A DNA stretch of 64,000 bases. Source: Agromyces badenianii. GTDB lineage: Bacteria > Actinomycetota > Actinomycetes > Actinomycetales > Microbacteriaceae. The stretch is taken from contig NZ_CP028913.1 of NCBI RefSeq assembly GCF_003070885.1, positions 62,001 to 126,000 of the forward strand, given 5' to 3'. The position numbers were made by a program, and so were the translations under genes. Positions 1 to 64,000 of this stretch are shown piece after piece (position 1 is the first letter of the stretch; every line of letters starts with the position of its first letter). The notes under the pieces were generated by a model, which searched no databases, was not told where the DNA came from, and saw only the letters and a list, made by a program, of their open reading frames with translations.

Positions 1-1
1 G

Positions 2-3000
2 CAGCGGCTCATCGCGGCGCTGCCGACGGCGTCACCGGCCACGGCCGCGCAGGTGCGGGCGGCGGCCGGAGCGTCCGTGCCGTCGCCCGCAGGTTCCGAG
101 CGCCGCACCGGGGCCCGCGTGGCGCCCGTGCCGCGAGCGGATGCCGCGGTGCCGACCGCGACCTCGCAGCTGAGCGTGCAGTCCGTGCTCGCCGTCGCCG
201 GCGCGGGCCTGTTCGCGGTCGCGGCGATCGTCTTCACGTTCCTGAACCCCGACGTCGGATTCGGAATGCGCACGGCGGTGATCGCCGTCGTCACGGCGGT
301 CTTCCTCGGCGGCGCCTGGGTGCTCCGGCGCCGCGGCGTGCGGTTCTCGGCGGAGGCGATCGGTGCGCTCGGCATGGTCTTCGTCGCCCTCGACGTGTGG
401 GCCTTCTCGGAGCTCGCGCCCGCTGCGGTGAGCGGTTGGGCGTTCGCGGCGCTCGGCACGTTCGTCGCCGCCGTCGTGATGCTCGTGGTCGGGTGGCGTG
501 CACGCATCCGAAGCTGGTGGTGGACGGCGCTCGTCGGCCTCACCCTCGTGCCGGCGTTCTTGGGCTACGCCGCCGGCGGGTGGGCGACTGCGTGGGGCCA
601 TCTCGGCCTGATCGCGGTCGCTCTGGGTGCCCAGCAGCTCGTGCGGGTCGCAGCTCCTCGCTTCGGCACGGTGCTGCGAACCGATCGCGTGACGCTCACG
701 GTCGTGCAGGTGCTGGCAACCGTCGTGGTGCTCGCGCAACTGGCCGTCCTCCCATTGGCTGAGGTGCAGAGCCCGGTGCTCGTGCGTGCGGCGATCCTCG
801 CGCTGCTCGCCGTGCTGGCCGCCCTCGCGGCCCGCAACGGACTGCCGAGATTCTGGAGTTTCGCCGCGGGCGCGCTCGGCACGGCGGCCCTCGTCGTGCT
901 TCCGCTCGCGCCGGTGAACCTCGATGCGGTGTGGCTCACGACGCTCATGCCCCTCGCCGCAGCGCTCGCAGTGGGGGCGTCGGGGCTCCTCGGAGCCGGG
1001 GGAGTCGTGCGCGCTCGCGCCCTGCAGGCCGGAACCCTGACCGTGGGCCTCGCCGCTGCGCTGCCCGCCGTCATGATCTCCCTCGGCGCACTCGGCTCGG
1101 TGGCCGTGGCGTTCCTCGACGACGGACTCGCGCCGTTCCGAGACAGGGTGACCGCCGACCTCACCGCTGCAGACGTGGCATCGTTCGCCCCGCCGGCCGA
1201 TGCGGCGCTGGCCGCCGTGCTCGGACTCCTCGCGGCGGCGTTCGGCGTCGCCCTTCTCGCCGCGGGCGCCCGTCGCGTGGAGTGGGCCGGGACCCGCTCC
1301 GGCTTCCCCGTCGGCGTGCTCGAGCTCGCGCTCTGGATCGGCGCGCTCGCAGCCGCGGCCTTCGTCGGCTGGCCGGCGTTCGTGCCGCTCGCGGGCGCCG
1401 TGGTCGGCATCGCGGTGAGCGTCGCCGCCACCGCCGCGGTGCTCGTGGCGTGGTCGCCGTTCACCGGCGTGCGCGCGAGCATCCGCGCGCCGTTCATCGC
1501 GCTCGCCCACGTCGCACTGATCGGTGCCGCCCTGCTCAGTTGGGTCGACCCGGCCATCACCGTGCCGGTCGGGGTCGTCATCGTCGCTGCGATCCTCGTC
1601 ATCGCCCGCCCGATCGCCGCGGGCGCGCGAGTGCTGCACGTCGGCGCGGCGTACGCCTACGCGCTCGTGATCTTCGCAACGGCGCTCGACCGGGTGGGTG
1701 TCGTGACGATCGCGGTGCTCTGTCTCACCACGACCGCCGCGGCGCTCTGCGCGCTCGCCGCGACGCTCGTGCGGCGGGTCGACGCGCGCTCCTGGTACGC
1801 GATCCTCGTCGTGACGGCCGTGCCGTTCCTCATCGGCGTCGCCACCGTGCTGCGCGAGCCGAACGGCTGGACCGCGCTGTCGACCGGGGTCACGTTCCTG
1901 CTCGCCCTCGCGCTCGTGCTCACCCGGCGCCCGGGCCTGAACCGCCTCGTGCGCTCCGCCGCGGCCGCGATCCTCGTGCCCTCGCTCGCCGTGGTCGCCG
2001 TCTGCCTCGGCTCGGAGTTCCTCGAGGTCAGCGGCTCACCCGTGGTGCTGCCGATCATCGCCGTGATCGTCGCGACCGTGCTGCCCGCGACGAAGGCCGT
2101 CGAGGCGGCGCTCGTGGCTCGTGGTCAGAACGCGGGCACCGCGGCATCCGTGCGCCTGTGGATCGAGATCTCCTCGCTCGTGACCGCGGCGATCGCGGTG
2201 CAGCTCGCGCTCGTGCGCGATGCCGCCGGACCGGGCACCGCGATGGCCGTGCTGGTCGTGCTCGGTCTCGGCTTCGCGGCGACCCGCATCGTCGCCGGCC
2301 GCCGCTACGGCTGGTGGCTCGCCGCCGCGAGCTGGACGGGCGCGCTCTGGTGCGTGTGGGCGATGCTCGACATCGACGTCGTGGAGCCCCACACCCTGCC
2401 GCCGGCGCTCGCCGCGGCGCTCGTCGGCGCGATCCTCGTCGCGCGTCGCGGGCGGGGGCTCGCGCTCGCCGCGACCGGGCTCGCGTGCGCTCTCGTGCCC
2501 TCGCTCGTGCTGCTCGCCGCATGGGGAACGGAGCCCGGGGCGTTCGCGTGGCGCACCGCGGCGCTCATCGCGGCATCCATCGCCCTGCTCGCGGCGGGTT
2601 GGGCCCTGGGCCGCTCTGCGACGGAATCGAAGGCGCGGATGCTTCGCGTACCCGTGCTCGCGGCGGCACTGCTCGCGGCGGCCGCGGCGCCGATCCAGGC
2701 GGTGCGCTGGGGTCTCGAGCGCGACGTGGTGGCGCTCGCCGATTCCGGCCTCGTCATGCTCCCGGTGCTCGGCCTCACGCTCGCGGGCGTCGTGCTCGCG
2801 GTCGCCGCGGTGTGGTTGCTGCACGATGGCGCGACGAGCGCCGGTGCGAGCTTCGACGCGTGGCTGCTCGGCACGAGGTGGTTGTTCGCCCCGGCGCTGC
2901 TGTTCCTCGTCGCGGGGCCGATCACGGCGATCAGGCGCGAGTGGTTCGCGATCTGGACCCTCTGGGTGCTCATGGCGCTGCTGCTCGCCCTCTCGCTCGC

Positions 3001-3589
3001 CGCAGTGGCCCTCGCGCGCCGGGCGCGACCCGTGCTGCCGCCGTTCTGGTTCATCTACGCGCTCGCCTGGGTGACCGGGGTCCAGGGCTGGAGTGAACGC
3101 GACCTTCGGGTCGAGGTGTTCTCGCTGCCGCTCGGGCTCGCCGTGCTCGCTGCGGGCATCATCGCCATGCGACCGGCGGCGCCGGCCGCGATGCCGGCGC
3201 GCCCCTCGCTCAACTCGTGGCCGATCGGCTTCAGCGGCAGCTGGTTCCTGCTCGCTCCCGGCATCGTGCTCACATTCCTGCCGTCGGTGCTCGCCACCGG
3301 CACCGACCCGCAGCTGTACCGGCCGATCCTCGTGATCGCGCTTGCCCTCGTCGCCATCCTCGTGGGCTCGTCACGCAAGCTCGCCGCCCCCTTCCTGCTC
3401 GGGCTCGCGGTGCTGCCGATCGAGAACATCGTCGTGTTCTCGGCGCAGGTCGACCGTGCCGTCGGAGCGATGCCGTGGTGGATCACGCTCGCGACGGCGG
3501 GCGCGGTGCTGCTCGCGATCGCGGTGGGATCGGAGCGCCGCACCAACCAGGGCGGCGGCGTCGCGGCGCGGCTGCGCGAGCTCGAGTAG
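2..3589 (+). CDS. Giant polytopic membrane protein, 5' truncated by window edge
   Basis: The frame is open from the first bases, so the true start lies upstream. The visible part is about 1195 residues. After a short hydrophilic Ala/Pro-rich stretch (first ~60 residues), the protein is an almost unbroken series of hydrophobic segments, roughly 30 or more, rich in Ala, Val and Leu with short Arg-containing loops. This is the pattern of very large actinobacterial integral membrane proteins of the SCO7322 / DUF2157-like kind, whose missing N-terminus often carries a zinc ribbon. No catalytic motif is visible and the function is unknown. It ends with TAG 64 nt before the -35 of the next operon. 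Being a membrane protein is certain; the family assignment is a guess. Confidence 0.75.
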   Translation, partial: QRLIAALPTASPATAAQVRAAAGASVPSPAGSERRTGARVAPVPRADAAVPTATSQLSVQSVLAVAGAGLFAVAAIVFTFLNPDVGFGMRTAVIAVVTAVFLGGAWVLRRRGVRFSAEAIGALGMVFVALDVWAFSELAPAAVSGWAFAALGTFVAAVVMLVVGWRARIRSWWWTALVGLTLVPAFLGYAAGGWATAWGHLGLIAVALGAQQLVRVAAPRFGTVLRTDRVTLTVVQVLATVVVLAQLAVLPLAEVQSPVLVRAAILALLAVLAALAARNGLPRFWSFAAGALGTAALVVLPLAPVNLDAVWLTTLMPLAAALAVGASGLLGAGGVVRARALQAGTLTVGLAAALPAVMISLGALGSVAVAFLDDGLAPFRDRVTADLTAADVASFAPPADAALAAVLGLLAAAFGVALLAAGARRVEWAGTRSGFPVGVLELALWIGALAAAAFVGWPAFVPLAGAVVGIAVSVAATAAVLVAWSPFTGVRASIRAPFIALAHVALIGAALLSWVDPAITVPVGVVIVAAILVIARPIAAGARVLHVGAAYAYALVIFATALDRVGVVTIAVLCLTTTAAALCALAATLVRRVDARSWYAILVVTAVPFLIGVATVLREPNGWTALSTGVTFLLALALVLTRRPGLNRLVRSAAAAILVPSLAVVAVCLGSEFLEVSGSPVVLPIIAVIVATVLPATKAVEAALVARGQNAGTAASVRLWIEISSLVTAAIAVQLALVRDAAGPGTAMAVLVVLGLGFAATRIVAGRRYGWWLAAASWTGALWCVWAMLDIDVVEPHTLPPALAAALVGAILVARRGRGLALAATGLACALVPSLVLLAAWGTEPGAFAWRTAALIAASIALLAAGWALGRSATESKARMLRVPVLAAALLAAAAAPIQAVRWGLERDVVALADSGLVMLPVLGLTLAGVVLAVAAVWLLHDGATSAGASFDAWLLGTRWLFAPALLFLVAGPITAIRREWFAIWTLWVLMALLLALSLAAVALARRARPVLPPFWFIYALAWVTGVQGWSERDLRVEVFSLPLGLAVLAAGIIAMRPAAPAAMPARPSLNSWPIGFSGSWFLLAPGIVLTFLPSVLATGTDPQLYRPILVIALALVAILVGSSRKLAAPFLLGLAVLPIENIVVFSAQVDRAVGAMPWWITLATAGAVLLAIAVGSERRTNQGGGVAARLRELE

Positions 3590-3596
3590 GCCGCGA

Positions 3597-3657
3597 CCGC
3601 CGAGTTGCCGAGCCGCCGAGCCGCCGAGCCGCCGAGTCGCCGAGTCGCCGAGTTGCC
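3597..3657. repeat. 8-bp tandem repeat (YYGCCGAG), seven copies plus a partial
   Basis: Seven consecutive 8-mers run from 3597 to 3652: CCGCCGAG, TTGCCGAG, CCGCCGAG three times, TCGCCGAG twice. A partial eighth unit TTGCC follows at 3653-3657. The array fills the gap after the upstream stop codon and its last unit supplies the -35 hexamer TTGCCA of the next promoter. Copy number could vary by slippage. Confidence 0.85.
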
Positions 3658-3682
3658 ATTCTCTGCTTCTGCGTTCTAAACT
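3653..3682 (+). promoter_or_regulatory. Promoter of the ABC-like/YhgE/TetR operon
   Basis: TTGCCA (3653-3658), an 18-nt spacer and TAAACT (3677-3682) make a good housekeeping-sigma promoter. Its -10 overlaps the TetR-type palindrome at 3680-3693, so a bound repressor would block it. Confidence 0.65.
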
Positions 3683-3693
3683 GACTAGTCAGT
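3680..3693. promoter_or_regulatory. Perfect 14-bp palindromic operator, TetR type
   Basis: ACTGACTAGTCAGT is a perfect palindrome placed on the -10 and predicted start site of the operon that ends with a TetR-family gene (6660-7214). Position and symmetry suit a TetR dimer site; the pairing with that regulator is inferred from gene order. Confidence 0.7.
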
Positions 3694-3713
3694 ACAAACG
3701 AGAAGGATGCATC

Positions 3714-4448
3714 GTGTCGATCATCGTGCGGGCGCACGACCTCGCCCTCCACTCCAAGCGCGGCGCCGTCTACGGCCCTGTGAACGTCGTCGCCGATGAC
3801 GGACTCACCGTGCTCCACGGCCCGGCCGGCAGCGGCCGGACGAGCCTGCTGCTCACCCTCGCCGGGCGCATGAAGCCCACGAGCGGCGTGGCAGAGGTGC
3901 TCGGCCACGAGCTGCCCCGTCGCGCACGCCCCGTGCAGCGCGCGACGGCGATCGCCGGCTTCCAGGGCATCGACACCCTCGAGGAGTCCGTCACGGTCGG
4001 CGCCGCAATCCGCGAGCGGGCCGCCTGGCTCGCGCCCTGGTGGGCGATCGTTCGACGCACCGACGACGCCGAGCTCCGCCGCGTGCTGGCCCCCGTCTTC
4101 GGCCATGTGCCGCTGCCGACCGCCGACACCCTCATCTGGGACCTCGACGAGGTACAGACCGTGCTGCTCCGCATCGCCCTCGCGATGATGAGCGAGCCGA
4201 AGCTGCTCTTCTTCGACCAGATCGAACAGCTGCAAGCGCCCGCCGCCCGGCTCGTGCTCTGGCAGCGCCTCGACGCGATCACCCGTGCAGGCACCGCCGT
4301 CGTGGCATCCGCTGCCGCGCCCGACATCGAGCTCTGGAACGAGCTCGGCATCGCCCCCCTCGCCTTCGACATCTCCATCACCGCGCCAGAGGCCCCGGCG
4401 ATCGCCGACCCCGATGACGCCATCGACCTCATTCTGGAGCACGCCTGA
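3714..4448 (+). CDS. Degenerate ABC-type ATPase, partner of the YhgE/Pip protein
   Basis: 244 residues from GTG with AGAAGGA 6 nt upstream. The start lies just after the operator, which excludes longer frames. A P-loop GPAGSGRTS (36-44) and Q-loop Gln (GFQG, about 84) are clear. The ABC signature is LDEVQ (144-148) instead of LSGGQ, Walker B reads LLFFDQ with Gln169 where the catalytic Glu belongs, and the switch His appears absent (ASAA near 199). The protein probably binds ATP, but normal ABC hydrolysis is doubtful. Its stop overlaps the YhgE start (TGATG), implying translational coupling. It likely works at the inner face of the membrane with YhgE; the substrate is unknown. Confidence 0.8.
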   Translation: MSIIVRAHDLALHSKRGAVYGPVNVVADDGLTVLHGPAGSGRTSLLLTLAGRMKPTSGVAEVLGHELPRRARPVQRATAIAGFQGIDTLEESVTVGAAIRERAAWLAPWWAIVRRTDDAELRRVLAPVFGHVPLPTADTLIWDLDEVQTVLLRIALAMMSEPKLLFFDQIEQLQAPAARLVLWQRLDAITRAGTAVVASAAAPDIELWNELGIAPLAFDISITAPEAPAIADPDDAIDLILEHA

Positions 4449-6619
4449 TGTTCGCCTTCCTCTCCTCCGGCACCGAGCTGCGCCGCTTCCGCAAGGGCGT
4501 GCTGCCCAAGATCGCGCTCGTCGTGCTGCTCTTCATCCCCCTCATCTACGGCGCCCTGTACCTCTGGGCGTTCTGGGCCCCGACCGACGAGCTGAAGAAC
4601 TTGCCCGTGGCCCTGGTGAACGAAGACACGGGCGCGAGCCGCGATGGTGAGGCGATCACCGCGGGCGATGACCTCGTCGACGAGCTCACGAGAGGCGGCG
4701 AGCTCGACTGGCGGGTCACCGATGCCGCGGATGCCACGACCGGCGTGACCGACGGCGACTACTACTTCGCGGTGACCATTCCGCGCGACTTCTCGACGAG
4801 CGCCGTCTCGGTGGGCACCGACGACCCGAAGCCCGCGACCGTCGAGGTCGAGTACAACGACTCCAACAGCTTCCTCGCCTCGACGCTCGGCAAGTCGGCG
4901 ATGGTGCAGCTCCGCGACGCGGTCGCCGAGCAGGTCGGCCGGCAGACCGCCGATGCGATGCTCGTCGGCCTCAACGACGCCGGCGCGGGCATCCGCGCCG
5001 CCGCCGACGGCGCCGGCACCCTCGCCGACGGCTTGACGACCGCGAACGACGGCGCCGGGCGACTCGTCGTCGGCCTCGGCGACCTCTCGAGCGGCGCGAA
5101 CGCCCTCGACGCGGGCGCGACGAAGCTCGCCGACGGCACCGGCACCCTCGCCGGCGGGCTCGACCAGCTCGCCTCGGGCGCAGGCACGCTCTCGGGCGGG
5201 GCCGGCACCCTGGCCACCGGGCTCGACCAGCTCGCCGCCGGGGCCGGGACCCTCTCGACCGGTGCGTCGAAGGTGGCGAACGGCGCGACCGAGCTCTCGG
5301 GCAAGGTGAACGACGCCGCGACCGGGTCGACCATGCTCGCGGGCGGCGCGCATCAGCTCGCCGACGGTGCGGGCTCGATCGCAGCCGGCACCCAGCAGGT
5401 CTCCGCCTCCGTGGCGGCACTGCTCGCCGCGATGCAGGCCCACCCCGAAGTGCCCGCGGCGGCGTACCTCGATTCGCTGCAGCAATTGAGCGATGGGGCC
5501 TCGACCCTGAATACGGGAGCGCAGAGCTTCGCCGACCAGAGCTCCGCCTATGCGGGCAAGGCCGACGAGCTCTCCGCCGGGCTGAACGCCGGAGCCCCGA
5601 AGGCGGCCGAACTCGCGGCGGGCGCCGCACAGGTGCGCGACGGCGCGGTGACCCTCGCGGGGAAGTCGGGCGAAGCGGCATCCGGCGGACGCACGCTCGC
5701 CAGCGGTGCGTCGACGCTCTCGGCCAAGTCGGGCGAGGCGGCATCCGGTGCCCGCACCATCGCGACCGGCGCGGCGACCCTGAGCGCCGGCACCGGCGAC
5801 CTCGTGAGCGGCACCGGGCAGCTCGCCGACGGCGGCACCCAGCTCGCCTCGGGTGCGACCCAGCTCGCCGACGGCGCGGGCACGCTCGCCGACAAGCTCG
5901 ACGAGGGCGCCGCCGAGGCGCCGCAGCTCACCACTGCCGACATCGAGGCGAAGGCCGACATCATGGCGGCGCCCGTGCAGCTCGACCAGAGCTGGCAGAA
6001 CGAGTCGAAGAGCTTCGGCGAGGGGTTCGCCCCGTTCTTCATCGCGCTCGCGACCTTCGTCGGCGGCCTCATCACGTGGCTGATCCTGCGCGCCCTGCCG
6101 ACCCGGGCGCTCGCCGCCTCGGCCAGCGGCCTGCGCGCCGTCATGACGGGTTTCCTCCCGGCCATGGCGATCGGCCTCGGCCAGGTGGTGATCATGGTGC
6201 TCGTGCTGGTCTACGGCATCGGCCTCGAACCTGCGTACTGGCTCGCGACCTCCGCCTTCATCTACCTCGTCACCCTGGCATTCCTGGCACTGCAGCAGAT
6301 GTTCATCATCGTGCTCGGCACCGCCGCGGGCCGGGTGGTGAGCCTCGTGCTGCTCATGCTGCAGCTGAGCTCCTCGGGCGGCACCTACCCGGTCGAGACC
6401 ACGCCGCAGTTCTTCCAGGTGCTGCACCCGTTCATGCCCGCCTCCTACGTGGTGAGCGGCCTGCGCGAGCTCATCACCGGCGGCGTGGACTCTAGACTGT
6501 GGCTTTCGGTGCTCGTGCTGGCCGGCATCCTCGTCGGTTCGCTCGCGATCAGCGCCTGGAGCGCGGGCAAGCAGCGCATGTGGAGCGTCAGCCGCCTGCA
6601 CCCCGAGCTGGCGATCTAG
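4448..6619 (+). CDS. YhgE/Pip domain membrane protein
   Basis: 723 residues. One N-terminal membrane segment (about 21-43) is followed by an extracytoplasmic domain with the YhgE N-domain signature (VALVNEDTGAS, DYYFAVTIPRDFS). Residues ~180-500 are a long Ala/Gly/Ser-rich region of tandem LADG, LASGA and AGAGTLS repeats, and residues 525-710 hold about six membrane segments (YhgE C-domain). This architecture is that of phage-infection proteins such as YueB/Pip and the EsaA family linked to type VII secretion. No WXG100 or EccC gene is visible here, so a T7SS link is not supported locally. It is cotranscribed and 1-nt overlapped with the ATPase upstream. The membrane role is certain; the cargo is unknown. 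Confidence 0.85.
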   Translation: MFAFLSSGTELRRFRKGVLPKIALVVLLFIPLIYGALYLWAFWAPTDELKNLPVALVNEDTGASRDGEAITAGDDLVDELTRGGELDWRVTDAADATTGVTDGDYYFAVTIPRDFSTSAVSVGTDDPKPATVEVEYNDSNSFLASTLGKSAMVQLRDAVAEQVGRQTADAMLVGLNDAGAGIRAAADGAGTLADGLTTANDGAGRLVVGLGDLSSGANALDAGATKLADGTGTLAGGLDQLASGAGTLSGGAGTLATGLDQLAAGAGTLSTGASKVANGATELSGKVNDAATGSTMLAGGAHQLADGAGSIAAGTQQVSASVAALLAAMQAHPEVPAAAYLDSLQQLSDGASTLNTGAQSFADQSSAYAGKADELSAGLNAGAPKAAELAAGAAQVRDGAVTLAGKSGEAASGGRTLASGASTLSAKSGEAASGARTIATGAATLSAGTGDLVSGTGQLADGGTQLASGATQLADGAGTLADKLDEGAAEAPQLTTADIEAKADIMAAPVQLDQSWQNESKSFGEGFAPFFIALATFVGGLITWLILRALPTRALAASASGLRAVMTGFLPAMAIGLGQVVIMVLVLVYGIGLEPAYWLATSAFIYLVTLAFLALQQMFIIVLGTAAGRVVSLVLLMLQLSSSGGTYPVETTPQFFQVLHPFMPASYVVSGLRELITGGVDSRLWLSVLVLAGILVGSLAISAWSAGKQRMWSVSRLHPELAI

Positions 6620-6659
6620 GCCGCGGCCACCGACTCGAACGGAACGACGAGGAGACACC

Positions 6660-7214
6660 ATGGCCCGCGCCAACACCACCAAGCGCGCCATCCTCGACGC
6701 CGCGCTCGAGCTGGCGGCCACGAAGGGCATCACCGGCACGACCATGGACGAGGTCGCCGAGCTCGCCGGCGTCGCCAAGGGCAGCCTGTACTACAACTTC
6801 AGCTCGAAGGATCAGCTCTTCGAGGCCCTGCTGCAAGAGGGGGTCGGCGCGCTCGCCGACTCCCTCCGCAGTGCGAAGGGTGAGTTGCGCGGCTGGGACG
6901 CGGTCGACGCCCTCGTGACCAGATTGCTCGACCTCATCGCCGCGAACGCCCCGCTCGCCAAGCTCATGGCGTCGGAGATCTTCCGCACCGACCGCGCCTG
7001 GCAGGAGACCCTCTTCGCGCTTCGGCACGACGCGCTCGCCGTGTTCGCCGAGGCGATCGACGAGACGGATGCCGCGGCCGGACGCAGCGGCATCATGGCC
7101 TCGGGCGTCTTCGGAGCGGTGCTCATGTCGGGGCTCGAGTGGCTCGTGTTCGAGCCCGAGCGCGACCGCGACGAGGTCGCTGCCGCGATTCTCGCGACGC
7201 TGCGGGTGCGCTGA
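6660..7214 (+). CDS. TetR/AcrR family repressor of the YhgE operon
   Basis: 184 residues; ATG preceded by GAGGAG. The N-terminal helix-turn-helix spans residues ~25-57 (TTMDEVAELAGVAKGSLYYNFSSKDQLFEAL), followed by a helical ligand domain. It is the third gene of the operon starting at 3714, 40 nt after yhgE. It is therefore the obvious candidate to bind the palindrome at 3680-3693 and autoregulate. The inducer is unknown. Confidence 0.9.
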   Translation: MARANTTKRAILDAALELAATKGITGTTMDEVAELAGVAKGSLYYNFSSKDQLFEALLQEGVGALADSLRSAKGELRGWDAVDALVTRLLDLIAANAPLAKLMASEIFRTDRAWQETLFALRHDALAVFAEAIDETDAAAGRSGIMASGVFGAVLMSGLEWLVFEPERDRDEVAAAILATLRVR

Positions 7215-7324
7215 GCCCGAGCGGGCCCACGGTGGCTCGCTCGACCAGCTCGCGAGGGTGACCGCCCCGCGACATCCGTCGCCGGGGGGATTCGCCGGCC
7301 CGCGGCATCCGACAGGCTGGGCGG

Positions 7325-8077
7325 GTGGAATTCGATCTTCTGAGCGGTGCCGCCCTCACCGGCCCCGCCCTCCTCGGCACGCTCGCGCTGCTGGCGCTCG
7401 TCGACTCGACGAGCTTCGGCACCCTGCTCATCCCGACCTGGCTGCTGCTCGCGCCCGGCAGGTTGCGGCCGGGGCGCATCCTCATCTACCTCGCGACGGT
7501 CGCCGGGTTCTACCTCGCGGTCGGCGTCGTGCTGCTCACGATCGCGGCGACGGCGGTGCCGCAGCTCATGGAGCTCTCGGCGACCCCGGCGTTCCTCTGG
7601 GCGCAGCTCGTCGTCGGCGCCGCATTGCTCGTGGGTTCCTTCTTCATCGGCGGCAAGCGCAAGCGATCCGGCCCGGGCCGATTCGCCCGCTGGCGCGAGC
7701 GCGCCGTCACCGATGTCGCCGACGAGGCGGGCAGCGTGCTGCCGCTCATGGGTCTCGCCGTCGCGGCCGCCGCCGTCGAGGTCGCGTCGATGCTGCCGTA
7801 CCTCATCGGCATCGGCCTGCTCTCGACGTCGGAGTACGACGCCGGCACCCGCCTGCTGGTGCTCGTGGGCTACTGCGTCGTCATGGTGCTGCCCGCGCTC
7901 GTGCTGCTCGGGCTGCGGCTCGTCGCCGCTCGCGCGATGGAACGACCCCTCGCGAGCTTCGGCGCCTGGATGGAGAAGAACGCCGCCGAAGCGACGGGCT
8001 GGATCGTGGGCATCCTCGGCTTTCTGCTGGCCCGAGCGGCGGCCGTCGAACTCGGCCTCTTCGAGGGCGTTCTGTGA
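7325..8077 (+). CDS. GAP/Sap-like (sulfolipid-1-addressing) membrane protein
   Basis: 250 residues from GTG, with a CAGGCT -10-like hexamer (7313-7318) exactly 6 nt upstream, suggesting a leaderless transcript. There are six hydrophobic segments with a basic loop in the middle (GGKRKRSGPGRFARW). The pattern fits the GAP family, small LysE-like proteins related to mycobacterial Sap, implicated in glycolipid or lipid export. Nothing in the neighbourhood identifies a cargo. Membrane protein sure, family probable. Confidence 0.65.
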   Translation: MEFDLLSGAALTGPALLGTLALLALVDSTSFGTLLIPTWLLLAPGRLRPGRILIYLATVAGFYLAVGVVLLTIAATAVPQLMELSATPAFLWAQLVVGAALLVGSFFIGGKRKRSGPGRFARWRERAVTDVADEAGSVLPLMGLAVAAAAVEVASMLPYLIGIGLLSTSEYDAGTRLLVLVGYCVVMVLPALVLLGLRLVAARAMERPLASFGAWMEKNAAEATGWIVGILGFLLARAAAVELGLFEGVL

Positions 8078-8122
8078 CGAACTGAGATGCGCCGTGTCGG
8101 CGGATCATGGTCGACTCGGGGC

Positions 8123-8923
8123 ATGGGCTTCGATGCGCAGTTCCTCGGTGTTTCAGCGGCGATGCCGCACGTGAGCGAGACGGATGCCGCGGCGACCGTC
8201 GAACTCGACTACCTCCACTTCTCGGTGCTGCTCGACACCGGCAGGCGCCTCGCCCGGGTCACGGGGGTCAACGTCGACGGGCCATCGCTGATCGACCTTC
8301 CGCGCGGCGACGACTGGCGTCTCGACGAGCGCATTCCCGCCGACTGGCAGGCCGGCCCCGAGATCTACGCCCGCAACGACTTCGATCGCGGCCACCTGGT
8401 GCGGCGCCGCGATCCCGTGTGGGGTGCACCCGAGGTGGCCGCCCGCGCCAACGCCGAGACCTTCCGCTACCCGAACGCCGCGCCGCAGGCCTCGGGGTTC
8501 AACCAGTCGAAAGAGCTCTGGCTCGGCCTCGAAGACCACGTGCTCGAGCACGCCGAGGCGCACCGGCTGCGACTCAGCGTGTTCACGGCGCCGGTGCTCG
8601 CCGCGGGCGACCCGCCCTATCGCGGCATCCGCGTGCCCGTGCGGTTCTGGAAGGTCGTCGCGTGGAACTCCGGCGGTGCACTCGCGACGACCGCCTTCGT
8701 GGTCGACCAGGCGCCACTCGTCGACACGAGCGAGGTCGCAGCCCCGCGGCCCGGGCAGGCACCACCGCTCGGTCCGTTCCGCACCTTCCAAGTGGCCGTG
8801 TCGGATGTCTCGGGCATCACCGGCCTCGTCATGCCCGAGCTCGTCTCGGCCGACGTGCTGCCGCGCACGGTCGTGGCCGCCGGGTGGCGCCGGCTCGAGT
8901 CATCCGACGACATCGTGCTCTGA
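8123..8923 (+). CDS. DNA/RNA non-specific endonuclease, no visible secretion signal
   Basis: 266 residues. It carries the NUC (beta-beta-alpha metal) motif DRGH at 88-91, whose His is the general base. The N..PQ..GFNQ..W..LE block (N118, Q122, N127) follows, with N127 the expected metal-binding Asn. The start ATG 8123 is chosen because the catalytic fold begins soon after and TCGACT lies 6 nt upstream; a longer in-frame version from 8087 adds only 12 non-conserved residues. I see no signal peptide, unlike most secreted NUC enzymes, and no immunity or inhibitor gene next door. It could be a cytoplasmic or contact-delivered nuclease, or leave by an unknown route. Confidence 0.85.
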   Translation: MGFDAQFLGVSAAMPHVSETDAAATVELDYLHFSVLLDTGRRLARVTGVNVDGPSLIDLPRGDDWRLDERIPADWQAGPEIYARNDFDRGHLVRRRDPVWGAPEVAARANAETFRYPNAAPQASGFNQSKELWLGLEDHVLEHAEAHRLRLSVFTAPVLAAGDPPYRGIRVPVRFWKVVAWNSGGALATTAFVVDQAPLVDTSEVAAPRPGQAPPLGPFRTFQVAVSDVSGITGLVMPELVSADVLPRTVVAAGWRRLESSDDIVL

Positions 8924-9021
8924 GGTCGGGCGGCGGAGAAGAACCCACCGCCGCGAACAACCCCGCGCTCTTCCCCCGGTTCGGTCTGGCATCACGAGCT
9001 GCGCGGTGCGAGAGTTGAATC

Positions 9022-10596
9022 ATGGGCGAGGGCGCCGAGGCACCGGTCACCGAGGCATCCGTCGGGCGTATCGACGCCGACGTGCTCATCGTCGGTGCGG
9101 GCCCGAGCGGACTCATGCTCGCGGTGTGCCTCGCGAAGCTCGGCGTCGACGCCGTCATCGTCGATGGCAAGAGCGGCCCCACCCGCGAGTCCCGTGCCCT
9201 CGCCGTGCAGGCGCGCTCGATGGAGATCTACGCCCAGCTCGGGCTCGTCGACCGGGTGCTCGCCGCGCGTTCCTCGGCCACGGCCGTCGTGCCGGGGGCG
9301 GGCCGGGGCCGCCGGCCGTTCGGGCGCATCGAACTGCGGGCGATCGGCGAGGGAGTCACGCCGTACCGCGAGATCACGATCTTCGAGCAGAGCCGCAACG
9401 AGCAGCTGCTCGTCGACGCGCTCGGCGAGCTGGGCCACGAGGTGCGGTGGGGGCATCGGCTCGACCACCTCGAGATCGACGGGGCGGATGCCGCGGCATC
9501 CGTCACCGCGACGCTCGCCGCGCCGAGCGGTGCCGTGACCGTGCACGCCCGCTACTGCGTCGGCGCCGACGGAGCGCACTCGCCGGTGCGCGACGCGCTG
9601 GGCATCCCGTTCGAGGGGGTGACGAACGAGCACACCTATTGCATCGTGGATGCCTCGGGCGTCACCGGTCTCGTCGGCGGCGCGATCAACGTGCGCATCA
9701 CGGCCGAGCACTTCCTGCTCGCCTTTCCGATGGGCCCGGGGCGCATGCGACTGCTCGGGGTCGTGCGTGATCGCGATCGCGACGAAACGGGCGAACTGCC
9801 GGAGTCGCTCGTGCGCGGGCTGCTCGACCGGGAGTTCGGCGTGCGGTACGCGGCATCCTCGTGGTTCACCACCTATCGGCTGCACCACCGCCTCGCCGCG
9901 CGTTTCCGTGCGGGGCCGTGCTTTCTCGTCGGCGATGCCGCGCACATCCACTCGCCGGTCGGCGCCCAGGGCATGAACACCGGCCTGCAGGAGGCGCACG
10001 GTCTCGCCTGCGCGCTCGCCGACGTCGTGGTCGGCGGCATGCCCGATGCGCGACTCGACCACTACGAGGCCGAGCGGCGGCCCGTCGGCAGGGTGCTCGT
10101 CGCCACGACCGACCGGGCGTTCGCCGTCGTGACCTCGGCATCGCCGCTCGCGCGTTTCGTGCGCGGGCGCATCGTGCCGGTCATCGGGCCGATCGTCGTT
10201 CGCGTGCTGCCGCGCATCATCGGCGGCCGTCGGGTGTTCGGCTACGTCTCGCAGACGCGCATCCGGTATCCGGTGCCGGATGCCGCGGGCACCCGTCGCG
10301 ACGGTGCCGTCGGCCTGCGGCTGCCGTGGACCGGCGGCAACTTCGACGCACTGCGCTCCGTGCAGTGGCAGGTGCACGGCTACGGCGTGCCCGGCCGTGC
10401 CGTGCGGCGCATCGCCGCGGAACTCGGCGTCGAGGCGCACGTCTTTGCGCGGCACACGAGCGGGCCGCGCAGCCGCCGCCTCCGCCGCGACCGGGTCTAC
10501 CTCGTGCGCCGCGACGGCTTCGTCGTCGCCGAGGTGCTCGCGCCGGGAACCGGCGCTGCCCTCGACGCCGCGTTCGCCCGGCTCGCGGGGGCGTGA
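9022..10596 (+). CDS. FAD-dependent aromatic-type monooxygenase (PHBH fold)
   Basis: 524 residues. Dinucleotide-binding GAGPSG at 25-30 in a beta-alpha-beta context (VLIVGAGPSGLMLAV) and the second FAD motif GDAAH with HSPVGAQGMNTGLQ near 305 identify a class A flavoprotein hydroxylase. The 120-residue C-terminal part is thioredoxin-like in position, as in phenol and polyketide hydroxylases. It would use NAD(P)H and O2 to hydroxylate an aromatic or polyketide substrate. No catabolic or biosynthetic cluster surrounds it, so the substrate stays open. GAGAGT lies 6 nt before the ATG. Confidence 0.85.
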   Translation: MGEGAEAPVTEASVGRIDADVLIVGAGPSGLMLAVCLAKLGVDAVIVDGKSGPTRESRALAVQARSMEIYAQLGLVDRVLAARSSATAVVPGAGRGRRPFGRIELRAIGEGVTPYREITIFEQSRNEQLLVDALGELGHEVRWGHRLDHLEIDGADAAASVTATLAAPSGAVTVHARYCVGADGAHSPVRDALGIPFEGVTNEHTYCIVDASGVTGLVGGAINVRITAEHFLLAFPMGPGRMRLLGVVRDRDRDETGELPESLVRGLLDREFGVRYAASSWFTTYRLHHRLAARFRAGPCFLVGDAAHIHSPVGAQGMNTGLQEAHGLACALADVVVGGMPDARLDHYEAERRPVGRVLVATTDRAFAVVTSASPLARFVRGRIVPVIGPIVVRVLPRIIGGRRVFGYVSQTRIRYPVPDAAGTRRDGAVGLRLPWTGGNFDALRSVQWQVHGYGVPGRAVRRIAAELGVEAHVFARHTSGPRSRRLRRDRVYLVRRDGFVVAEVLAPGTGAALDAAFARLAGA

Positions 10597-10614
10597 GGGT
10601 CGCCGCTCGGCGCG

Positions 10615-10620
10615 TATCGT
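10615..10620 (+). promoter_or_regulatory. -10 element TATCGT of a leaderless transcript
   Basis: TATCGT is followed by 6 nt and the GTG of the EamA gene at 10627. The spacing puts the transcription start on or beside the start codon. Confidence 0.5.
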
Positions 10621-10626
10621 CGGAGG

Positions 10627-11616
10627 GTGACTGACGAGACTGGTGCCGCCGCGTCGGATGCATCGTCGTCGGCGGCATCGACCGGGTCGCCGTCGTCGAC
10701 CGCGTCGCAGGCGACGGATGCCGCGGCCCGGCGCCGCGGCCTCGCGGGCGCCGCGACGCAGCTCGGCACCGAGGTGTCGATCAACTTCGGCTCCTCGCTC
10801 GCGGGCCTCGTCATCCCGGTCGTCGGCTCGTTCGTCGTCGTCGCCGTGCGACAGCTCGTGATGGTCGTCGCCGTGCTGCCCTTCTACCGTCCCAAGCGGG
10901 CCGAGCTCACGTGGCGACGCCTCTGGCCGGCGATCGCGCTCGGTGTGGTGCTCGCCGTGATGAATCTCGCGTTCTACGAGTCCGTGCACCTGCTGGGTCT
11001 CGGCGTCGCGGCGACGATCGAGTTCCTCGGGCCGCTCGCCCTGGCCCTCGCGAGCTCGCGACGGGTGCTCGACGTGATCTGCGCGCTCGCCGCGGGCGCG
11101 GGTGTGTTCCTGCTCATCGGCCCCGGAGCGTCGGATGCCGCGGGCATCGACCCGTGGGGCGTCGCACTCGCGCTCACCGCGGCGGCGGCGTGGGCCGGGT
11201 ACATCCTGCTCACCCGTCGCGTGGCGGTCGGGCTGCCCGGACTCGAAGGGCTCACCGTGGCCAGCCTCGTGAGCCTCGTGCTGCTCGTGCCCTTCGCCGC
11301 GGCGACGTTCGACCCCGCCGTCATCGACTGGTCGATCGTCGCGATCCTGCTCGGGGTCGGCGTGCTGTCGTCGGCGCTGCCCTACAGCCTCGACACGTTC
11401 ATCCTGCGCCGCATCTCACCGCGCATCTACGCGATCATCACGAGCTTCGGGCCCGTCATCGCGGCGATCTTCGGATGGCTCGTGCTCTCGGAGACCTTCA
11501 CGTTCATCGAGGTCGTCGCGATCGCCGTCGTCTGCGGAGCCGCGGGCACCGCGCTCGCGACGCAACGCGGGCGGCCGAAATCGCAGCTCGAGCAGACGGC
11601 CGAGGGCATGGCCTGA
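10627..11616 (+). CDS. EamA family (DMT) exporter, RhtA-like
   Basis: 329 residues from GTG. A Ser/Ala-rich hydrophilic N-terminal tail of about 45 residues is followed by ten hydrophobic segments in two EamA repeats. Features such as NLAFYESVHLLGLGVAATIEFLGPLALAL and the closing YAIITSFGPVIAAIFGWLVLSE are typical of RhtA/YdcZ-like amino-acid or metabolite exporters. Monocistronic, with a probable leaderless start. The substrate is not deducible. Confidence 0.85.
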   Translation: MTDETGAAASDASSSAASTGSPSSTASQATDAAARRRGLAGAATQLGTEVSINFGSSLAGLVIPVVGSFVVVAVRQLVMVVAVLPFYRPKRAELTWRRLWPAIALGVVLAVMNLAFYESVHLLGLGVAATIEFLGPLALALASSRRVLDVICALAAGAGVFLLIGPGASDAAGIDPWGVALALTAAAAWAGYILLTRRVAVGLPGLEGLTVASLVSLVLLVPFAAATFDPAVIDWSIVAILLGVGVLSSALPYSLDTFILRRISPRIYAIITSFGPVIAAIFGWLVLSETFTFIEVVAIAVVCGAAGTALATQRGRPKSQLEQTAEGMA

Positions 11617-11704
11617 GCCGCCTCAGGCGTATCGCACGGTGACGTCTCGGACGTATCGTTGAAGCGGAGCGTGCTTCGCAGCGACGACGACGTCGGGAGG
11701 GACC

Positions 11705-12625
11705 ATGGCCACCATCGCGTGGATCGGTCTGGGCAACATGGGCGGCCCGATGGCGGGTCACCTCGTCTCGGCGGGGCATGTCGTGCGCGGTGTCGATCCG
11801 GTGCCTGCGGCGCGCACCGCGGCCGCCGAGCGCGGCGTGCGAGTCGTCGCGACCGTGGCCGCGGCGGTGCTCGACGCCGACGCCGTGATCACGTCGCTGC
11901 CACGGAGCGAGCACGTGCGCGAAGTCTACGGCGGCGAGGACGGCGTGTGGGCGACGGCGTCGCGCGCCTCGCTGCTGCTCGACACCTCGACGGTCGACAT
12001 CGCGACGTCGAGCTTCTGCCACGAGGCATCCGTCGACCATGGGTTCCGGTTCGTCGACTCGCCCGTCTCCGGGGGCATCGCGGGCGCCGAGGCGGCCACG
12101 CTGACGTTCATGCTCGGCGGTGCGCCGGCCGACGTCGCCGAGGCCACCGAGCTCGTGGCACCGCTCGCGGGGCACGTCTTCGACCTCGGCGGGCCGACGA
12201 TGGGCATCGCCGCGAAGCTCGCGAACAACCTCATGCTCTTCGTCTCGCTGCTCGGCGTCGCCGAAGGCTCGCAGCTCGCCGAGGAGCTCGGGCTCGACCC
12301 GGCGAAGTTCTACGAGGTGGCATCCGTCTCGTCGGGGGAGTCGTGGCCGTTGCGCACGTGGTACCCGGTGCCCGGAGTCGTGCCGACGAGCCCGGCGAAC
12401 CGCGGCTTCGACGCGACGTTCACGACCGTGCTCGCCGAGAAGGACCTGTCGTTCGCCGTCGCGGCCGGGGATGCGGCGGAGCTGCACCTGCCGGCGGCGC
12501 GCATCGCGCTCGAGCAGTTCAGGCGGCTCATCGACGAGGGCCTCGGCGGCAAGGACGCGAGCCTGATCGTGAAGTACGCCTCGGCCGACGGCCGAGTCGC
12601 GGGCTTCGAGCCCGACGAGGCGTGA
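11705..12625 (+). CDS. NAD(P)-dependent 3-hydroxyisobutyrate-dehydrogenase-like oxidoreductase
   Basis: 306 residues; ATG with GGGAGGG upstream. The N-terminal Rossmann motif GLGNMGGPMAGHL (8-20), the substrate motif DSPVSGGIAGAEAATLTFMLGG (~115-140) and the catalytic Lys in AAKLANNLML (~171) define the beta-hydroxyacid dehydrogenase family. Members oxidise 3-hydroxyisobutyrate (valine degradation), tartronate semialdehyde or similar acids. No mmsA or valine genes lie nearby, so the exact substrate is unknown. It converges on the marR gene downstream. Confidence 0.85.
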   Translation: MATIAWIGLGNMGGPMAGHLVSAGHVVRGVDPVPAARTAAAERGVRVVATVAAAVLDADAVITSLPRSEHVREVYGGEDGVWATASRASLLLDTSTVDIATSSFCHEASVDHGFRFVDSPVSGGIAGAEAATLTFMLGGAPADVAEATELVAPLAGHVFDLGGPTMGIAAKLANNLMLFVSLLGVAEGSQLAEELGLDPAKFYEVASVSSGESWPLRTWYPVPGVVPTSPANRGFDATFTTVLAEKDLSFAVAAGDAAELHLPAARIALEQFRRLIDEGLGGKDASLIVKYASADGRVAGFEPDEA

Positions 12626-12658
12626 CCGGGCGCGGGTCGCGGGGCTCGCGCCGACTGG

Positions 12659-13141
12659 TCAGCCGTGCTGCACGGCGGCGATCACCTCGGTGAGGCGGTC
12701 GCGCAGGCGCCCGAGCTCGTCGAGGCTCATGCCGAGACGGTCGACGACCTGCGGCGGGATCGCGAGCGCCTGCTCGCGCAGCGCCCGGCCCGTGTCGGTC
12801 AGTGCGACGTCGAGCGCCCGCTCGTCTCGTGCGCTGCGCTCCCTCGTGAGGTAGCCCTGCGCCTCGAGTCTCTTGAGCAGCGGGGAGAGGGTGGCGGGCT
12901 CGAGTTGCAGGGCGTCGCCGAGGTCGCGCACGGTGCGGGGGCTGCGCTGCCAGAGGGCGAGCATCACGAGGTACTGCGGATGCGTGAGGCCGAGCGGTTC
13001 GAGGATCGGCCGGTAGACGCCGATGACGCCGCGCGCGGCGACGGCGAGGGCGAAGCACACCTGGTTCTCGAGGGCGAGCAGGTCTTCGGATGCCGCGGCG
13101 GTCGCTGCGGCGGAGCCGTGGGGTGCGCTTCGGGCGTTCAT
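12659..13141 (-). CDS. MarR-family regulator of the OhrR (cysteine redox sensor) type
   Basis: 160 residues; ATG with GGGAG 4 nt upstream. After a 20-residue Ala-rich tail comes LENQVCFALAVAAR, matching the OhrR segment that holds the peroxide-sensing Cys (here Cys29). The winged helix is at ~60-115 (TVRDLGDALQLEPATLSPLLKRLEAQGYLTRERSARDERAL). OhrR proteins repress the organic hydroperoxide reductase ohr. No ohr lies beside this gene; instead it is divergent from a zinc-ribbon microprotein across two overlapping inverted repeats (13165-13183). It may control that gene, itself, or a distant ohr. Confidence 0.88.
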   Translation of the reverse strand: MNARSAPHGSAAATAAASEDLLALENQVCFALAVAARGVIGVYRPILEPLGLTHPQYLVMLALWQRSPRTVRDLGDALQLEPATLSPLLKRLEAQGYLTRERSARDERALDVALTDTGRALREQALAIPPQVVDRLGMSLDELGRLRDRLTEVIAAVQHG

Positions 13142-13164
13142 GGACTCCCAGTATGACGTGGTGG

Positions 13165-13183
13165 CTAATAGTTAGTACACTAA
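13165..13183. promoter_or_regulatory. Overlapping inverted repeats between marR and the zinc-ribbon gene
   Basis: CTAATAGTTAG (13165-13175, arms CTAA/TTAG) overlaps TTAGTACACTAA (13172-13183, arms TTAGT/ACTAA). AT-rich dyads of this sort are usual MarR/OhrR sites. The second contains TACACT (13176-13181), the likely -10 of the rightward gene starting at GTG 13189. Confidence 0.65.
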
Positions 13184-13188
13184 TGATT

Positions 13189-13416
13189 GTGACACGAAGA
13201 AAGCGGGACACGCCACCCGGAGCCCAGCGCGGCTACGCCGGCTTCATCGACCGGTTGAACGCCAAGCTGCTGCCCTACATCGGCCCGCCGCCGCTCGGCC
13301 CCTACGACGAGGAGCCGGCGCAAGCCGCACCTCCCGTGTGCCCGCTGTGCGGCGCGCCGATGTCGGCCCACACCATCGACCGTTCGGGCGAGCGCACCCA
13401 GCTGTACTGCCCCTGA
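13189..13416 (+). CDS. Zinc-ribbon microprotein, conserved-looking, unknown function
   Basis: 75 residues from GTG 13189. TACACT lies 7 nt upstream, the leaderless spacing seen elsewhere in this window; an in-frame ATG at 13183 would add two residues but sits inside the operator. A basic N-terminus (TRRKRD) and the segment AGFIDRLNAKLLPYIGPPPLGPY precede a C-terminal metal knuckle CPLCGAPM with a terminal Cys-Pro. It is divergent from the OhrR-like regulator, so a redox-linked role is possible. I do not recognise the family by name. Confidence 0.65.
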   Translation: MTRRKRDTPPGAQRGYAGFIDRLNAKLLPYIGPPPLGPYDEEPAQAAPPVCPLCGAPMSAHTIDRSGERTQLYCP

Positions 13417-13491
13417 ACGTTGGTGCGGGCATCCCTCGACGGGCCTCTCGCGATGCGCCGAAGGGGCCTGCCGTTCGCCGAGGCCTGCCGT

Positions 13492-13497
13492 TACAGT
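13492..13497 (+). promoter_or_regulatory. -10 element TACAGT of a leaderless transcript
   Basis: TACAGT is followed by 6 nt and GTG 13504, which fixes the cupin start. Confidence 0.5.
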
Positions 13498-13503
13498 GAC
13501 ATC

Positions 13504-13932
13504 GTGAGCGACTACGAAGTGCTGGAAATGGGCGGGCTCGACGAATGGCGGGGGCACTACGGCGGCTTCCGGCCCGAGAGCTCGCGCGATGGTCGACGGG
13601 TCGTCGACCACGACCTCACGATGCAGTACATCGGCATGACCGCGAACGCGCTCGAGCCGGGTGAAGAGGCCGGGTACTGGCACACGCACTCGCGCGTCGA
13701 GGAGCTCTACGTGTTCCTCGCCGGCCGCGGGCAGATGGGCCTCGACGACGAGGTCGTCGACGTCGGGCCGGGCACGGTCGTGCGCGTCGGACAAGACGTC
13801 TGGCGCACCTGGCGCTGCGTGCCCGACAGCCCCGAGCAGCTGCGGTGGCTGTGCATCCGTGCGGGCGGCTCCGAGCTGCCGCACCTGCCCGACGACAGCC
13901 GGCGCGACAACGACCGCCCGTCGCCCTGGTAG
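13504..13932 (+). CDS. Cupin-domain protein
   Basis: 142 residues from GTG 13504; longer frames start before the promoter. The cupin motif 1 is G(X)5HXH-like (EEAGYWHTHSRVEELYVFLAGRGQM, ~58-82), and motif 2 is weaker (GPGTVVRVGQDVWRTWRC). The fold is a small beta-barrel that usually binds a metal through the His/Glu residues seen here. It may be an enzyme (isomerase or dioxygenase) or a sensor. The methyltransferase gene follows 32 nt later and may share the transcript. Confidence 0.8.
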   Translation: MSDYEVLEMGGLDEWRGHYGGFRPESSRDGRRVVDHDLTMQYIGMTANALEPGEEAGYWHTHSRVEELYVFLAGRGQMGLDDEVVDVGPGTVVRVGQDVWRTWRCVPDSPEQLRWLCIRAGGSELPHLPDDSRRDNDRPSPW

Positions 13933-13964
13933 TCGGCAACACAACGACTGAAGAGGAGGGTGAC

Positions 13965-14591
13965 GTGTCGGTCGCCGAGGTGCGCGATGCGTACACGCGG
14001 CGAGCCGAGGAGTACGTCTCACTGCTCGGCTCGGTGGCCGACATGCATGAACTCGACCGCGAACTCATCTCCCGATGGGCCGAGCACCTCGATGGACCGT
14101 TGCTCGACGCCGGGTGCGGGCCGGGCCACTGGGCCGACCACCTCTGGCGGCTCGGCCACGAGGTTGAGGGCGCCGACCTCGTTCCCGCATTCGTCGCTCG
14201 TGCCGAGGAGCGATTCCCCGAGGTGCCGTTCCGAGTGGCGTCGTTCGACGACCTCGGCGTCCCCGATGCCGGGCTCGCCGGAATCCTCGCGTGGTACTCG
14301 CTGATCCATCTCGAACCGGAGCGGGTGCCGTCGGCACTCGACGAGTTCGCGCGGTGCATCGCCCCCGGCGGAAGCATGCTGCTCGGCTTCTTCGACGGAG
14401 TGAGCGTCGAGCCGTTCCCGCACAAGGTCGTGACTGCTTACCTCTGGCCGCCCAGCGAAATGGTGGAGCGCGTCGAAGCCGCGGGATTCACGGTCGAAGA
14501 GGTGCACACCCGCACCGACCCCGGCAGCAGGCCGCTTGCCGCGATCGTCGCGCGCCGCACCGGCGCCGAGCCGGCATCGCCGACCGGGTAG
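13965..14591 (+). CDS. Class I SAM-dependent methyltransferase
   Basis: 208 residues from GTG 13965, preceded by a strong GAGGAGGG; this decides the start. Motif I is LLDAGCGPGHWADHL (~45-59), motif II has the acidic residue in VEGADLVPAFV, and a YSLIHLEPERVPSALDEFARCIAPGGSMLLGFF block matches the Methyltransf_11/25 fold. It would transfer a methyl group from S-adenosylmethionine to a small molecule. The substrate is not indicated by the neighbours, though the cupin gene is probably cotranscribed. Confidence 0.88.
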   Translation: MSVAEVRDAYTRRAEEYVSLLGSVADMHELDRELISRWAEHLDGPLLDAGCGPGHWADHLWRLGHEVEGADLVPAFVARAEERFPEVPFRVASFDDLGVPDAGLAGILAWYSLIHLEPERVPSALDEFARCIAPGGSMLLGFFDGVSVEPFPHKVVTAYLWPPSEMVERVEAAGFTVEEVHTRTDPGSRPLAAIVARRTGAEPASPTG

Positions 14592-14633
14592 CTCGCCACG
14601 TGGCTGCCCGGGCGGCGACGAGGCATCGGCCTG

Positions 14634-15212
14634 TTAGTTCTGCGCCGCGAGGCGCCGGCTCACCCAGCGGTCGTACTGCTGCCACGGGTCGGCGACGCCG
14701 AGCCTCAGCTCGGCGATGTGCGCGAGCAGTTCGTCGTGCACGGCGAACCACTCGGTGCCCGCGAAGCGGCGGGCGGCGAATTGCGCGTGCCGTCGCTGCT
14801 CGACCAGCCGGTCGCCGAGCTCGAACGCGAGCACCTCGTCGTGCGGCAGGCTCGCAACCCGCAGACGCGGATTGCCCGAGGTGCCGATCTTGATCTGGTC
14901 GCGGTAGCGGAGGTAGTAGACGACGTCGACCCGAGGGTCGGCGACCTCGAGGTCGGGCACGTCGCCGACCCGCCACTCGCAGTTCGCGCAGATGCGACCC
15001 GACGGGTAGGCGACCCCCACCCATGAGCCGCACACCGGGCACGGCCCGGGCATCAGATCGGTCTCGCCGACTCCGCGGGCGACCCAGTCGTACGCCTCGA
15101 GCAGGTGCCGCGTGCAGAGGTCGAGCGGTGCGCCGGGCTCGACCGGTGCCGGGCACCGACCCTCGGCGAGGGTGATGCTGCACGCCCGCCCCGCGGCATC
15201 CACTCGGCTCAT
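14634..15212 (-). CDS. GIY-YIG-like (T5orf172-type) nuclease domain protein with zinc-ribbon-like cysteines
   Basis: 192 residues. The N-terminal half is Cys-rich (CSI, CPAP, CTRH, then CPVCGSW...CANCEW at ~58-80), suggesting one or two zinc-binding knuckles. The C-terminal half holds VVYYLRYRDQIKIGTSGNPRLRVASL (~96-121), a T5orf172/GIY-YIG core with YY, KIGTS and the Arg expected at the active site, followed by E-rich helices with the probable metal-binding Glu (RLVEQRRHAQF). It could cut DNA. No restriction, phage or mobile genes flank it. A TAGCCT -10 (15219-15224) lies 6 nt before the ATG, indicating a leaderless mRNA. Confidence 0.7.
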   Translation of the reverse strand: MSRVDAAGRACSITLAEGRCPAPVEPGAPLDLCTRHLLEAYDWVARGVGETDLMPGPCPVCGSWVGVAYPSGRICANCEWRVGDVPDLEVADPRVDVVYYLRYRDQIKIGTSGNPRLRVASLPHDEVLAFELGDRLVEQRRHAQFAARRFAGTEWFAVHDELLAHIAELRLGVADPWQQYDRWVSRRLAAQN

Positions 15213-15218
15213 CTCAGC

Positions 15219-15224
15219 AGGCTA
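15219..15224 (-). promoter_or_regulatory. -10 element TAGCCT (minus strand) of a leaderless transcript
   Basis: On the minus strand TAGCCT is followed by GCTGAG and the ATG at 15212. Confidence 0.5.
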
Positions 15225-15327
15225 GCCGCGACCACCGACTCGTTACCGGCGTGACAGACGTGCGCGATAGGCTCGACCCCCGGCCGCTGAACGGCGGGCG
15301 CGCATCGAGGTTCGGAGGTCGACCGGC

Positions 15328-15993
15328 ATGCCCCTGTGGCGCAGACGTTCGCGACGGCGATTCAAGCCGTTCGACCGCAGCGCGCTGCCCGAGGCGCCGT
15401 CACCCACCTTCGATGAGATGCTCGCCGAGGGTGTGCTCGTCGCCGAATCCGCCGGGCGCATGGCTTTGAAGAACCGGCTGATCGTCGAGGCGTTGCGCGG
15501 TGACGAGCCGTTCGCGCCTGAGCGGGCTGCGGCCGCCGCGCGCGCCGTGCTCTACGAACTCGTGCAAGAGGCCGACGAGGTGGCCGAACGCACCGGCGAG
15601 GCCCGCTCCGAGGCGGCGAGCCGCGACGGCCGGTCGGCGCACGAACACGACTACCGGCGAGCGGATGCCGCGAACCTGCGCCGACGCGAGCAGGTCTATG
15701 CCGCGGTGGCCAGAGAGCTGTGGCTGCGCCGAAGCGATCCCGACTACCTCAACGAGTTCGCCGAGCGGGCCCGTCGAGAGGCGTGGGAGGAGGTCTCGGG
15801 CGCCATCGAGACCCGACTCGAACGCGAGTGGGGCGAGTGGCCGCAGATCGAGGTCGACGAGACCTACGAGGCCGAGCGCGACGACCGGGTGCGCGAGCTG
15901 CTCGGCGACCTCGATCGTGGGGTGCGCGCCGCCGAGGCCGAGCGCGCTCGCCGCGAAGAGGAGAACGACCCCTTCCGGGGGTTCGTGGGCTGA
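15328..15993 (+). CDS. Conserved-looking highly charged hypothetical protein
   Basis: 221 residues; ATG with GGAGG 8 nt upstream and a TAGGCT -10 further back. It opens with MPLWRRRSRRRFKPF and continues as charged helices rich in Arg, Glu and Ala (for example VLYELVQEADEVAERTGEARSEAASRDGR and VRELLGDLDRGVRAAEAERARREEEN). There is no signal peptide, membrane segment or recognisable catalytic motif. The composition suggests a helical, partly coiled-coil cytoplasmic protein. I do not recognise a function. Confidence 0.7.
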   Translation: MPLWRRRSRRRFKPFDRSALPEAPSPTFDEMLAEGVLVAESAGRMALKNRLIVEALRGDEPFAPERAAAAARAVLYELVQEADEVAERTGEARSEAASRDGRSAHEHDYRRADAANLRRREQVYAAVARELWLRRSDPDYLNEFAERARREAWEEVSGAIETRLEREWGEWPQIEVDETYEAERDDRVRELLGDLDRGVRAAEAERARREEENDPFRGFVG

Positions 15994-16074
15994 GGGATGC
16001 GGCCGCGCGCGTGGTCACCGCGACGCGAAGTTCTTGCTCGGTGTCGTGGTGCTCGACGCTGGCCGGGCTCCGTG

Positions 16075-16094
16075 CCATAGACTTTGGTCTATGG
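16075..16094. promoter_or_regulatory. ArsR operator covering -10 and start codon of arsRC
   Basis: CCATAGACTTTGGTCTATGG is a perfect inverted repeat (8-bp arms, 4-bp centre). It contains the -10 TAGACT (16078-16083), and its right arm includes the start codon ATG (16091-16093), 7 nt after the -10. A regulator bound here would block both RNA polymerase and the start of a leaderless message. Confidence 0.75.
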
Positions 16095-16978
16095 GTGATG
16101 TCGCTGAGGCCACGCGCGAGCTCCGGCTCGTGGCCGATCCGACGCGCGCTCACATCCTCCGGAGCATCCTCGCCGCCCCCGACGGCCGGGTGCTCGTCGG
16201 TCGACTCGCCGAGGAGCTCGGGCTGCGGCAGCCGACCGTGAGCCACCACGTGAAGGCGCTGCTCGATGAAGGGCTGCTGCAGCGTGAGCCCGATGGGCGC
16301 CGCACCTGGTACTCCCTGGCGCCGGCTCATGCCGACCGGATCGCCGAGATGCTCGGCCGGCCCGAAACCGAGGTCGCCGTCGAGCCGATCCTCGACCGGG
16401 TCGTGCAGAATCTCAGCGAACGGTTCCGGGGCGTGTTCAGCTCCGAGACGGTCGAGCGGTACGTGCACGAGAGCTACGAGCTGCTCGCGGCACGGCCGAC
16501 CCCTGGCCAGCGCGTCCCTTCGCTCGCGGCGCAGTTCGCGGCGGATCGCCTCGAGGCGCTCGCCCGGGATGACACGGCGCCGAGTACCGGCGCGCCGGAG
16601 GTGCTGTTCGTCTGCGTGCAGAACGCCGGCCGATCCCAGATGGCCTCGGCGATCCTCCGGCACCTGGCCGGTGACCGGGTGCACGTGCGCACCGCCGGCT
16701 CGGATCCCGCCGGCGAGGTGCGCAGCTCCGTCCTGACCGCGCTCGACGAGATCGGCGTGCCGCTGGCCGGCGAGTACTCGAAGCCGCTGACCGACGAGGT
16801 GGTCCGCGCGGCGGATGTCGTGATCACGATGGGGTGCGGCGACGCCTGTCCGATCTACCCGGGCCGCCGGTACCTCGACTGGGAACTCCCCGACCCGGTG
16901 GGCAAGCCCCTCGCTCAGGTGCGGGAGATCCGGGATGACATCGAGCGCCGCATCCGCGAGCTGCTCACCACCCTCTGA
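16091..16978 (+). CDS. ArsR-ArsC fusion: arsenic-responsive repressor joined to arsenate reductase
   Basis: 295 residues. Residues ~8-75 are an ArsR winged helix (LRLVADPTRAHILRSIL, RQPTVSHHVKALLDEGLLQ). Residues ~90-150 form the three-helix N-terminal module seen in mycobacterial and corynebacterial ArsC-like proteins. Residues 168-295 are a low-molecular-weight phosphatase fold arsenate reductase with the P-loop CVQNAGRS (Cys175-Arg181) and the [12 protein letters not shown] segment. It should reduce As(V) to As(III) while sensing arsenic and repressing its own operon. The classic CVCD thiolate site of ArsR is not present in the HTH, so sensing may use other cysteines. It is first gene of the 16091-19209 operon. 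Confidence 0.88.
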   Translation: MGDVAEATRELRLVADPTRAHILRSILAAPDGRVLVGRLAEELGLRQPTVSHHVKALLDEGLLQREPDGRRTWYSLAPAHADRIAEMLGRPETEVAVEPILDRVVQNLSERFRGVFSSETVERYVHESYELLAARPTPGQRVPSLAAQFAADRLEALARDDTAPSTGAPEVLFVCVQNAGRSQMASAILRHLAGDRVHVRTAGSDPAGEVRSSVLTALDEIGVPLAGEYSKPLTDEVVRAADVVITMGCGDACPIYPGRRYLDWELPDPVGKPLAQVREIRDDIERRIRELLTTL

Positions 16979-16992
16979 GATCGACAGGACCG

Positions 16993-17754
16993 ATGACCGC
17001 CGACGTGTCACCCCAGCCCATCCCTGCCCCGCTCACCCGTCGCCTGGTCGCCGAGTTCCTGGGCACCGCCCTCCTCGTCGCGATCGTCGTCGGCTCCGGA
17101 ATCGCCGCCTCGGAGCTCTCTCCGAACGACGTCGGACTCCAGCTGCTGCAGAACAGCATCGCCACGACCCTCGGTCTGGCGGTGCTCATCGCCGTGCTCG
17201 GGCCGCTGTCGGGCGCGCACTTCAACCCCGTCGTCTCCCTGGCGGACTGGTGGCTCTCGCGCCGTTCGGGCCAACCGGGATTCTCCGCTCGCGATGTCGC
17301 ACCGTACGCCGTCGCGCAAGTGCTCGGCGCGATCGTCGGCGCACTGCTTGCGAACGCCATGTTCGACGTGCCCGCCGCGATCTCGTCGACCGAGCGCGCG
17401 GCGCCCGGCACCCTCCTCGCTGAGATCGTGGCGACCGCCGGGCTCGTGCTGGTGATCTTCGCGCTCGTGCGAAGCGGCAACGCGCGGATCATCCCGGCCG
17501 CTGTGGGTGCGTACATCGGCGCGGCCTACTGGTTCACCAGCTCGACCTCCTTCGCCAACCCGGCTGTGACCGTCGGTCGCATCTTCTCCGACACGTTCGC
17601 GGGCATCGCGCCGGCGTCGGTCGCACCGTTCCTCGGTGCGCAGCTCGTCGGAGGATTCCTCGGTGTGCTGCTCGTGAGCTTCCTCTTCCCGACCGCGGTC
17701 GCCGCCGCAGAGCCGGTCCGAACGAAAGTCTCGGTCGCAGTAGCCAAATCATAG
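16993..17754 (+). CDS. MIP-family aquaglyceroporin, probable arsenite channel (AqpS-like)
   Basis: 253 residues with six membrane segments. The two half-helix boxes are HFNPVVS (Asn ~78, NPV instead of NPA) and FANPAVTVGR (~190), the latter with the selectivity-filter Arg. The gene lies 14 nt after arsRC and just before arsC. In Sinorhizobium meliloti a MIP channel (AqpS) in the ars operon lets As(III) made by ArsC flow out, replacing ArsB or Acr3. No ArsB/Acr3 gene is visible here, so the same role is inferred. It may also pass glycerol or other metalloids. Confidence 0.85.
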   Translation: MTADVSPQPIPAPLTRRLVAEFLGTALLVAIVVGSGIAASELSPNDVGLQLLQNSIATTLGLAVLIAVLGPLSGAHFNPVVSLADWWLSRRSGQPGFSARDVAPYAVAQVLGAIVGALLANAMFDVPAAISSTERAAPGTLLAEIVATAGLVLVIFALVRSGNARIIPAAVGAYIGAAYWFTSSTSFANPAVTVGRIFSDTFAGIAPASVAPFLGAQLVGGFLGVLLVSFLFPTAVAAAEPVRTKVSVAVAKS

Positions 17755-17766
17755 ATGTACGTCTAT
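17751..17766. promoter_or_regulatory. Second ArsR-type operator, upstream of arsC
   Basis: ATAGATGTACGTCTAT (arms ATAGA/TCTAT) resembles the arsRC operator half-sites ATAGAC/GTCTAT. It overlaps the TAG stop region of the aquaporin gene. A TATCAT hexamer (17764-17769) sits 7 nt before ATG 17777, giving arsC a possible internal leaderless promoter. Confidence 0.6.
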
Positions 17767-17776
17767 CATTGTGGTC

Positions 17777-18190
17777 ATGAGCACTGAGAAGAAGCCCTCC
17801 GTCCTGTTCGTCTGCGTTCACAATGCCGGTCGCTCCCAGATGGCCGCGGGGTACCTCCGCGCGCTCGGCGGCGACGGTGTCGAGGTCCGCTCAGCCGGCT
17901 CGGAGCCGAAGGATCAGATCAATCCCGTCGCCATCGAGGCCATGGCCGAGGAGGGCATCGACATCACCGGCAACACCCCGACGATCCTCACCCTCGACGC
18001 CGTGAAGGAGTCGGACGTCGTGATCACGATGGGCTGCGGCGACGCATGCCCGATCTTCCCCGGCAAGCGCTACGAAGACTGGGTGCTCGAGGATCCGGCG
18101 GGCAAGGACCTCGAGACGGTGCGACGCGTCCGTGACGACATCCGACGCCGAGTCGAGGCGCTTCTCGCCGAGATCGCCCCGGCGGCGTAG
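17777..18190 (+). CDS. arsC: Arsenate reductase, LMW-phosphatase family
   Basis: 137 residues from ATG 17777; an in-frame GTG six bases earlier is possible. The P-loop CVHNAGRS (Cys13-Arg19) and the [18 protein letters not shown] segment match the actinobacterial mycothiol- or thioredoxin-linked ArsC group. It reduces arsenate to arsenite in the cytoplasm. It is a free-standing paralogue of the C-terminal half of the fusion at 16091, so the operon codes for two reductase domains. trxB follows after 2 nt. Confidence 0.92.
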
Positions 18191-18192
18191 CC

Positions 18193-19209
18193 ATGGTCGA
18201 GCTCGACTCCGCCGGGCGACGCAGCCTCCCGGGTCCCACCGAGAACGTCGTCGTCATCGGCTCGGGCCCCTCGGGGTACACGGCCGCCGTCTACCTCGCC
18301 AGGGCCGGCCTCGCGCCGGTTGTGCTCGCGAGTTCGGTCGAGGCGGGCGGGGCGCTCGTCACGACGACCGAGGTCGAGAACTACCCCGGGTTCGCCGAGG
18401 GCATCATGGGGCCCGAACTCATGGAGCAGATGCGGCAGCAGGCAGAGCGATTCGGCGCCCGCATCGTCTACGACGACGCGACCGAGGTCGAGCTCACCGG
18501 CAATGTGAAGACGATCCGCACCATCAACGGCGTCGAATACCGGGCGCACTCCGTCGTGCTCGCCATGGGCTCGGCCTATCGCAAGCTCGGCGTCGAAGGC
18601 GAGGAGCGACTGACCGGCCGCGGCGTCTCCTGGTGCGCCACCTGCGACGGCTTCTTCTTCCGTGGCAAGGACATCGCGGTCGTCGGCGGCGGCGACTCGG
18701 CGCTCGAAGAGGCCATGTTCCTCACCCGGTTCGCCGACTCCGTCACCCTCGTGCACCGGCGCGACTCGCTGCGGGCGTCGCGCATCATGCAGGAGCGGGC
18801 GCTGTCCAACCCGAAGATCCGCCCGTACTGGAACGCCGAGGTCATCGCCGTCGAAGGCGCCGACGGCCTCGAGCGGCTGCAGCTGCGCGACACCGCAACC
18901 GGTGAGCAGAAGGCCATCGACGCGACGGGCCTGTTCATCGCGATCGGTCACGACCCGCGCAGCGAGATCGTCGCCGAGCAGGTCGAGCTCGACGCCGACG
19001 GGTACGTGAAGGTGGCGCATCCGTCGACCCGAACGAATCTCGAGGGCGTCTTCGCGTGCGGAGACCTCGTCGACAAGCGCTACCGCCAGGCCATCACGGC
19101 GGCGGGCACCGGTTGCGCCGCCGCCCTCGACGCCGAGCACTTCCTCGCCGAGCGAGGGCTTGCGACGCCGGTCGAGGAGCAGCCGGCGATCATCCTCGAA
19201 GCGTCCTAG
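18193..19209 (+). CDS. trxB: Thioredoxin reductase of the ars operon (ArsT-type)
   Basis: 338 residues. FAD motif [17 protein letters not shown] (~18-34), redox pair CATC (Cys148-Cys151), NADPH motif [15 protein letters not shown] and the closing [34 protein letters not shown] give a complete TrxB. It uses NADPH to reduce thioredoxin, which can recharge arsenate reductase. Streptomyces plasmid ars clusters carry such a gene as arsT. It begins 2 nt after arsC, so it is certainly cotranscribed. The product may be dedicated to arsenic or be the general enzyme; the context favours the former. Confidence 0.9.
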
Positions 19210-19285
19210 TACCGAGGGAGCCTCCGGGCGTGGCTCGGAACCATAGGCTGGCAGGCGATCCCCGAGTCATCGACGAAAGAGGCAG

Positions 19286-20218
19286 ATGTTGCGGTCGACA
19301 TGCCCCCCGGCCGAAGCCGAGCCGCGGGTCCCGGTCGCCCGGTCGCTCCGAGGCGCCCTCGCCGACCTCGCGCGCACGATGCCGACCGACATCGCGACGG
19401 CAGTCGACATCGCCGCCTACCGGCGCGCGGGCGCGGCGCGCGGCACCACGGCCGAGGCGGTGGCGGCTCGACTGGGTCTGACCGCAGAGGGCCATGAGCT
19501 CGAGGATGGCTCGGCCGTCACCGTGTTCCGGGGTGAGCGGGTTGCCGCGCGCGTGGTGTTCCTGCACGGCGGGGGGCTCATCGCCGGCAACCGCTTCGAC
19601 GGCGTCGATGTCGTCGCGCGTCACGCCGACGCGCTCGACCTCGAGGTGTGGACGGTCGAGTACCCGTTGGCTCCCGAGCACCGTCTCGAGCGCATGGTCG
19701 AGACGGTGATCGAGGCCGTCGTGGCGTGCGCAGACGATGGCTTGCCGGTCGTGCTCGCCGGGCAGAGCGGTGGCGGCGGGCTCGCCGCGGCCACCGCTAT
19801 GGAGTGTCGAGACCGCGGCATCCCTCTCGTGGGCCAGCTGCTGATCTGCCCCATGCTCGGCCGTGAACCGACCCCGGCGATCCGCCAGTTCGCCCAAGAC
19901 CCCTCGTGGAGCGAACTCAGCAACGCGACGGCCTGGGCGGCCGTCTTGGCGGGGAGCGAGCTGGTGCCGCCGGCTGAGCGCGACGACCTCGCCGGGCTCG
20001 CGCCGAGCTTTCTCGACACGGGTTCCGCCGAGCTCTTCCGCGACACGATCGTCGGCTACGCCGGCGGCCTCTGGGCGCACGGATGCCGCGCCGAACTGCA
20101 TGTCTGGTCGGGCGCCTTCCACGGCTCCGACTGCGCCGCCGAGTCGCCCGTGGTCTCGATCGAAGCGCATCGCGCGCGGCGCGAGTGGTTGCGGCGACTG
20201 CTCACCGACGAGCTCTGA
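19286..20218 (+). CDS. Alpha/beta hydrolase, HSL/acetyl-esterase type
   Basis: 310 residues; ATG preceded by an A/G-rich site (AAAGAGG), with a TAGGCT hexamer at 19244-19249 that gives it its own promoter. The oxyanion-hole motif HGGG (94-97), nucleophile GQSGGG (~160) and a late His (SGAFHGSD) mark the hormone-sensitive-lipase branch of esterases. It would hydrolyse short-chain esters. Its position between two arsenic modules may be accidental; no arsenic-related feature is seen in it. Confidence 0.85.
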   Translation: MLRSTCPPAEAEPRVPVARSLRGALADLARTMPTDIATAVDIAAYRRAGAARGTTAEAVAARLGLTAEGHELEDGSAVTVFRGERVAARVVFLHGGGLIAGNRFDGVDVVARHADALDLEVWTVEYPLAPEHRLERMVETVIEAVVACADDGLPVVLAGQSGGGGLAAATAMECRDRGIPLVGQLLICPMLGREPTPAIRQFAQDPSWSELSNATAWAAVLAGSELVPPAERDDLAGLAPSFLDTGSAELFRDTIVGYAGGLWAHGCRAELHVWSGAFHGSDCAAESPVVSIEAHRARREWLRRLLTDEL

Positions 20219-20243
20219 GTCATCCCGGCCCGAGCCGGTCGAC

Positions 20244-21623
20244 TCAACTGCAGCAGGCGGTGCCCCCCGCGCCGGCTCGGCCGGGTTCGCCGGCTTCGCC
20301 GGGTTCGCCGGTCGAGCACACGCCGGTGGCGGGCAGCACGAGCTCGACGTTGCGCGCGGCTGCGGCGTCGCCGGCCAGCCAGGCCGAGACCGAGCGCACC
20401 TGCTCGTAGCCCGTCGCGAGCAGGAACGTCGGCGCCCGGCCGTAGCTCTTCATGCCGACGATGAAGAAGTCGCGCTCGGGCTGGGTGAGCTCGGCGAATC
20501 CGTGCGGCTCGACGGTGCCGCACGAGTGCAGGTTCGGGTCGATGAGGGGAGCGAGCCGCCGAGGGGCTTCGACGATCTCGTCGAGCTCGAGCCGGATCTC
20601 GCGCAGCATGTCGAGGTTCGGCCGGAACCCCGTGGCGTTCACGATGCGGTCGGCCGAGATCGTCTCGAGCCCGTCGCCGCGCCGGCCGGTGATGCGAACG
20701 ACGGATGCCCCGTCGTCTCCGCCGCGAGCGAGGCGAACGATCTCGAAGCGGTCGACGAGCTCGATGCGGCCGGCCGCGACGAGTGCGTCGACGCGGGCGC
20801 CGATCGATGCCCGCGCCCGCAGTTCGTCATCGGGCGAGGTCGAGACGCGCGCGGCGGTGGCGTTGCGGATGACCCAGGTGATGCGGGTTCCGGCATCCTG
20901 CTCGGCGAGTTCCGCGAGCTGTAGGAGCGTATTGGCGGCGGAGTGTCCGGCACCGACGACGACCGTGTGGCGGCCGGCGAACGCGGCCCGATCGTGGCCG
21001 AGCGCGTCGGGCAGGGCGTGGCTCACGAGCTCGGCGACCTCGTCGAACCCGAGCGGGTCGAGGCCCGAGGAACCGAGGCTGTTGGGGCTGCGATAGGTGC
21101 CCGAGGCGTCGATGACGGCGCGGGCGGTGAGCTCCTCGACGCCGTCGGCGGTGCGAACGCGCAGGAGGAACGGCGCCTGCGCACGGGCGGCGGTGCGCGT
21201 GCGGTCCATGCCCTCGCGGGAGACGTCGGTGACGTCGACGCCGAGGCGGGTGCGGGCGGCGATCGCCGGAAGCGCGGCGAGCGGCGCGAGGAACCGCGCG
21301 ACGAGTTCGGCGCCGGTGGGGAGCGAGTCGCCGGGCGGTGCCACCCAGTCGGTCTGGTCGAGGAGGAGTCGCTGCGCCGCCGGGTCGATGAGGTGCTTCC
21401 ACGGCGAGAAGAGCCGGGTGTGGCCCCACTGCAGCACGCTCGCGCCGATGCGGTCGCCGGCTTCGAGCAGTACGAAGTCGAGCCCGCGCTCGGCGAGGTT
21501 CGCCGCGGCGGCGAGGCCGATCGGGCCCGCGCCGATGATGGCGACGGGCAGCGCTTGCAGCCGCGGGGCGAGGGTCGTCGGTGGGGTGAGGTCGATGAGG
21601 GTCATCCGAGTGCTCGCATTCAT
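20244..21623 (-). CDS. arsO: ArsO-like flavin monooxygenase / NAD(P)-binding oxidoreductase
   Basis: 459 residues. FAD motif IIGAGPIGLAAAANL (~29-43), NADPH motif VVGAGHSAANTLL (~222) and the FMO-type NATGFRPNLDML segment identify the flavin monooxygenase / ArsO group. Its product acts with ArsR-controlled genes in Streptomyces clusters. The C-terminus ends in a Gly/Pro/Glu repeat followed by a vicinal cysteine pair (GTACCS), with another Cys ~25 residues before; such thiols could bind As(III). It is divergent from arsR across the operator at 21622-21673. It probably oxidises an arsenical or reduced thiol; the exact reaction is unproven. Confidence 0.78.
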   Translation of the reverse strand: MNASTRMTLIDLTPPTTLAPRLQALPVAIIGAGPIGLAAAANLAERGLDFVLLEAGDRIGASVLQWGHTRLFSPWKHLIDPAAQRLLLDQTDWVAPPGDSLPTGAELVARFLAPLAALPAIAARTRLGVDVTDVSREGMDRTRTAARAQAPFLLRVRTADGVEELTARAVIDASGTYRSPNSLGSSGLDPLGFDEVAELVSHALPDALGHDRAAFAGRHTVVVGAGHSAANTLLQLAELAEQDAGTRITWVIRNATAARVSTSPDDELRARASIGARVDALVAAGRIELVDRFEIVRLARGGDDGASVVRITGRRGDGLETISADRIVNATGFRPNLDMLREIRLELDEIVEAPRRLAPLIDPNLHSCGTVEPHGFAELTQPERDFFIVGMKSYGRAPTFLLATGYEQVRSVSAWLAGDAAAARNVELVLPATGVCSTGEPGEAGEPGRAGAGGTACCS

Positions 21624-21673
21624 TGAAGTTCGTCGATATACCGAGTGTGGCGACTATATCGACGAATGTCAAT
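21622..21673. promoter_or_regulatory. Large ArsR-type inverted-repeat operator between arsO and arsR
   Basis: Two 19-nt arms (21622-21640 and 21655-21673) pair at 17 of 19 positions, including a perfect 12-bp TTCGTCGATATA / TATATCGACGAA core, around a 14-nt centre. The right arm also reads as an ArsR box by itself (ATATCGAC-GAAT-GTCAATAT, 21656-21675). The left end touches the arsO start codon; the right end lies upstream of the arsR -10. One regulator could thus shut both genes. Confidence 0.75.
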
Positions 21674-21680
21674 ATACGGG

Positions 21681-21686
21681 TAGACT
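21681..21686 (+). promoter_or_regulatory. -10 element TAGACT of arsR, leaderless
   Basis: TAGACT is followed by 6 nt and GTG 21693. The same hexamer serves arsRC and nucS. Confidence 0.55.
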
Positions 21687-21692
21687 CATCGT

Positions 21693-22067
21693 GTGACGAT
21701 CGTCGAACTACCTCTCGTGAACCGCGACGCGGTCGCGCCCGCCGCCGCGCCGGTCGCCTGCTGCGCGCCGCTCACCCGCGAGACGATCACGCCCGGCGAC
21801 GCCGAGCTCTTCGCGCGAAAGCTCAAGGCACTCGCCGACCCGGTGCGACTGCGGCTCGTCTCGATCGTCGCGGCATCCGAGGGTCAAGAGGCGTGCGTCT
21901 GCGATCTCATCGAGCCGGTCGGGCTCAGTCAGCCGACGGTCTCGCACCACCTGAAGATCCTCACCGAGGCGGGCTTCCTCACCCGTTCCAAGCGCGGCAC
22001 CTGGGCCTACTTCCGTCTCGTTCCCGGGGCGCTCGAAGCGGTGGCCGCCCCGCTCGTCACCGTCTGA
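21693..22067 (+). CDS. arsR: ArsR-family arsenite-responsive repressor
   Basis: 124 residues from GTG. A vicinal pair Cys23-Cys24 (VACCAPLT) lies in the N-terminal arm, and Cys68/Cys70 (ACVCDLIEP) are at the start of the DNA-recognition helix region LSQPTVSHHLKILTEAGFL. Corynebacterium glutamicum ArsR1 binds As(III) through a comparable N-terminal Cys pair plus a helix Cys, so thiol sensing is expected. It should bind the dyad at 21622-21673 and repress arsO and itself until arsenite arrives. Confidence 0.92.
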   Translation: MTIVELPLVNRDAVAPAAAPVACCAPLTRETITPGDAELFARKLKALADPVRLRLVSIVAASEGQEACVCDLIEPVGLSQPTVSHHLKILTEAGFLTRSKRGTWAYFRLVPGALEAVAAPLVTV

Positions 22068-22165
22068 CGCGCGCTGGCGCGGCCCGGCGCCGCGTCGATG
22101 CGATGCGATGCGGATGCCGCGAGCCGCCGCCAAGCCACAGCCCCGGGCACCCGCCCGCCGCGACA

Positions 22166-23485
22166 TCAGCCCGCGGGCGTGATGTTGTGGTTCTGCCGGA
22201 ACACGTTGCCCGGGTCGAGCTGTGCCTTGACCCGGCGCAGGCGCTCGAGCGTCGCGGGCGGATACATCGACGCGGTCACCTCGTCGCCGCGCTCTGGCGC
22301 GAAGTTGCCGTAGACCCCGCTCGTGAACGCGATGGCCGCGTCGCTGCCGACCTTCGTCGCTGCCACGAGTTCGGGCGCCGCGTCGAGCGCCAGCACTCCG
22401 TTGACGATCAGCAGTGCTTCGGCGTCGCGGTGGGCGATCGCCGTCGCCTCGGGCGCGACGCGGGAGAACGCGCCGCCGAGGGCCCGCAGCAGCACCATGG
22501 TGGGCACCTCGCGGTCGTAGGCGGTGGCGATCGCGTCGAGCGCCGCATCGGAGAGCTCGGGCACGAAGCCGTTGCCGCCGACGAACAGGAACGGCGGACG
22601 CCCGGGCGGGGCGTCTTCGAGCAGCTCGCCGTAGGCCACCGGGACCAGGGCGACCTCGAGCACCGACGGCAGCTCGAGGAGCGGCGCGAGCAGTTCACGC
22701 AATTGCTCTTCGCTTCCCTGCAGGGCGACGCCGAGTTGCGGGCCGCCGGGCATCTCGGGGCCGAACGGCGGCATCAGCACGAGCGACGAGTTCAGCTCGT
22801 CGGGGCCGGCCCGCATCACGTCGCGCCACGCCCGCAGCACGGCGGGCACATCGGACCGGTCGAACTGCACGTGCCCGCCGACGAGCCCTTCGGCGGGCAT
22901 CGCCTGGAACGTGAAGCGCGTCGCCACGCCGAAGTTGCCGCCGCCGCCGCGGAGCGCCCAGAACGTCTCGGGGTGCAGGGTCTCGTTCACGATCAGCACC
23001 TCGCCGGCTGCAGTCACGAGCTGGATCTCGCGCAGGGCATCGACGGCGAGACCTTGCGCGCGCACCAGCCAGCCGATGCCGCCGCCGAGCGCGATGCCGC
23101 CGACGCCCACGTCACGGGTGTCGCCCGAGCTGATGCAGAGCCCGTGCGGGGCGAGGGCCGCCGCGACATCGCCCCAGCGCGCGCCGCCGCCGACGGTGAC
23201 GAGGCCGTCGGCGCCGACTTCGATGGCGGTGAATTCGGCGAGGTCGACGACGAGTCCGTCGTCGACCGGGAGGAGGCCGTGGCCGCCGCTGCGCACGGCG
23301 ATGGGAATGCCCGCCGCAGCGGCGAGGCCGACGGCGGACGCGACGTCGTCGGCGGTGTGCGGCCGCACGACCGCTTCTGGCTCGCCGATGCCGGCGAAGA
23401 CGGTGCGGCCGGCGTCGTACTCGGTTGCGCCGGGACCATGCACCCGGCCTGGAATTCGCTCGCTCAGATCAGAGAGAAGAGACAT
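22166..23485 (-). CDS. FAD-linked oxidase, berberine-bridge-enzyme-like
   Basis: 439 residues, with CAGACT 6 nt before the ATG. The FAD_binding_4 motif AVRSGGHG places His69 where the covalent 8-alpha-histidyl FAD bond forms. The usual second (cysteinyl) site is replaced in GDTRDVGVGGIALGGGIGWL, so a single covalent link is predicted. A C-terminal BBE segment (YGNFAPERGDEVTASMYPPATLERLRRVKAQLDPGNVFRQN) completes the fold. Members oxidise sugars, alcohols or alkaloid-like compounds with O2. No Tat or Sec signal is seen, so it is cytoplasmic. The substrate is unknown. Confidence 0.88.
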   Translation of the reverse strand: MSLLSDLSERIPGRVHGPGATEYDAGRTVFAGIGEPEAVVRPHTADDVASAVGLAAAAGIPIAVRSGGHGLLPVDDGLVVDLAEFTAIEVGADGLVTVGGGARWGDVAAALAPHGLCISSGDTRDVGVGGIALGGGIGWLVRAQGLAVDALREIQLVTAAGEVLIVNETLHPETFWALRGGGGNFGVATRFTFQAMPAEGLVGGHVQFDRSDVPAVLRAWRDVMRAGPDELNSSLVLMPPFGPEMPGGPQLGVALQGSEEQLRELLAPLLELPSVLEVALVPVAYGELLEDAPPGRPPFLFVGGNGFVPELSDAALDAIATAYDREVPTMVLLRALGGAFSRVAPEATAIAHRDAEALLIVNGVLALDAAPELVAATKVGSDAAIAFTSGVYGNFAPERGDEVTASMYPPATLERLRRVKAQLDPGNVFRQNHNITPAG

Positions 23486-23585
23486 TTCGTCAGTCTGGCA
23501 CCGGCCCGCGACATCCGGAATCGTGCTCGCTCAGCGCTGAATCCGTGCGTTCGCATGCAGTGCTGCGCTGCTCGGGCGCTGGGCG

Positions 23586-23591
23586 TAGTGT
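23586..23591 (+). promoter_or_regulatory. -10 element TAGTGT of a leaderless transcript
   Basis: TAGTGT, a 6-nt gap, then ATG 23598. Confidence 0.5.
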
Positions 23592-23597
23592 GCCCTC

Positions 23598-24203
23598 ATG
23601 ACCCTCGACGACGGTCTCGTCACCGCCAACCTGACGATCTCGCTCGACGGCTTCGTCGCCGGACCTCACCAGTCGCTCGACGATCCGCTCGGCGAGGGCG
23701 GTGAGGACATGCATCGGTGGATGTTCGAGCAGCCCGATGAGAACCAGTCGATCGTCGACCAGATCCTCGCCCCGAGCGCCTACATCATGGGGCGCAACAT
23801 GTTTGGCCCGATCCGGGGCGAGTGGCCCGACGACGAGTGGAAGGGATGGTGGGGCGACGATCCGCCCTACCACGGGCCGGTGTTCGTGCTCACGCATCAT
23901 GCGCGCGACCCGATTCCGATGCAGGGCGGCACCACGTTCCACTTCGTCACGACCGGCATCGACGATGCGCTCGCCCGGGCGAAGGCCGCCGCCGGCACGG
24001 GCCGGGTCTCCATCGCCGGCGGCGCCAGCACGGTGCGTCAGTACCTCGCCGCGGGTCGCATCGACCGCATCATCCTCAGCATCGCGCCGATCATGCTCGG
24101 CGACGGCGAGCGACTCTTCGACGGGCTCCATGTCGAGATGACGCCCGTCGAGGTGCTGAACACCGAGCTCGCGACGCACATCACCTACGACGTGCGGCAC
24201 TGA
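23598..24203 (+). CDS. Dihydrofolate-reductase-family protein (RibD C-terminal domain)
   Basis: 201 residues. The opening VTANLTISLDGFVAGP, the AYIMGRNMFG block and the nucleotide-binding GTGRVSIAGGASTVRQYLAAGRIDRIILSIAPIMLGDGERLF are diagnostic of RibD_C/YyaP-type reductases. These NADPH-binding proteins resemble DHFR but their substrates are mostly unknown. Monocistronic, with a leaderless promoter. Its last codons are part of a 20-bp tandem duplication (24189-24228). Confidence 0.85.
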   Translation: MTLDDGLVTANLTISLDGFVAGPHQSLDDPLGEGGEDMHRWMFEQPDENQSIVDQILAPSAYIMGRNMFGPIRGEWPDDEWKGWWGDDPPYHGPVFVLTHHARDPIPMQGGTTFHFVTTGIDDALARAKAAAGTGRVSIAGGASTVRQYLAAGRIDRIILSIAPIMLGDGERLFDGLHVEMTPVEVLNTELATHITYDVRH

Positions 24204-24228
24204 CGCCGGACGTGCGGCACTGACGCCG
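24189..24228. repeat. Exact 20-bp tandem duplication across the stop codon
   Basis: Two identical 20-mers (24189-24208 and 24209-24228, beginning GACGTGCGGCAC) abut each other. Copy one carries the codons for the C-terminal residues and TGA stop of the DHFR-like gene; copy two repeats them just downstream. Confidence 0.95.
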
Positions 24229-24229
24229 A

Positions 24230-24257
24230 GCGGGCGGATGCCGCGGCATCCGCCCGC
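24230..24257. terminator. Perfect 28-bp palindrome, likely bidirectional terminator
   Basis: A perfect 28-bp palindrome (GCGGGCGGATGCCG and its reverse complement) lies between the convergent DHFR-like and oligopeptidase genes. No T-tract follows on either side, so it would be an actinobacterial stem-type terminator. Its core is the window's recurrent GGATGCCGCGGCATCC element. Confidence 0.6.
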
Positions 24258-24263
24258 CCTCGA

Positions 24264-26414
24264 TCACTCCCCGCTCGGGTGCGCTCCGGCCGCGTCGATG
24301 ACCCAGGCGTAGGCGAACGCCCGCTCGCGCCACGCCGAGTACCGCCCGGAGACGCCGCCGTGCCCGGCCGCCATCTCGATCTTCAGCAGCGGGTCGGCGC
24401 CGGCGTCGCGCAGCTTCGCGACCCACTTCGCGGGCTCGACGTAGAGCACGCGGGTGTCGTTGAGCGAGGTCACCGCGAGGATCGGCGGGTAGTGCCGGCC
24501 GCCGTGGGCGCCGTCGTGCACGTTCTCGATGGGGGAGTACGACTTCATGTAGAAGTAGACCTCCTCGTCGTCGAGCGGGTTGCCCCACTCGTCCCACTCG
24601 ATCACCGTGAGCGGCAGCGACGGGTCGAGGATCGAGGTCAGCGGGTCGACGAAGGGCACCTCGGCGAGGAACCCCGAGAAGTACTGCGGTGCGAGGTTCG
24701 CCACGGCGCCGATGAGGAGGCCGCCGGCGCTGCCGCCCTGCGCCACGAGCCGGTCGGCGGCGGTGATGTCTTGGTCGATGAGGTGCCGGGCGGCCGCGAC
24801 GAAGTCGGTGAAGGTGTTGCGCTTCTCGAGCTTCTTGCCGTGCTCGTACCAGAGCCGGCCCATCTCGCCGCCGCCGCGCACGTGCGCGACCGCGAAGACC
24901 ATGCCGCGATCGAGCAGCGACAGGCGCGGGATGCCGAAGCCGGGGTCGATCGAGTACTCGTACGAGCCGTAGCCGTAGAGCAGGGTCGGCGCGGGGGTGC
25001 CGAGGTCGACGAGGTCGTGCCGGTACACGAGGGAGATCGGCACGCGGGTGCCGTCGTCGGCGATCGCCCACTCGCGGCGCTGCGCGTACCTCGTGGCGTC
25101 GTAGTCGCCGAGCACGGCCTGGCGCTTGCGCAGCTTGCGCTCACCGGTGGCGACGACGACGTCGTACACGGTCGAGGGCGTCACGAAGCTCGTGTAGCCG
25201 ATGCGCAGCGTCGGCTGCGTCCAGTCGGGGTTGCCCGAGAGACCCACCGAGAAGAGCGCCTCGTCGAAGTCGAGTTCGTGCAGCGTGTCATCGGGGGTCG
25301 CGGTTTCGGGCAGGCCGCTCTCGGGCACCTTCGCGATCGCCACACGCGACAGCCCCTCGCGCCGGTACTCGACGGCGACGAAGTCGCGGAACCCGTCGAC
25401 TCCCTCGAGGCGCACGGCGGGATCGTGCGGCAGCAGCACCCGTCGCCGGCCCTGCGGGTCGGATGCCGCGACGCTCACGAGCTCGAAGTTGACGGCCCCG
25501 TCGTTGTGCACGATGAGGAGCCGGTCGATGCCGCCGGCCACGACGTGCTCGACGTCGTACTCCACTCCGTCTTTGCGCGGCCACACGACGGCGAACTCGC
25601 CGCTCGGATCCTCCGCGTCGAGCAGCCACGTCTCACTCGTGACGTTCGACCCGGCCTCGATGACGAGGAACCTGCGGCTGCGGGTGACGCCGACGCCGAG
25701 CCAGAAGCGCTCGTCGGGCTCGTGGAAGACCGAGACGTCGTCGGATGCCGCGGTGCCGACCTCGTGCCGCCAGATCGTGTCGGGCCGCCACGACTCGTCG
25801 ACCGTCGCGTAGAAGACGTGGCGGCCGCTCGGATCGAACGTGGCACCGCCGGCCGTGCCCTCGATGACGTCGTCGTATTCGCGGCCCGAGCCGTCGAGCG
25901 AGCGGAGCCGGAGCGTGTAGCGCTCGTCGCCCTCGACGTCGATCGCGTACAGCAGGGTCGAGCCGTCGGGCGTCACGTCGAAGCTGCCGAGCGAGTAGAA
26001 GTCGTGGCCGGCGGCCTCGGCGTTGTCGTCGAGCAGCACCTGCTCACCGGGCAGCGGCGAGCCGGAGTCATCCGTCACCGGGGGCTCCCAGTCGTCGGGC
26101 CCGGCGGCCGGAACCCGGCAGTGGATGCCGTACTGCTTGCCCTCGATCGTGCGAGTGAAGTACCACCAGTCGCCCTCGCGCGTGGGCACGCTGAGGTCGG
26201 TCTCCTTGGTGCGGGTCTTGACCTCCTCGAAGATCTGCTCCTGCAGGATCGCGAGGTGCTCGGTTCTCGCCTTCGTGTAGGCGTTCTCCTCGTGCAGGTG
26301 CGCGACGACGGCGGGGTCGTCTTTCTCGCGCAACCACTCGTAGTCGTCGACGACGACGTCGCCGTGGTGCGTGCGTTCGATGGGTCGCTTGTCGGTGTTC
26401 GGCGGAGTCAGCAC
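24264..26414 (-). CDS. ptrB: Oligopeptidase B / prolyl-oligopeptidase family S9A
   Basis: 716 residues, the usual length. An N-terminal beta-propeller (~1-430, opening with RPIERTHHGDVVVDDYEWLREKDDP) covers a C-terminal alpha/beta hydrolase domain. The latter has the nucleophile in QGGSAGGLL (~560), the Asp loop near TRVLYVEPAKW and His685 in AAGHGGVSG. It cleaves short peptides, probably after basic or proline residues, in the cytoplasm. The GTG start at 26414 lies 6 nt after TAGCGT, implying a leaderless mRNA. Confidence 0.92.
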   Translation of the reverse strand: MLTPPNTDKRPIERTHHGDVVVDDYEWLREKDDPAVVAHLHEENAYTKARTEHLAILQEQIFEEVKTRTKETDLSVPTREGDWWYFTRTIEGKQYGIHCRVPAAGPDDWEPPVTDDSGSPLPGEQVLLDDNAEAAGHDFYSLGSFDVTPDGSTLLYAIDVEGDERYTLRLRSLDGSGREYDDVIEGTAGGATFDPSGRHVFYATVDESWRPDTIWRHEVGTAASDDVSVFHEPDERFWLGVGVTRSRRFLVIEAGSNVTSETWLLDAEDPSGEFAVVWPRKDGVEYDVEHVVAGGIDRLLIVHNDGAVNFELVSVAASDPQGRRRVLLPHDPAVRLEGVDGFRDFVAVEYRREGLSRVAIAKVPESGLPETATPDDTLHELDFDEALFSVGLSGNPDWTQPTLRIGYTSFVTPSTVYDVVVATGERKLRKRQAVLGDYDATRYAQRREWAIADDGTRVPISLVYRHDLVDLGTPAPTLLYGYGSYEYSIDPGFGIPRLSLLDRGMVFAVAHVRGGGEMGRLWYEHGKKLEKRNTFTDFVAAARHLIDQDITAADRLVAQGGSAGGLLIGAVANLAPQYFSGFLAEVPFVDPLTSILDPSLPLTVIEWDEWGNPLDDEEVYFYMKSYSPIENVHDGAHGGRHYPPILAVTSLNDTRVLYVEPAKWVAKLRDAGADPLLKIEMAAGHGGVSGRYSAWRERAFAYAWVIDAAGAHPSGE

Positions 26415-26420
26415 GTTCCA

Positions 26421-26426
26421 ACGCTA
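26421..26426 (-). promoter_or_regulatory. -10 element TAGCGT (minus strand) of ptrB
   Basis: On the minus strand TAGCGT is followed by TGGAAC and GTG 26414. Confidence 0.45.
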
Positions 26427-26475
26427 CGCCCAACGTGCGAGTTGCGTCGGTGGCGTCATGTGACGGTCAGGGAAT

Positions 26476-26494
26476 GTAGGTGAGGCTACTCTTA
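26476..26494 (+). promoter_or_regulatory. DtxR/IdeR-like iron box before the A-T-acyltransferase gene
   Basis: GTAGGTGAGGCTACTCTTA agrees with the consensus TTAGGTTAGSCTAACCTAA at 14 of 19 positions by my alignment. A wider dyad AGGTGAG...CTTACCT also surrounds the site. It lies 30 nt before the start codon, in promoter position, so iron-bound IdeR would repress. Confidence 0.6.
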
Positions 26495-26524
26495 CCTGAG
26501 CTATCCACGACTTCCAGGAGTGCC

Positions 26525-29215
26525 ATGTCCGCGCGATCTTCCGAGACGACCCGTCTCAGGCTGCTGCGCGGACGTGCGAGCGACGACGCGCTCGTCGTCG
26601 GCGGCGTGCCGCTCACGTACGGCGAGATTCAGGCGCGGGTCGATGCGCGACGCGATGAACTCGGCTCGACGCGCCGACTCGTGATGATCGAGGGTGGCAA
26701 CGCGCTCGAGCCGGTCGTCACCTACCTCGCTGCGCTCGAGGGCGGGCACGTGGTGCTCTTCGTCGACGGCGACCCCGCGCGGTCGGCCGAACACCGGCGG
26801 GGGCTCATCGAGCGGTTCGATCCCGACATCGTCGCGACCGGTCCGAACGGGGCGGGCACCGCGGCATCCGTCGCCCCCTGGCACCTCGACGAGCGCCGCG
26901 AGGGCACGCGTCACGAGCTGCACCCCGAACTCGCGATGCTCGCGAGCACCTCGGGCTCGACCGGTTCGCCCAAACTCGTGCGGCTCTCGCGAGAGAACGT
27001 CGTGAGCAACGCCATCGCGATCGGCGACTCCCTCCAACTCGGACCGAGCGACCGCGCGATCACCACGCTGCCGCTGCATTACTGCTACGGACTCTCGGTC
27101 GTCAACAGCCATCTCGTGTCGGGTGCCGGTGTCGCGCTCACCGAGCGATCGGTCGTCGACGACGGCTTCTGGAACGAGTTCACGGCGTCGGCGGCGACCT
27201 CCTTCGCGGGCGTGCCCTACACGTTCGAGCTGCTCGAGGCGACGGGATTCGCCGGCCGCCACCTTCCGAACCTGCGCTACATCACGCAGGCAGGTGGACG
27301 CCTCGACCCCGAGCGGGTGCGCCGCTTCGCCCGGCTCGGCCGCGAGCGGCACTTCGACTTCATCGTGATGTACGGCCAGACCGAGGCCACCGCGCGCATG
27401 GCGTACCTGCCGCCGCACCTGGCCGAGGCGTCCGCCGGCGCGATCGGCATCCCGATCCCGGGCGGCCGGTTCACGATCGACGCACCCGCCGGCGAAGACG
27501 TGGGCGAGCTCGTCTACGGCGGGCCGAACGTGATGATGGGCTACGCCGAGCAGCCCGCCGACTTCGCCCTCGGCCGAGAGATCGAGGAGCTGCGCACCGG
27601 CGACCTCGCGCGCGTACGCGACGACGGGCTCTACGAGATCGTCGGCCGCAACAACCGTTTCGCGAAGATCTTCGGGCTGCGGCTCGACCTCGATCGCGTC
27701 GAGCGGCTCCTCGCCGACGAGGGCTCGAGTCACGCCGGGGGGCACGAGGTGAGGGCCGCCAGCTGCGACGAGCGTCTGCTGCTGTTCGTGCTCGCCGAGC
27801 GGTTCGCCGGGCCGGTGCGCGATCGCGCGGTGGCGTTGTTCGGGCTGCCGGCGCACGCGATCCGGGTGCACGCGGTCGCCGAGTTCCCGCGCACGTCGAG
27901 CGGCAAGCCCGACACCGGGGCGCTCCTGCGCCACGCGGCGCTGGCCGAGCAGCACGAGCAGCACAGCGCACCGGGTGGCGTCGCCGGGGCCACCGGCACC
28001 GACGCTCGCCGCACGCCCCTCGATGTCATCTTGGCCCTGTACGCCGAGGTGCTCGGGCGCCCGGACGCCACGCCCGAGGACTCGTTCGCCGGGCTCGGCG
28101 GCGACTCGCTGAGCTACGTCGAGGTCTCACTCCGGCTCGAACAGCTCGTCGGCGAACTGCCCCGCGGCTGGCCGAGCCTGTCGGTCGGGAAGCTCGCGGA
28201 CGTTGCGGCCGGTGCAGCTGCGGCCGGTGCGGGTGCGACGGTTGCGCCAGGTGCGACGGGTGCAGGTGCGACGGGTTCGCGCTCACTCGACGCGCCCCGC
28301 CGCCGTCGACGGATGCCGCGGATCGAGACCCCCGCACTGCTTCGTGCCATCGCCATCGTGCTGATCGTCGGCACGCACGCGAACCTCTTCTTCGTGCAGG
28401 GCGGAGCCCACCTGCTGCTCGCGGTCGCCGGCTACAACCTCGCGCGCTTCCAGCTCGCCGACGCGCCCGGCCGACGGCGTGTGGCGGGGCTGCTCAAGAG
28501 CACCGCCCAGGTGGTCGTGCCCGCCGCCCTCTGGATCGGTGCGGTCGGCCTCGTCACGGGCGGCTACCGGCCGACCACGGCGCTGTTCGTGAACAACTTC
28601 CTCGGCGACGAATCGTGGAATCGACAGTGGCAGTTCTGGTTCCTCGAGGCGATCGTGTGGACGATGGTGGCACTCGCCGCGGTGTTCGCCGTGCCGAGGG
28701 TCGATCGGCTGGAGCGGCGGCATCCCTTCGCCTTCGCTCTCGGCGTGCTCGGCGTGGCGCTTGCGGCGCGTCTGCTCCTCACCGGCGGCGTCGAGGCTGA
28801 GGGCATACCGGCGTACATGACGCTCGGCGTCGTGTGGTGCATCGCTCTCGGATGGCTCGTGGCGCGGTCGTCGACCCTCGCCCAGCGGCTCACGGCCTCG
28901 GCGTTGACGCTCGTCACGGTGCCCGGGTTCTTCGGCGAGCCGGGCCGCGAGGCGATCGTCGTCGCCGGCGTGCTCGTGCTGCTGTGGCTGCCCGCCGTGC
29001 CGGTGCCGCGGCTGCTCGTGCCGGTGATCGGCCTGCTCGCCGGCGCTTCGATGTTCATCTACCTGACGCACTGGCAGGTGTACCCGCCGCTCGAGTACCA
29101 CGTGCCCTGGCTCGCGACACTGCTGTCGCTCGTCATCGGGGTGCTCGTGTGGAAGGCGTACTCATTCGTCGTCGCGCGCGGCGCGGCGGTTCTCGCACGG
29201 CGGCGGCGGCGCTGA
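26525..29215 (+). CDS. Adenylation - carrier - membrane acyltransferase fusion, iron-box controlled
   Basis: 896 residues from ATG 26525 with AGGAG upstream; the longer frame starts inside the iron box. Residues ~1-480 are an AMP-forming adenylation domain (ASTSGSTGSPKLVRLS ~139, VMYGQTEATARM, GDLARVRDDGLYEIVGRNNRFAKIFGLRLDLDRVE). Residues ~495-575 are a carrier domain with the phosphopantetheine site GGDSL (Ser528). After an Ala/Gly linker, residues ~597-890 are a ten-segment acyltransferase-3 membrane domain (LLRAIAIVLIVGTH, FIYLTHWQVYPP). There is no condensation domain. The layout suggests activation of an acid, loading on the carrier and transfer at the membrane, as DltA/DltC/DltB do with separate proteins. 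The substrate is unknown; the iron box points to a siderophore or envelope change under iron limitation. Confidence 0.8.
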   Translation: MSARSSETTRLRLLRGRASDDALVVGGVPLTYGEIQARVDARRDELGSTRRLVMIEGGNALEPVVTYLAALEGGHVVLFVDGDPARSAEHRRGLIERFDPDIVATGPNGAGTAASVAPWHLDERREGTRHELHPELAMLASTSGSTGSPKLVRLSRENVVSNAIAIGDSLQLGPSDRAITTLPLHYCYGLSVVNSHLVSGAGVALTERSVVDDGFWNEFTASAATSFAGVPYTFELLEATGFAGRHLPNLRYITQAGGRLDPERVRRFARLGRERHFDFIVMYGQTEATARMAYLPPHLAEASAGAIGIPIPGGRFTIDAPAGEDVGELVYGGPNVMMGYAEQPADFALGREIEELRTGDLARVRDDGLYEIVGRNNRFAKIFGLRLDLDRVERLLADEGSSHAGGHEVRAASCDERLLLFVLAERFAGPVRDRAVALFGLPAHAIRVHAVAEFPRTSSGKPDTGALLRHAALAEQHEQHSAPGGVAGATGTDARRTPLDVILALYAEVLGRPDATPEDSFAGLGGDSLSYVEVSLRLEQLVGELPRGWPSLSVGKLADVAAGAAAAGAGATVAPGATGAGATGSRSLDAPRRRRRMPRIETPALLRAIAIVLIVGTHANLFFVQGGAHLLLAVAGYNLARFQLADAPGRRRVAGLLKSTAQVVVPAALWIGAVGLVTGGYRPTTALFVNNFLGDESWNRQWQFWFLEAIVWTMVALAAVFAVPRVDRLERRHPFAFALGVLGVALAARLLLTGGVEAEGIPAYMTLGVVWCIALGWLVARSSTLAQRLTASALTLVTVPGFFGEPGREAIVVAGVLVLLWLPAVPVPRLLVPVIGLLAGASMFIYLTHWQVYPPLEYHVPWLATLLSLVIGVLVWKAYSFVVARGAAVLARRRRR

Positions 29216-29231
29216 AGGCACCCCGCCCCGC

Positions 29232-29251
29232 GCTGCGCCGCTCTGCGCAGC
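29232..29251. terminator. Candidate terminator hairpin between convergent genes
   Basis: GCTGCGC (29232-29238) pairs with GCGCAGC (29245-29251) around a 6-nt loop. It lies in the 46-bp gap where the acyltransferase gene and the ferric ABC operon end. No T-tract. Confidence 0.4.
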
Positions 29252-29261
29252 TCAGCTCAGC

Positions 29262-30371
29262 TCACGCCCCGACCGGGTGCGGCGCCTCGTCGCCGACGCG
29301 GTCGAGCTCGAGGGGCTCGTCGGCCGGGTAGAAGACGGCTCCGCCGTCGACGCGCACCGCGACGCGCGACCCGGGCCGCAGTCCGTTGAGCTGGTGCAGG
29401 GGCACGCGCACGTCGATGAGCACGGGGTCGGTGTCGCCCGCGAGCAGCGAGACCTCGGCGATCGGTCCCATGGGGCGCACCTCGCGCACGAGGGCGTTCA
29501 GCTCCGCGGCATCCGCGCTGGTGCTCAGGTCGATCTGCGCGGGACGCACCATCGCGAACCCCACGACCGCCCCGTTGCTGCGGTCGTGGCGCAGTGGAAT
29601 GCGGCCGATCGCGCAGTCGACGCATCCGTCGCCCGGGCTCGCGGGCAGCAGCACGGCCGGGCCGAGGAAGGCGGCGATCTCGGCGGTCTCGGGGTCGTCG
29701 AACACGGCGTCGGGGGCGCCGGCCTGGGCGAGGCGGCCGTCGACCATCACGCCGATGGCGTGGCCGAACGAGAGCGCCTCGTCTTGGTCGTGCGTGACGA
29801 GCACCGCGGTGATGCCGCTGCGTTCGAGCGCGTCGATGACGGCACGGCGGGTCTGCTCGCGCAGCCCCGTGTCGAGCGCGCTGAACGGCTCGTCGAGCAG
29901 GATGATGCCGGGCCGCGGCGCGAGGGCGCGGGCGAGGGCGACACGCTGCTGCTGCCCGCCCGAGAGCTGGTGGGGATAGCGGTCGGCAAGGTCGGGGCTG
30001 AGTGCTGAGAGCTCCATGACCTCGCGCACGCGGGCGTCGCGGGTGCGGCCGCGGCCGCGCGGGAGGCCGAACGCGATGTTGCCCGCGACGGTGAGATGGG
30101 GGAACAGTGCACCGTCTTGCGCGACGTACCCGATGTCGCGCCGATGCGCAGGCACTGACGTGCCCGGCGCCGCGAGCGTGCGGTCGCCGAGCCGGATGCT
30201 GCCGGCATCGGGCTGCTCGAAGCCCGCGATGAGCCGCAGCAGCGTGCTCTTGCCACTTCCGGATGCGCCGACGATCGCCGTGCGCGACCCCTGGGGCACG
30301 GCGAGCGAGACGCCCTCGAGCACGGGGGTGCGGCCGAACGACTTCGAGACGCCGGAGACGGTGAGCATCAT
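29262..30371 (-). CDS. Ferric iron ABC importer, ATP-binding subunit (FbpC-like)
   Basis: 369 residues from ATG 30371. Walker A GASGSGKST (35-43), signature LSGGQQQRVALARAL, Walker B IILLDEPFSALD and switch His in VTHDQDEAL are all intact. A C-terminal TOBE-like domain (~250-369) is usual for FbpC/PotA-type importers. It powers uptake through the permease encoded immediately upstream, with which it shares a 4-nt ATGA overlap. It is the last gene of the ABC operon at 29262-32997. Confidence 0.92.
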   Translation of the reverse strand: MMLTVSGVSKSFGRTPVLEGVSLAVPQGSRTAIVGASGSGKSTLLRLIAGFEQPDAGSIRLGDRTLAAPGTSVPAHRRDIGYVAQDGALFPHLTVAGNIAFGLPRGRGRTRDARVREVMELSALSPDLADRYPHQLSGGQQQRVALARALAPRPGIILLDEPFSALDTGLREQTRRAVIDALERSGITAVLVTHDQDEALSFGHAIGVMVDGRLAQAGAPDAVFDDPETAEIAAFLGPAVLLPASPGDGCVDCAIGRIPLRHDRSNGAVVGFAMVRPAQIDLSTSADAAELNALVREVRPMGPIAEVSLLAGDTDPVLIDVRVPLHQLNGLRPGSRVAVRVDGGAVFYPADEPLELDRVGDEAPHPVGA

Positions 30372-31894
30372 CGGGCGCGACCTCCTCGCGTCTGTGCGAA
30401 CATGAGCGCCACGGCGGGCACCGAGAGCAGGATCAGCAGCAGCGCGTACGGCGCGGCCCCCGGGTAGTCGATGGCCGACGCGGCCGACCAGAACTGGGTC
30501 GCGAGCGTGCGGGTGCCCGTTGGAGCGAGCAGCAGCGTGGCGGTCAGTTCGTTCGCCGCGCCGAGCGCGACGAGCGCCCCGCCGGCGGCGACGGCCGGGA
30601 GCAGCAGCGGGGCGGTGACGCGCAGCCGGGCCACGATCGGCGCCGATCCGAGCGAGCGCGCCGCCTCTTCGAGCGACTCGGGCACCTGGGCGATGCCGGC
30701 CCGCAGCGAGACGAGCGCGCGCGGCAGGAAGATCACGACGTACGCGGCCATCACTGTGGCAGCGGTCTGGTAGAGCGCAGGCACGAAGCGCAGCGTCACC
30801 GTGACGAGCGCGAGCGCGACGATGATCGCCGGCAGGCTGCTCGCCACGTAGTACGGCGCCTCGAGGCTGCGACTGAGCCGCCCCGGGAACCGCGCCGACA
30901 ACCACCCGACCGGCAGCGCCACGAGCAGCGCACCGACGGCCCCACCGGTCGCGAGCAGCACGGTCTGCACGATGGCGGCGGGCATCGCTTCGAAGGCCGA
31001 GGGGTCGGATGCCGCGAGCCACCGCACCACGTTCACGAGCGGCACGACCGTGGCCGCCGCGCCCAGCACGACGAGCGCGGCGATCGCGAGCGGTGTCGCT
31101 CGGCCGAGCCGCGCGGGCACGGCAGGGTGCGGACTCCCGGTGCCGACCCGCGCATACCGCGCGCGCCCGCGCGCGCCGGCCTCGATCACGAGGAGCACGA
31201 GGCAGAGGGTGGCGAGCACCACGCCGAGCGCCGCGGCGGATGACCCGGCGAACGTCGACTGGTAGGCGACCACGATCGCCGTGGTGAACGTGTCGAACCG
31301 GATGAATGCGAACGCGCCGTACTCGGCGAGCAGATGCAGGGCGACGACCAGTCCGCCGCCGAGGATGGCGAGGCGCAGCTGCGGCAGGATGACGCGGCCG
31401 AACACCGCCCACGAACTCTGTCCGAGCGACCGGGCCGACTCCTCGAGCGCCGGGTCGAGACCGCGCAGCGTGGCCAGCGCGGGGAGGTAGACGAGGGGGG
31501 AGTAGGCGAGGGTCGCGACGAGCAGCCCGCCGGCGAGCCCGTTGATCGACGGGATCGCGCTCGCCCAGCCGTAGCTGCTCACGAACGCCGGAATGGCGAG
31601 CGGCGCGACGAGCAGCACCGCGAAGAACCGACGACCGGGCAGGTCGGTGCGCTCGACGAGCCAGGCGCCGCCGACACCGAGCACGATCGTCGCCGGCACG
31701 CCCAGCACGAGCAGCAGCACGGTGTTCACGAGCAGCTCGCCGACTCGCGGACGGAAGATCAGCGGCGCGAGCTCCGCCCAGCCGATCTCGACCGCCGTGG
31801 CGACGACGTAGCCGACCGGCACGAGCATGGCGACGGCGAGCACGGCGACGAGCGCGAGGAGCGTCGCCGACGGCGTGCGACCGTCGCCGGTCAC
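30368..31894 (-). CDS. Ferric iron ABC importer, double permease (FbpB-like)
   Basis: 508 residues from GTG 31894. This is the first start codon after the lipoprotein gene that precedes the first membrane segment; none closer is available. There are about twelve membrane segments in two homologous halves, each with the inner-membrane EAA loop (LEESARSLGQSSWAVFGRVILPQL and LEEAARSLGSAPIVARLRVTAPLL) that contacts the ATPase. The FbpB/SfuB fusion of two permease units is typical for Fe(III) systems. The translation start is the least certain part. Confidence 0.88.
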   Translation of the reverse strand: MTGDGRTPSATLLALVAVLAVAMLVPVGYVVATAVEIGWAELAPLIFRPRVGELLVNTVLLLVLGVPATIVLGVGGAWLVERTDLPGRRFFAVLLVAPLAIPAFVSSYGWASAIPSINGLAGGLLVATLAYSPLVYLPALATLRGLDPALEESARSLGQSSWAVFGRVILPQLRLAILGGGLVVALHLLAEYGAFAFIRFDTFTTAIVVAYQSTFAGSSAAALGVVLATLCLVLLVIEAGARGRARYARVGTGSPHPAVPARLGRATPLAIAALVVLGAAATVVPLVNVVRWLAASDPSAFEAMPAAIVQTVLLATGGAVGALLVALPVGWLSARFPGRLSRSLEAPYYVASSLPAIIVALALVTVTLRFVPALYQTAATVMAAYVVIFLPRALVSLRAGIAQVPESLEEAARSLGSAPIVARLRVTAPLLLPAVAAGGALVALGAANELTATLLLAPTGTRTLATQFWSAASAIDYPGAAPYALLLILLSVPAVALMFAQTRGGRAR

Positions 31895-31953
31895 CGCCCG
31901 GCCCGCGTCGCGGGTCGGCGCCGTTCGGCTCTCAGCCGGTGTCGCCGTGAAGG

Positions 31954-32997
31954 TCAGAGCAGCCCCGCCTCCGTCATGAGGTCGATGACCTCGGGGCCGT
32001 TGAGCGTCGACGGGTCGACGGCCGGGGCGTCGAGGGTGTCGAGGGCGGGCAGCGGCGGCTTCGCCGGGACATCGCCGATGACCGGGTACTCGAAGCTGTA
32101 GCCCTCGCCGAGGATCGTCTGGCCCTGCACGCCGGCGAGGAAGGCGAGGAACTGCTGCGCCTCTTCCTTGTGGGCGCTCGATTTCAGCACGCCGCCGCCG
32201 GAGACGCTCACGAAGGCGCCCGGGTCCTGGTTGCCGAAGTAGTGCAGCTCGGTGTTCGCGCTGTTCTCCTCGGTGCCGTCCTGGTCGCGGTACCAGTAGT
32301 AGTGGTAGATCACGCCTCCCGGAACCTCGCCGGCGTTCACGGCCTTCATGGTCGCGATGTTGTTCTGGTAGATCGTGGCGTTGCTCTTCATGCCCGCCAG
32401 CCAGTCGGCAGCGGCATCGGCGCCCGTGAGTTCGACGATCGCCGAGACGATGGCCTGGAAGTCCGCGCCGCCGGGCGCCCCACCCCAGCGGCCCTTCCAC
32501 GAGGCGTCCGCGAGGTCGAGGATCGAGGCCGGAAGCTCCGACTCGTCGAGCAGCTCGGGGTTGTAGACGAACACCGTCGAGCGCGCGGCGATGCCGGTCC
32601 ACAGGCCGCTCGACGGGCGGTACTCCTCGGGCACGAGGTCGAGCGTCGCCTGGTCGACGGGCGCGAGCAGGCCGGCGTTCTCGACGAGCGAGATCGCGGG
32701 CGAGTTCTCGGTGAGGAACACGTCGGCTCGAGAGGCCTCACCCTCTTCGACGAGCTGGTTGCCGAGTTCGCTGTCGTTGCCGTGGCGCACGACCACCTCG
32801 ATGCCGGTCTCCTCGGTGAAGGCCGCGACCCATTCCTCGGTGAGCTGCTCGTGCTGGGCGTTGTAGACGACGAGCGCGTCGTCGGAGGCCTCGGCCTCGG
32901 AGCCGCCGTCGACGGCGCCGCCCGCCGCGCAGCCGCTGAGCACCATCGCCGCGAGTGCGACGGGCGCGAGGGTCAGGAGGAATCGACGAGGGGTCAT
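31954..32997 (-). CDS. Ferric iron ABC importer, substrate-binding lipoprotein (FbpA-like)
   Basis: 347 residues. A lipoprotein signal ends in LSGC (Cys23), followed by a Gly/Glu linker. The mature part has the FbpA-class fold, with DALVVYNAQHEQLTEEWVAAF at the front and VIYHYYWYRDQDG around residue 220, where FbpA proteins use adjacent tyrosines to hold Fe(III). It captures iron at the outer face of the membrane. It is the first gene of its operon, divergent from efeU, with an iron box in between. Confidence 0.92.
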   Translation of the reverse strand: MTPRRFLLTLAPVALAAMVLSGCAAGGAVDGGSEAEASDDALVVYNAQHEQLTEEWVAAFTEETGIEVVVRHGNDSELGNQLVEEGEASRADVFLTENSPAISLVENAGLLAPVDQATLDLVPEEYRPSSGLWTGIAARSTVFVYNPELLDESELPASILDLADASWKGRWGGAPGGADFQAIVSAIVELTGADAAADWLAGMKSNATIYQNNIATMKAVNAGEVPGGVIYHYYWYRDQDGTEENSANTELHYFGNQDPGAFVSVSGGGVLKSSAHKEEAQQFLAFLAGVQGQTILGEGYSFEYPVIGDVPAKPPLPALDTLDAPAVDPSTLNGPEVIDLMTEAGLL

Positions 32998-33023
32998 GAG
33001 GCTCTCTCGGAATCGCTAGCAGG

Positions 33024-33042
33024 AAAGGCTAGCCTAACCCGG
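33024..33042 (-). promoter_or_regulatory. DtxR/IdeR-like iron box for the ferric ABC operon
   Basis: Read on the minus strand the site is CCGGGTTAGGCTAGCCTTT, matching the consensus at 13 of 19 positions with an intact GGTTAGGCTA core. It lies 27 nt upstream of the lipoprotein start codon. Confidence 0.6.
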
Positions 33043-33094
33043 CGCAGCCGGGATGACGTTCTGCGTCGGCCGACCGCAGTGCGACGCTCCGAAA

Positions 33095-33113
33095 TTAGGT
33101 TAGCCTTAGCTCA
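33095..33113 (+). promoter_or_regulatory. DtxR/IdeR-like iron box for efeUOB
   Basis: TTAGGTTAGCCTTAGCTCA matches TTAGGTTAGSCTAACCTAA at 16 of 19 positions, with the left half perfect. It lies 30 nt upstream of the efeU start and is the best iron box in the window. Confidence 0.75.
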
Positions 33114-33143
33114 ATCCCACTCGTTCGCATCCAGGAGACGCGT

Positions 33144-34052
33144 GTGCTCGCCAACTACCTGATCGGCCTCCGCGAAGGCCTCGAAGCAGGCCTCATCGTC
33201 GGCATCCTCATCGCGTACCTCGGCAAGATCGGGCGCCGCGACCTCTTCGGCCGGCTCTGGATCGGCATCGGCATCGCGATCGCCGTCTCGCTCGGTGTCG
33301 GCGCCCTGCTCACCTGGGGTCCGTACGCGATGACCTTCCAGGCCCAAGAGGTGCTCGGCGGCGTGCTCTCGCTCGTCGCGGTCGCGCTCGTCACCTGGAT
33401 GATCTTCTGGATGGGCACCCACGGTGCCGGCCTCTCGAAAGAGCTGCGCGGCCAGGTGGATGCCGCGATCGACCGCTCCTGGTTCGCGATCGTGCTGCTC
33501 GGGGCCCTCTCGGTCGGCCGCGAGGGCATCGAGACCGCCCTCTTCGTCTGGGCGAACGTCTCGGGCGGCAGCGACCCCGTGCTCGGCACGGCCGGGGCCC
33601 TGCTCGGCATCCTCACCGCCGTCGTCATCTCGTGGGGCATCTCCCGCGGGCTCGTGCGCATCAACCTCTCGGTGTTCTTCACCTGGACGGGGCTCTTCCT
33701 GATCCTCGTCGCCGCCGGGGTGCTCGTGTACGGCATCGGCGACCTGCAGGAGGCCTCCGTCATCCCCGGCTGGGGCACCCACGCGTTCAGCCTCGTCGAG
33801 CTCGTGCCACCGGGCAGCTGGTACGGCACCCTGCTCGGCGGCATCTTCAACTTCACGCCCGAGCCGACCTGGGCCCAGGTCATCGGCTGGATCGTGTACG
33901 TCGCCATCACGAGCTCGCTCTACCTCGGCATGCTGCACCGGCGGCGACGCCGGGCCCCCGCCGGCCGAGAGGCGAGCACCCCCGAGCGTCTCGAGACTCC
34001 CGCACCGGGTCTCGGCACGGCGCTGCGCGCCCGCTCCGCCGGCGCATCCTGA
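33144..34052 (+). CDS. efeU: EfeU, FTR1-type iron permease
   Basis: 302 residues from GTG with AGGAG 6 nt upstream. Seven membrane segments. Two REXXE iron-binding motifs are present: REGLE at 10-14 and REGIE near 126. These glutamates form the ferric iron path in FTR1/EfeU. The C-terminal 30 residues are a polar cytoplasmic tail. It is first gene of efeUOB behind an iron box, so it is expected to be on when iron is scarce. Confidence 0.95.
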   Translation: MLANYLIGLREGLEAGLIVGILIAYLGKIGRRDLFGRLWIGIGIAIAVSLGVGALLTWGPYAMTFQAQEVLGGVLSLVAVALVTWMIFWMGTHGAGLSKELRGQVDAAIDRSWFAIVLLGALSVGREGIETALFVWANVSGGSDPVLGTAGALLGILTAVVISWGISRGLVRINLSVFFTWTGLFLILVAAGVLVYGIGDLQEASVIPGWGTHAFSLVELVPPGSWYGTLLGGIFNFTPEPTWAQVIGWIVYVAITSSLYLGMLHRRRRRAPAGREASTPERLETPAPGLGTALRARSAGAS

Positions 34053-34092
34053 CCCGCAGTTCCACCGCAACACCGACAACCCAGGAGTCCCC

Positions 34093-35301
34093 ATGACCCG
34101 ACGTGCCCTCGCGGCATCCGCTGCCGTGACCGCACTGGCGCTGGCCCTGACGGGCTGCGTCGCGAAAGCCGACCTCGCCTCGGCGATCGCCGTCGACATC
34201 ACCGATGACGGATGCGCCGTGGCCGCCGCGACCGCGCCGGCCGGCGCCGTGACGTTCGCGCTCGCCAACAACGGCTCCGACGTGAACGAGTTCGAGATCC
34301 TCGCCGACGACCAGCTGCGCATCGTGGGGGAGAAGGAGAACGTGACGCCCGGGCAGGAGGTCGAGTTCACCGCGCAGCTCGGCCCCGGCACCTACTACAC
34401 GGCGTGCAAGTTCCAGCAGGTCGGCGCCCCGATCGGGCTCGCCGAGTTCACCGTGACCGGTGAGGCCTCCGCCGTCTCGGCCGACGAGCAGGAGCTCGCC
34501 GACCAGGCCGTCACCGAGTACCTCTCTTATGTGCGGTCGCAGTCGGCCGAACTGCTGCCGCTCGTCGAGGCGTTCACCGCCGCCTACGCCGCCGGCGACG
34601 ACGACGAGACCGCACGGTCGCTGTTCGCCGCGACCCGCGTGCCGTACGAGCGCATCGAGCCGACCGCCGAGGCGTTCGGCGACCTCGACCCGAAGATCGA
34701 CTTCCGCGAGGTCGACGCCGTCGCCGACGGCCTCGAGTGGACCGGGTTCCACCGCATCGAGAAGGACCTCTGGCCGCCGGCCGCCGGTGACCTCAACTCC
34801 GACGGGCAGGACGCCCTGAAGGACTGGGCGCCGTCGACGCCCGACGAGCGCCAGGTGTACGCCGACGGTCTCGTCGCGGATGTCGCCGAGCTGCACGAGC
34901 TCGTGACCGCAGACGACTTCACGGTGTCGCTCGCCGACATCTCCAACGGCGCGATCGCCCTGCTCGACGAGGTCGCCGCGGGCAAGATCACCGGTGAAGA
35001 GGACTGGTGGTCGGGCACCGACCTCTCGGACTTCGCCGCGAACGTGCAGGGCGCGGGCGTCGCATTCGGCGCGGTGCGCGCGCTCGCCGAGTCGAAGGGC
35101 GACGAGGGCACGGCGCTCGCGACCGAGATCGACGAGCAGTTCACGGCGCTCGAGGACGCGCTCAGCGAGTACGGCTCGCTGGAGTCGGGCTTCGTCGACT
35201 ACGCGACCCTGACCGACGCCGACAAGAAGGCGCTCAGCGACCAGGTCAACGCGCTCGCCGAGCCGCTCTCGAAGCTCACCGCGACGGTGCTCGGGGTCTG
35301 A
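34093..35301 (+). CDS. efeO: EfeO, iron-binding cupredoxin plus M75 domain lipoprotein
   Basis: 402 residues. A lipoprotein signal ends in LTGC. Residues ~30-130 are a cupredoxin-like domain with a Cys in the metal-loop position (YYTACKF). Residues ~140-400 are the EfeO M75 (peptidase-like) domain with the HXXE motif in FHRIEKDLW, proposed to bind iron. This is the full-length two-domain form. It passes iron to EfeU at the cell surface. The TGA stop overlaps the efeB ATG. Confidence 0.95.
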   Translation: MTRRALAASAAVTALALALTGCVAKADLASAIAVDITDDGCAVAAATAPAGAVTFALANNGSDVNEFEILADDQLRIVGEKENVTPGQEVEFTAQLGPGTYYTACKFQQVGAPIGLAEFTVTGEASAVSADEQELADQAVTEYLSYVRSQSAELLPLVEAFTAAYAAGDDDETARSLFAATRVPYERIEPTAEAFGDLDPKIDFREVDAVADGLEWTGFHRIEKDLWPPAAGDLNSDGQDALKDWAPSTPDERQVYADGLVADVAELHELVTADDFTVSLADISNGAIALLDEVAAGKITGEEDWWSGTDLSDFAANVQGAGVAFGAVRALAESKGDEGTALATEIDEQFTALEDALSEYGSLESGFVDYATLTDADKKALSDQVNALAEPLSKLTATVLGV

Positions 35302-36593
35302 TGAGCGCCGATCGTTCCAGCGGCGGCGGCGTGAGCCGTCGGCAGCTGTTCGGTGTCCTCGGCGCGGGCGCGGCCGGGGCGGTCGTCGGTGCCGCCGGCG
35401 GGGCAGGGGTCGCGCTCGCCGCGACCGGCGGTGGCACGACGGACGCCTCGGGCGCCGCGGCATCCGTCTACCCGTACTTCGGGGCGCACCAGGCCGGCAT
35501 CGTGACCCCCGCTCAAGACCGCCTGCACTTCGCCGCCTTCGACGTCGCCGACGCGCTCGACCGCGAAGGCCTCATCGGGCTGCTCACCGAGTGGACGGAT
35601 GCCGCGGCGCGCCTCAGCCAGGGCCTCGAGGTCGCCGAGGGCGGGGCGGTCGGCGGCTCCGACTACTCGCCGCCGACCGACACGGGCGAGGCGCTCGGCC
35701 TGCCCGCGAGCGGGTTGACGATCACCTTCGGGTTCGGGCCGGGCCTCTTCACCGATGAGTCGGGCGCCGATCGCTTCGGCCTCTCGGCACGCAGGCCCGC
35801 GATGCTCGAACCGCTGCCGCGGTTCCAGGGCGACGCGCTCGTGCCCGAGATGTCGGGCGGCGACCTCTGCATCCAGGCGTGCGCCGACGATCCGCAGGTC
35901 GCGGTGCACGCGATCCGCAACCTCAGCCGCATCGCGTTCGGCCGGGCGAGCCTGCGCTGGTCGCAGCTCGGATTCGGCCGCACCTCGTCGACGTCGACGA
36001 CGCAGGCGACACCGCGCAACCTCTTCGGCTTCAAAGACGGCACCGCGAACGTCAAGGCCGAGGAGACGGCGATCGTCGACGATCACGTGTGGGTGCACGC
36101 GTCCGACGAGCCGGCGTGGCTCGCGGGCGGCTCCTACCTCGTGGCCCGCCGCATCCGCATGATCATCGAGAACTGGGATCGCGTGCAGCTCGGCGAGCAG
36201 GAGATGCTCGTCGGCCGCTCGAAGGGCGAGGGGGCACCGCTCTCGGGCGGCACCGAGTTCACCGAACCCGACTTCGACAAGACCGGGGCGACCGACGCGC
36301 CGCTCATCGACGCCGACGCGCACGTGCGACTCGCGCATCCCACGAGCAACGGCGGTGCACGGATGCTGCGGAGGGGATACAACTTCGTCGACGGCAACGA
36401 CTCGCTCGGCCGGCTCGACGCCGGGCTCTTCTTCCTCTCGTTCCAGCGCTCGCCGCAGCAGTTCATCGACGTGCAGACGAGCCTCGCGCGAGACGGCCTG
36501 AACGAGTACCTGAAGCACGTCGGCTCCGCGATCTTCGCGGTGCCGGGCGGGGTGGCCGAGGGCGAATTCGTGGGGCAGGCGCTCTTCGCCTGA
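35301..36593 (+). CDS. efeB: EfeB, Tat-exported Dyp-type heme peroxidase
   Basis: 430 residues from ATG 35301, which overlaps the efeO stop by one base. A twin-arginine signal (VSRRQLFGVLGAGAAGAVVG) leads to export in folded form. The Dyp motif FGFKDGTAN carries the catalytic Asp, and the proximal heme His lies in the LAHPTSNGG region (~340). EfeB is reported to oxidise Fe(II) or to free iron from heme; both fit an iron-uptake operon. Confidence 0.95.
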   Translation: MSADRSSGGGVSRRQLFGVLGAGAAGAVVGAAGGAGVALAATGGGTTDASGAAASVYPYFGAHQAGIVTPAQDRLHFAAFDVADALDREGLIGLLTEWTDAAARLSQGLEVAEGGAVGGSDYSPPTDTGEALGLPASGLTITFGFGPGLFTDESGADRFGLSARRPAMLEPLPRFQGDALVPEMSGGDLCIQACADDPQVAVHAIRNLSRIAFGRASLRWSQLGFGRTSSTSTTQATPRNLFGFKDGTANVKAEETAIVDDHVWVHASDEPAWLAGGSYLVARRIRMIIENWDRVQLGEQEMLVGRSKGEGAPLSGGTEFTEPDFDKTGATDAPLIDADAHVRLAHPTSNGGARMLRRGYNFVDGNDSLGRLDAGLFFLSFQRSPQQFIDVQTSLARDGLNEYLKHVGSAIFAVPGGVAEGEFVGQALFA

Positions 36594-36715
36594 GCACCGT
36601 GGCCCGCGACGGTACCGGGAAGCGCCGGGCTTCGCTATCGTCGGAGCGGTCGGAGAACCGGTGCACGTCGCCGCACTCGACACCGACCGTCGTGGCAGAG
36701 AGAGGGCCGGCCCCC

Positions 36716-37450
36716 ATGGACATCATCCTCGTTCCCGGAATGTGGCTCGACGCGTCCTCCTGGCACGACGTCGTTCCCGTGCTCGAAGCGGCCGGCCACC
36801 GCGCGCACCCGGTCACGCTGCCGGGCATGGAGTCGCGTGAGGCGGACCGCTCGAAGGTCGCCCTCGGCGATCACGTGAACGCCGTCGTCGAACGCATCGA
36901 CGCGGCATCCGCGCCGGTCGTGCTCGTCGGCCACTCGGCCGGCGCCGACCTCGTCTGGGCTGCGGTCGATGCACGCCCCGACCGGGTGGCGCGGGCGATC
37001 CTCGTCGGGGGAATCCCGTCGGCCGCCGGTGCGGCGCTCGTGAGCGGCTACGACGCCGTCGACGGCGCGATCCCGCTGCCCGAGTGGTCGGCGTTCGACG
37101 ACGCCGACCTCGCAGGCCTCGATGACGCGATGCGCGCCCGGTTCCGTGAGCGCGCCATCCCCTCGCCCGCGCAGGTGCTCGCCGGTCCGCAGCGCTACAC
37201 CGACGAGCGCCGCCGCGACGTGCCCGTCACGGCAGTGAGCACCGAGTACTCGAGCGACGAGCTGCGCGGGTGGATGGTCGAGTACGCCGACGCCATGCGG
37301 GAGTTCACGTCGATCCGCGACGTCACGCTCGTCGATCTGCCGACCGGCCACTGGCCGCAGTTCTCCCGGCCGGTCGAGCTGGCCGAGCTCATCCTCGGTC
37401 AGCCGCCGCTCGCTGCGGGCGACTCGGGCGCCGCGGCATCCCGCCGCTGA
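36716..37450 (+). CDS. Alpha/beta hydrolase
   Basis: 244 residues from ATG 36716. The opening DIILVPGMWLDASSWHDVVPVLEAAGH and the nucleophile elbow GHSAG (Ser ~73) are characteristic, with a closing His in TGHWPQFSRP (~220). Length and sequence style match small esterases related to the plant MES/HNL-like branch. It follows efeB after 122 nt and is probably a separate unit; no iron box precedes it. The substrate is unknown. Confidence 0.85.
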   Translation: MDIILVPGMWLDASSWHDVVPVLEAAGHRAHPVTLPGMESREADRSKVALGDHVNAVVERIDAASAPVVLVGHSAGADLVWAAVDARPDRVARAILVGGIPSAAGAALVSGYDAVDGAIPLPEWSAFDDADLAGLDDAMRARFRERAIPSPAQVLAGPQRYTDERRRDVPVTAVSTEYSSDELRGWMVEYADAMREFTSIRDVTLVDLPTGHWPQFSRPVELAELILGQPPLAAGDSGAAASRR

Positions 37451-37477
37451 GACGGTCGCGGCAACGCGGCCGCCCGT

Positions 37478-37951
37478 TCACCCCGTCTTGGTCCAGTCGA
37501 GGTTGACGACATCGCCGATGTAGACGTTCTCGCCGTAGTCGTGCACCTGCGGGTTCATGCGCAGCAACTGCTGCTGCGGCAGGTCGAACCGCTGGGCGAT
37601 GTCGAAGAAGCTGTCGCCCGAGACGACGGTGTAGCTGATCGGCATGCCGCCGCCGTCGAGCACGGGGGAGCCGTTGGCCCCGTCGCGTGCGCCGAGGTCG
37701 TAGGCGGGCCCCGGCTCGTAGACGGGGGCCGGGGCGTTCGGCACGGGGTCGGGTGCCGGCGCCGGGGCGGGCTCGGGCGCCGCGGTCGGCGTCGGCGTGG
37801 GAGTCGGCTTCGGGGTCGCGGTGACGGTCGCGACGATCGTGACCGGAGGCGGGGCGGGGGCGCCGACGCACCCGCTCAGCACCAGCACGGCCGAGGCCGC
37901 GAGCACTCCGATGGCGATCGACGCCGCTCTCTCGCCAACCGCTCGCCGCAC
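37478..37951 (-). CDS. LysM-domain cell-wall lipoprotein
   Basis: 157 residues from GTG 37951, chosen for the GGAGG 5 nt upstream; an in-frame GTG at 37978 is possible. A lipoprotein signal ends in LSGC, followed by a Thr/Pro then Pro/Ala-rich stalk (TPKPTPTPTPTAAPEPAPAPAP) long enough to cross the outer wall. The C-terminal LysM repeat (YTVVSGDSFFDIAQRFDLPQQQLLRMNPQ) ends near the stop. It would bind peptidoglycan GlcNAc while anchored in the membrane. No enzymatic domain is present. Confidence 0.88.
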   Translation of the reverse strand: MRRAVGERAASIAIGVLAASAVLVLSGCVGAPAPPPVTIVATVTATPKPTPTPTPTAAPEPAPAPAPDPVPNAPAPVYEPGPAYDLGARDGANGSPVLDGGGMPISYTVVSGDSFFDIAQRFDLPQQQLLRMNPQVHDYGENVYIGDVVNLDWTKTG

Positions 37952-38077
37952 CGGGCCTCCAACCGTAGGGTGGCGCACCGCCCTCGGCGCGCCGGTCGGT
38001 TCACCCTACCGGGTCGTTCGACGGTTTCGACAGGTCGCGAATCGTCGCGTTCGCGCGGCGAGGAGCGCGTCGACCGG

Positions 38078-39661
38078 TCATCTCAGCCGATCGAGGATCG
38101 CCGCGCGAATGCGCGCGAGCCCCTCGACGAGCTGGGTGTCGCTCGGCGCGGCGTAGCCGAAGACGATGCCCGACCGCTCCTCGCCGGGCACCGCCGAGTA
38201 GTCGGAGAGCGGGGCCACGCCGATGCCCTCGGAACCGAGCCGGGCCACGACGGCAGCGGATGCCGCGGCATCACGCATCTCTACGACGGCGTGCAGTCCG
38301 CCGTCGAGGCCCGAGAGCGGCGCTCCGCGCAACCCGTCGAGCGCGGTCAGCACGAGGCGGCGCCGATGAGCGTACTCGCGGCGAGAGACGGCGATGTGCC
38401 GGCGCACGGCGCCGCTCGCGAGGAGGGCGGCGACCGCCTCCTGCGCGATGCCGGGCACGGGGCAGGTCTCGTCGGCACGGGTGCCGGCGATCGCTTCGCG
38501 CAGCGCCGGGTTCGCGCCGGCGGGCGGCAGCACGAGGTAGCCGAGCCGGAGCCAGGGGGTCAGCACCTTCGAGAAGCTGCCGACGAGCACGACCCGGCCG
38601 GCGTCGTCTCGCGAGGCGAGCGAGGCGAGCGCGGGCAGTGGCGGGCCGAGGTGGCGGAACTCGCTGTCGTAGTCGTCTTCGATCACGAGTGCGCCCGCGG
38701 CGCGCGCCCACGCGAGCAGTTCGAGTCGCGTCGCGACCGGCAGGCGCCCGCCGAGCGGGTACTGATGGCTCGGCGTCACCATGACCGCGTCGGGTGCTCG
38801 AGGCATCCGTCGCAGGGCGTCGACGACCAGCCCGTCGGCGTCGACCTCGACGGGAGCGGTGTCCGCGCCACGGCGTTCGAGGGTGCGTCGGGCGGAGGGA
38901 TAGCCGGGGTGCTCGACCGCGACGACGGGCGGGCGGGCGGCGATCGTGGCGACCGCGAAGGCGGCGAGCCCGACCGCTTCGCTCGTGCCGGCGGTGACGA
39001 CGATGTCGTCGGGCGAGCACGAGACGCCCCGCGCGAGCCGCAGGTGGTCGGCGATCTCCGAGCGCAGGCGCGGCACGCCGAACATGGGCGGGGCGTCGGC
39101 GGGGATGTCGAGGGCGGCGGCGTGCCGCCAGGCCGAGCGCCACGCGCGGGTGTCGATGCGCGAGGTCGAGGGCCGGCCCGGCAGCAGGTTGATGCGCGGC
39201 TCGTCGGGCGATGCGGGCGCTGCGGGCGACGCGGGCGCTCCCTGCACGGCTAGGGCAGCGAGCGATGCGGGCGCGGTGCGCGATGCGGGTGCGGCGGGGG
39301 TTGCCGACGCTGCCGGCGTCGAGGCCGCTGACGAACCGGATGCCGCGACCGCCGGCTCGCCGTCGTGCGCCGCCTCCCGGTGCCGGGCCTGCGCGGCGAC
39401 CGACGTGGTCGCTCCCAGTTCGGCCACCCGGGTCGCCGCCCCCTGCCGCATCTCGAGGTAGCCCTCGCCGGCGAGCTGTTCGTACGCCGTCACGACGGCG
39501 CTGCGCGAGACGCCGAGCTCGCTCGCGAGTGCGCGCGTCGAGGGAACGGGGTCGCCGGGGCGGAGGGCGCCGCCGAGGATGCCGCGGCGCAGTCCTTCGA
39601 CGAGCTGAACGCCGAGTGGCGTGCCGGCCTTCCGATCGATGGCGAGGATCGGTCCGTCCAT
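38078..39661 (-). CDS. MocR/PdxR-type regulator (GntR helix-turn-helix fused to aminotransferase)
   Basis: 527 residues; ATG 39661 is preceded by AAGGGA, and longer frames run into the divergent promoter. Residues ~10-80 are the GntR winged helix (GDPVPSTRALASELGVSRSAVVTAYEQLAGEGYL). An unusually long Ala/Pro/Ser linker (~90-165) follows, then a fold-type I aminotransferase domain with the PLP lysine expected in VGSFSKVLTPWLRLGYL. MocR/PdxR proteins sense PLP or its aldimines and control vitamin B6 genes. It is divergent from an FMN-binding PNPOx-like gene over direct repeats, the classic MocR arrangement. Confidence 0.9.
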   Translation of the reverse strand: MDGPILAIDRKAGTPLGVQLVEGLRRGILGGALRPGDPVPSTRALASELGVSRSAVVTAYEQLAGEGYLEMRQGAATRVAELGATTSVAAQARHREAAHDGEPAVAASGSSAASTPAASATPAAPASRTAPASLAALAVQGAPASPAAPASPDEPRINLLPGRPSTSRIDTRAWRSAWRHAAALDIPADAPPMFGVPRLRSEIADHLRLARGVSCSPDDIVVTAGTSEAVGLAAFAVATIAARPPVVAVEHPGYPSARRTLERRGADTAPVEVDADGLVVDALRRMPRAPDAVMVTPSHQYPLGGRLPVATRLELLAWARAAGALVIEDDYDSEFRHLGPPLPALASLASRDDAGRVVLVGSFSKVLTPWLRLGYLVLPPAGANPALREAIAGTRADETCPVPGIAQEAVAALLASGAVRRHIAVSRREYAHRRRLVLTALDGLRGAPLSGLDGGLHAVVEMRDAAASAAVVARLGSEGIGVAPLSDYSAVPGEERSGIVFGYAAPSDTQLVEGLARIRAAILDRLR

Positions 39662-39670
39662 GCTTCCCTT

Positions 39671-39717
39671 ACTGGACTGGTCGAGTCTGCGGCAACTGGA
39701 CTGCAAGTTGAACCAGT
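39671..39717. promoter_or_regulatory. MocR-type repeats in the divergent promoter
   Basis: ACTGGACTG occurs at 39671-39679 and again at 39695-39703, 24 bp apart, and AACCAGT (39711-39717) is an inverted relative. Paired direct repeats plus an inverted half are the usual MocR binding pattern. Confidence 0.55.
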
Positions 39718-39737
39718 GTAACGCCGAGACTCGAATT

Positions 39738-40436
39738 GTGACCACGATCGAACCCGCCACTCCAGTCGCCTCCCGCGAGCCCCGCCGCATCCACCGCCTG
39801 TCGGAGCGTCAGACGACCGACCCCGATGCGCTCTACGAACTGCTCGACACCGAACTCGTCGGCCACCTCACGGCCGTCGTCGACGGCGTGCCGCTCGTCG
39901 TGCCCATGGGCTACGCCCGCGACGGCGATCACCTGCTCGTGCACGGCTCGAGCGGCGGCGGGTTCGCGTTGCGCGCGGCATCCGATCGCCAGACGGTGGC
40001 CTTCGCGGTGACCGCCCTCGACGGGCTCGTCTTCGCCCGCTCGCTCTTCGACAGCTCGATGAACTACCGCAGCGCCGTGGCCTACGGCGTGCTCGAACCG
40101 GTCGAGGGCGAGCGAGCGGATGCCGCGCTCGTCGCGTTGGCGGAACGGCTGATGCCGGGTCGCAGTGCCGAGGTGCGCGCGATGACCCGCAAGGAGATCG
40201 CCGCCACCCGGGTTTTGCGGCTGCGCCTCGACGACGTCGTCATGAAGACGCGGGCGGCCGGGGCATCCGAGGCGCCCGACGACGGCGAGGATCATTCCGT
40301 CTGGGCCGGCGTCGTGCCGCTCGGCAGGGTGTGGGGCACGCCCGAGCCCTCGGTGCTGACCCCGACGGGCACCCCGACACCCGATTCGGTGGTCGCCCTG
40401 ACGAACCCGCCCGCCGAAACCGGCAAGCTTCCATGA
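39738..40436 (+). CDS. Pyridoxamine-5'-phosphate-oxidase-fold FMN-binding protein
   Basis: 232 residues from GTG 39738, with GAGACT 6 nt upstream. The split-barrel fold is indicated by LLDTELVGHLTAVVDGVPLVVPMGYARDGDHLLVHGSSGGG and SMNYRSAVAYGVLEPV. The family includes F420/FMN-binding reductases and Nim-like proteins as well as true PNPOx. The key PNPOx substrate residues cannot be confirmed, so it may act on another substrate. Divergence from a MocR regulator supports a vitamin B6 link. Confidence 0.8.
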   Translation: MTTIEPATPVASREPRRIHRLSERQTTDPDALYELLDTELVGHLTAVVDGVPLVVPMGYARDGDHLLVHGSSGGGFALRAASDRQTVAFAVTALDGLVFARSLFDSSMNYRSAVAYGVLEPVEGERADAALVALAERLMPGRSAEVRAMTRKEIAATRVLRLRLDDVVMKTRAAGASEAPDDGEDHSVWAGVVPLGRVWGTPEPSVLTPTGTPTPDSVVALTNPPAETGKLP

Positions 40437-40481
40437 GGTTTCGTCAGATTCCGTAGGACTCACACAGAAGGGAGGTGCGCG

Positions 40482-40598
40482 ATGTTCGCGACCCTGTTCC
40501 TGCTCTCGCTCGCACTGATCGCCGTCGTGGCGGTCTCCGCCGCGGTCGTGCAGTTCGGCCGAGACGGCTACCGCCGTACCCCGACGCTCGCCCGCTGA
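40482..40598 (+). CDS. 38-residue single-span membrane microprotein
   Basis: ATG 40482 has a strong site AGAAGGGAGG just upstream. The product is one hydrophobic helix (residues ~3-24, FATLFLLSLALIAVVAVSAAVV) followed by a basic tail GRDGYRRTPTLAR. By the positive-inside rule the tail faces the cytoplasm. Too short for most gene finders; the ribosome site and clean helix support it. Function unknown. Confidence 0.55.
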   Translation: MFATLFLLSLALIAVVAVSAAVVQFGRDGYRRTPTLAR

Positions 40599-40728
40599 GC
40601 ACCCGCCCTAGGTCGCCGCAGGCCTCTCGCCGCGGGAAATAGGGCGATCACCCGATGAGCCTCAGGTGCCTCAGAGCGCACGCTGGAGGCATCCGGTCGA
40701 CAGGATCGGAGACACCCCAGGAGGAATC

Positions 40729-40917
40729 ATGCAGTTCTCGGCAGACTTCGTGGCATTGCACTCGCACCAGTCCGACGTGCAGCTCGCCGAGCGGGAGATC
40801 AGCCGGCAGCGCAGCGCCGACGAGAACGGCTCCGGCGATGCGGTCGCGTCGCCGGAGCCGGTCCGGCGCCACCGTCAGCACCGCGCGCACCGCGCTCTTC
40901 GACTCGCCCTGCGCTGA
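40729..40917 (+). CDS. 62-residue hydrophilic microprotein
   Basis: ATG 40729 lies 3 nt after a near-perfect AGGAGGA. The product is soluble, with an acidic to neutral first half (MQFSADFVALHSHQSDVQLAERE) and a His/Arg-rich end (RRHRQHRAHRALRLALR). No known domain. It precedes the LuxR regulator by 92 nt and has no shared signal with it. Moderate confidence from the ribosome site alone. Confidence 0.45.
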   Translation: MQFSADFVALHSHQSDVQLAEREISRQRSADENGSGDAVASPEPVRRHRQHRAHRALRLALR

Positions 40918-41009
40918 CCGCGGCGGTGGCCGCAACGGTGATTCAGCCGAGCGCGATCACGGATGCCGCGACAGCCGCCGATGTCGGCGGTACGTGGCAC
41001 GATGAGATC

Positions 41010-44009
41010 GTGACCACGTCAGCGGCGGCCATGGTCGGTCGCGACGCCGACCTCTCGAGACTCAACGAGCGACTCGACGAGGTGCGTGCCGGTGCGCCGT
41101 TCACGGTCGTCATCGGCGGCGAGGCGGGCATCGGCAAGACCCGGCTCATTCGCGAGTTCCAGCTCGGCCTGCCGTCCGACGTGCGCCTGCTCGCGGGGCA
41201 GTGCGTCGACCTCGGCAGTGTGGCTGCGCCGTACGCGCCAGTGAAGGCGGCGCTCCGCACGCTCGTCGCCGAGGTCGGGCCCGAGCGCGTGCTCGAAGCG
41301 GCGGGCCCCGGTCGCTCGGCGCTCGCCGCACTGCTTCCCGAACTCGCGGCCGCCGAGACCGCGATCACGGCGATGGCAGCCCCTGCCGGGGGCGGTGCGG
41401 CCACCGGCCAGCTGCACGAGGGCATCGCGGTGCTGCTCGAGACGTTCTCGCGTGAGCGGCCCATCGTCTTCGCCATCGAAGACCTGCACTGGGTCGACGC
41501 CGCGACGCTCGCACTGCTCCGCTTCCTCATGCGCGCGCTCGGCTCGAGTCGGGTGCTCACGGTGCTCACCTATCGCAGCGAAGACGTCACCCGGGGGCAT
41601 CCGCTTCGCCCCTTCCTCTCCGAGGCCGAGCGCGACCGCTGGGTCGAGCGCCTCGATCTCTCGAGGCTCACCCGCGCGCAGGTGCGAAAGCTCACGAGGT
41701 CGCTCATCGGCGAGGCACCCACCGACAAGGTCATCGACACGGTCTTCAGCCGCAGCGACGGCGTTCCGTTCTTCGTCGAAGAACTCGTCGGGCTCGACGG
41801 CTGCCGTGACGAGAGCGGGTTGCCCGACACGCTCCGCGAACTTCTGCTCGCGCGGTACGAGCGACTCTCCGAGGGTGCGCAAGCACTGCTGCGCGTCGTC
41901 AGCGTCGGCGGTGTGCGCATCTCGCACGCACTGCTCGAGGCGGTCTTCGACGGCACTGCCGGTGAACTCGATCTCGCCGCGCGCGAGAGCGTGCTGGCCG
42001 GGGTGCTCACGATCGACGGCGACGACTACACGTTCCGGCACGCGCTCGTGCGCGAGGCGATCCTCGCCGACCTCCTGCCCGGTGAGCGGGCCCGCTTCCA
42101 CGCGAGATACGCCGAGGCCTACGAGACCGCCGCCGCGGCCGGCACCCGCCGCCTCGCGGCCGAGATCTCCTTCCACTGGCTCGGGGCGCACGACGCGGCT
42201 CGCGCCTTCCCCGCCGCGATCCAGGCGATGCGCGAGGCGCGCGCCGCCGCCGCGTTCGCGACCGCCGCGCAGCTCGGGGAGCGCGCGCTCGGCCTCTGGG
42301 ACGTGGTGCCCGACCCGGTAGGGGCCGCCGGCATGGTCAAGCTCGAGCTCATGGGCCGCACCGCCTCGCACCTGCGCAACGCCGGCGAGGGCGAGCGAAG
42401 CCTCGCGCTCGTGAAGGCCGCCCTCGCCGAGTGCCCGCGCGACGACCCGCAATACCCGCGGCTCCTGCGCGACAAGGCGGTGTACCTCGCCAACGTGGGG
42501 CGCCCGGGGTCGATCCCGGTGCTCGAAGACGCCCTCGAGGCGCTCGGCGAGCACGGGTCGAGCGAGCTCCGCATGACCGTGCTCACCGTGCTCGCCGGCA
42601 GGTTCATGATCGAGGGCCGGCTCGACGAGGCCGTCGACACCGCAGAGCGGGCGCTCGCCGCCGCGCTCGAGATCGATTCGCCGCGGTACGCCTCGATCGC
42701 CACCAACGTCGCCGCCGTCAGCCGCGCGAGCCGCGGCGAGGTCGAGGCCGGGCTCCGCGGTCTCGAACGGGCGCGTGAACTGGCCGAGGGCGACGGCTCC
42801 GCCCTGCTGCGCTACTGGGTGAACGCCTCCGACCTCCAGTTCCTCGTCGGCAATCACCACGAGGCGGTGCGCCTGGCCGAAGCGGGGCTCGAGCAGGCGC
42901 GTGCCCAGGGCGTCGAGCGCAGCTCCGGCGTGATCCTCGCGTCGAACGCCGTCGACCCGCTCTTCGCACTCGGCGAGTGGGACCGGGCCGCCGCGCTCAT
43001 CGAACGCGCGCTCGCGCTCGACCCACCGGGGCCGTTCGGCGTCTACCTCCAGCGCGCCCGCATCTGGGCCATCCTCTGGCTCGGCGAACCGGTTCGGGCC
43101 GCCGAAGAGCTGCGCGGCGTGCGCTCCGTGATGACCGAGATCATGAAGGTCGAGACGCAGACGCGGCTGAGCGTGAGCCGCGTCACCGCCGAGATCGCAC
43201 TCGCGAACGGCGACATCGCCGAGGCGTGGCGAGAGGCGAAGCGGGTGCTCGATCGCGGCGACGTGCCGCTGCCCGGCTACGGCCTGCCCCTGATCTGGGT
43301 GGCGGCACGGGTCATCGGCGCCGCCCGCGCAGGTGCCGTCGAGCGTGCGGGCGGGTTGCCCGATGTTCTCACGGCCGAGATCAGCGCCGCCGAGCCCGAG
43401 CTGCGCGCGGCGCTCGATCGCATGCACGGGTGGCCGACGCACGCGCTCTGGGCGGCGTTCTTCGACGCCGAGCTCGCCGAGGCGCCCGGCAGCACCGCCG
43501 GTTCGGATGCCGCGGCGTGGCAGGCGGCAGCCAAGGAGGCAGCCGCTCCCACCGCACCGGGCTACCTCGCACCGTACGCGCTGCTTCGCCAGGGCGAGGC
43601 CGAACTCGCCTGCGGCGATCGCGCCAGCGCCAAGGTGACGTTGCAGAGCGCCCTCGACCTGGCGCTGAGCGGCGGGGTCGGTGCGGTGCGCGATCGCGTC
43701 TCGCGGGTGGCCACCGCGGCCGGGCTCGCGCTCGAGGGCGGCATGGGCGCCGGCCGGGCGAAGACGGCGGGCGGCGGCGCTCCGGGCATCGCGGGCGCCG
43801 CGGCATCCGACGATCTCGCCACCGCCGAGCTCACCGCCCGTGAACGCCAGGTGCTCGAACTCATCGCCGAGGGGCTCAGCAATCGTCAGATCGGCGAGCG
43901 GCTCTTCATCAGCGGCAAGACGGCGAGCGTGCACGTCTCGGCGATCCTGCGCAAGCTCGGCGCGGCGACCCGCACCGAGGCCGCCTACCGCGCGGGCGTG
44001 CTGCGCTGA
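41010..44009 (+). CDS. Large ATP-binding LuxR-family (LAL/MalT-like) transcription regulator
   Basis: 999 residues from GTG 41010. Walker A GGEAGIGKTR (~36-45) and Walker B PIVFAIEDLHWVD belong to a STAND-type AAA ATPase module (~15-330). A helical TPR-like sensor region spans ~400-880. The C-terminal LuxR helix-turn-helix reads LTARERQVLELIAEGLSNRQIGERLFISGKTASVHVSAILRKLG (~935-978). LAL proteins switch on target operons when a ligand triggers ATP-dependent assembly. Ligand and targets are unknown; no pathway cluster is adjacent. A longer in-frame start at 40926 is possible but less likely. Confidence 0.9.
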   Translation: MTTSAAAMVGRDADLSRLNERLDEVRAGAPFTVVIGGEAGIGKTRLIREFQLGLPSDVRLLAGQCVDLGSVAAPYAPVKAALRTLVAEVGPERVLEAAGPGRSALAALLPELAAAETAITAMAAPAGGGAATGQLHEGIAVLLETFSRERPIVFAIEDLHWVDAATLALLRFLMRALGSSRVLTVLTYRSEDVTRGHPLRPFLSEAERDRWVERLDLSRLTRAQVRKLTRSLIGEAPTDKVIDTVFSRSDGVPFFVEELVGLDGCRDESGLPDTLRELLLARYERLSEGAQALLRVVSVGGVRISHALLEAVFDGTAGELDLAARESVLAGVLTIDGDDYTFRHALVREAILADLLPGERARFHARYAEAYETAAAAGTRRLAAEISFHWLGAHDAARAFPAAIQAMREARAAAAFATAAQLGERALGLWDVVPDPVGAAGMVKLELMGRTASHLRNAGEGERSLALVKAALAECPRDDPQYPRLLRDKAVYLANVGRPGSIPVLEDALEALGEHGSSELRMTVLTVLAGRFMIEGRLDEAVDTAERALAAALEIDSPRYASIATNVAAVSRASRGEVEAGLRGLERARELAEGDGSALLRYWVNASDLQFLVGNHHEAVRLAEAGLEQARAQGVERSSGVILASNAVDPLFALGEWDRAAALIERALALDPPGPFGVYLQRARIWAILWLGEPVRAAEELRGVRSVMTEIMKVETQTRLSVSRVTAEIALANGDIAEAWREAKRVLDRGDVPLPGYGLPLIWVAARVIGAARAGAVERAGGLPDVLTAEISAAEPELRAALDRMHGWPTHALWAAFFDAELAEAPGSTAGSDAAAWQAAAKEAAAPTAPGYLAPYALLRQGEAELACGDRASAKVTLQSALDLALSGGVGAVRDRVSRVATAAGLALEGGMGAGRAKTAGGGAPGIAGAAASDDLATAELTARERQVLELIAEGLSNRQIGERLFISGKTASVHVSAILRKLGAATRTEAAYRAGVLR

Positions 44010-44033
44010 CGTTCGCTCGGGGGTGCCGGGCGT

Positions 44034-45557
44034 TCAGCGCGCCGGCTGGAAGCCCCGGGCGACATCGATCAGGATGCGCGTGCCGAAGCCCGTCGCGCCC
44101 TTGGAGCGCCACGAGTCGTCGGCTTCCGTCTGCATCGTGCCGGCGATGTCGAGGTGGGCCCACGGGGTGGCGCCGACGAAGTGATCGAGGAAGAGCGCCG
44201 CCGTCGTGGCACCGGCGAACGGGCCGCCGAGGTTCGCGATGTCCGCGACCTCCGAGTCGAGCTGCTTGCGATACCGGCGCTCGAGCGGCAGCCGCCAGAC
44301 CTGCTCGTCACTCGTCGCCGCGGCGCGTTCGACGGTCGCGAGCATCGTCTCGTCGTTGCCGAGCAGCGCCGCGATCGAGGGGCCGAGCGCCATGAGCGCG
44401 GCACCGGTGAGCGTCGCGATGTCGACGATCGCGTCGACTCCGTCTTCGTTCGCGAGGGCGATGGCGTCCATCATCACGAGCCGGCCCTCGGCGTCGGTGT
44501 TCTTCACCTCGACGGTCGTGCCGCCCCGCGCGGTGAGCACGTCGCCGAGCTGGTAGGCCGAGCCCGACGGCATGTTGTCGGTGCACATGAGCCAGCCGCT
44601 CACGGTCGCGGTGGCGCCGAGCGCGCGCAGGGCGGTGAAGGCGCCGAGCACGGATGCCGCGCCGCCCATGTCCATCTTCATGAGCAGGTGCATCGGGTCG
44701 GACGGCTTCAGGCTGATGCCGCCCGAGTCGTAGGTGATTCCCTTGCCGACGAGGCCGAGGTGCCCGGTCGACGTTCCCGGCGGGGTGTAGCGCAGCTTCA
44801 CCATGCGCGGTTCCTCGGTCGAGCCGCGGTTCACGCCGAGCAGTCCTCCGCAGCCCAGCTCGATCAGCTGCTGCTTGTCGAAGACCTCGACGTCGAAGCC
44901 GAAGCGTGCGCCGAGCGCGACGGCGACCTCGGCCAGGTCGACCGCCGTGAGATGACCGGGAGGGGTGTTCGCGAGGTCCCTGGCGATGTTCGCCGCGCGC
45001 GAGGTGATGAGGCCCGCTTCGATGCCCGCCCTGAACTCCGCGGTGGCCGCGCGCGCCGGCTCGATGTCGCCGATGCGCACCGCGAGCCGCTCGAGCGGGG
45101 CATCGGGCCGCTTCGACGCGAGGCCGCTGTAGCGGTATCGGGCGAGCGCCGCCCCCTCGGCGATGGCCTGGCCGGCCGCCGCGGGGTCGAGCTCGCCGAG
45201 CGACGGGATCTCGAAGCCGAGTCGCCCCGTCTTCGAGGTCGCGCGCACGAACGCGGCAGTGGCATCGCGCAGGCCGTTCACCGTCAGCCCGGCAGCTGCG
45301 CCGCCGCCGACGAGCACGGTCGGCTCGTCGCCGGGGATGAGCAGGGTCTGGCCGGGCTCGGCCTCGAAACCGGCCCGCTGCCAGGCCGACGGTGAGAGGC
45401 CCGCGATCGGCGCCGCGTCGGCGACCGGCGTGAAGACGAGCACGCCGGTCGTCTCGACGCCGCCGAGCGCGTCGTCGAGCACGACCACGGGCGAGTCGGC
45501 GAGCGACGGGGTGGCGGTGAAGCCGTCGGGGATGAGCTTGCTCGGGCTGCGGGTCAT
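44034..45557 (-). CDS. pepA: Leucyl aminopeptidase, family M17
   Basis: 507 residues. The two-metal active site is intact: GKGITYDSGGISLKPSD with the Lys and Asp ligands, MKMDMGGAA, and NTDAEGRLVMMDAI with its Asp, Glu and catalytic Arg. It removes N-terminal leucine and similar residues from peptides in the cytoplasm. Its ATG overlaps the upstream MFS gene stop by 4 nt (ATGA), so the two are translationally coupled, an unexpected partner pair. Confidence 0.95.
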   Translation of the reverse strand: MTRSPSKLIPDGFTATPSLADSPVVVLDDALGGVETTGVLVFTPVADAAPIAGLSPSAWQRAGFEAEPGQTLLIPGDEPTVLVGGGAAAGLTVNGLRDATAAFVRATSKTGRLGFEIPSLGELDPAAAGQAIAEGAALARYRYSGLASKRPDAPLERLAVRIGDIEPARAATAEFRAGIEAGLITSRAANIARDLANTPPGHLTAVDLAEVAVALGARFGFDVEVFDKQQLIELGCGGLLGVNRGSTEEPRMVKLRYTPPGTSTGHLGLVGKGITYDSGGISLKPSDPMHLLMKMDMGGAASVLGAFTALRALGATATVSGWLMCTDNMPSGSAYQLGDVLTARGGTTVEVKNTDAEGRLVMMDAIALANEDGVDAIVDIATLTGAALMALGPSIAALLGNDETMLATVERAAATSDEQVWRLPLERRYRKQLDSEVADIANLGGPFAGATTAALFLDHFVGATPWAHLDIAGTMQTEADDSWRSKGATGFGTRILIDVARGFQPAR

Positions 45558-47290
45558 GCGCGTGCTTCCGTTCCATCGGCGAGGCCGCCACCGGCGAGGC
45601 CTCGATCGGCGAGGTCTCGATCGGCGAGGTCGAGTGGGTCGTCGTGCTCGACCGGGTCGATGGGGTCGTCATCGTCGGGTTCGAGCTTCTCGGGCAGCTC
45701 GTCGCGCCGTCGCCCCGGCATGCGCGTCGCGGGCACGATCGCGAGCAACGACAGTGCGGCGAGGCCGAGCAGCGAGACCTTCAGCGCCTGCAACCGTGCT
45801 TCGGCGTTGACCGCGATGGCCGCGTCGAGCTCGGGGCCGGTGGCGCGTGACGCGAGCAGCGCGGCGAGCTGCTCGTTCGTGAGGAAGTCGGCTTCGTTGA
45901 GGTTCACCTGCGCGATGAGCTCATCGGAGATCTCGGGGTGATCTTCAGCCCCGCTCAGCAGCATCGTCGAGAGCATGCCGACCGCGAACGCGGTCGCGAC
46001 GGCGATGCCGACACTGCCCGAGAGGTTGTGCACGAGCCCGCGCCAGGCGCCGACGTCGCCGGCGAGCTGCTTCGGCGCGGCGGAGAGCAGGGTGTTGAAC
46101 ACCAGGGCGACGATCGCCCCCTGGCCGAGGCCGAGCAGGATGAGACCCGCGACGACGAAGCCCTGGCTCCACTCGCCGCGCACCGTGAAGGCGAGCAGGG
46201 TGAGGGCGGCGGCGACGACCACGAACCCGGTGCTCGCGATCACCCGTGGCGCGAACCGGCCGTAGAGCGAGGCGACGAAGGTCGACGCGAGGAAGATCGA
46301 CAGCGTGTAGGGGATGATCGAGAACGACGTCTCGATGCTCGACCGGCCCTGCACGACCTGGATGTAGAGCGGGATCAGGAAGTTCGCGGCGGTGCCGACG
46401 AAGAGCATGATGGCCATGCAGGCGGTGATCGCCCGCTCGGAGCCGGTGGCGAGCACCCGCAGGTCGAAGATGCGCGGCTTGCCCTCGCGCCCGCGGCGGC
46501 GCAGCCACGAGAAGAACACCTGGCCGACGACGAGTCCGGCGATGACGAGCAGCGGCGCGGGCGAGATGCCCAGGATGTCGAACGGCGCCTGGTCGGTGGC
46601 GAGCCAGACGCCCCACGTCGAGAGACCCGAGAACCCGAAGCTCAGCAGGATCACCGCGACGGCTGCGAGCACGGCGCCCGTCCAGTCGATCGAGAGGCCG
46701 GGCTGCGCTGGCACGCGCTTCAGCCGGAAGCTCAGCAGCAGGTTGATCACGGCGAGGCCGACCATGAGCGCGAACGACCAGCGCCAGCCGATCGTGGTCG
46801 CGAACCAGCCGGCGAGGATGAGCGCGAGCACTCCGGCAGCGGGGATCGCCGCGGCGAGCAGGCCGATCGCCCGGCCCTGCTGGGGGCCGTGATAGTTCGT
46901 GGCGATGAAGACCGTCAGTGCCGGTGCGATCAGGGCGATGACGGCACCCGACGAGGCCTGGGCGATGAAGAGCATGGCCGGTGAGACGCTGAGCGCGACG
47001 GCGAGCATCGCGACGCCGTGGATCGCGACGGCGATCTGGAAGACCCCGCGGCTGCCGAAGCGGGAACCCACCTTCGCGCCGAGCAGGATGAACGCGGCCA
47101 TCGCGAAGGTGCCCGCGGTGATCGCGGTGCCGACCGAGCTCGCGGGGGTGTCGAGGTCGGTCGTGATGCCGGACATCGACACCGTCAGGGCGTTCACCGC
47201 GAACGACGCCTGGATCTGCGTCAGCACCACCACGGCCAGCGGCAGCCATGACGTTCGCACTCCGGTTGCCGCGACATCCGTTGCCGTCAT
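45554..47290 (-). CDS. MFS multidrug-type exporter, DHA2 family
   Basis: 578 residues from ATG 47290 with AGGGGG upstream; the longer frame adds 29 residues without a better site. Fourteen hydrophobic segments, motif A-like GAKVGSRFGSR and the helix-5 motif region GLLAAAIPAAGVLALILAGWFATTIGWRWSFALMVG fit DHA2 drug/H+ antiporters. The C-terminal tail is acidic and ends in short LADR/LAGG repeats made by a 15-bp tandem repeat (45577-45636). It is coupled to pepA downstream. Confidence 0.88.
   Translation of the reverse strand: MTATDVAATGVRTSWLPLAVVVLTQIQASFAVNALTVSMSGITTDLDTPASSVGTAITAGTFAMAAFILLGAKVGSRFGSRGVFQIAVAIHGVAMLAVALSVSPAMLFIAQASSGAVIALIAPALTVFIATNYHGPQQGRAIGLLAAAIPAAGVLALILAGWFATTIGWRWSFALMVGLAVINLLLSFRLKRVPAQPGLSIDWTGAVLAAVAVILLSFGFSGLSTWGVWLATDQAPFDILGISPAPLLVIAGLVVGQVFFSWLRRRGREGKPRIFDLRVLATGSERAITACMAIMLFVGTAANFLIPLYIQVVQGRSSIETSFSIIPYTLSIFLASTFVASLYGRFAPRVIASTGFVVVAAALTLLAFTVRGEWSQGFVVAGLILLGLGQGAIVALVFNTLLSAAPKQLAGDVGAWRGLVHNLSGSVGIAVATAFAVGMLSTMLLSGAEDHPEISDELIAQVNLNEADFLTNEQLAALLASRATGPELDAAIAVNAEARLQALKVSLLGLAALSLLAIVPATRMPGRRRDELPEKLEPDDDDPIDPVEHDDPLDLADRDLADRGLAGGGLADGTEARA
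45577..45636. repeat. 15-bp tandem repeat (four copies) in the MFS C-terminus
   Basis: Four 15-bp units beginning CGGCGAGG (45577, 45592, 45607, 45622) with few differences. Being a multiple of three, gain or loss of a unit keeps the reading frame and only lengthens the acidic tail. Confidence 0.85.
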
Positions 47291-47421
47291 CAACGCCCCC
47301 TGCCGATGTTCGACGCGCGACTCGCTCGTCTGTCTGGCTCTCACCCTAGGGCTGACGGCACGGCCGGTGGTAGACACGACCCGCCATTCGCGGAGTTCCG
47401 TGCCGGTGCGCGCCGCACCAC

Positions 47422-47427
47422 TAGCCT
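47422..47427 (+). promoter_or_regulatory. -10 element TAGCCT of a leaderless transcript
   Basis: TAGCCT, six bases, then ATG 47434. Confidence 0.5.
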
Positions 47428-47433
47428 GAGCGC

Positions 47434-49014
47434 ATGGACCCGGTCGTGGTGACGTTCGTGATTCTCGGCCTCGCCGTGGTCGCGTTCGTGTCTGGGCGCA
47501 TTCCGATCGCGGTCGTGGCGATCGGGGTCGCCCTCGCCCTCTGGGCGACCGGCGTGCTCACGCTCGAGCAGTCGCTCGCCGGGTTCGGCGACCCCACCGT
47601 GCTCTTCATCGCCTCGCTCTTCGTCGTGAGCGAGGGGCTCGACGCCACCGGCGTGACCGCGCGCCTCGGCCGGCTCGTGGTGGCCAGGGGCGGCGCGAGC
47701 CGCAACCGCGTGCTGCTGCTCGTGATGGCACTCGTCGCCCTGCTCACGGCCCTCATCAGCGTGAACGGCGCGGTCGCAGCGCTGCTGCCGATGGCCGTCG
47801 TCGTCGCCGTGCGCATCGGCCTGCCGCCCTCGCAGTTGCTGCTGCCGCTGGCGTTCTCGGCGCACGCGGGTTCGCTGCTGGCGCTGACCGGCACGCCCGT
47901 GAACGTCATCGTGTCGGAGTTCGCAGCCGAAGAGGCCGGCGGTCCGTTCGGGTACTTCGAGTTCGCGCTCGTGGGTGCGCCGCTCGTCGTCGGCACCCTG
48001 CTGCTCGCGATGCTTCTCGGCAAGCGGATGCTTCCGGCGCGGAGCGCCGACACCGTGCCCCGCGACCTCACCGATCACGCTCGCACCCTGCTCGCTGACT
48101 ACTCGGGTCTCGCCGAGGCCGACGGCGGGGGCCGCGCGGTGCTCATCGATGCCGAGAACGGGGTGGCCGAGGTCATGGTGCCGCCCCGCTCGGAACTCGT
48201 GGGCATGCGGGTCTTCCCCGGCATGGCCACGCCGAGCGGCAAGCTCGTGATCCTCGCGCTGGCGCGCAACGGCCGTGAGCTGACGGGCCCCGCTGCCGAG
48301 GTCGAGGTCGGCGACGTGCTGCTGTTGCAGGGCACGTGGGACGACCTCGAGGCGAACACCGGGGGCGACGAGGTGCGGGTCGTCGACGCACCCTCGGCGG
48401 TGCGCGGACAGGCGGCGCCGATCGGCACGCGCGGCGTCGCGGCGATCGTGGTGCTCGCCGCGATGGTCGTGCTGCTCGCGACCGGGCTCGTGCCCGCGGT
48501 CGTGGCGGGCCTCCTGGCGGCGGGCGCGATGATCCTCACCCGGGTGGTCTCGATCGGCCGCGCGTACCGGGCGATCTCGTGGACGACCGTCATCCTCGTG
48601 GCCGGCATGATCCCCCTCTCGACGGCGTTCACCACGACGGGAGCCGCCGAGATCGTCGGCAACGCGCTCGTCGCGGCGGCCGGTCCGGGCGGGCCGCTCG
48701 TGGTGCTGCTCGCGGTGTGCGTGCTCGTCGTCGTGCTCGGGCAGTTGATCAGCAACATGGCGACGGCGCTCATCGTCGCCCCCATCGCGCTCTCGGCCGC
48801 GGCCGAGCTCGGCGTCTCGGGCAGGCCGTTCCTGATGGCGCTCACGGTGGTGGCCGCCGCGGCGTTCCTCACGCCGATCGCGACGCCCGTGAACCTCATG
48901 GTCATGGGGCCCGGCGGGTACCGCTTCGGCGACTACGCGCGGTTCGGATGGCCCTTCACCCTGCTGTTCCTCACGGTCGCGGTGCTGCTCGTGCCCCTCA
49001 TCTGGCCCTTCTGA
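47434..49014 (+). CDS. SLC13/ArsB-superfamily permease with RCK_C domain
   Basis: 526 residues. About eleven membrane segments surround a cytoplasmic TrkA-C/RCK_C domain at ~230-310 (VAEVMVPPRSELVGMRVFPGMATPSGKLVILALARNGRELTGPAAEVEVGDVLLLQG). Motifs such as LTALISVNGAVAALLPM, LALTGTPVNVIVSEFA and FLTPIATPVNLMVMGPGGY are the SLC13 (Na+/dicarboxylate, sulfate) signature loops. It probably imports a di-anion with Na+. The RCK_C domain may bind a regulatory nucleotide. Monocistronic with a leaderless start. Confidence 0.88.
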   Translation: MDPVVVTFVILGLAVVAFVSGRIPIAVVAIGVALALWATGVLTLEQSLAGFGDPTVLFIASLFVVSEGLDATGVTARLGRLVVARGGASRNRVLLLVMALVALLTALISVNGAVAALLPMAVVVAVRIGLPPSQLLLPLAFSAHAGSLLALTGTPVNVIVSEFAAEEAGGPFGYFEFALVGAPLVVGTLLLAMLLGKRMLPARSADTVPRDLTDHARTLLADYSGLAEADGGGRAVLIDAENGVAEVMVPPRSELVGMRVFPGMATPSGKLVILALARNGRELTGPAAEVEVGDVLLLQGTWDDLEANTGGDEVRVVDAPSAVRGQAAPIGTRGVAAIVVLAAMVVLLATGLVPAVVAGLLAAGAMILTRVVSIGRAYRAISWTTVILVAGMIPLSTAFTTTGAAEIVGNALVAAAGPGGPLVVLLAVCVLVVVLGQLISNMATALIVAPIALSAAAELGVSGRPFLMALTVVAAAAFLTPIATPVNLMVMGPGGYRFGDYARFGWPFTLLFLTVAVLLVPLIWPF

Positions 49015-49060
49015 CGCGGGGCGGTCGCCGCGGCCGACGGCGCGGCCGGTGACGCTCCGG

Positions 49061-50014
49061 TCAGCTTCCGCGCATGGGCGGGGATGCCTCGGGCGGCAGT
49101 CGCAGGAGCGCCCCCTCGTGGCGCACCGTGGCGGCGGCGATCGCCATCGCCGACTCGAGCGCGTCGGCCCATTCCTCGGTGCTTCCCGGCACCCCGTGCA
49201 CTGCGAGGTGATGTACCACCGCCGACAGCGTCGCGTCGCCGGCGCCCATGGTGTCGACGACCGCACCGGGCAGTTCCACGATGCCCGCGCGCACCACCCG
49301 CTCGCCGTCGAAGAGGGTCGCGCCGTCGCGCCCGGCGGTCGCGAGCACCGCGGGGCCCGCGCCCGATGCGCCCGCTCCCGATGCACCCGCCGCGCGAACA
49401 CGGTCGACGAGCTCCGGCAGCGGGGCGCCGATGAGGAGCTCGGCGTCTTCGTCACCGACCTTCGCGAGCAGCGCCCCGCCCGCGACGCGGGTGAACTGCT
49501 CGAGGAAGGCGTCGCGATCGTGCAGCATGCCCGCACGCGGATTGCCGTCGATCGCGAGCCGCTCGCCGGGCCGGGCGACGGCGTCGACGAGCTCGGCGAC
49601 CTGCTCGTCGTCGTCGAAGGGGAAGCAGCTGACCACGACGAGGTCGGCCTCGTCGATCGCGGCCCTGGTGGTCTCGTCGAAGCGGATGCGGCGGCGCTGC
49701 GCAGCTTCGTTGAACTCGTAGCGCGGCTCGCCGTCGGCGCGATCCGAGATCGCCCGCGAGGTGCCGTGCGCCGAGGGGCTCTCGACGAGGCGCACGTCGT
49801 AGTCGCGGAGGTACGAGCGGATGCGGGTGGCCGGCTCGTCGTCGCCGAGCATCGCGACGAGGGTCACCTGCTCGCCGAGGAGGGCGAGCCCGACGGCCAC
49901 GTTGAGGGCGGCGCCGCCGACGAACTCACGGGAGCCGTGCGGGTCGCGCAGCTCGTCGATGAGCGCGTCGCCGATGACGGTCACTCGGGCGGGTCGGGCT
50001 GATGCGGTCGTCAT
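49061..50014 (-). CDS. PfkB-family sugar kinase
   Basis: 317 residues from ATG 50014, with AGAGGA upstream; the in-frame ATG at 50032 is less well placed. The PfkB signature 1 is FVGGAALNVAVGLALLGEQVTLVAMLGDD (~30-58), and signature 2 is DTMGAGDATLSAVVHHLA (~245-262) with the catalytic Asp. It phosphorylates a sugar such as fructose or ribose using ATP. No sugar transporter adjoins, so the sugar is open. It is divergent from a TetR gene, which may regulate it. Confidence 0.88.
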   Translation of the reverse strand: MTTASARPARVTVIGDALIDELRDPHGSREFVGGAALNVAVGLALLGEQVTLVAMLGDDEPATRIRSYLRDYDVRLVESPSAHGTSRAISDRADGEPRYEFNEAAQRRRIRFDETTRAAIDEADLVVVSCFPFDDDEQVAELVDAVARPGERLAIDGNPRAGMLHDRDAFLEQFTRVAGGALLAKVGDEDAELLIGAPLPELVDRVRAAGASGAGASGAGPAVLATAGRDGATLFDGERVVRAGIVELPGAVVDTMGAGDATLSAVVHHLAVHGVPGSTEEWADALESAMAIAAATVRHEGALLRLPPEASPPMRGS

Positions 50015-50107
50015 CGACGGTCCTCTCGACATGCGGCACTCCAGCGTGGCACACGGCTCGCGGCCGGTGCACCTGCGGGTACGGTGGTGAAGACCACGAG
50101 GAGCACC

Positions 50108-50845
50108 ATGAAACCCGGACCGAGACGCAGTGTCAGCCAGGTCGACATCGTCGACGCCGCGTTCGAGATCCTCGAGCAGAAGGGCTTCGCCGCCGTCTCC
50201 GTGCGGGGCGTCGCCGCGGCGCTCGGGCTCACGCCCACCGCGATCTACACCTACTTCCCGTCGAAGAACGCGCTGCTGCGCGCGATGGTCGACGAGCTGC
50301 TGTCGAGCCTCGACCTCGCCGCGGCATCCGACCCCGCCGTCGACTGGCGGCAGCGCGTGCACGCGCTCGCCGCGGCCCTGCGCGCCCGGCTCGCCGAGCA
50401 CACCGGCGCCATGGTGCTCGTGACGAGCGGACCGCTCGACGGACCGCACGCGCTGAGCCTCAACGAAGCGCTCATCGCGGGCTTCATGGGCGAGCGGATG
50501 CCGCTCGACGACGCCGCCCGCGCGGCGCACGCCGTGCTCGCCCATGTGCTCGGGGTCGCCGCGCTCGACGCCGCCGAGCGCGCGGGCGATGTCGAGGCAT
50601 CCGCCGGCCGGACCTCGTCGGGTGCGCTCTGGTCGGATGCCGCGAGCCATCCGCTCACCGAGGCGACCGCGCACCTCGTGGCCGGCAGCGCCGGCGGTGC
50701 CGTTGGTGTCGTTGGTGCCGGCGGCGCAGACGCCGTCTCGGCGAGCGATGACGGCCGGGCCGATTCCGCCTTCGCCTGGGGCCTCGACCGCCTGCTCGAC
50801 GGGGTGCTCGCGAGCGTCGCCGAGCCGGTCACGGCCGGAGCCTGA
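50108..50845 (+). CDS. TetR-family regulator
   Basis: 245 residues from ATG 50108 with GAGGAG 6 nt upstream. The HTH lies at ~10-55 (SQVDIVDAAFEILEQKGFAAVSVRGVAAALGLTPTAIYTYFPSKNALL). The ligand domain contains a Gly/Val/Ala low-complexity insert (~195-225) probably made by repeat expansion. It is divergent from the PfkB kinase and nearly abuts the convergent DUF2804 gene. Target and ligand unknown. Confidence 0.88.
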   Translation: MKPGPRRSVSQVDIVDAAFEILEQKGFAAVSVRGVAAALGLTPTAIYTYFPSKNALLRAMVDELLSSLDLAAASDPAVDWRQRVHALAAALRARLAEHTGAMVLVTSGPLDGPHALSLNEALIAGFMGERMPLDDAARAAHAVLAHVLGVAALDAAERAGDVEASAGRTSSGALWSDAASHPLTEATAHLVAGSAGGAVGVVGAGGADAVSASDDGRADSAFAWGLDRLLDGVLASVAEPVTAGA

Positions 50846-50849
50846 CCCA

Positions 50850-51878
50850 CTACCAGCGGTTCTTCACGAACTCCGCCCAGCCGGTGAGCGCGTCGATCGG
50901 CACCACGTCGCCCGAATCGTCGGTCACCGTGCCGCGGTAGGTGCCGAAGCACTGATGCGTCTCGGAGTGGATGACGCCGAACGCGCTCTTCGAGAAGCGA
51001 TCGTGGAACGGCTCGAAGCGCAGTTCCACGCGGTCGCCGGTGATCGACCACGGCCGCAGCCAGTCGGTCGGATCGAAGCGCCATCGCAGCTCGGCGCCCA
51101 GCTTGTGCAGTCGGCCGTCGACCGAGAGCGCGTTCTCGGTGGAGCCGGTGCCGTCGGTCCAGAGGCCGCCGAGCTGCAGGCCGAGCCGGTGGCCGTGCTC
51201 CATGCCGGAGGCCGCGCCCCAGTGCCACGTCATGCTGTAGGGCCAGCGGCCGCGGCCGTGGTCGAGCACCGCCCAGCTCTCGCCGGCAGGCAGCTCGTGC
51301 GCGACCCCGTCGATCGTGATGGTGCCGCGGGCCGGGCGCGCGACATCCTTCACCGTGTACTGGAACCTCGTGTCGCTCCACGGCACGACCACGCCGAGCG
51401 CCTCGTGGCCATCGGGTCGCTCGGCGAAGACGTCGAGCGCGACGCGTTTCGTGGTCGCGACGATGCGGGTGCCGTCGCCCGATTCGGTGATCGCCGTCTC
51501 GATGCCGGGCACCCTCGCGGTCGCCGGAGCCGCGCCGAGCGTGCCGGGCAGGTCGACGCCGCGGGAGAGGGGGGTGATCGCGCCGGCGTCGACGTCGGTC
51601 GCGGTGCGCCGGTCGAACACCCACACCTGGTTCAGCGTCGCGTAGTCGAGCATCGCGACCGTCACGGCGACGATGTGGTCGGGAGTCGTGATGCCCCAGT
51701 ACTCCCAGCGCTTGTTGCGGCCGCGGCCGAGCCGGCCGGTGCCGATGCCCGAGGTGTCGTGCAGCGGATGCCGCGTCCACCCCACGGCGGCGGGATTCAG
51801 TCGCCCGTTCGGCAGTGTGAGCGAGACGGGTTCGGTGATCTCCCGTTCGTGCGTGAGGGTGGTTCGCGCGTCGTTCAC
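50850..51878 (-). CDS. DUF2804-family protein
   Basis: 342 residues from GTG 51878, with GGAGGT 5 nt upstream deciding the start. Trp- and Gly-rich beta segments such as NKRWEYWGITTPDHIVAVTVAMLDYATLNQVWVFDRRT and LDHGRGRWPYSMTWHWGAASG match DUF2804, a lipocalin-like or CrtC-like fold of unknown activity. No signal peptide or membrane segment is present. It ends 4 bp from the convergent TetR gene. Confidence 0.8.
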   Translation of the reverse strand: MNDARTTLTHEREITEPVSLTLPNGRLNPAAVGWTRHPLHDTSGIGTGRLGRGRNKRWEYWGITTPDHIVAVTVAMLDYATLNQVWVFDRRTATDVDAGAITPLSRGVDLPGTLGAAPATARVPGIETAITESGDGTRIVATTKRVALDVFAERPDGHEALGVVVPWSDTRFQYTVKDVARPARGTITIDGVAHELPAGESWAVLDHGRGRWPYSMTWHWGAASGMEHGHRLGLQLGGLWTDGTGSTENALSVDGRLHKLGAELRWRFDPTDWLRPWSITGDRVELRFEPFHDRFSKSAFGVIHSETHQCFGTYRGTVTDDSGDVVPIDALTGWAEFVKNRW

Positions 51879-51991
51879 GGCACCTCCATGTGCGTCGAGA
51901 GTCAGTGTAGGGGCGCCGAGACGCGCCCGGACGCGGCGAGGCGCCGACTCCCCGAAAGAAGCCGACGCCTCGTCGTGTGCCTTGCCGTGAA

Positions 51992-54868
51992 TCAACCCGC
52001 GGCGGGCGGGGTGATCTTGATCAGCGCGGCGATGTTGCCCTTCTCGGCCTTCTTGACCTCGATGACCGTGCCGTAGCCGACGCCGGCGTCAGCCGGGTTG
52101 CCGGTGCCGAGTACGCCAAGTTGAGTCTCGGAACCGTACAGCTCGGGCAGCGGGTTGCCGTCGAAGTCGACGATCCGCGTGGAGTACGGCGCGTTGCCGA
52201 CCGAGGGAACGACCGCCGAGCCGTCGCGGAAGCGGCGGGCCAGGCGTCCGTCGGGGAGCACCTCGAGGCCCGACGTCCAGCCGAGGTCGTCGGTGAACGT
52301 CGAGACTCCCGCGCGAGCGGGCACCTTGGTGCAGTACTCGTCGGTCAGCTCGGCACCGGTGATGCACTCCGTGAACTTGTAGGTCTTGCCGAGGCCGAAG
52401 GCCACGTCGGACGACTGCGAACGCGACGGCAGGTTGTGCTGCAGCGTTCCGTCGGCCGCGGCCGCGTCACCGGTTCGGCGCAGCGGGTCGAAGTGACTGT
52501 CGACGAGCAGCAGCCCGCCCTTCGCCCCGTAGCTCGGCAGCGCCGTCTCGTTCGTGCGAACGTGGTTGGTATTGCCGTAGGTGGTGTCGCGGTACCAGAT
52601 GAGCGCTCCGGGAGCGTTGTAGGCGATCTTCTCGACCTTCCACGCGCCGGTGCTGTACACCGAGTTGTAGCCGTACTTCAGGCCCTCGTCGAAGCCGTCG
52701 AAGTTGCGCCACTCGACCATGTAGTACTGCGCCTTGTTCGAAGTGCCGGTGTCGATGCGCCAGCCGGGGCCGGTCGTGTCGGTGAACGACTCGACCTCGG
52801 CGGTCCAGCCGTTGTCGCCGCTCTCGACGTCGTCGCTCCACACCGTGTCGGCCCCGCTCGTGAGAGCGAAGTCGTCGGAGAACCAGCCGCGCTCCTGGAA
52901 CGCGGCATCGGTGGCCAGGCGCAGGCGCACGCCGACGGTCGTGCCCGAGTACTCCGCGAGGTCGATGTACTGTCGCGTCCAACCACCCGAGGTGCCGGTG
53001 AGCCCGAACTTCTTGTTGCCGAACGTCGCCAGGTTGCCGTTCGGGTCGGGGTAGCCGTCGGGCGTGGTCGCCTCACTGCCGTCTTCGTTGAAGACCTTCA
53101 CGTCGGTCCAGGTGGTGCCGCCGTCGGTCGAGACCTCGACGAAGCCGTAGTCCCAGTCCTGCTCGATGACGAAGTTGTTGCTCATCCAGAACTTCGCATC
53201 GGCGGGCACGTCGACGCTCCGGGCGATGCGGATGTCGCCCCAGTCCTGATCGGAACCGCTGAACCACATGTTCTCGCCGCTGGCCGGCTCGGCGAGCGTG
53301 ATCACCTTGTCGGGCAGGTTGATCTTCACGCCGTCTTCGGTGCCCTTCGGCGACCGAGACGTCTGGCCGATCTTCAGCGTCTTGGCGGCGTCACCCGGGT
53401 TCATCTCGACGGGGTCGACCCAGCCGAGCACCCACTTGTCCCAGATGCCCATGTGCGTGGGCATCGACTGGAAGATGGGGCCGGAGTGCGAGCCCGACGA
53501 CATGAGGTCCCAGAAGTCGATGTCGGAGTTGCCCTGGTTCGACGTGTCGTAGAGGTCGGGCAGGCCGAGGTCGTGGCCGTACTCGTGTGCGAACACGCCG
53601 ACGCCCGAGTCTTCGGGCTGCACGATGTAGTTCGACAGCTTGAGGTCGGTGCCGGGGATGTCGGCACCGCCGGCGACGGCCGAGGAGTGCGCCCAGAGGG
53701 CGTACGTGCCCTGCTCGCCGCCGCCGCCCGACTTGTCTTCGCCGGCGTGCACGAGCACGACGTGGTCGATCACGCCGTCGGGCTCGTTGAAGTCGCCGTC
53801 GCCGTCGCGGTCGCCCTGGTCTTCGATGTCGTAGTCGGCCCAGGGGAAGTCGGGCTGGGCCTCAGCGAGCGCCGCCACGGCGTCGATCGGGAGCTGGCCC
53901 GCGCCGAGGGGGTTGTCGGGGTGGCCCTGCTGGTCTTGGATCTCGCCGGCCTCGTAGACACCGTCGGCGTTCTGGAAGCAGAGGCTCGCGCCGTACCAGG
54001 CCTCGGAGTGGGGCACGGTGATCCACGGGGTGGCCTCGCCGGTCACCGTGTAGGCGCCGCGCGACATCTCCTCGTACATGTTCTTCATCGTGTAGCCCGA
54101 GATGTCGATGCCGCGGCGGCCGTCGGGACCCTTCAGGTCCTTGCGCACGCGCTCGGTGATGCCGCGCTCGGAGAACAGCATCTTGTTGAAGTGCTCCGAG
54201 GAGAAGTCGGACACCCACATCGTGTTGTTGTCTTCGAGCTCGTAGTCGGCGGGGTTCGGGATGTTGTTGTGCACGGGGCCGTTCTGCACGTCGCCGGGCT
54301 TGCACTCCGTGGCACCGAACTCGTTGGGCACGTACGATCCCGTGAAGTCGTCGTTCGCGTTCTGGTCGAACTCGACGAGGATCGTGAGGAGCTTCGCCTC
54401 CTGCGTCGTCTCGGCCTCCTTGTACTCGGGCTTCTTGTGGTGCCGGCCCTTGCCGTGGTGACCTTTGCGGTGCTCCTGCTTGAGCTGGCGCGGGCTCTTG
54501 CCCGTCGCGATCGAAGACGCTTCGAGCGAGGCCAGCCCCTTGGCTGCGACCGGGTTGCCCTGCGAGTACTTCTGATCGAATTCCTCGGCACGCTCGATCG
54601 CTTCGGCCTGCGCGGCTTCGGGCGTCGCTGCCCTGAGCTGGTTGCCGGAGTCGACCAGGACGTCGCCGTCGGTGTCGAACTGATCTTCAACTCGAGGCGC
54701 CACATAGTTCATGTAGTACTCGGAGTCGCTGATCACCGGTGGCGAGACCGGTGATTCAGCAGCGGCTGCCCCGCTCGCACCGAACGACACCAGACCGGTG
54801 GCGGCGAGCGCGAACACTGGGATGACCGCAACCGCGCGCCTGCGCGCGCGGCCCGTGAATCCAGACAT
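51992..54868 (-). CDS. Secreted immune-inhibitor-A-like metalloprotease, family M6
   Basis: 958 residues from ATG 54868, with GAAGGGAG upstream; the signal peptide begins there (RARRRAVAVIPVFALAATGLVSF, cut near AAAA-E). The zinc motif is HEYGHDLGLPD (His428, Glu429, His432, extended with Asp). A DRDGDGDFNEPDGVID loop (~355-372) looks like a calcium site. The C-terminal half carries MAM/jelly-roll-like beta modules (VEVSTDGGTTWTDVKVF and WSDDVESGDNGWTAEVES). A basic His/Lys stretch at ~130-150 may be part of a propeptide. It should degrade extracellular protein. GGATGCCGC elements are absent from its 2.9 kb. Confidence 0.93.
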   Translation of the reverse strand: MSGFTGRARRRAVAVIPVFALAATGLVSFGASGAAAAESPVSPPVISDSEYYMNYVAPRVEDQFDTDGDVLVDSGNQLRAATPEAAQAEAIERAEEFDQKYSQGNPVAAKGLASLEASSIATGKSPRQLKQEHRKGHHGKGRHHKKPEYKEAETTQEAKLLTILVEFDQNANDDFTGSYVPNEFGATECKPGDVQNGPVHNNIPNPADYELEDNNTMWVSDFSSEHFNKMLFSERGITERVRKDLKGPDGRRGIDISGYTMKNMYEEMSRGAYTVTGEATPWITVPHSEAWYGASLCFQNADGVYEAGEIQDQQGHPDNPLGAGQLPIDAVAALAEAQPDFPWADYDIEDQGDRDGDGDFNEPDGVIDHVVLVHAGEDKSGGGGEQGTYALWAHSSAVAGGADIPGTDLKLSNYIVQPEDSGVGVFAHEYGHDLGLPDLYDTSNQGNSDIDFWDLMSSGSHSGPIFQSMPTHMGIWDKWVLGWVDPVEMNPGDAAKTLKIGQTSRSPKGTEDGVKINLPDKVITLAEPASGENMWFSGSDQDWGDIRIARSVDVPADAKFWMSNNFVIEQDWDYGFVEVSTDGGTTWTDVKVFNEDGSEATTPDGYPDPNGNLATFGNKKFGLTGTSGGWTRQYIDLAEYSGTTVGVRLRLATDAAFQERGWFSDDFALTSGADTVWSDDVESGDNGWTAEVESFTDTTGPGWRIDTGTSNKAQYYMVEWRNFDGFDEGLKYGYNSVYSTGAWKVEKIAYNAPGALIWYRDTTYGNTNHVRTNETALPSYGAKGGLLLVDSHFDPLRRTGDAAAADGTLQHNLPSRSQSSDVAFGLGKTYKFTECITGAELTDEYCTKVPARAGVSTFTDDLGWTSGLEVLPDGRLARRFRDGSAVVPSVGNAPYSTRIVDFDGNPLPELYGSETQLGVLGTGNPADAGVGYGTVIEVKKAEKGNIAALIKITPPAAG

Positions 54869-55081
54869 GCTTCTCCCTTCGAGCGACCCTGCGGAGGTGA
54901 CCACGGGGTCGCGTACGACGCTCGTCGGTGGGCGAACGTACTCGGAATCCTGCCGTGACAGGCGTCGTCTATGGAAGAGCTGTGCGCGGGTTGTGAGACA
55001 CGACGCACGACTGTTGCGTCGCGGCGGGTTGTCGCGCCGATCGCGCGCGCGTGTCACCCGAATGGGGGGGATTGTTGCGGC

Positions 55082-55774
55082 TCAGCCGAGCAGCAGGCTC
55101 CGCAGCTGGTCGGCCGAGTGCACGACCGCCATCGCGTCGGCGGCCTCGGCGGGTGAGCCGTAGCCCCACTCGACGAGGATCGTCGGCACGCCGTTCGCGA
55201 GCGCGCCGAGCGTGTCGTAGCCGCGGTCGCCGACCATGACCGAGTGCTCGGTGCTGATGTCGAGGGCGTGCAGACGTCGCAGCGCTTCGGCGACGACATC
55301 GGCCTTCGTGCTGCGCTCCTCGTCGTCGCTCGCTCCGGCGATCACGGTGAAGTACTGGCTGAGCCCCGCGTGGTCGAGCACCCGGCGTGCCATCGACTCG
55401 GGCTTCGAGGTCGCGAGCGCGACGGGGATGCCGGCCGCGTGCAGGCGCTCCAGCACGCCGGCGACGCCGGGGAAGACTGGGGAGCGCAGCACGTGCTCGC
55501 CGTAGTGGTCGCGGTAGACGTTCAACGCCTCCCACGCCTCGGCGTCGTTGAACCCGGCCGTCATGCGCAGGCTGTCGAGCAGCGGCGGGCCGACGAAGGA
55601 GAGGAGCACCTCGTCGGTCGGCACGGGCAGGCCCAATTCGGTGAACATGTGCGCGAGCGACGCGGTGATGTCGGACGCCGAGTCGACGATCGTGCCGTCG
55701 AGGTCGAACAGCACGGCCGACCACGTGCGGGTCGGCGTGATCGGCGTCGGGCTCGTCATGGTCTCGGAGGTCAC
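55082..55774 (-). CDS. HAD-superfamily phosphatase (phosphoglycolate-phosphatase-like)
   Basis: 230 residues from GTG 55774; TAGGAT sits 6 nt upstream (minus strand), so a leaderless start is favoured over ATG 55759. Motif I is LFDLDGTIVDS (nucleophile Asp24, acid Asp26), motif II is ATSKPE, motif III the Lys in RSTKADVV, and motif IV VMVGDRGYD. A cap of the PGP type lies between motifs I and II. It hydrolyses a small phosphate ester; the exact one is not evident. Confidence 0.9.
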   Translation of the reverse strand: MTSETMTSPTPITPTRTWSAVLFDLDGTIVDSASDITASLAHMFTELGLPVPTDEVLLSFVGPPLLDSLRMTAGFNDAEAWEALNVYRDHYGEHVLRSPVFPGVAGVLERLHAAGIPVALATSKPESMARRVLDHAGLSQYFTVIAGASDDEERSTKADVVAEALRRLHALDISTEHSVMVGDRGYDTLGALANGVPTILVEWGYGSPAEAADAMAVVHSADQLRSLLLG

Positions 55775-55780
55775 CGTGAC

Positions 55781-55786
55781 ATCCTA
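55781..55786 (-). promoter_or_regulatory. -10 element TAGGAT (minus strand) of the HAD gene
   Basis: Minus-strand TAGGAT, then GTCACG, then GTG 55774. Confidence 0.5.
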
Positions 55787-55855
55787 AGGCCCCGGAGTTC
55801 GAGCCTTACTCAGCTTATCGACAGCCGATTCTGCTTGCCGGTCGCGGGGCGGCTC

Positions 55856-55965
55856 GCTCAGACCAGCCGGGCAGGCCGCTCAGAACAGTCGGGCAGGCCG
55901 CTCAGAACAGCCGGGCAGGCCGCTCAGAACAGTCGGGCAGGCCGCTCAGAACAGTCGCGCGTGCC
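55856..55965. repeat. 22-bp tandem repeat overlapping the 3' end of nucS
   Basis: Four full 22-bp units start at 55856, 55878, 55900 and 55922, differing by one or two bases. A partial fifth at 55944 contains the nucS stop codon and its last codons. On the minus strand each unit re-creates the CGA-CTG-TTC-TGA (Arg-Leu-Phe-stop) end of nucS or a one-base variant of it. Confidence 0.9.
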
Positions 55966-56641
55966 CGTCGTCGACCCCGCGCATCGCGTCGTAGTCGAGC
56001 ACGACGCAGCGGATGCCGCGGTCCTCCGCGAGGGTGCGCGCCTGCGGCTTGATCTCCTGGGCGGCGAACACGCCGGTCACCGGGGCGAGGTGCGGGTCGC
56101 GATTCATGAGCTCGAGATAGCGGGTGAGCTGCTCGACGCCGTCGATGTCGCCGCGACGCTTGAGCTCGACGGCGACCGAGGCGCCCGAGGCATCCGTCGC
56201 CAGGATGTCGACCGGGCCGATCGCCGTCATGTACTCCCGGCGCACGAGCCGGTGGCCGTCGCCGAGGAGTTCGATCTGCTCGGCGAGCAGCTTCTGCAGG
56301 TGCGCCTCGACCCCGTCCTTCTGCAGGCCGGGGTCGATGCCGAGCTCGTGGGCGGAGTCGTGCAGCACCTCGTGGATCGACACGATCAGCTGGTCGGCGG
56401 TCTTCTGGTGCACGACCTTCCACAGCTCGACGATGCCGGCGGCGCGCTGGTCGTCGTCGGGCTCGAGGGTCGTGAGGGTGCAGGGCGGGCTCATCCAGTT
56501 GAGCGGCTTGTAGCTGCCGCCGTCGGAGTGCACGAGCAGGCTGCCGTCGCCCTTCACCATGAGCAGGCGGGTGGCGAGCGGGAGGTGGGCGGCGAGGCGT
56601 CCGGCGTAGTCGACGGAGCAGCGGGCGATGACGAGACGCAC
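55946..56641 (-). CDS. nucS: NucS/EndoMS mismatch-specific endonuclease
   Basis: 231 residues from GTG 56641, with TAGACT 6 nt upstream. The N-terminal dimer/DNA-binding domain (~1-115) and C-terminal PD-(D/E)XK nuclease ([35 protein letters not shown]) are complete. Actinobacteria lacking MutS/MutL use this enzyme to cut both strands at mismatches. The last residues ARLF resemble the LF-type sliding-clamp motif reported at the EndoMS C-terminus. That end lies inside a 22-bp tandem repeat. Confidence 0.95.
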
Positions 56642-56647
56642 CCGGTG

Positions 56648-56653
56648 AGTCTA
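56648..56653 (-). promoter_or_regulatory. -10 element TAGACT (minus strand) of nucS
   Basis: Minus-strand TAGACT, CACCGG, then GTG 56641: a leaderless arrangement. Confidence 0.55.
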
Positions 56654-56661
56654 CTTGCGGG

Positions 56662-57912
56662 TCAGGCCGTGGGGCGCGAGCGCTCGCGGGCGGCCGGCGC
56701 GGCGAGGGCGGAGAGCACGAGCAGGCCGAGGAGCACGAGCAACGCGTTCAGGATGCCGAACTGCTGGCCGAGGAACCCGAGCAGCGGCGGCCCCGCGAGG
56801 AAGGCGCAGTAGCCGATGATCGCGACGGCGCTCACCCGCGCGGCCGAGCGGTCGGGGTCGTCGGCCGCCGCCGACATGCCCACCGGGAAGCCGAGCGAGC
56901 AGCCGATGCCCCAGAGCGCGGTGCCGGCGATGAGCATCCACGGCTCGGTGCCGAAGATGAAGAGGCTGAGTCCGGCGATGCCGACGATCGCGAGGGTGCG
57001 CAGCACCGGCACGCGGCCGAAGCGGTCGAGCACCGGCCCGCCGATCACCCGGGCGGCGGTGATGGCGACCGTGAAGACGCCGAACACGATCGCACCGGTG
57101 GTCTCGTCGAACCCGTGGCCGTCGACCACGGCGAGGGCGAGCCAGTCGTTGGCCGATCCCTCGGCGAACGACATGCCGAGCATGATGACGCCGATGAGCA
57201 GCAGTCGCACGTCGCCCCACACCTCGAGGTTCGCGCGCAGGCGCTCGGTCCACGGCGGCCGCGGGGCATCCGTGTGCGTGTCGTCGCCGACCTCGGCGCG
57301 CAGCGGCACGTAGCGCACCGCGATGAAGACGGCGACGGCGATGGCGAGGGCGATGACACCGAGGTGCAGCGACACGGGCAGACGGGCAGCGGATGCCGCG
57401 GCGGCGAGTGCGGCCCCGGCGACCGTGCCGAACGAGAAGAAGGCGTGCATGAGCGGCATCACGGTCTTGCCGATCTCGCGCTCGGCCTCTGCGCCCTCGA
57501 CGTTCATCATGACGTCGACCGCGCCGTTGCCGAAGCCGAAGAGCGCGAGCCCGATCACGACGATCGGCACGGAGGGCACGGCCGAACCGCCGATGCCGAG
57601 GAGCACGAGGCCGACCGAGACGGTCAGGAGCGCGAGGATCATGCCGGTGCGGGCGCCGAACCGCGCGAGGAACCACGGGGCGGCGACGAGACCGAGGATC
57701 GAACCGATCGACCCGGCGAGGATGACGAGGCCGACGCCCTGGGTGCTGAGCCCGGTGTCGTCGCGGATCGCGGGGAGGCGAGCGACCCAGCTCGCCATGC
57801 TGAGGCCGCTGAGGAAGAAGATCGCGAACACGGCGTTGCGCCACGAGATGAGCTCACGTGCCGCGCGGGCGGCCGTGGCGGAGGTTTCGGGCGTGTGCGG
57901 CGTCTCGTTCAT
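56662..57912 (-). CDS. MFS transporter (FucP/YbjJ-like), under the LacI-type operator
   Basis: 416 residues from ATG 57912; longer frames cross the operator. Twelve hydrophobic segments, with the paired motifs WVARLPAIRDDTGLSTQGVGLVILAGSIGS (first loop) and FGFGNGAVDVMMNVEGAEAER (helix 4-5), which recall the YbjJ/fucose-permease branch. It likely moves a sugar or small metabolite. The 16-bp palindrome 57943-57958 in its promoter matches the one before lacI at 60470, so the LacI protein should control it. Confidence 0.88.
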   Translation of the reverse strand: MNETPHTPETSATAARAARELISWRNAVFAIFFLSGLSMASWVARLPAIRDDTGLSTQGVGLVILAGSIGSILGLVAAPWFLARFGARTGMILALLTVSVGLVLLGIGGSAVPSVPIVVIGLALFGFGNGAVDVMMNVEGAEAEREIGKTVMPLMHAFFSFGTVAGAALAAAASAARLPVSLHLGVIALAIAVAVFIAVRYVPLRAEVGDDTHTDAPRPPWTERLRANLEVWGDVRLLLIGVIMLGMSFAEGSANDWLALAVVDGHGFDETTGAIVFGVFTVAITAARVIGGPVLDRFGRVPVLRTLAIVGIAGLSLFIFGTEPWMLIAGTALWGIGCSLGFPVGMSAAADDPDRSAARVSAVAIIGYCAFLAGPPLLGFLGQQFGILNALLVLLGLLVLSALAAPAARERSRPTA

Positions 57913-57942
57913 CGTCTCTGTCTCGTCGTCGTCGCGGGGGGA

Positions 57943-57958
57943 GTCGAATCGATTCGAC
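57943..57958. promoter_or_regulatory. LacI-type operator in front of the MFS gene
   Basis: GTCGAATCGATTCGAC is a perfect 16-bp palindrome with the central CG usual for LacI-family sites. The rest of the 260-bp gap 57913-58172 shows no other feature except a GGATGCCGC/GCGGCATCC pair near 58050 and the GAGG site of tdh. Confidence 0.75.
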
Positions 57959-58172
57959 AACCCTGACCCGAGAACGATATCGGCGCGGCCGCCAGCCTGC
58001 AAGCGTGCCGGGACGCCCGCGATGCCCGTGGTGGGCGAAGTGGGCTGCGGATGCCGCGGCATCCGTGGCTACCATGAACTGACTGGCGCTCGGGGTGACC
58101 GGACACGACCCGGAATCCCGACCCAGAGCCGCACACCCCCGGCTCGAGTACCAGAGAACGACGAGGTCATCG

Positions 58173-59215
58173 ATGAAGGCACTCTTCAAACCCGCCCCCG
58201 GCGCCGGCCTGGAGTACGTCGAACGCCCCGAGCCCGAGACGGGCCCGGCCGACGTGAAGATCCGGGTGCTGCGCACCGGCATCTGCGGCACCGACCTGCA
58301 CATCGAGAAGTGGGACGACTGGGCTGCGTCGACCATCGCCGCTCCGCTCATCCCGGGCCACGAGTTCTTCGGCGAGGTCGTCGAGGTCGGGCCGCTCGTG
58401 CACGACGTCGCCGTCGGCGACCGGGTCTCCGGCGAGGGGCACATCGTCTGCGGCATGTGCCGCAACTGCCGCGCCGGACGCCGCCAGATGTGCATCCGCA
58501 CGAAGGGCGTCGGGCTGCACCGCGACGGCGCCTTCGCCGAGTACGTCGTGCTGCCCGGCGAGAACGTCTGGGTGCACCACGCCGACATCGACCCGGAGGT
58601 CGGCGCGATCTTCGACCCCTTCGGCAACGCCGTGCACACGGCGCTCGCCTTCTCGGTCGTGGGTGAAGACGTGCTCGTCACCGGCTGCGGCCCGATCGGG
58701 CTGATGTCGATCGCCGTCGCACGCCACGTCGGCGCGCGGTTCATCGTGGCGTCGGATGTCTCGCCGGCACGTCTCGGGCTCGCGATGCGGATGGGCGCGG
58801 ATGCCGCGGTCGACGTGTCGCGCGAACGCATCCGCGACGTGCAGCCGCGACTCGGCATGCGCGAGGGCTTCGACGTCGGATTCGAGATGTCGGGCTCGGC
58901 GAAGGCGCTCCCCGAGATGATCGAGAACATGAACCACGGCGGCCGACTGGCGCTGCTCGGCCTCCCCGCCGAGCCGTTCGCGATCGACTGGGGCAAGGTC
59001 GTCACCCACATGCTCACCATGAAGGGCATCTACGGGCGCGAGATGTTCGAGACGTGGAACTCGATGAGCGCGATGCTGCAGACGAGCGAGACCCTGCGCA
59101 CGAGCATCGCCTCGATCATCAGCGACCGCTACCCGGCACGGGAGTGGCGTGCGGCGTTCGATGCGGCCGCCTCTGGCGGCGTCGGCAAGGTCATCCTCGA
59201 TTGGACGGAGCTCTG

Positions 59216-59216
<1 letters not shown>
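58173..59216 (+). CDS. tdh: L-threonine 3-dehydrogenase
   Basis: 347 residues from ATG 58173 with GAGG 6 nt upstream. The medium-chain dehydrogenase catalytic zinc ligands are Cys38, His63 and Glu64 ([22 protein letters not shown]). The structural zinc cysteine cluster is [15 protein letters not shown], and the NAD motif is [29 protein letters not shown] is the TDH hallmark. It oxidises L-threonine to 2-amino-3-ketobutyrate. The TGA stop overlaps the kbl ATG by one base, so both steps are coupled. Confidence 0.95.
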
Positions 59217-60412
<1,196 letters not shown>

Positions 60413-60441
60413 CCGACCACTCGTCCGTCGACCGCGTCGCT

Positions 60442-60453
60442 CGAATCGATTCG
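60442..60453. promoter_or_regulatory. LacI-type operator in front of lacI
   Basis: CGAATCGATTCG is perfectly palindromic and extends to a 14-mer with one mismatch. It is identical to the core of the 57943-57958 site and lies just upstream of the -10 TAGAAT (60457-60462), indicating autorepression. Confidence 0.75.
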
Positions 60454-60456
60454 GCC

Positions 60457-60462
60457 TAGAAT
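60457..60462 (+). promoter_or_regulatory. -10 element TAGAAT of lacI, leaderless
   Basis: TAGAAT, 7 nt, then ATG 60470. Confidence 0.55.
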
Positions 60463-60469
60463 CGGGCGC

Positions 60470-61546
60470 ATGGAGCCCGATGCCGTGACACGAACGACGC
60501 TCGCCGATGTCGCGGCGCGGGCCGGCGTGTCGCCGTCGACGGCGTCGCTCGCCTTCAGCGGCTCGGGCCCCGTGTCGGATGCCACGAAGGAACGCGTGCT
60601 CGCCGCGGCATCCGAGCTCGGCTATGCGGGCCCCGACCCCCGCGCCCGCTCGCTCCGCCGCGGCCGCTCGGGCATCGTCGGCGTGGTGCTCGAGGAGCGC
60701 GTGCGCGCGGCGTTCCTCGATCCGGTGAAGATCCAGATGCTCGACGGCATCACCGAGGGCATCGCCCCGCTCGGTGCCGGCCTGCTGCTGCTCACCGACA
60801 CCGGCGAGCCCGGCGAACACGCGGTGAGCATCGAGAGCGCGCCGGTCGATGCGGTCGTGCTCATCGGCTGCAGCCCTCGGCTCGGCGTCTCGATCGAGGC
60901 GCTGCGGCGCCGCGGCATCCCGGCCGTCGCGATCGAGGGCGCGACCGGCGAGGACATCCCCGAGATCTCGATCGACAACCGTCAGGCGACGAGGCGAGGT
61001 GCCGAGTACCTGCGAGAGCTGGGGCACGCGGATGTCGCGATCGTGACGCTGCCCCTCGACGCCGGCCGCACCCGGGGCCCGCTCACCGAGGCGCTCCTGC
61101 AGGCCGGCACGAACACCACGGCGCTGGAGCGACTGGCCGGTGCGCGTGAAGTCTTTCCGGCCGCGACCGGCCGTGTCGCCGGTGCGAGTTCGATCGAACA
61201 GGGCCTCGAGGCCGCGCGGGCGCTGCTGACCGACGCCGCCGGGCGCCCGACGGCGATCATCGCGCAGAGCGACCTGCTGGCCGCGGGCGTCATCCAGGCG
61301 GCCGAGGAGCTCGGGTTGCACGTGCCGGGCGACCTCAGCGTGCTGGGCTTCGACGGCATCAGGGTCGACGGCCTGCAGCACGACCTCACTACGCTCGCGC
61401 AGCCGTCGGTCGCGAAGGGCCGAGCCGCGGGCGAGGCCGTCGTGCAGTTGCTCTCCGGCGAACCGCCCGAGTCGCGGTGCTTCACGAGCACGCTGCATGT
61501 GGGCGACACGACGGCGTCGCCCGGTGTCGTCCGGCGTCGCCGTTAG
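60470..61546 (+). CDS. LacI-family transcription regulator
   Basis: 358 residues. The HTH (TTLADVAARAGVSPSTASLAFSGSGPVSDATKERVLAAASELGY, ~9-52) and hinge lead to a periplasmic-binding-protein-like core with the usual IDNRQATRRGAEYLRELGH block and a closing PSVAKGRAAGEAVVQLLSGEPPESR. It should bind the CGAATCGATTCG sites before itself and before the MFS gene at 56662. The ligand could be the compound that transporter moves. Whether it also controls tdh-kbl, which lie between the two sites, is open. Confidence 0.92.
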   Translation: MEPDAVTRTTLADVAARAGVSPSTASLAFSGSGPVSDATKERVLAAASELGYAGPDPRARSLRRGRSGIVGVVLEERVRAAFLDPVKIQMLDGITEGIAPLGAGLLLLTDTGEPGEHAVSIESAPVDAVVLIGCSPRLGVSIEALRRRGIPAVAIEGATGEDIPEISIDNRQATRRGAEYLRELGHADVAIVTLPLDAGRTRGPLTEALLQAGTNTTALERLAGAREVFPAATGRVAGASSIEQGLEAARALLTDAAGRPTAIIAQSDLLAAGVIQAAEELGLHVPGDLSVLGFDGIRVDGLQHDLTTLAQPSVAKGRAAGEAVVQLLSGEPPESRCFTSTLHVGDTTASPGVVRRRR

Positions 61547-61675
61547 GGTTCCGTCAGGGACATTCACAAATTTGTGCACGCCCAGCGCGCGAGGCGTGAG
61601 GGCCGGTGTCACGGTGCGTGCGCAGGTGCGGGCGCAGGCTCGACGTCGACGCGAGTCGCGCGCTGCTTCCGCGCC

Positions 61676-61681
61676 TACGAT
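61676..61681 (+). promoter_or_regulatory. -10 element TACGAT of a leaderless transcript
   Basis: TACGAT, six bases, then ATG 61688; this fixes the start of the kinase gene. Confidence 0.5.
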
Positions 61682-61687
61682 GAAACG

Positions 61688-62626
61688 ATGGCGGCCCGAG
61701 AACAGCTGCGTCTGAGGTGGGACGCGCTTCCCCGCGCGGTGCGCGACGGCATCGAGAAGGTCCTGGGCGGCGATGTCGTCGAGGCGCGAAGTCAACCGAG
61801 CGGATTCTCCTCCGGAAGCGCTGATCGCGTGCGAACACGGCATGGCCGTCGCGCCTTCGTCAAGGCCGCGCACATCGGGCACAACGCCGGCACGGTGGCA
61901 CTGCATCGCCGCGAGCTCGCGTTCATGAGTGAGATGCCGCCTTTCGTCCCGGCCCCTCGGCTGCTCGGCACGTACGAGCGGGACGGTTGGATCGCCTTGG
62001 TCTTCGAGGACATCGTCGGAACTCACCCGGGCGCGGCCCTGGACGGTTCGGACGTCCCCCTCGTCCTGAATGCCCTGCACGCCTTGCCGCGAGTTCGAGG
62101 GAACATCTCGATCCCGCTCTTTGAAGTCGCAAACGAGGTTGCGGCTGACGGCGGGAGTTGGGACGAGATAGTCCGAGACGATGCGCTCGCGTCGCTGCCG
62201 AAGTGGGCGCAGATGAACCTCGAGCGCCTCGCCGTCGCGTCGCGTCGCGCGGGTGCGGCAGTTGCCGGCGACCATCTCGTCCACTTCGACTGTCGCGCTG
62301 ACAACATGCTCATCGATACCGACGGGCAGGTATGGATCATCGATTGGCCATGGGCCGCAGTCGGGGCGAGGTGGTTCGACGGCCTGACCTATCTGCTCGA
62401 TGCACGGCTTCGAGGTGAAGCGATCGACGCAGAGGCGGTGATCACGTCGCACCCGATGTTCGGTGACGTCGCGCCCGAGGACATCGATGCAGCTCTGGCC
62501 GCGACGACCGGGGCATTCTTCAACACTGCCCGTCGCCCTGCGCCGGACAGCATGCCGACGCTCCGAGCGTTCCAGCGCTCTGAGGCACTCGCCGGCATGG
62601 AGTGGTTGCGCGAACGCTGGGCCTGA
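61688..62626 (+). CDS. Aminoglycoside-phosphotransferase-fold kinase
   Basis: 312 residues from ATG 61688; longer frames begin before the promoter. The APH catalytic block HFDCRADNMLIDTDGQVWIIDWPWAAVG (~199-226) carries the catalytic Asp, the Asn and the metal-binding Asp. The N-lobe has a Lys in RRAFVKAAH. It could phosphorylate an antibiotic, homoserine, choline or a similar alcohol. Its codon and GC texture is somewhat less extreme than its neighbours and it lacks the GGATGCCGC element. Resistance is not implied by sequence alone. Confidence 0.85.
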   Translation: MAAREQLRLRWDALPRAVRDGIEKVLGGDVVEARSQPSGFSSGSADRVRTRHGRRAFVKAAHIGHNAGTVALHRRELAFMSEMPPFVPAPRLLGTYERDGWIALVFEDIVGTHPGAALDGSDVPLVLNALHALPRVRGNISIPLFEVANEVAADGGSWDEIVRDDALASLPKWAQMNLERLAVASRRAGAAVAGDHLVHFDCRADNMLIDTDGQVWIIDWPWAAVGARWFDGLTYLLDARLRGEAIDAEAVITSHPMFGDVAPEDIDAALAATTGAFFNTARRPAPDSMPTLRAFQRSEALAGMEWLRERWA

Positions 62627-62658
62627 CGAGCGAGGAGTAGGACGGCGACCGCGCGGGC

Positions 62659-63417
62659 TCAGGCAGGAGCGTCAGGAGTGCGTCTCGGGCCGGCCGCGAG
62701 GAACTCGGTGAAGGTCCGGGTGCCCCATCCCGGGCCGGGCACGAGGTTGCCGCCGGCGGCGAAGGCCGCGAACGTCTTGCCGGGCAGCGAGAGCGGCACG
62801 ATCCTGCGGCGCACGGACTTCGCGGCGGCCCAGCGCTCGGCCAGTTCGCGCGCCGTGAGCCGTTCGGGTCCGCCGATGTCGGCGACGCGTCCGGCGGGCC
62901 CGCCCGCCACGAGCTCGGCGAGCCGCGCGGCGACGTCGTCGGTGCTGATCGGCTGGAACGAGATGGTCGGCGCGACCACGACCGGCAGCCACCGCTGCGC
63001 GTCGAACACCCCGGCGACGAGTTGGTGGAACTGCGTGGCGCGGAGGATGGTGTGCCCGGTTCCGGATGCCTCGAGCAGCTGCTCGGCGGCGAGCTTCTGC
63101 CGGTAGTACCCGAGCGGAATCCGGTCGACCCCCACGATCGAGACGAAGACGAGGTGCCGCACGCCGGCCTCCCGCGAGGCGTCGACGACGGTGCGCATGA
63201 GTCGGGCGTCGCCGCTCGTGCCCGTGGCCAGGTGCACCACGGTGTCGGTGTCGGCCACCGCATCGGCGACGCCCTCGCCCGAGCGGAGGTCGCCGACGAC
63301 GCGCCCGGCGCCCGCGTGCCGGCTGAGCGCGCGAACGTCGTGGCCGGCCGAACGGAGCCGATCGACCGTGGGGGTTCCGAGTCGGCCGGTTCCACCGGTG
63401 ACGAGGATCGAGGTCAT
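62659..63417 (-). CDS. NAD(P)-binding atypical short-chain reductase (NmrA/YtfG-like)
   Basis: 252 residues. The N-terminal motif VTGGTGRLGTPTVDRLRSAGHDVRALSRH is the atypical-SDR GxxGxxG with a basic residue that favours NADPH. The typical YxxxK catalytic pair is loosely present as YYRQK (~107), and FQPISTDDVAARLAELV is the usual later block. Such proteins act as quinone reductases, redox sensors or epimerases. Substrate not apparent. Converges on the APH-fold gene. Confidence 0.85.
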   Translation of the reverse strand: MTSILVTGGTGRLGTPTVDRLRSAGHDVRALSRHAGAGRVVGDLRSGEGVADAVADTDTVVHLATGTSGDARLMRTVVDASREAGVRHLVFVSIVGVDRIPLGYYRQKLAAEQLLEASGTGHTILRATQFHQLVAGVFDAQRWLPVVVAPTISFQPISTDDVAARLAELVAGGPAGRVADIGGPERLTARELAERWAAAKSVRRRIVPLSLPGKTFAAFAAGGNLVPGPGWGTRTFTEFLAAGPRRTPDAPA

Positions 63418-63480
63418 GTGGGTCCCTTCCCTCCCGCACCCGCTCGCGTCGTTCGCGCCGCGATGGTCACCCTCAGTCTG

Positions 63481-63691
63481 CCCCGCCGCCCCGCCGCCCG
63501 CCGCCCGCCGCCCGGCCGCCCCCCCACCCGCCGCCGGTCCTGTCGGAGGAACGTTGTCGTGTCGGAGGAAACGAATCCACGACCTCCGACGCGATTCGTT
63601 GCCTCCGACGTGCGGGCGCCGGCGGGCGGGCGGCGGACGGGCGGGGAGGCCGGCGCGGGCCGGGCGGCCGGGCGGGGCGGCGGGCGCCGGG
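63481..63691. repeat. Compound GC-rich inverted repeat with four GTCGGAGG elements
   Basis: A C-rich arm of CCGCC-type units (63481-63537) faces a G-rich arm (63613-63691). Between them GTCGGAGG occurs at 63542 and 63561, and its complement CCTCCGAC at 63583 and 63602, both pairs 19 bp apart. The inner 17-mers 63561-63577 and 63593-63609 pair at 16 of 17 positions around a 15-nt loop. No open gene is convincing here. It could be a REP/BIME-like element, a strong terminator for the MATE gene, or a structured RNA. Confidence 0.7.
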
Positions 63692-64000
63692 TCAGCGACC
63701 TGCGCCGAGCACCATCCACGCAGACCCTCGAGCCCTGAGCCCGAGCGTCACCGCGCGCGCCCCGAGGAAGCCGATCGCGAAGGCGGCCATGAGCCACGCC
63801 GGCCCGGCCGCGCCCGGGGGTGCGACGGCCACTACCCACAGGGCGAGCGGCACGAACACGACGAGGTTCACGATGCCGGTCCATGCGAGGTATCGGGCGT
63901 CGCCGGCGCCGATGAGCACCCCGTCGAGCACGAAGACGACGCCGCCGAGCGGCGCCGAGAGCGCGAGCACGACGAGCGTCGGGGGCAGCAGCGCCGCGAC
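63692..64000 (-). CDS. MATE/DinF-family efflux transporter, C-terminal part
   Basis: The frame runs off the window edge, so only the last 102 residues are seen. LSAPLGGVVFVLDGVLIGAGDARYLAWTGIVNLVVFVPLALWVVAV is the characteristic DinF-type MATE segment before the last two membrane helices, and the C-terminus is short and basic. It would export cationic compounds using a H+ or Na+ gradient. Its stop codon directly abuts the compound inverted repeat 63481-63691. Confidence 0.8.
   Translation of the reverse strand, partial: VAALLPPTLVVLALSAPLGGVVFVLDGVLIGAGDARYLAWTGIVNLVVFVPLALWVVAVAPPGAAGPAWLMAAFAIGFLGARAVTLGLRARGSAWMVLGAGR

What the first reader, a model, noticed from the sequence alone, without database searches (positions are those of the whole stretch)
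26476..29215. Single-chain adenylation-carrier-membrane acyltransferase enzyme under an iron box
Seen: an intact AMP-forming adenylation domain, a carrier with GGDSL and a ten-segment acyltransferase-3 domain in one 896-residue chain, with no condensation or thioesterase domain, 30 nt behind a DtxR/IdeR-like site. Known: DltA, DltC and DltB do activation, carriage and membrane transfer as separate proteins, and poly-lysine synthetases combine A, T and membrane parts but add extra soluble domains. Inferred: this protein activates an acid and hands it to a glycan, lipid or siderophore at the membrane when iron is low. No siderophore biosynthesis genes lie next to it, so it may be a self-contained envelope-modifying device.
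Basis: partly seen in the sequence, partly recalled or inferred. Interest (0 to 1): 0.78.

Follow-up and report, generated by a model that had tools for sequence, protein, structure and literature searches.

The report
Iron-controlled one-protein acyl-transfer enzyme
In this soil actinobacterium, and in many of its relatives, a single protein built to activate an acid, carry it and pass it through the cell membrane lies behind an iron switch and goes together with a ferric-iron importer, which suggests an unstudied way of gathering iron.

Summary
ORF 26525-29215 (896 aa) has AMP-binding, carrier (GGDSL) and acyltransferase-3 (AT3) domains, 30 nt behind a DtxR/IdeR-like box. The AT3 half has ten long helices, an invariant R-X10-H motif and the fold of HGSNAT.

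Enzyme plus FbpABC form one 6.66-kb block that three relatives lack at this site. FbpABC accompanies the enzyme in 23 of 35 named actinobacterial loci, in 12 of them upstream on the same strand. In 60 related genomes all 19 with the enzyme have an FbpA, against 8 of 41 without; in 13 of the 19 the two were not found side by side. An iron box of at least 13/19 precedes the enzyme or its operon in 51 of 54 actinobacterial loci, against 5 of 3,142 control windows.

The adenylation pocket seems to lack the amino-acid Asp (Cys or Ser instead) and has an invariant Arg; free-standing relatives have nearly the same pocket. I infer that a common acid without an alpha-amino group is moved to an acceptor outside the membrane, and that the product helps Fe(III) reach FbpA. 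Acid, acceptor and iron binding are unknown. Nine full-text searches found no account of this system.

The parts
26431..33090 (.). Block that holds the enzyme and FbpCBA; absent at this site in three relatives
   Evidence: blastn of the window against G034, G030 and G018 (L139-L141): flanks 85-90% identical, ending at 26430/26431 and resuming at 33091/33095, with 85-89 bases between them in the relatives
26476..26494 (+). DtxR/IdeR-like iron box of the enzyme, 14/19
   Evidence: consensus recalled
26516..26520 (+). Shine-Dalgarno-like AGGAG
   Evidence: read from the sequence
26525..29215 (+). Enzyme gene, adenylation-carrier-AT3, 896 aa
26582..27925 (+). Adenylation domain, about residues 20-467; pocket residues C187 and R291
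28016..28234 (+). Carrier domain, about residues 498-570; GGDSL with S528
28322..29212 (+). AT3 domain, about residues 600-896, ten long helices, R607-X10-H618
29262..30371 (-). fbpC, ABC ATPase
   Evidence: start taken from gene overlap
30368..31951 (-). fbpB, double permease
   Evidence: start approximate
31954..32997 (-). fbpA, ferric-iron-binding lipoprotein (lipobox LSGC, YHYYW)
   Evidence: phmmer to YfuA E 6e-123, SfuA, HitA, FbpA; sequence
33019..33037 (-). Iron box upstream of fbpA, 14/19
33095..33113 (+). Strongest iron box, 16/19, between fbpA and efeU; at the edge of the flank shared with relatives
33144..36593 (+). efeU (FTR1), efeO (cupredoxin + M75), efeB (DyP peroxidase): neighbours, outside the block

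Best explanation
An iron-repressed, single-chain acyl relay that serves the FbpABC ferric-iron importer. When iron is low, DtxR/IdeR leaves the boxes and both are made. The adenylation domain activates a common carboxylic acid without an alpha-amino group and loads it on the phosphopantetheine of Ser528. The AT3 domain takes the acyl group from the carrier and passes it through the membrane to an acceptor on the outside, an envelope glycan or lipid or an exported small molecule. The acylated product holds or mobilises Fe(III) near the membrane, from where the lipoprotein FbpA takes it and FbpBC imports it. Shown by sequence here: domains, motifs, folds, iron boxes, and the genetic bond with FbpABC. 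Inferred: kind of acid, direction of transfer, acceptor, and that the product has to do with binding iron. My odds: a role in iron acquisition 0.85; acyl transfer to an extracytoplasmic acceptor 0.7; product supplies Fe(III) to FbpA 0.45.
For: FbpA, with the permease in all 23 and the ATPase in 21, within 10 kb of the enzyme in 23 of 35 named actinobacterial loci, 12 of them FbpA-B-C-enzyme on one strand. Co-occurrence with FbpA 19/19 against 8/41 in 60 genomes, 13/13 against 4/24 in the genus, 12/12 against 75/234 in a phylum draw, with two types of FbpA (72-75% or about 36% identical to the window's within the genus). No such positive association for EfeU (7/19 against 28/41) or NIS synthetase (1/19 against 8/41). 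Iron box in 51 of 54 loci against 5 of 3,142 control windows. AT3 fold and R-X10-H. Pocket conserved in 55 fused and 22 stand-alone domains. Block edges coincide with the four genes.
Against: No product, acid or acceptor is known and nothing shows that the product binds iron. The three phylum loci L134, L135 and L137, and L038, L048 and L117, lack a convincing box; none of 18 Pseudomonadota fused loci has one or an FbpA nearby. Eight of 41 enzyme-free genomes have FbpA, so FbpA does not need the enzyme. If the two doubtful phylum matches (G245, G260) counted as the enzyme, the phylum figure would be 12 of 14. Counts are of genomes and loci, many related.
Confidence: 0.45

Rival explanations
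1. One-enzyme diffusible metallophore: the AT3 domain acylates a small soluble acceptor and the product, a weak ferric chelator, leaves the cell; FbpA strips the iron outside.
For: Same genetic evidence as above; the enzyme genomes rarely have an NIS siderophore synthetase (1 of 19).
Against: No exporter or ferric-siderophore binding protein is a constant neighbour among the clusters; FbpA-type proteins bind bare Fe(III) (recalled).
Confidence: 0.2
2. One reading: envelope acylation that follows iron but serves another end, for example surface charge or defence.
For: AT3 proteins commonly acylate surface glycans (PMC9558356, passages read); two alphaproteobacterial fused enzymes stand next to a second AT3, one of them also next to a GtrA-type glycosyltransferase; some actinobacterial enzymes stand alone with their box among unrelated genes.
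Against: Does not explain why every enzyme genome in two draws has FbpA.
Confidence: 0.18
3. The enzyme modifies the FbpABC system itself, for example acylates FbpA or its lipid anchor.
For: FbpA is a lipoprotein and is the constant companion.
Against: AT3 acceptors known to the review read are sugars; 8 of 41 enzyme-free genomes keep FbpA; two unlike FbpA types go with the enzyme.
Confidence: 0.08
4. No functional bond: two iron-regulated units that are often transferred or inherited together.
For: The window's copy is a discrete inserted block and the distribution in the genus is patchy; no phylogenetic correction was made.
Against: The association stays complete in 13 of 19 genomes where the two were not found side by side (for G014 and G046 the contig is short), with two FbpA types and several gene orders.
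Confidence: 0.09

Closest known systems
Dlt teichoic-acid D-alanylation (DltA, DltC, DltB)
   Same: Order of steps: adenylation, carrier, membrane acyl transfer
   Different: Here one chain; AT3 instead of MBOAT (recalled for DltB); pocket not for an amino acid; iron box and FbpABC. Dlt details recalled, listings only
Acyltransferase-3 proteins / TmAT superfamily (OafB, OatA, HGSNAT)
   Same: PF01757, R-X10-H, fold match to HGSNAT
   Different: Own adenylation and carrier domains at the N-terminus; the reviews read in passages (PMC9558356, PMC9833829, PMC12423673) name SGNH and racemase fusions, and the words AMP-binding and adenylation occur 0 times where searched
A-PCP-acyltransferase 'type A/B' NRPS genes of Microbacterium (PMC7438953, section 16 read)
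   Same: Small NRPS-like genes with a terminal acyltransferase-like domain, suggested to make siderophore-like compounds
   Different: Type A lies next to aminopeptidase N; amino acids predicted as substrates; no FbpABC or iron box mentioned in that section. Whether some type B genes are this family I cannot tell (supplements not open)
Stand-alone adenylation relatives in clusters with ACP-size protein, LuxE, SDR, DegT and PglD genes (L083-L110)
   Same: 34-47% identity and nearly the same ten pocket residues
   Different: No AT3 in the same chain; no FbpA nearby; function unknown to me
epsilon-poly-lysine synthetase (recalled)
   Same: A and T domains with a membrane part in one chain
   Different: Ends after the AT3 domain, without extra soluble domains

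Membership tests
Acyltransferase-3 / TmAT | PF01757 above cut-off | tested here: met
   40.9 against 31 bits; 35 of 36 family AT3 parts match at E up to 0.01
Acyltransferase-3 / TmAT | R-X10-H in the first helix | tested here: met
   R607 and H618 invariant in 55 sequences; motif from PMC9833829
Acyltransferase-3 / TmAT | Ten-helix TmAT fold | tested here: met
Acyltransferase-3 / TmAT | RXXR pair at the start of the third helix (acyl-CoA site) | tested here: inconclusive
   No such pair among invariant or nearly invariant columns; not mapped on a structure
Acyl-adenylating enzymes | PF00501 and fold | tested here: met
Dlt system | MBOAT membrane partner | tested here: not met
   Membrane part is PF01757; no MBOAT match
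Dlt system / amino-acid A domains | Asp at GrsA 235 that binds the alpha-amino group | tested here: inconclusive
   C187 in one gap-free LgrA alignment, another gapped one puts G189 there; Cys 40, Ser 15 of 55
Canonical NRPS | Condensation and release domains | tested here: not met
   None found
FbpABC ferric importer (neighbour) | FbpA-class binding protein with adjacent Tyr ligands, permease and ATPase | tested here: met
   (YfuA 6e-123, HitA, FbpA), YHYYW, BPD_transp_1 and ABC_tran; NCBIfam's best labels (2-aminoethylphosphonate) are far below cut-off
DtxR/IdeR regulon | Conserved operator upstream | tested here: met
   51 of 54 loci
DtxR/IdeR regulon | Expression that responds to iron | not testable with these tools
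   needs transcript or reporter data
Siderophore biosynthesis | Product that binds Fe(III) | not testable with these tools
   product unknown

The most novel reading that the evidence does not exclude
A new class of iron acquisition: one membrane protein builds, in one pass and from a housekeeping acid, a non-diffusing ferric ligand on the actinobacterial surface, and FbpABC is its dedicated importer; the four genes can travel as a module that stands in for a siderophore system.
Probability: 0.25. Interest if true: 0.9.

Novelty: new variant of a known kind. Interest (0 to 1): 0.7.

Why it matters
What presents Fe(III) to FbpABC in free-living actinobacteria is, as far as I know, not settled. 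A single enzyme that in two genome draws never occurs without an FbpA, and that shares its gene order and iron boxes from Agromyces to Nocardioides, Streptomyces, Lentzea and environmental mycobacteria, gives a concrete, testable answer. It would also be, as far as I know, the first AT3 protein with its own acid-activating and carrier domains, so one that need not draw its acyl group from acyl-CoA.

Tried and rejected
Tried without result. Full-text searches for this architecture or its regulation (nine searches) listed no description of an A-T-AT3 enzyme with an iron box or FbpABC; most hits were seen as listings only, six papers in passages or sections. A profile of the AT3 part matched no solved chain, and plain Foldseek gave no significant match for the AT3 model. 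Fur- and Irr-like strings in Pseudomonadota loci reached at most 12 of 19 and 12 of 17; no control was run. Ten neighbours each of Pseudomonadota and of actinobacterial loci without FbpABC were mostly unrelated genes. Repeats in the block: only GC-rich short matches, none seen to pair its two edges (capped list).

Rejected: cluster 1 as a count of FbpC, because it also holds ABC-F ATPases (L063), so counts rest on FbpA; cluster 6 as a gene, because in the window its ORF (31334-32098, plus) lies antisense to the permease and FbpA.

Rows left out or special. Of these 80, 35 actinobacterial fused loci were counted for boxes and FbpABC (L055 among them is cut by its contig end), 18 Pseudomonadota fused loci were counted apart, and 27 were left out: L076, L081, L090 (cut or broken), L088, L103 and 22 stand-alone adenylation loci. 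The 54 loci are these 35, 18 from the genome search handles and the window; they include near relatives with identical boxes (for example L037/L073/L082, L114/L115, L119/L128), so they are not 54 independent events; 40 pass at the enzyme itself and 11 at fbpA as first gene of a same-strand operon, so two windows were looked at per locus where FbpA is near. Among the 19 enzyme genomes, G014's copy ends at a contig edge and G006's is split over two frames. In one search, G260 (580 aa) and G245 (adenylation part only, one stop) were not counted as fused; neither has an FbpA at E up to 1e-20. G274 starts at a contig edge and had no upstream to test. Four of the 12 phylum genomes (G000, G037, G041, G053) were also in the 60; the other eight give 8 of 8.

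Full report
What is there. The ORF starts at ATG 26525 behind AGGAG (26516-26520) and ends at 29215, 896 residues. Pfam finds AMP-binding, PP-binding and Acyl_transf_3, each above its cut-off, and no other family at E up to 0.01.

The adenylation half. Its fold is closest to acid-CoA ligases such as FACL13, feruloyl-CoA synthetase, MenE, benzoate and oxalyl ligases and MatB. In one gap-free LgrA alignment the Asp of amino-acid activating domains falls on C187; a second, gapped alignment puts G189 there, so this is likely but not certain. The ten pocket positions (GrsA numbering recalled) read C/S-Y-S-G-T-A-M-A-R-K with few exceptions in 55 fused proteins, and nearly the same, with Ser, Thr or another residue first, in 22 stand-alone domains from Clostridia, Bacteroidales, Treponema and others. 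R291 is invariant in both sets. I read this as one common acid without an alpha-amino group, perhaps with a second acidic group; that is inference.

The neighbour that was missed. Directly downstream, on the other strand, lie an ABC ATPase, a double permease and a lipoprotein whose best solved matches are YfuA (E 6e-123), a ferric-iron-binding protein 8k7n, SfuA, HitA and FbpA, with lipobox LSGC and YHYYW: a ferric-iron FbpABC importer. EfeUOB follows.

A module with visible edges. In G034, G030 and G018 the DNA left of 26430 and right of 33091-33095 is 85-90% identical and 85-89 bases apart. By the coordinates same-genus genomes have both the S9 peptidase and efeU: in 23 they lie 109-1,077 bases apart on one contig, in G025 6.4 kb and in the window's genome 6.7 kb. 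So the 6.66 kb that hold the enzyme, FbpCBA, the enzyme's box and one fbpA box form a unit; the strongest box (33095) lies at the shared efeU flank.

Bond with FbpABC. Of 35 named actinobacterial loci with the fused enzyme (from, a capped list), 23 have FbpA within the fetched 10 kb: 12 with FbpA-B-C-enzyme on one strand (L032, L034, L042, L044, L045, L047, L049, L050, L052, L055, L071, L079), 2 with the enzyme first on the same strand (L048, L056), 7 divergent (among them four Streptomyces) and 2 convergent. None of the 18 Pseudomonadota fused loci and none of the stand-alone loci has FbpA. Of 18 loci from unnamed relatives 5 have it nearby, and 4 of 7 fused loci of the phylum draw. In the 60-genome set all 19 enzyme genomes have FbpA at E up to 1e-20, against 8 of 41 others (p 1e-9); in the genus 13 of 13 against 4 of 24 (p 7e-7); in the phylum draw 12 of 12 against 75 of 234 (p 2e-6), or 12 of 14 if two doubtful matches were counted. 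In 13 of the 19 the two were not found side by side. EfeU (7/19 against 28/41, fewer if anything, p 0.03) and NIS synthetase (1/19 against 8/41) show no positive association. These are counts of genomes, not of independent events.

Iron box. Over 54 actinobacterial loci 51 reach at least 13/19 in the 320 bases around the start of the enzyme or, in 11 operons, of fbpA; misses are L038 (12), L048 (12) and L117 (11). Of 3,142 control windows 5 reach 13 and none 14. In seven further fused loci four pass (L131, L132, L133, L136) and three do not (L134 12, L135 11, L137 11); all 18 Pseudomonadota loci fail. A strict pattern finds two sites in the whole genome, both in the fbpA-efeU gap. A quick tree puts 31 box-bearing actinobacterial enzymes on one side and 12 Pseudomonadota enzymes on the other (99% SH-aLRT, midpoint root), so iron control probably came with the actinobacterial branch.

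How it may work. Low iron opens the promoters. An acid is adenylated, loaded on Ser528 and handed by the AT3 domain to an acceptor outside. What is gained should concern Fe(III), since FbpA is the constant companion. Whether the product is an envelope group or a soluble compound cannot be told here; I lean to the envelope because of AT3 precedent (PMC9558356, passages seen) and because FbpA-type proteins take bare Fe(III) (recalled). The window's genome has no NIS synthetase, and its other three matches to the enzyme are in frames of 593-636 residues, single-domain size.

What is known. Proteins with these three Pfam domains abound in databases under names such as 'AMP-binding protein'. The nearest text is PMC7438953 (section 16 read), which lists A-PCP-acyltransferase genes of Microbacterium as possible siderophore genes, with other neighbours. 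Nine searches of the paper library showed no account of this system; the library lacks most subscription journals.

Noticed in passing
L142 (G025:C76), about 3200-9560: In G025, which lacks the enzyme, the same S9-efeU gap holds a different stretch of about 6.4 kb with one clear coding ORF (6709-8172, 487 aa); the site may take up iron-related or other inserts repeatedly.
   Followed up: no
L016 / L123 (G006): The enzyme of G006 is split over two overlapping frames while its FbpABC is beside it: a sequencing error, a decaying copy or a two-protein form.
   Followed up: no
L058 12541-13617 and L074 12611-13717: Two alphaproteobacterial fused enzymes are followed by a second, stand-alone AT3 gene; in L058 also by a glycosyltransferase with a GtrA part.
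   Followed up: partly
L083-L110: Stand-alone relatives of the adenylation domain in many phyla recur with a 79-residue ACP-size protein, LuxE-like acyl-protein synthetase, SDR, DegT and PglD genes: an apparently unstudied acyl pathway of sugar clusters with the same pocket.
   Followed up: partly
window 20244-21623 and 22166-23485: A flavin oxidoreductase with a weak lysine/ornithine N-oxygenase match and an unannotated minus-strand coding ORF lie 3-5 kb upstream of the S9 peptidase.
   Followed up: no
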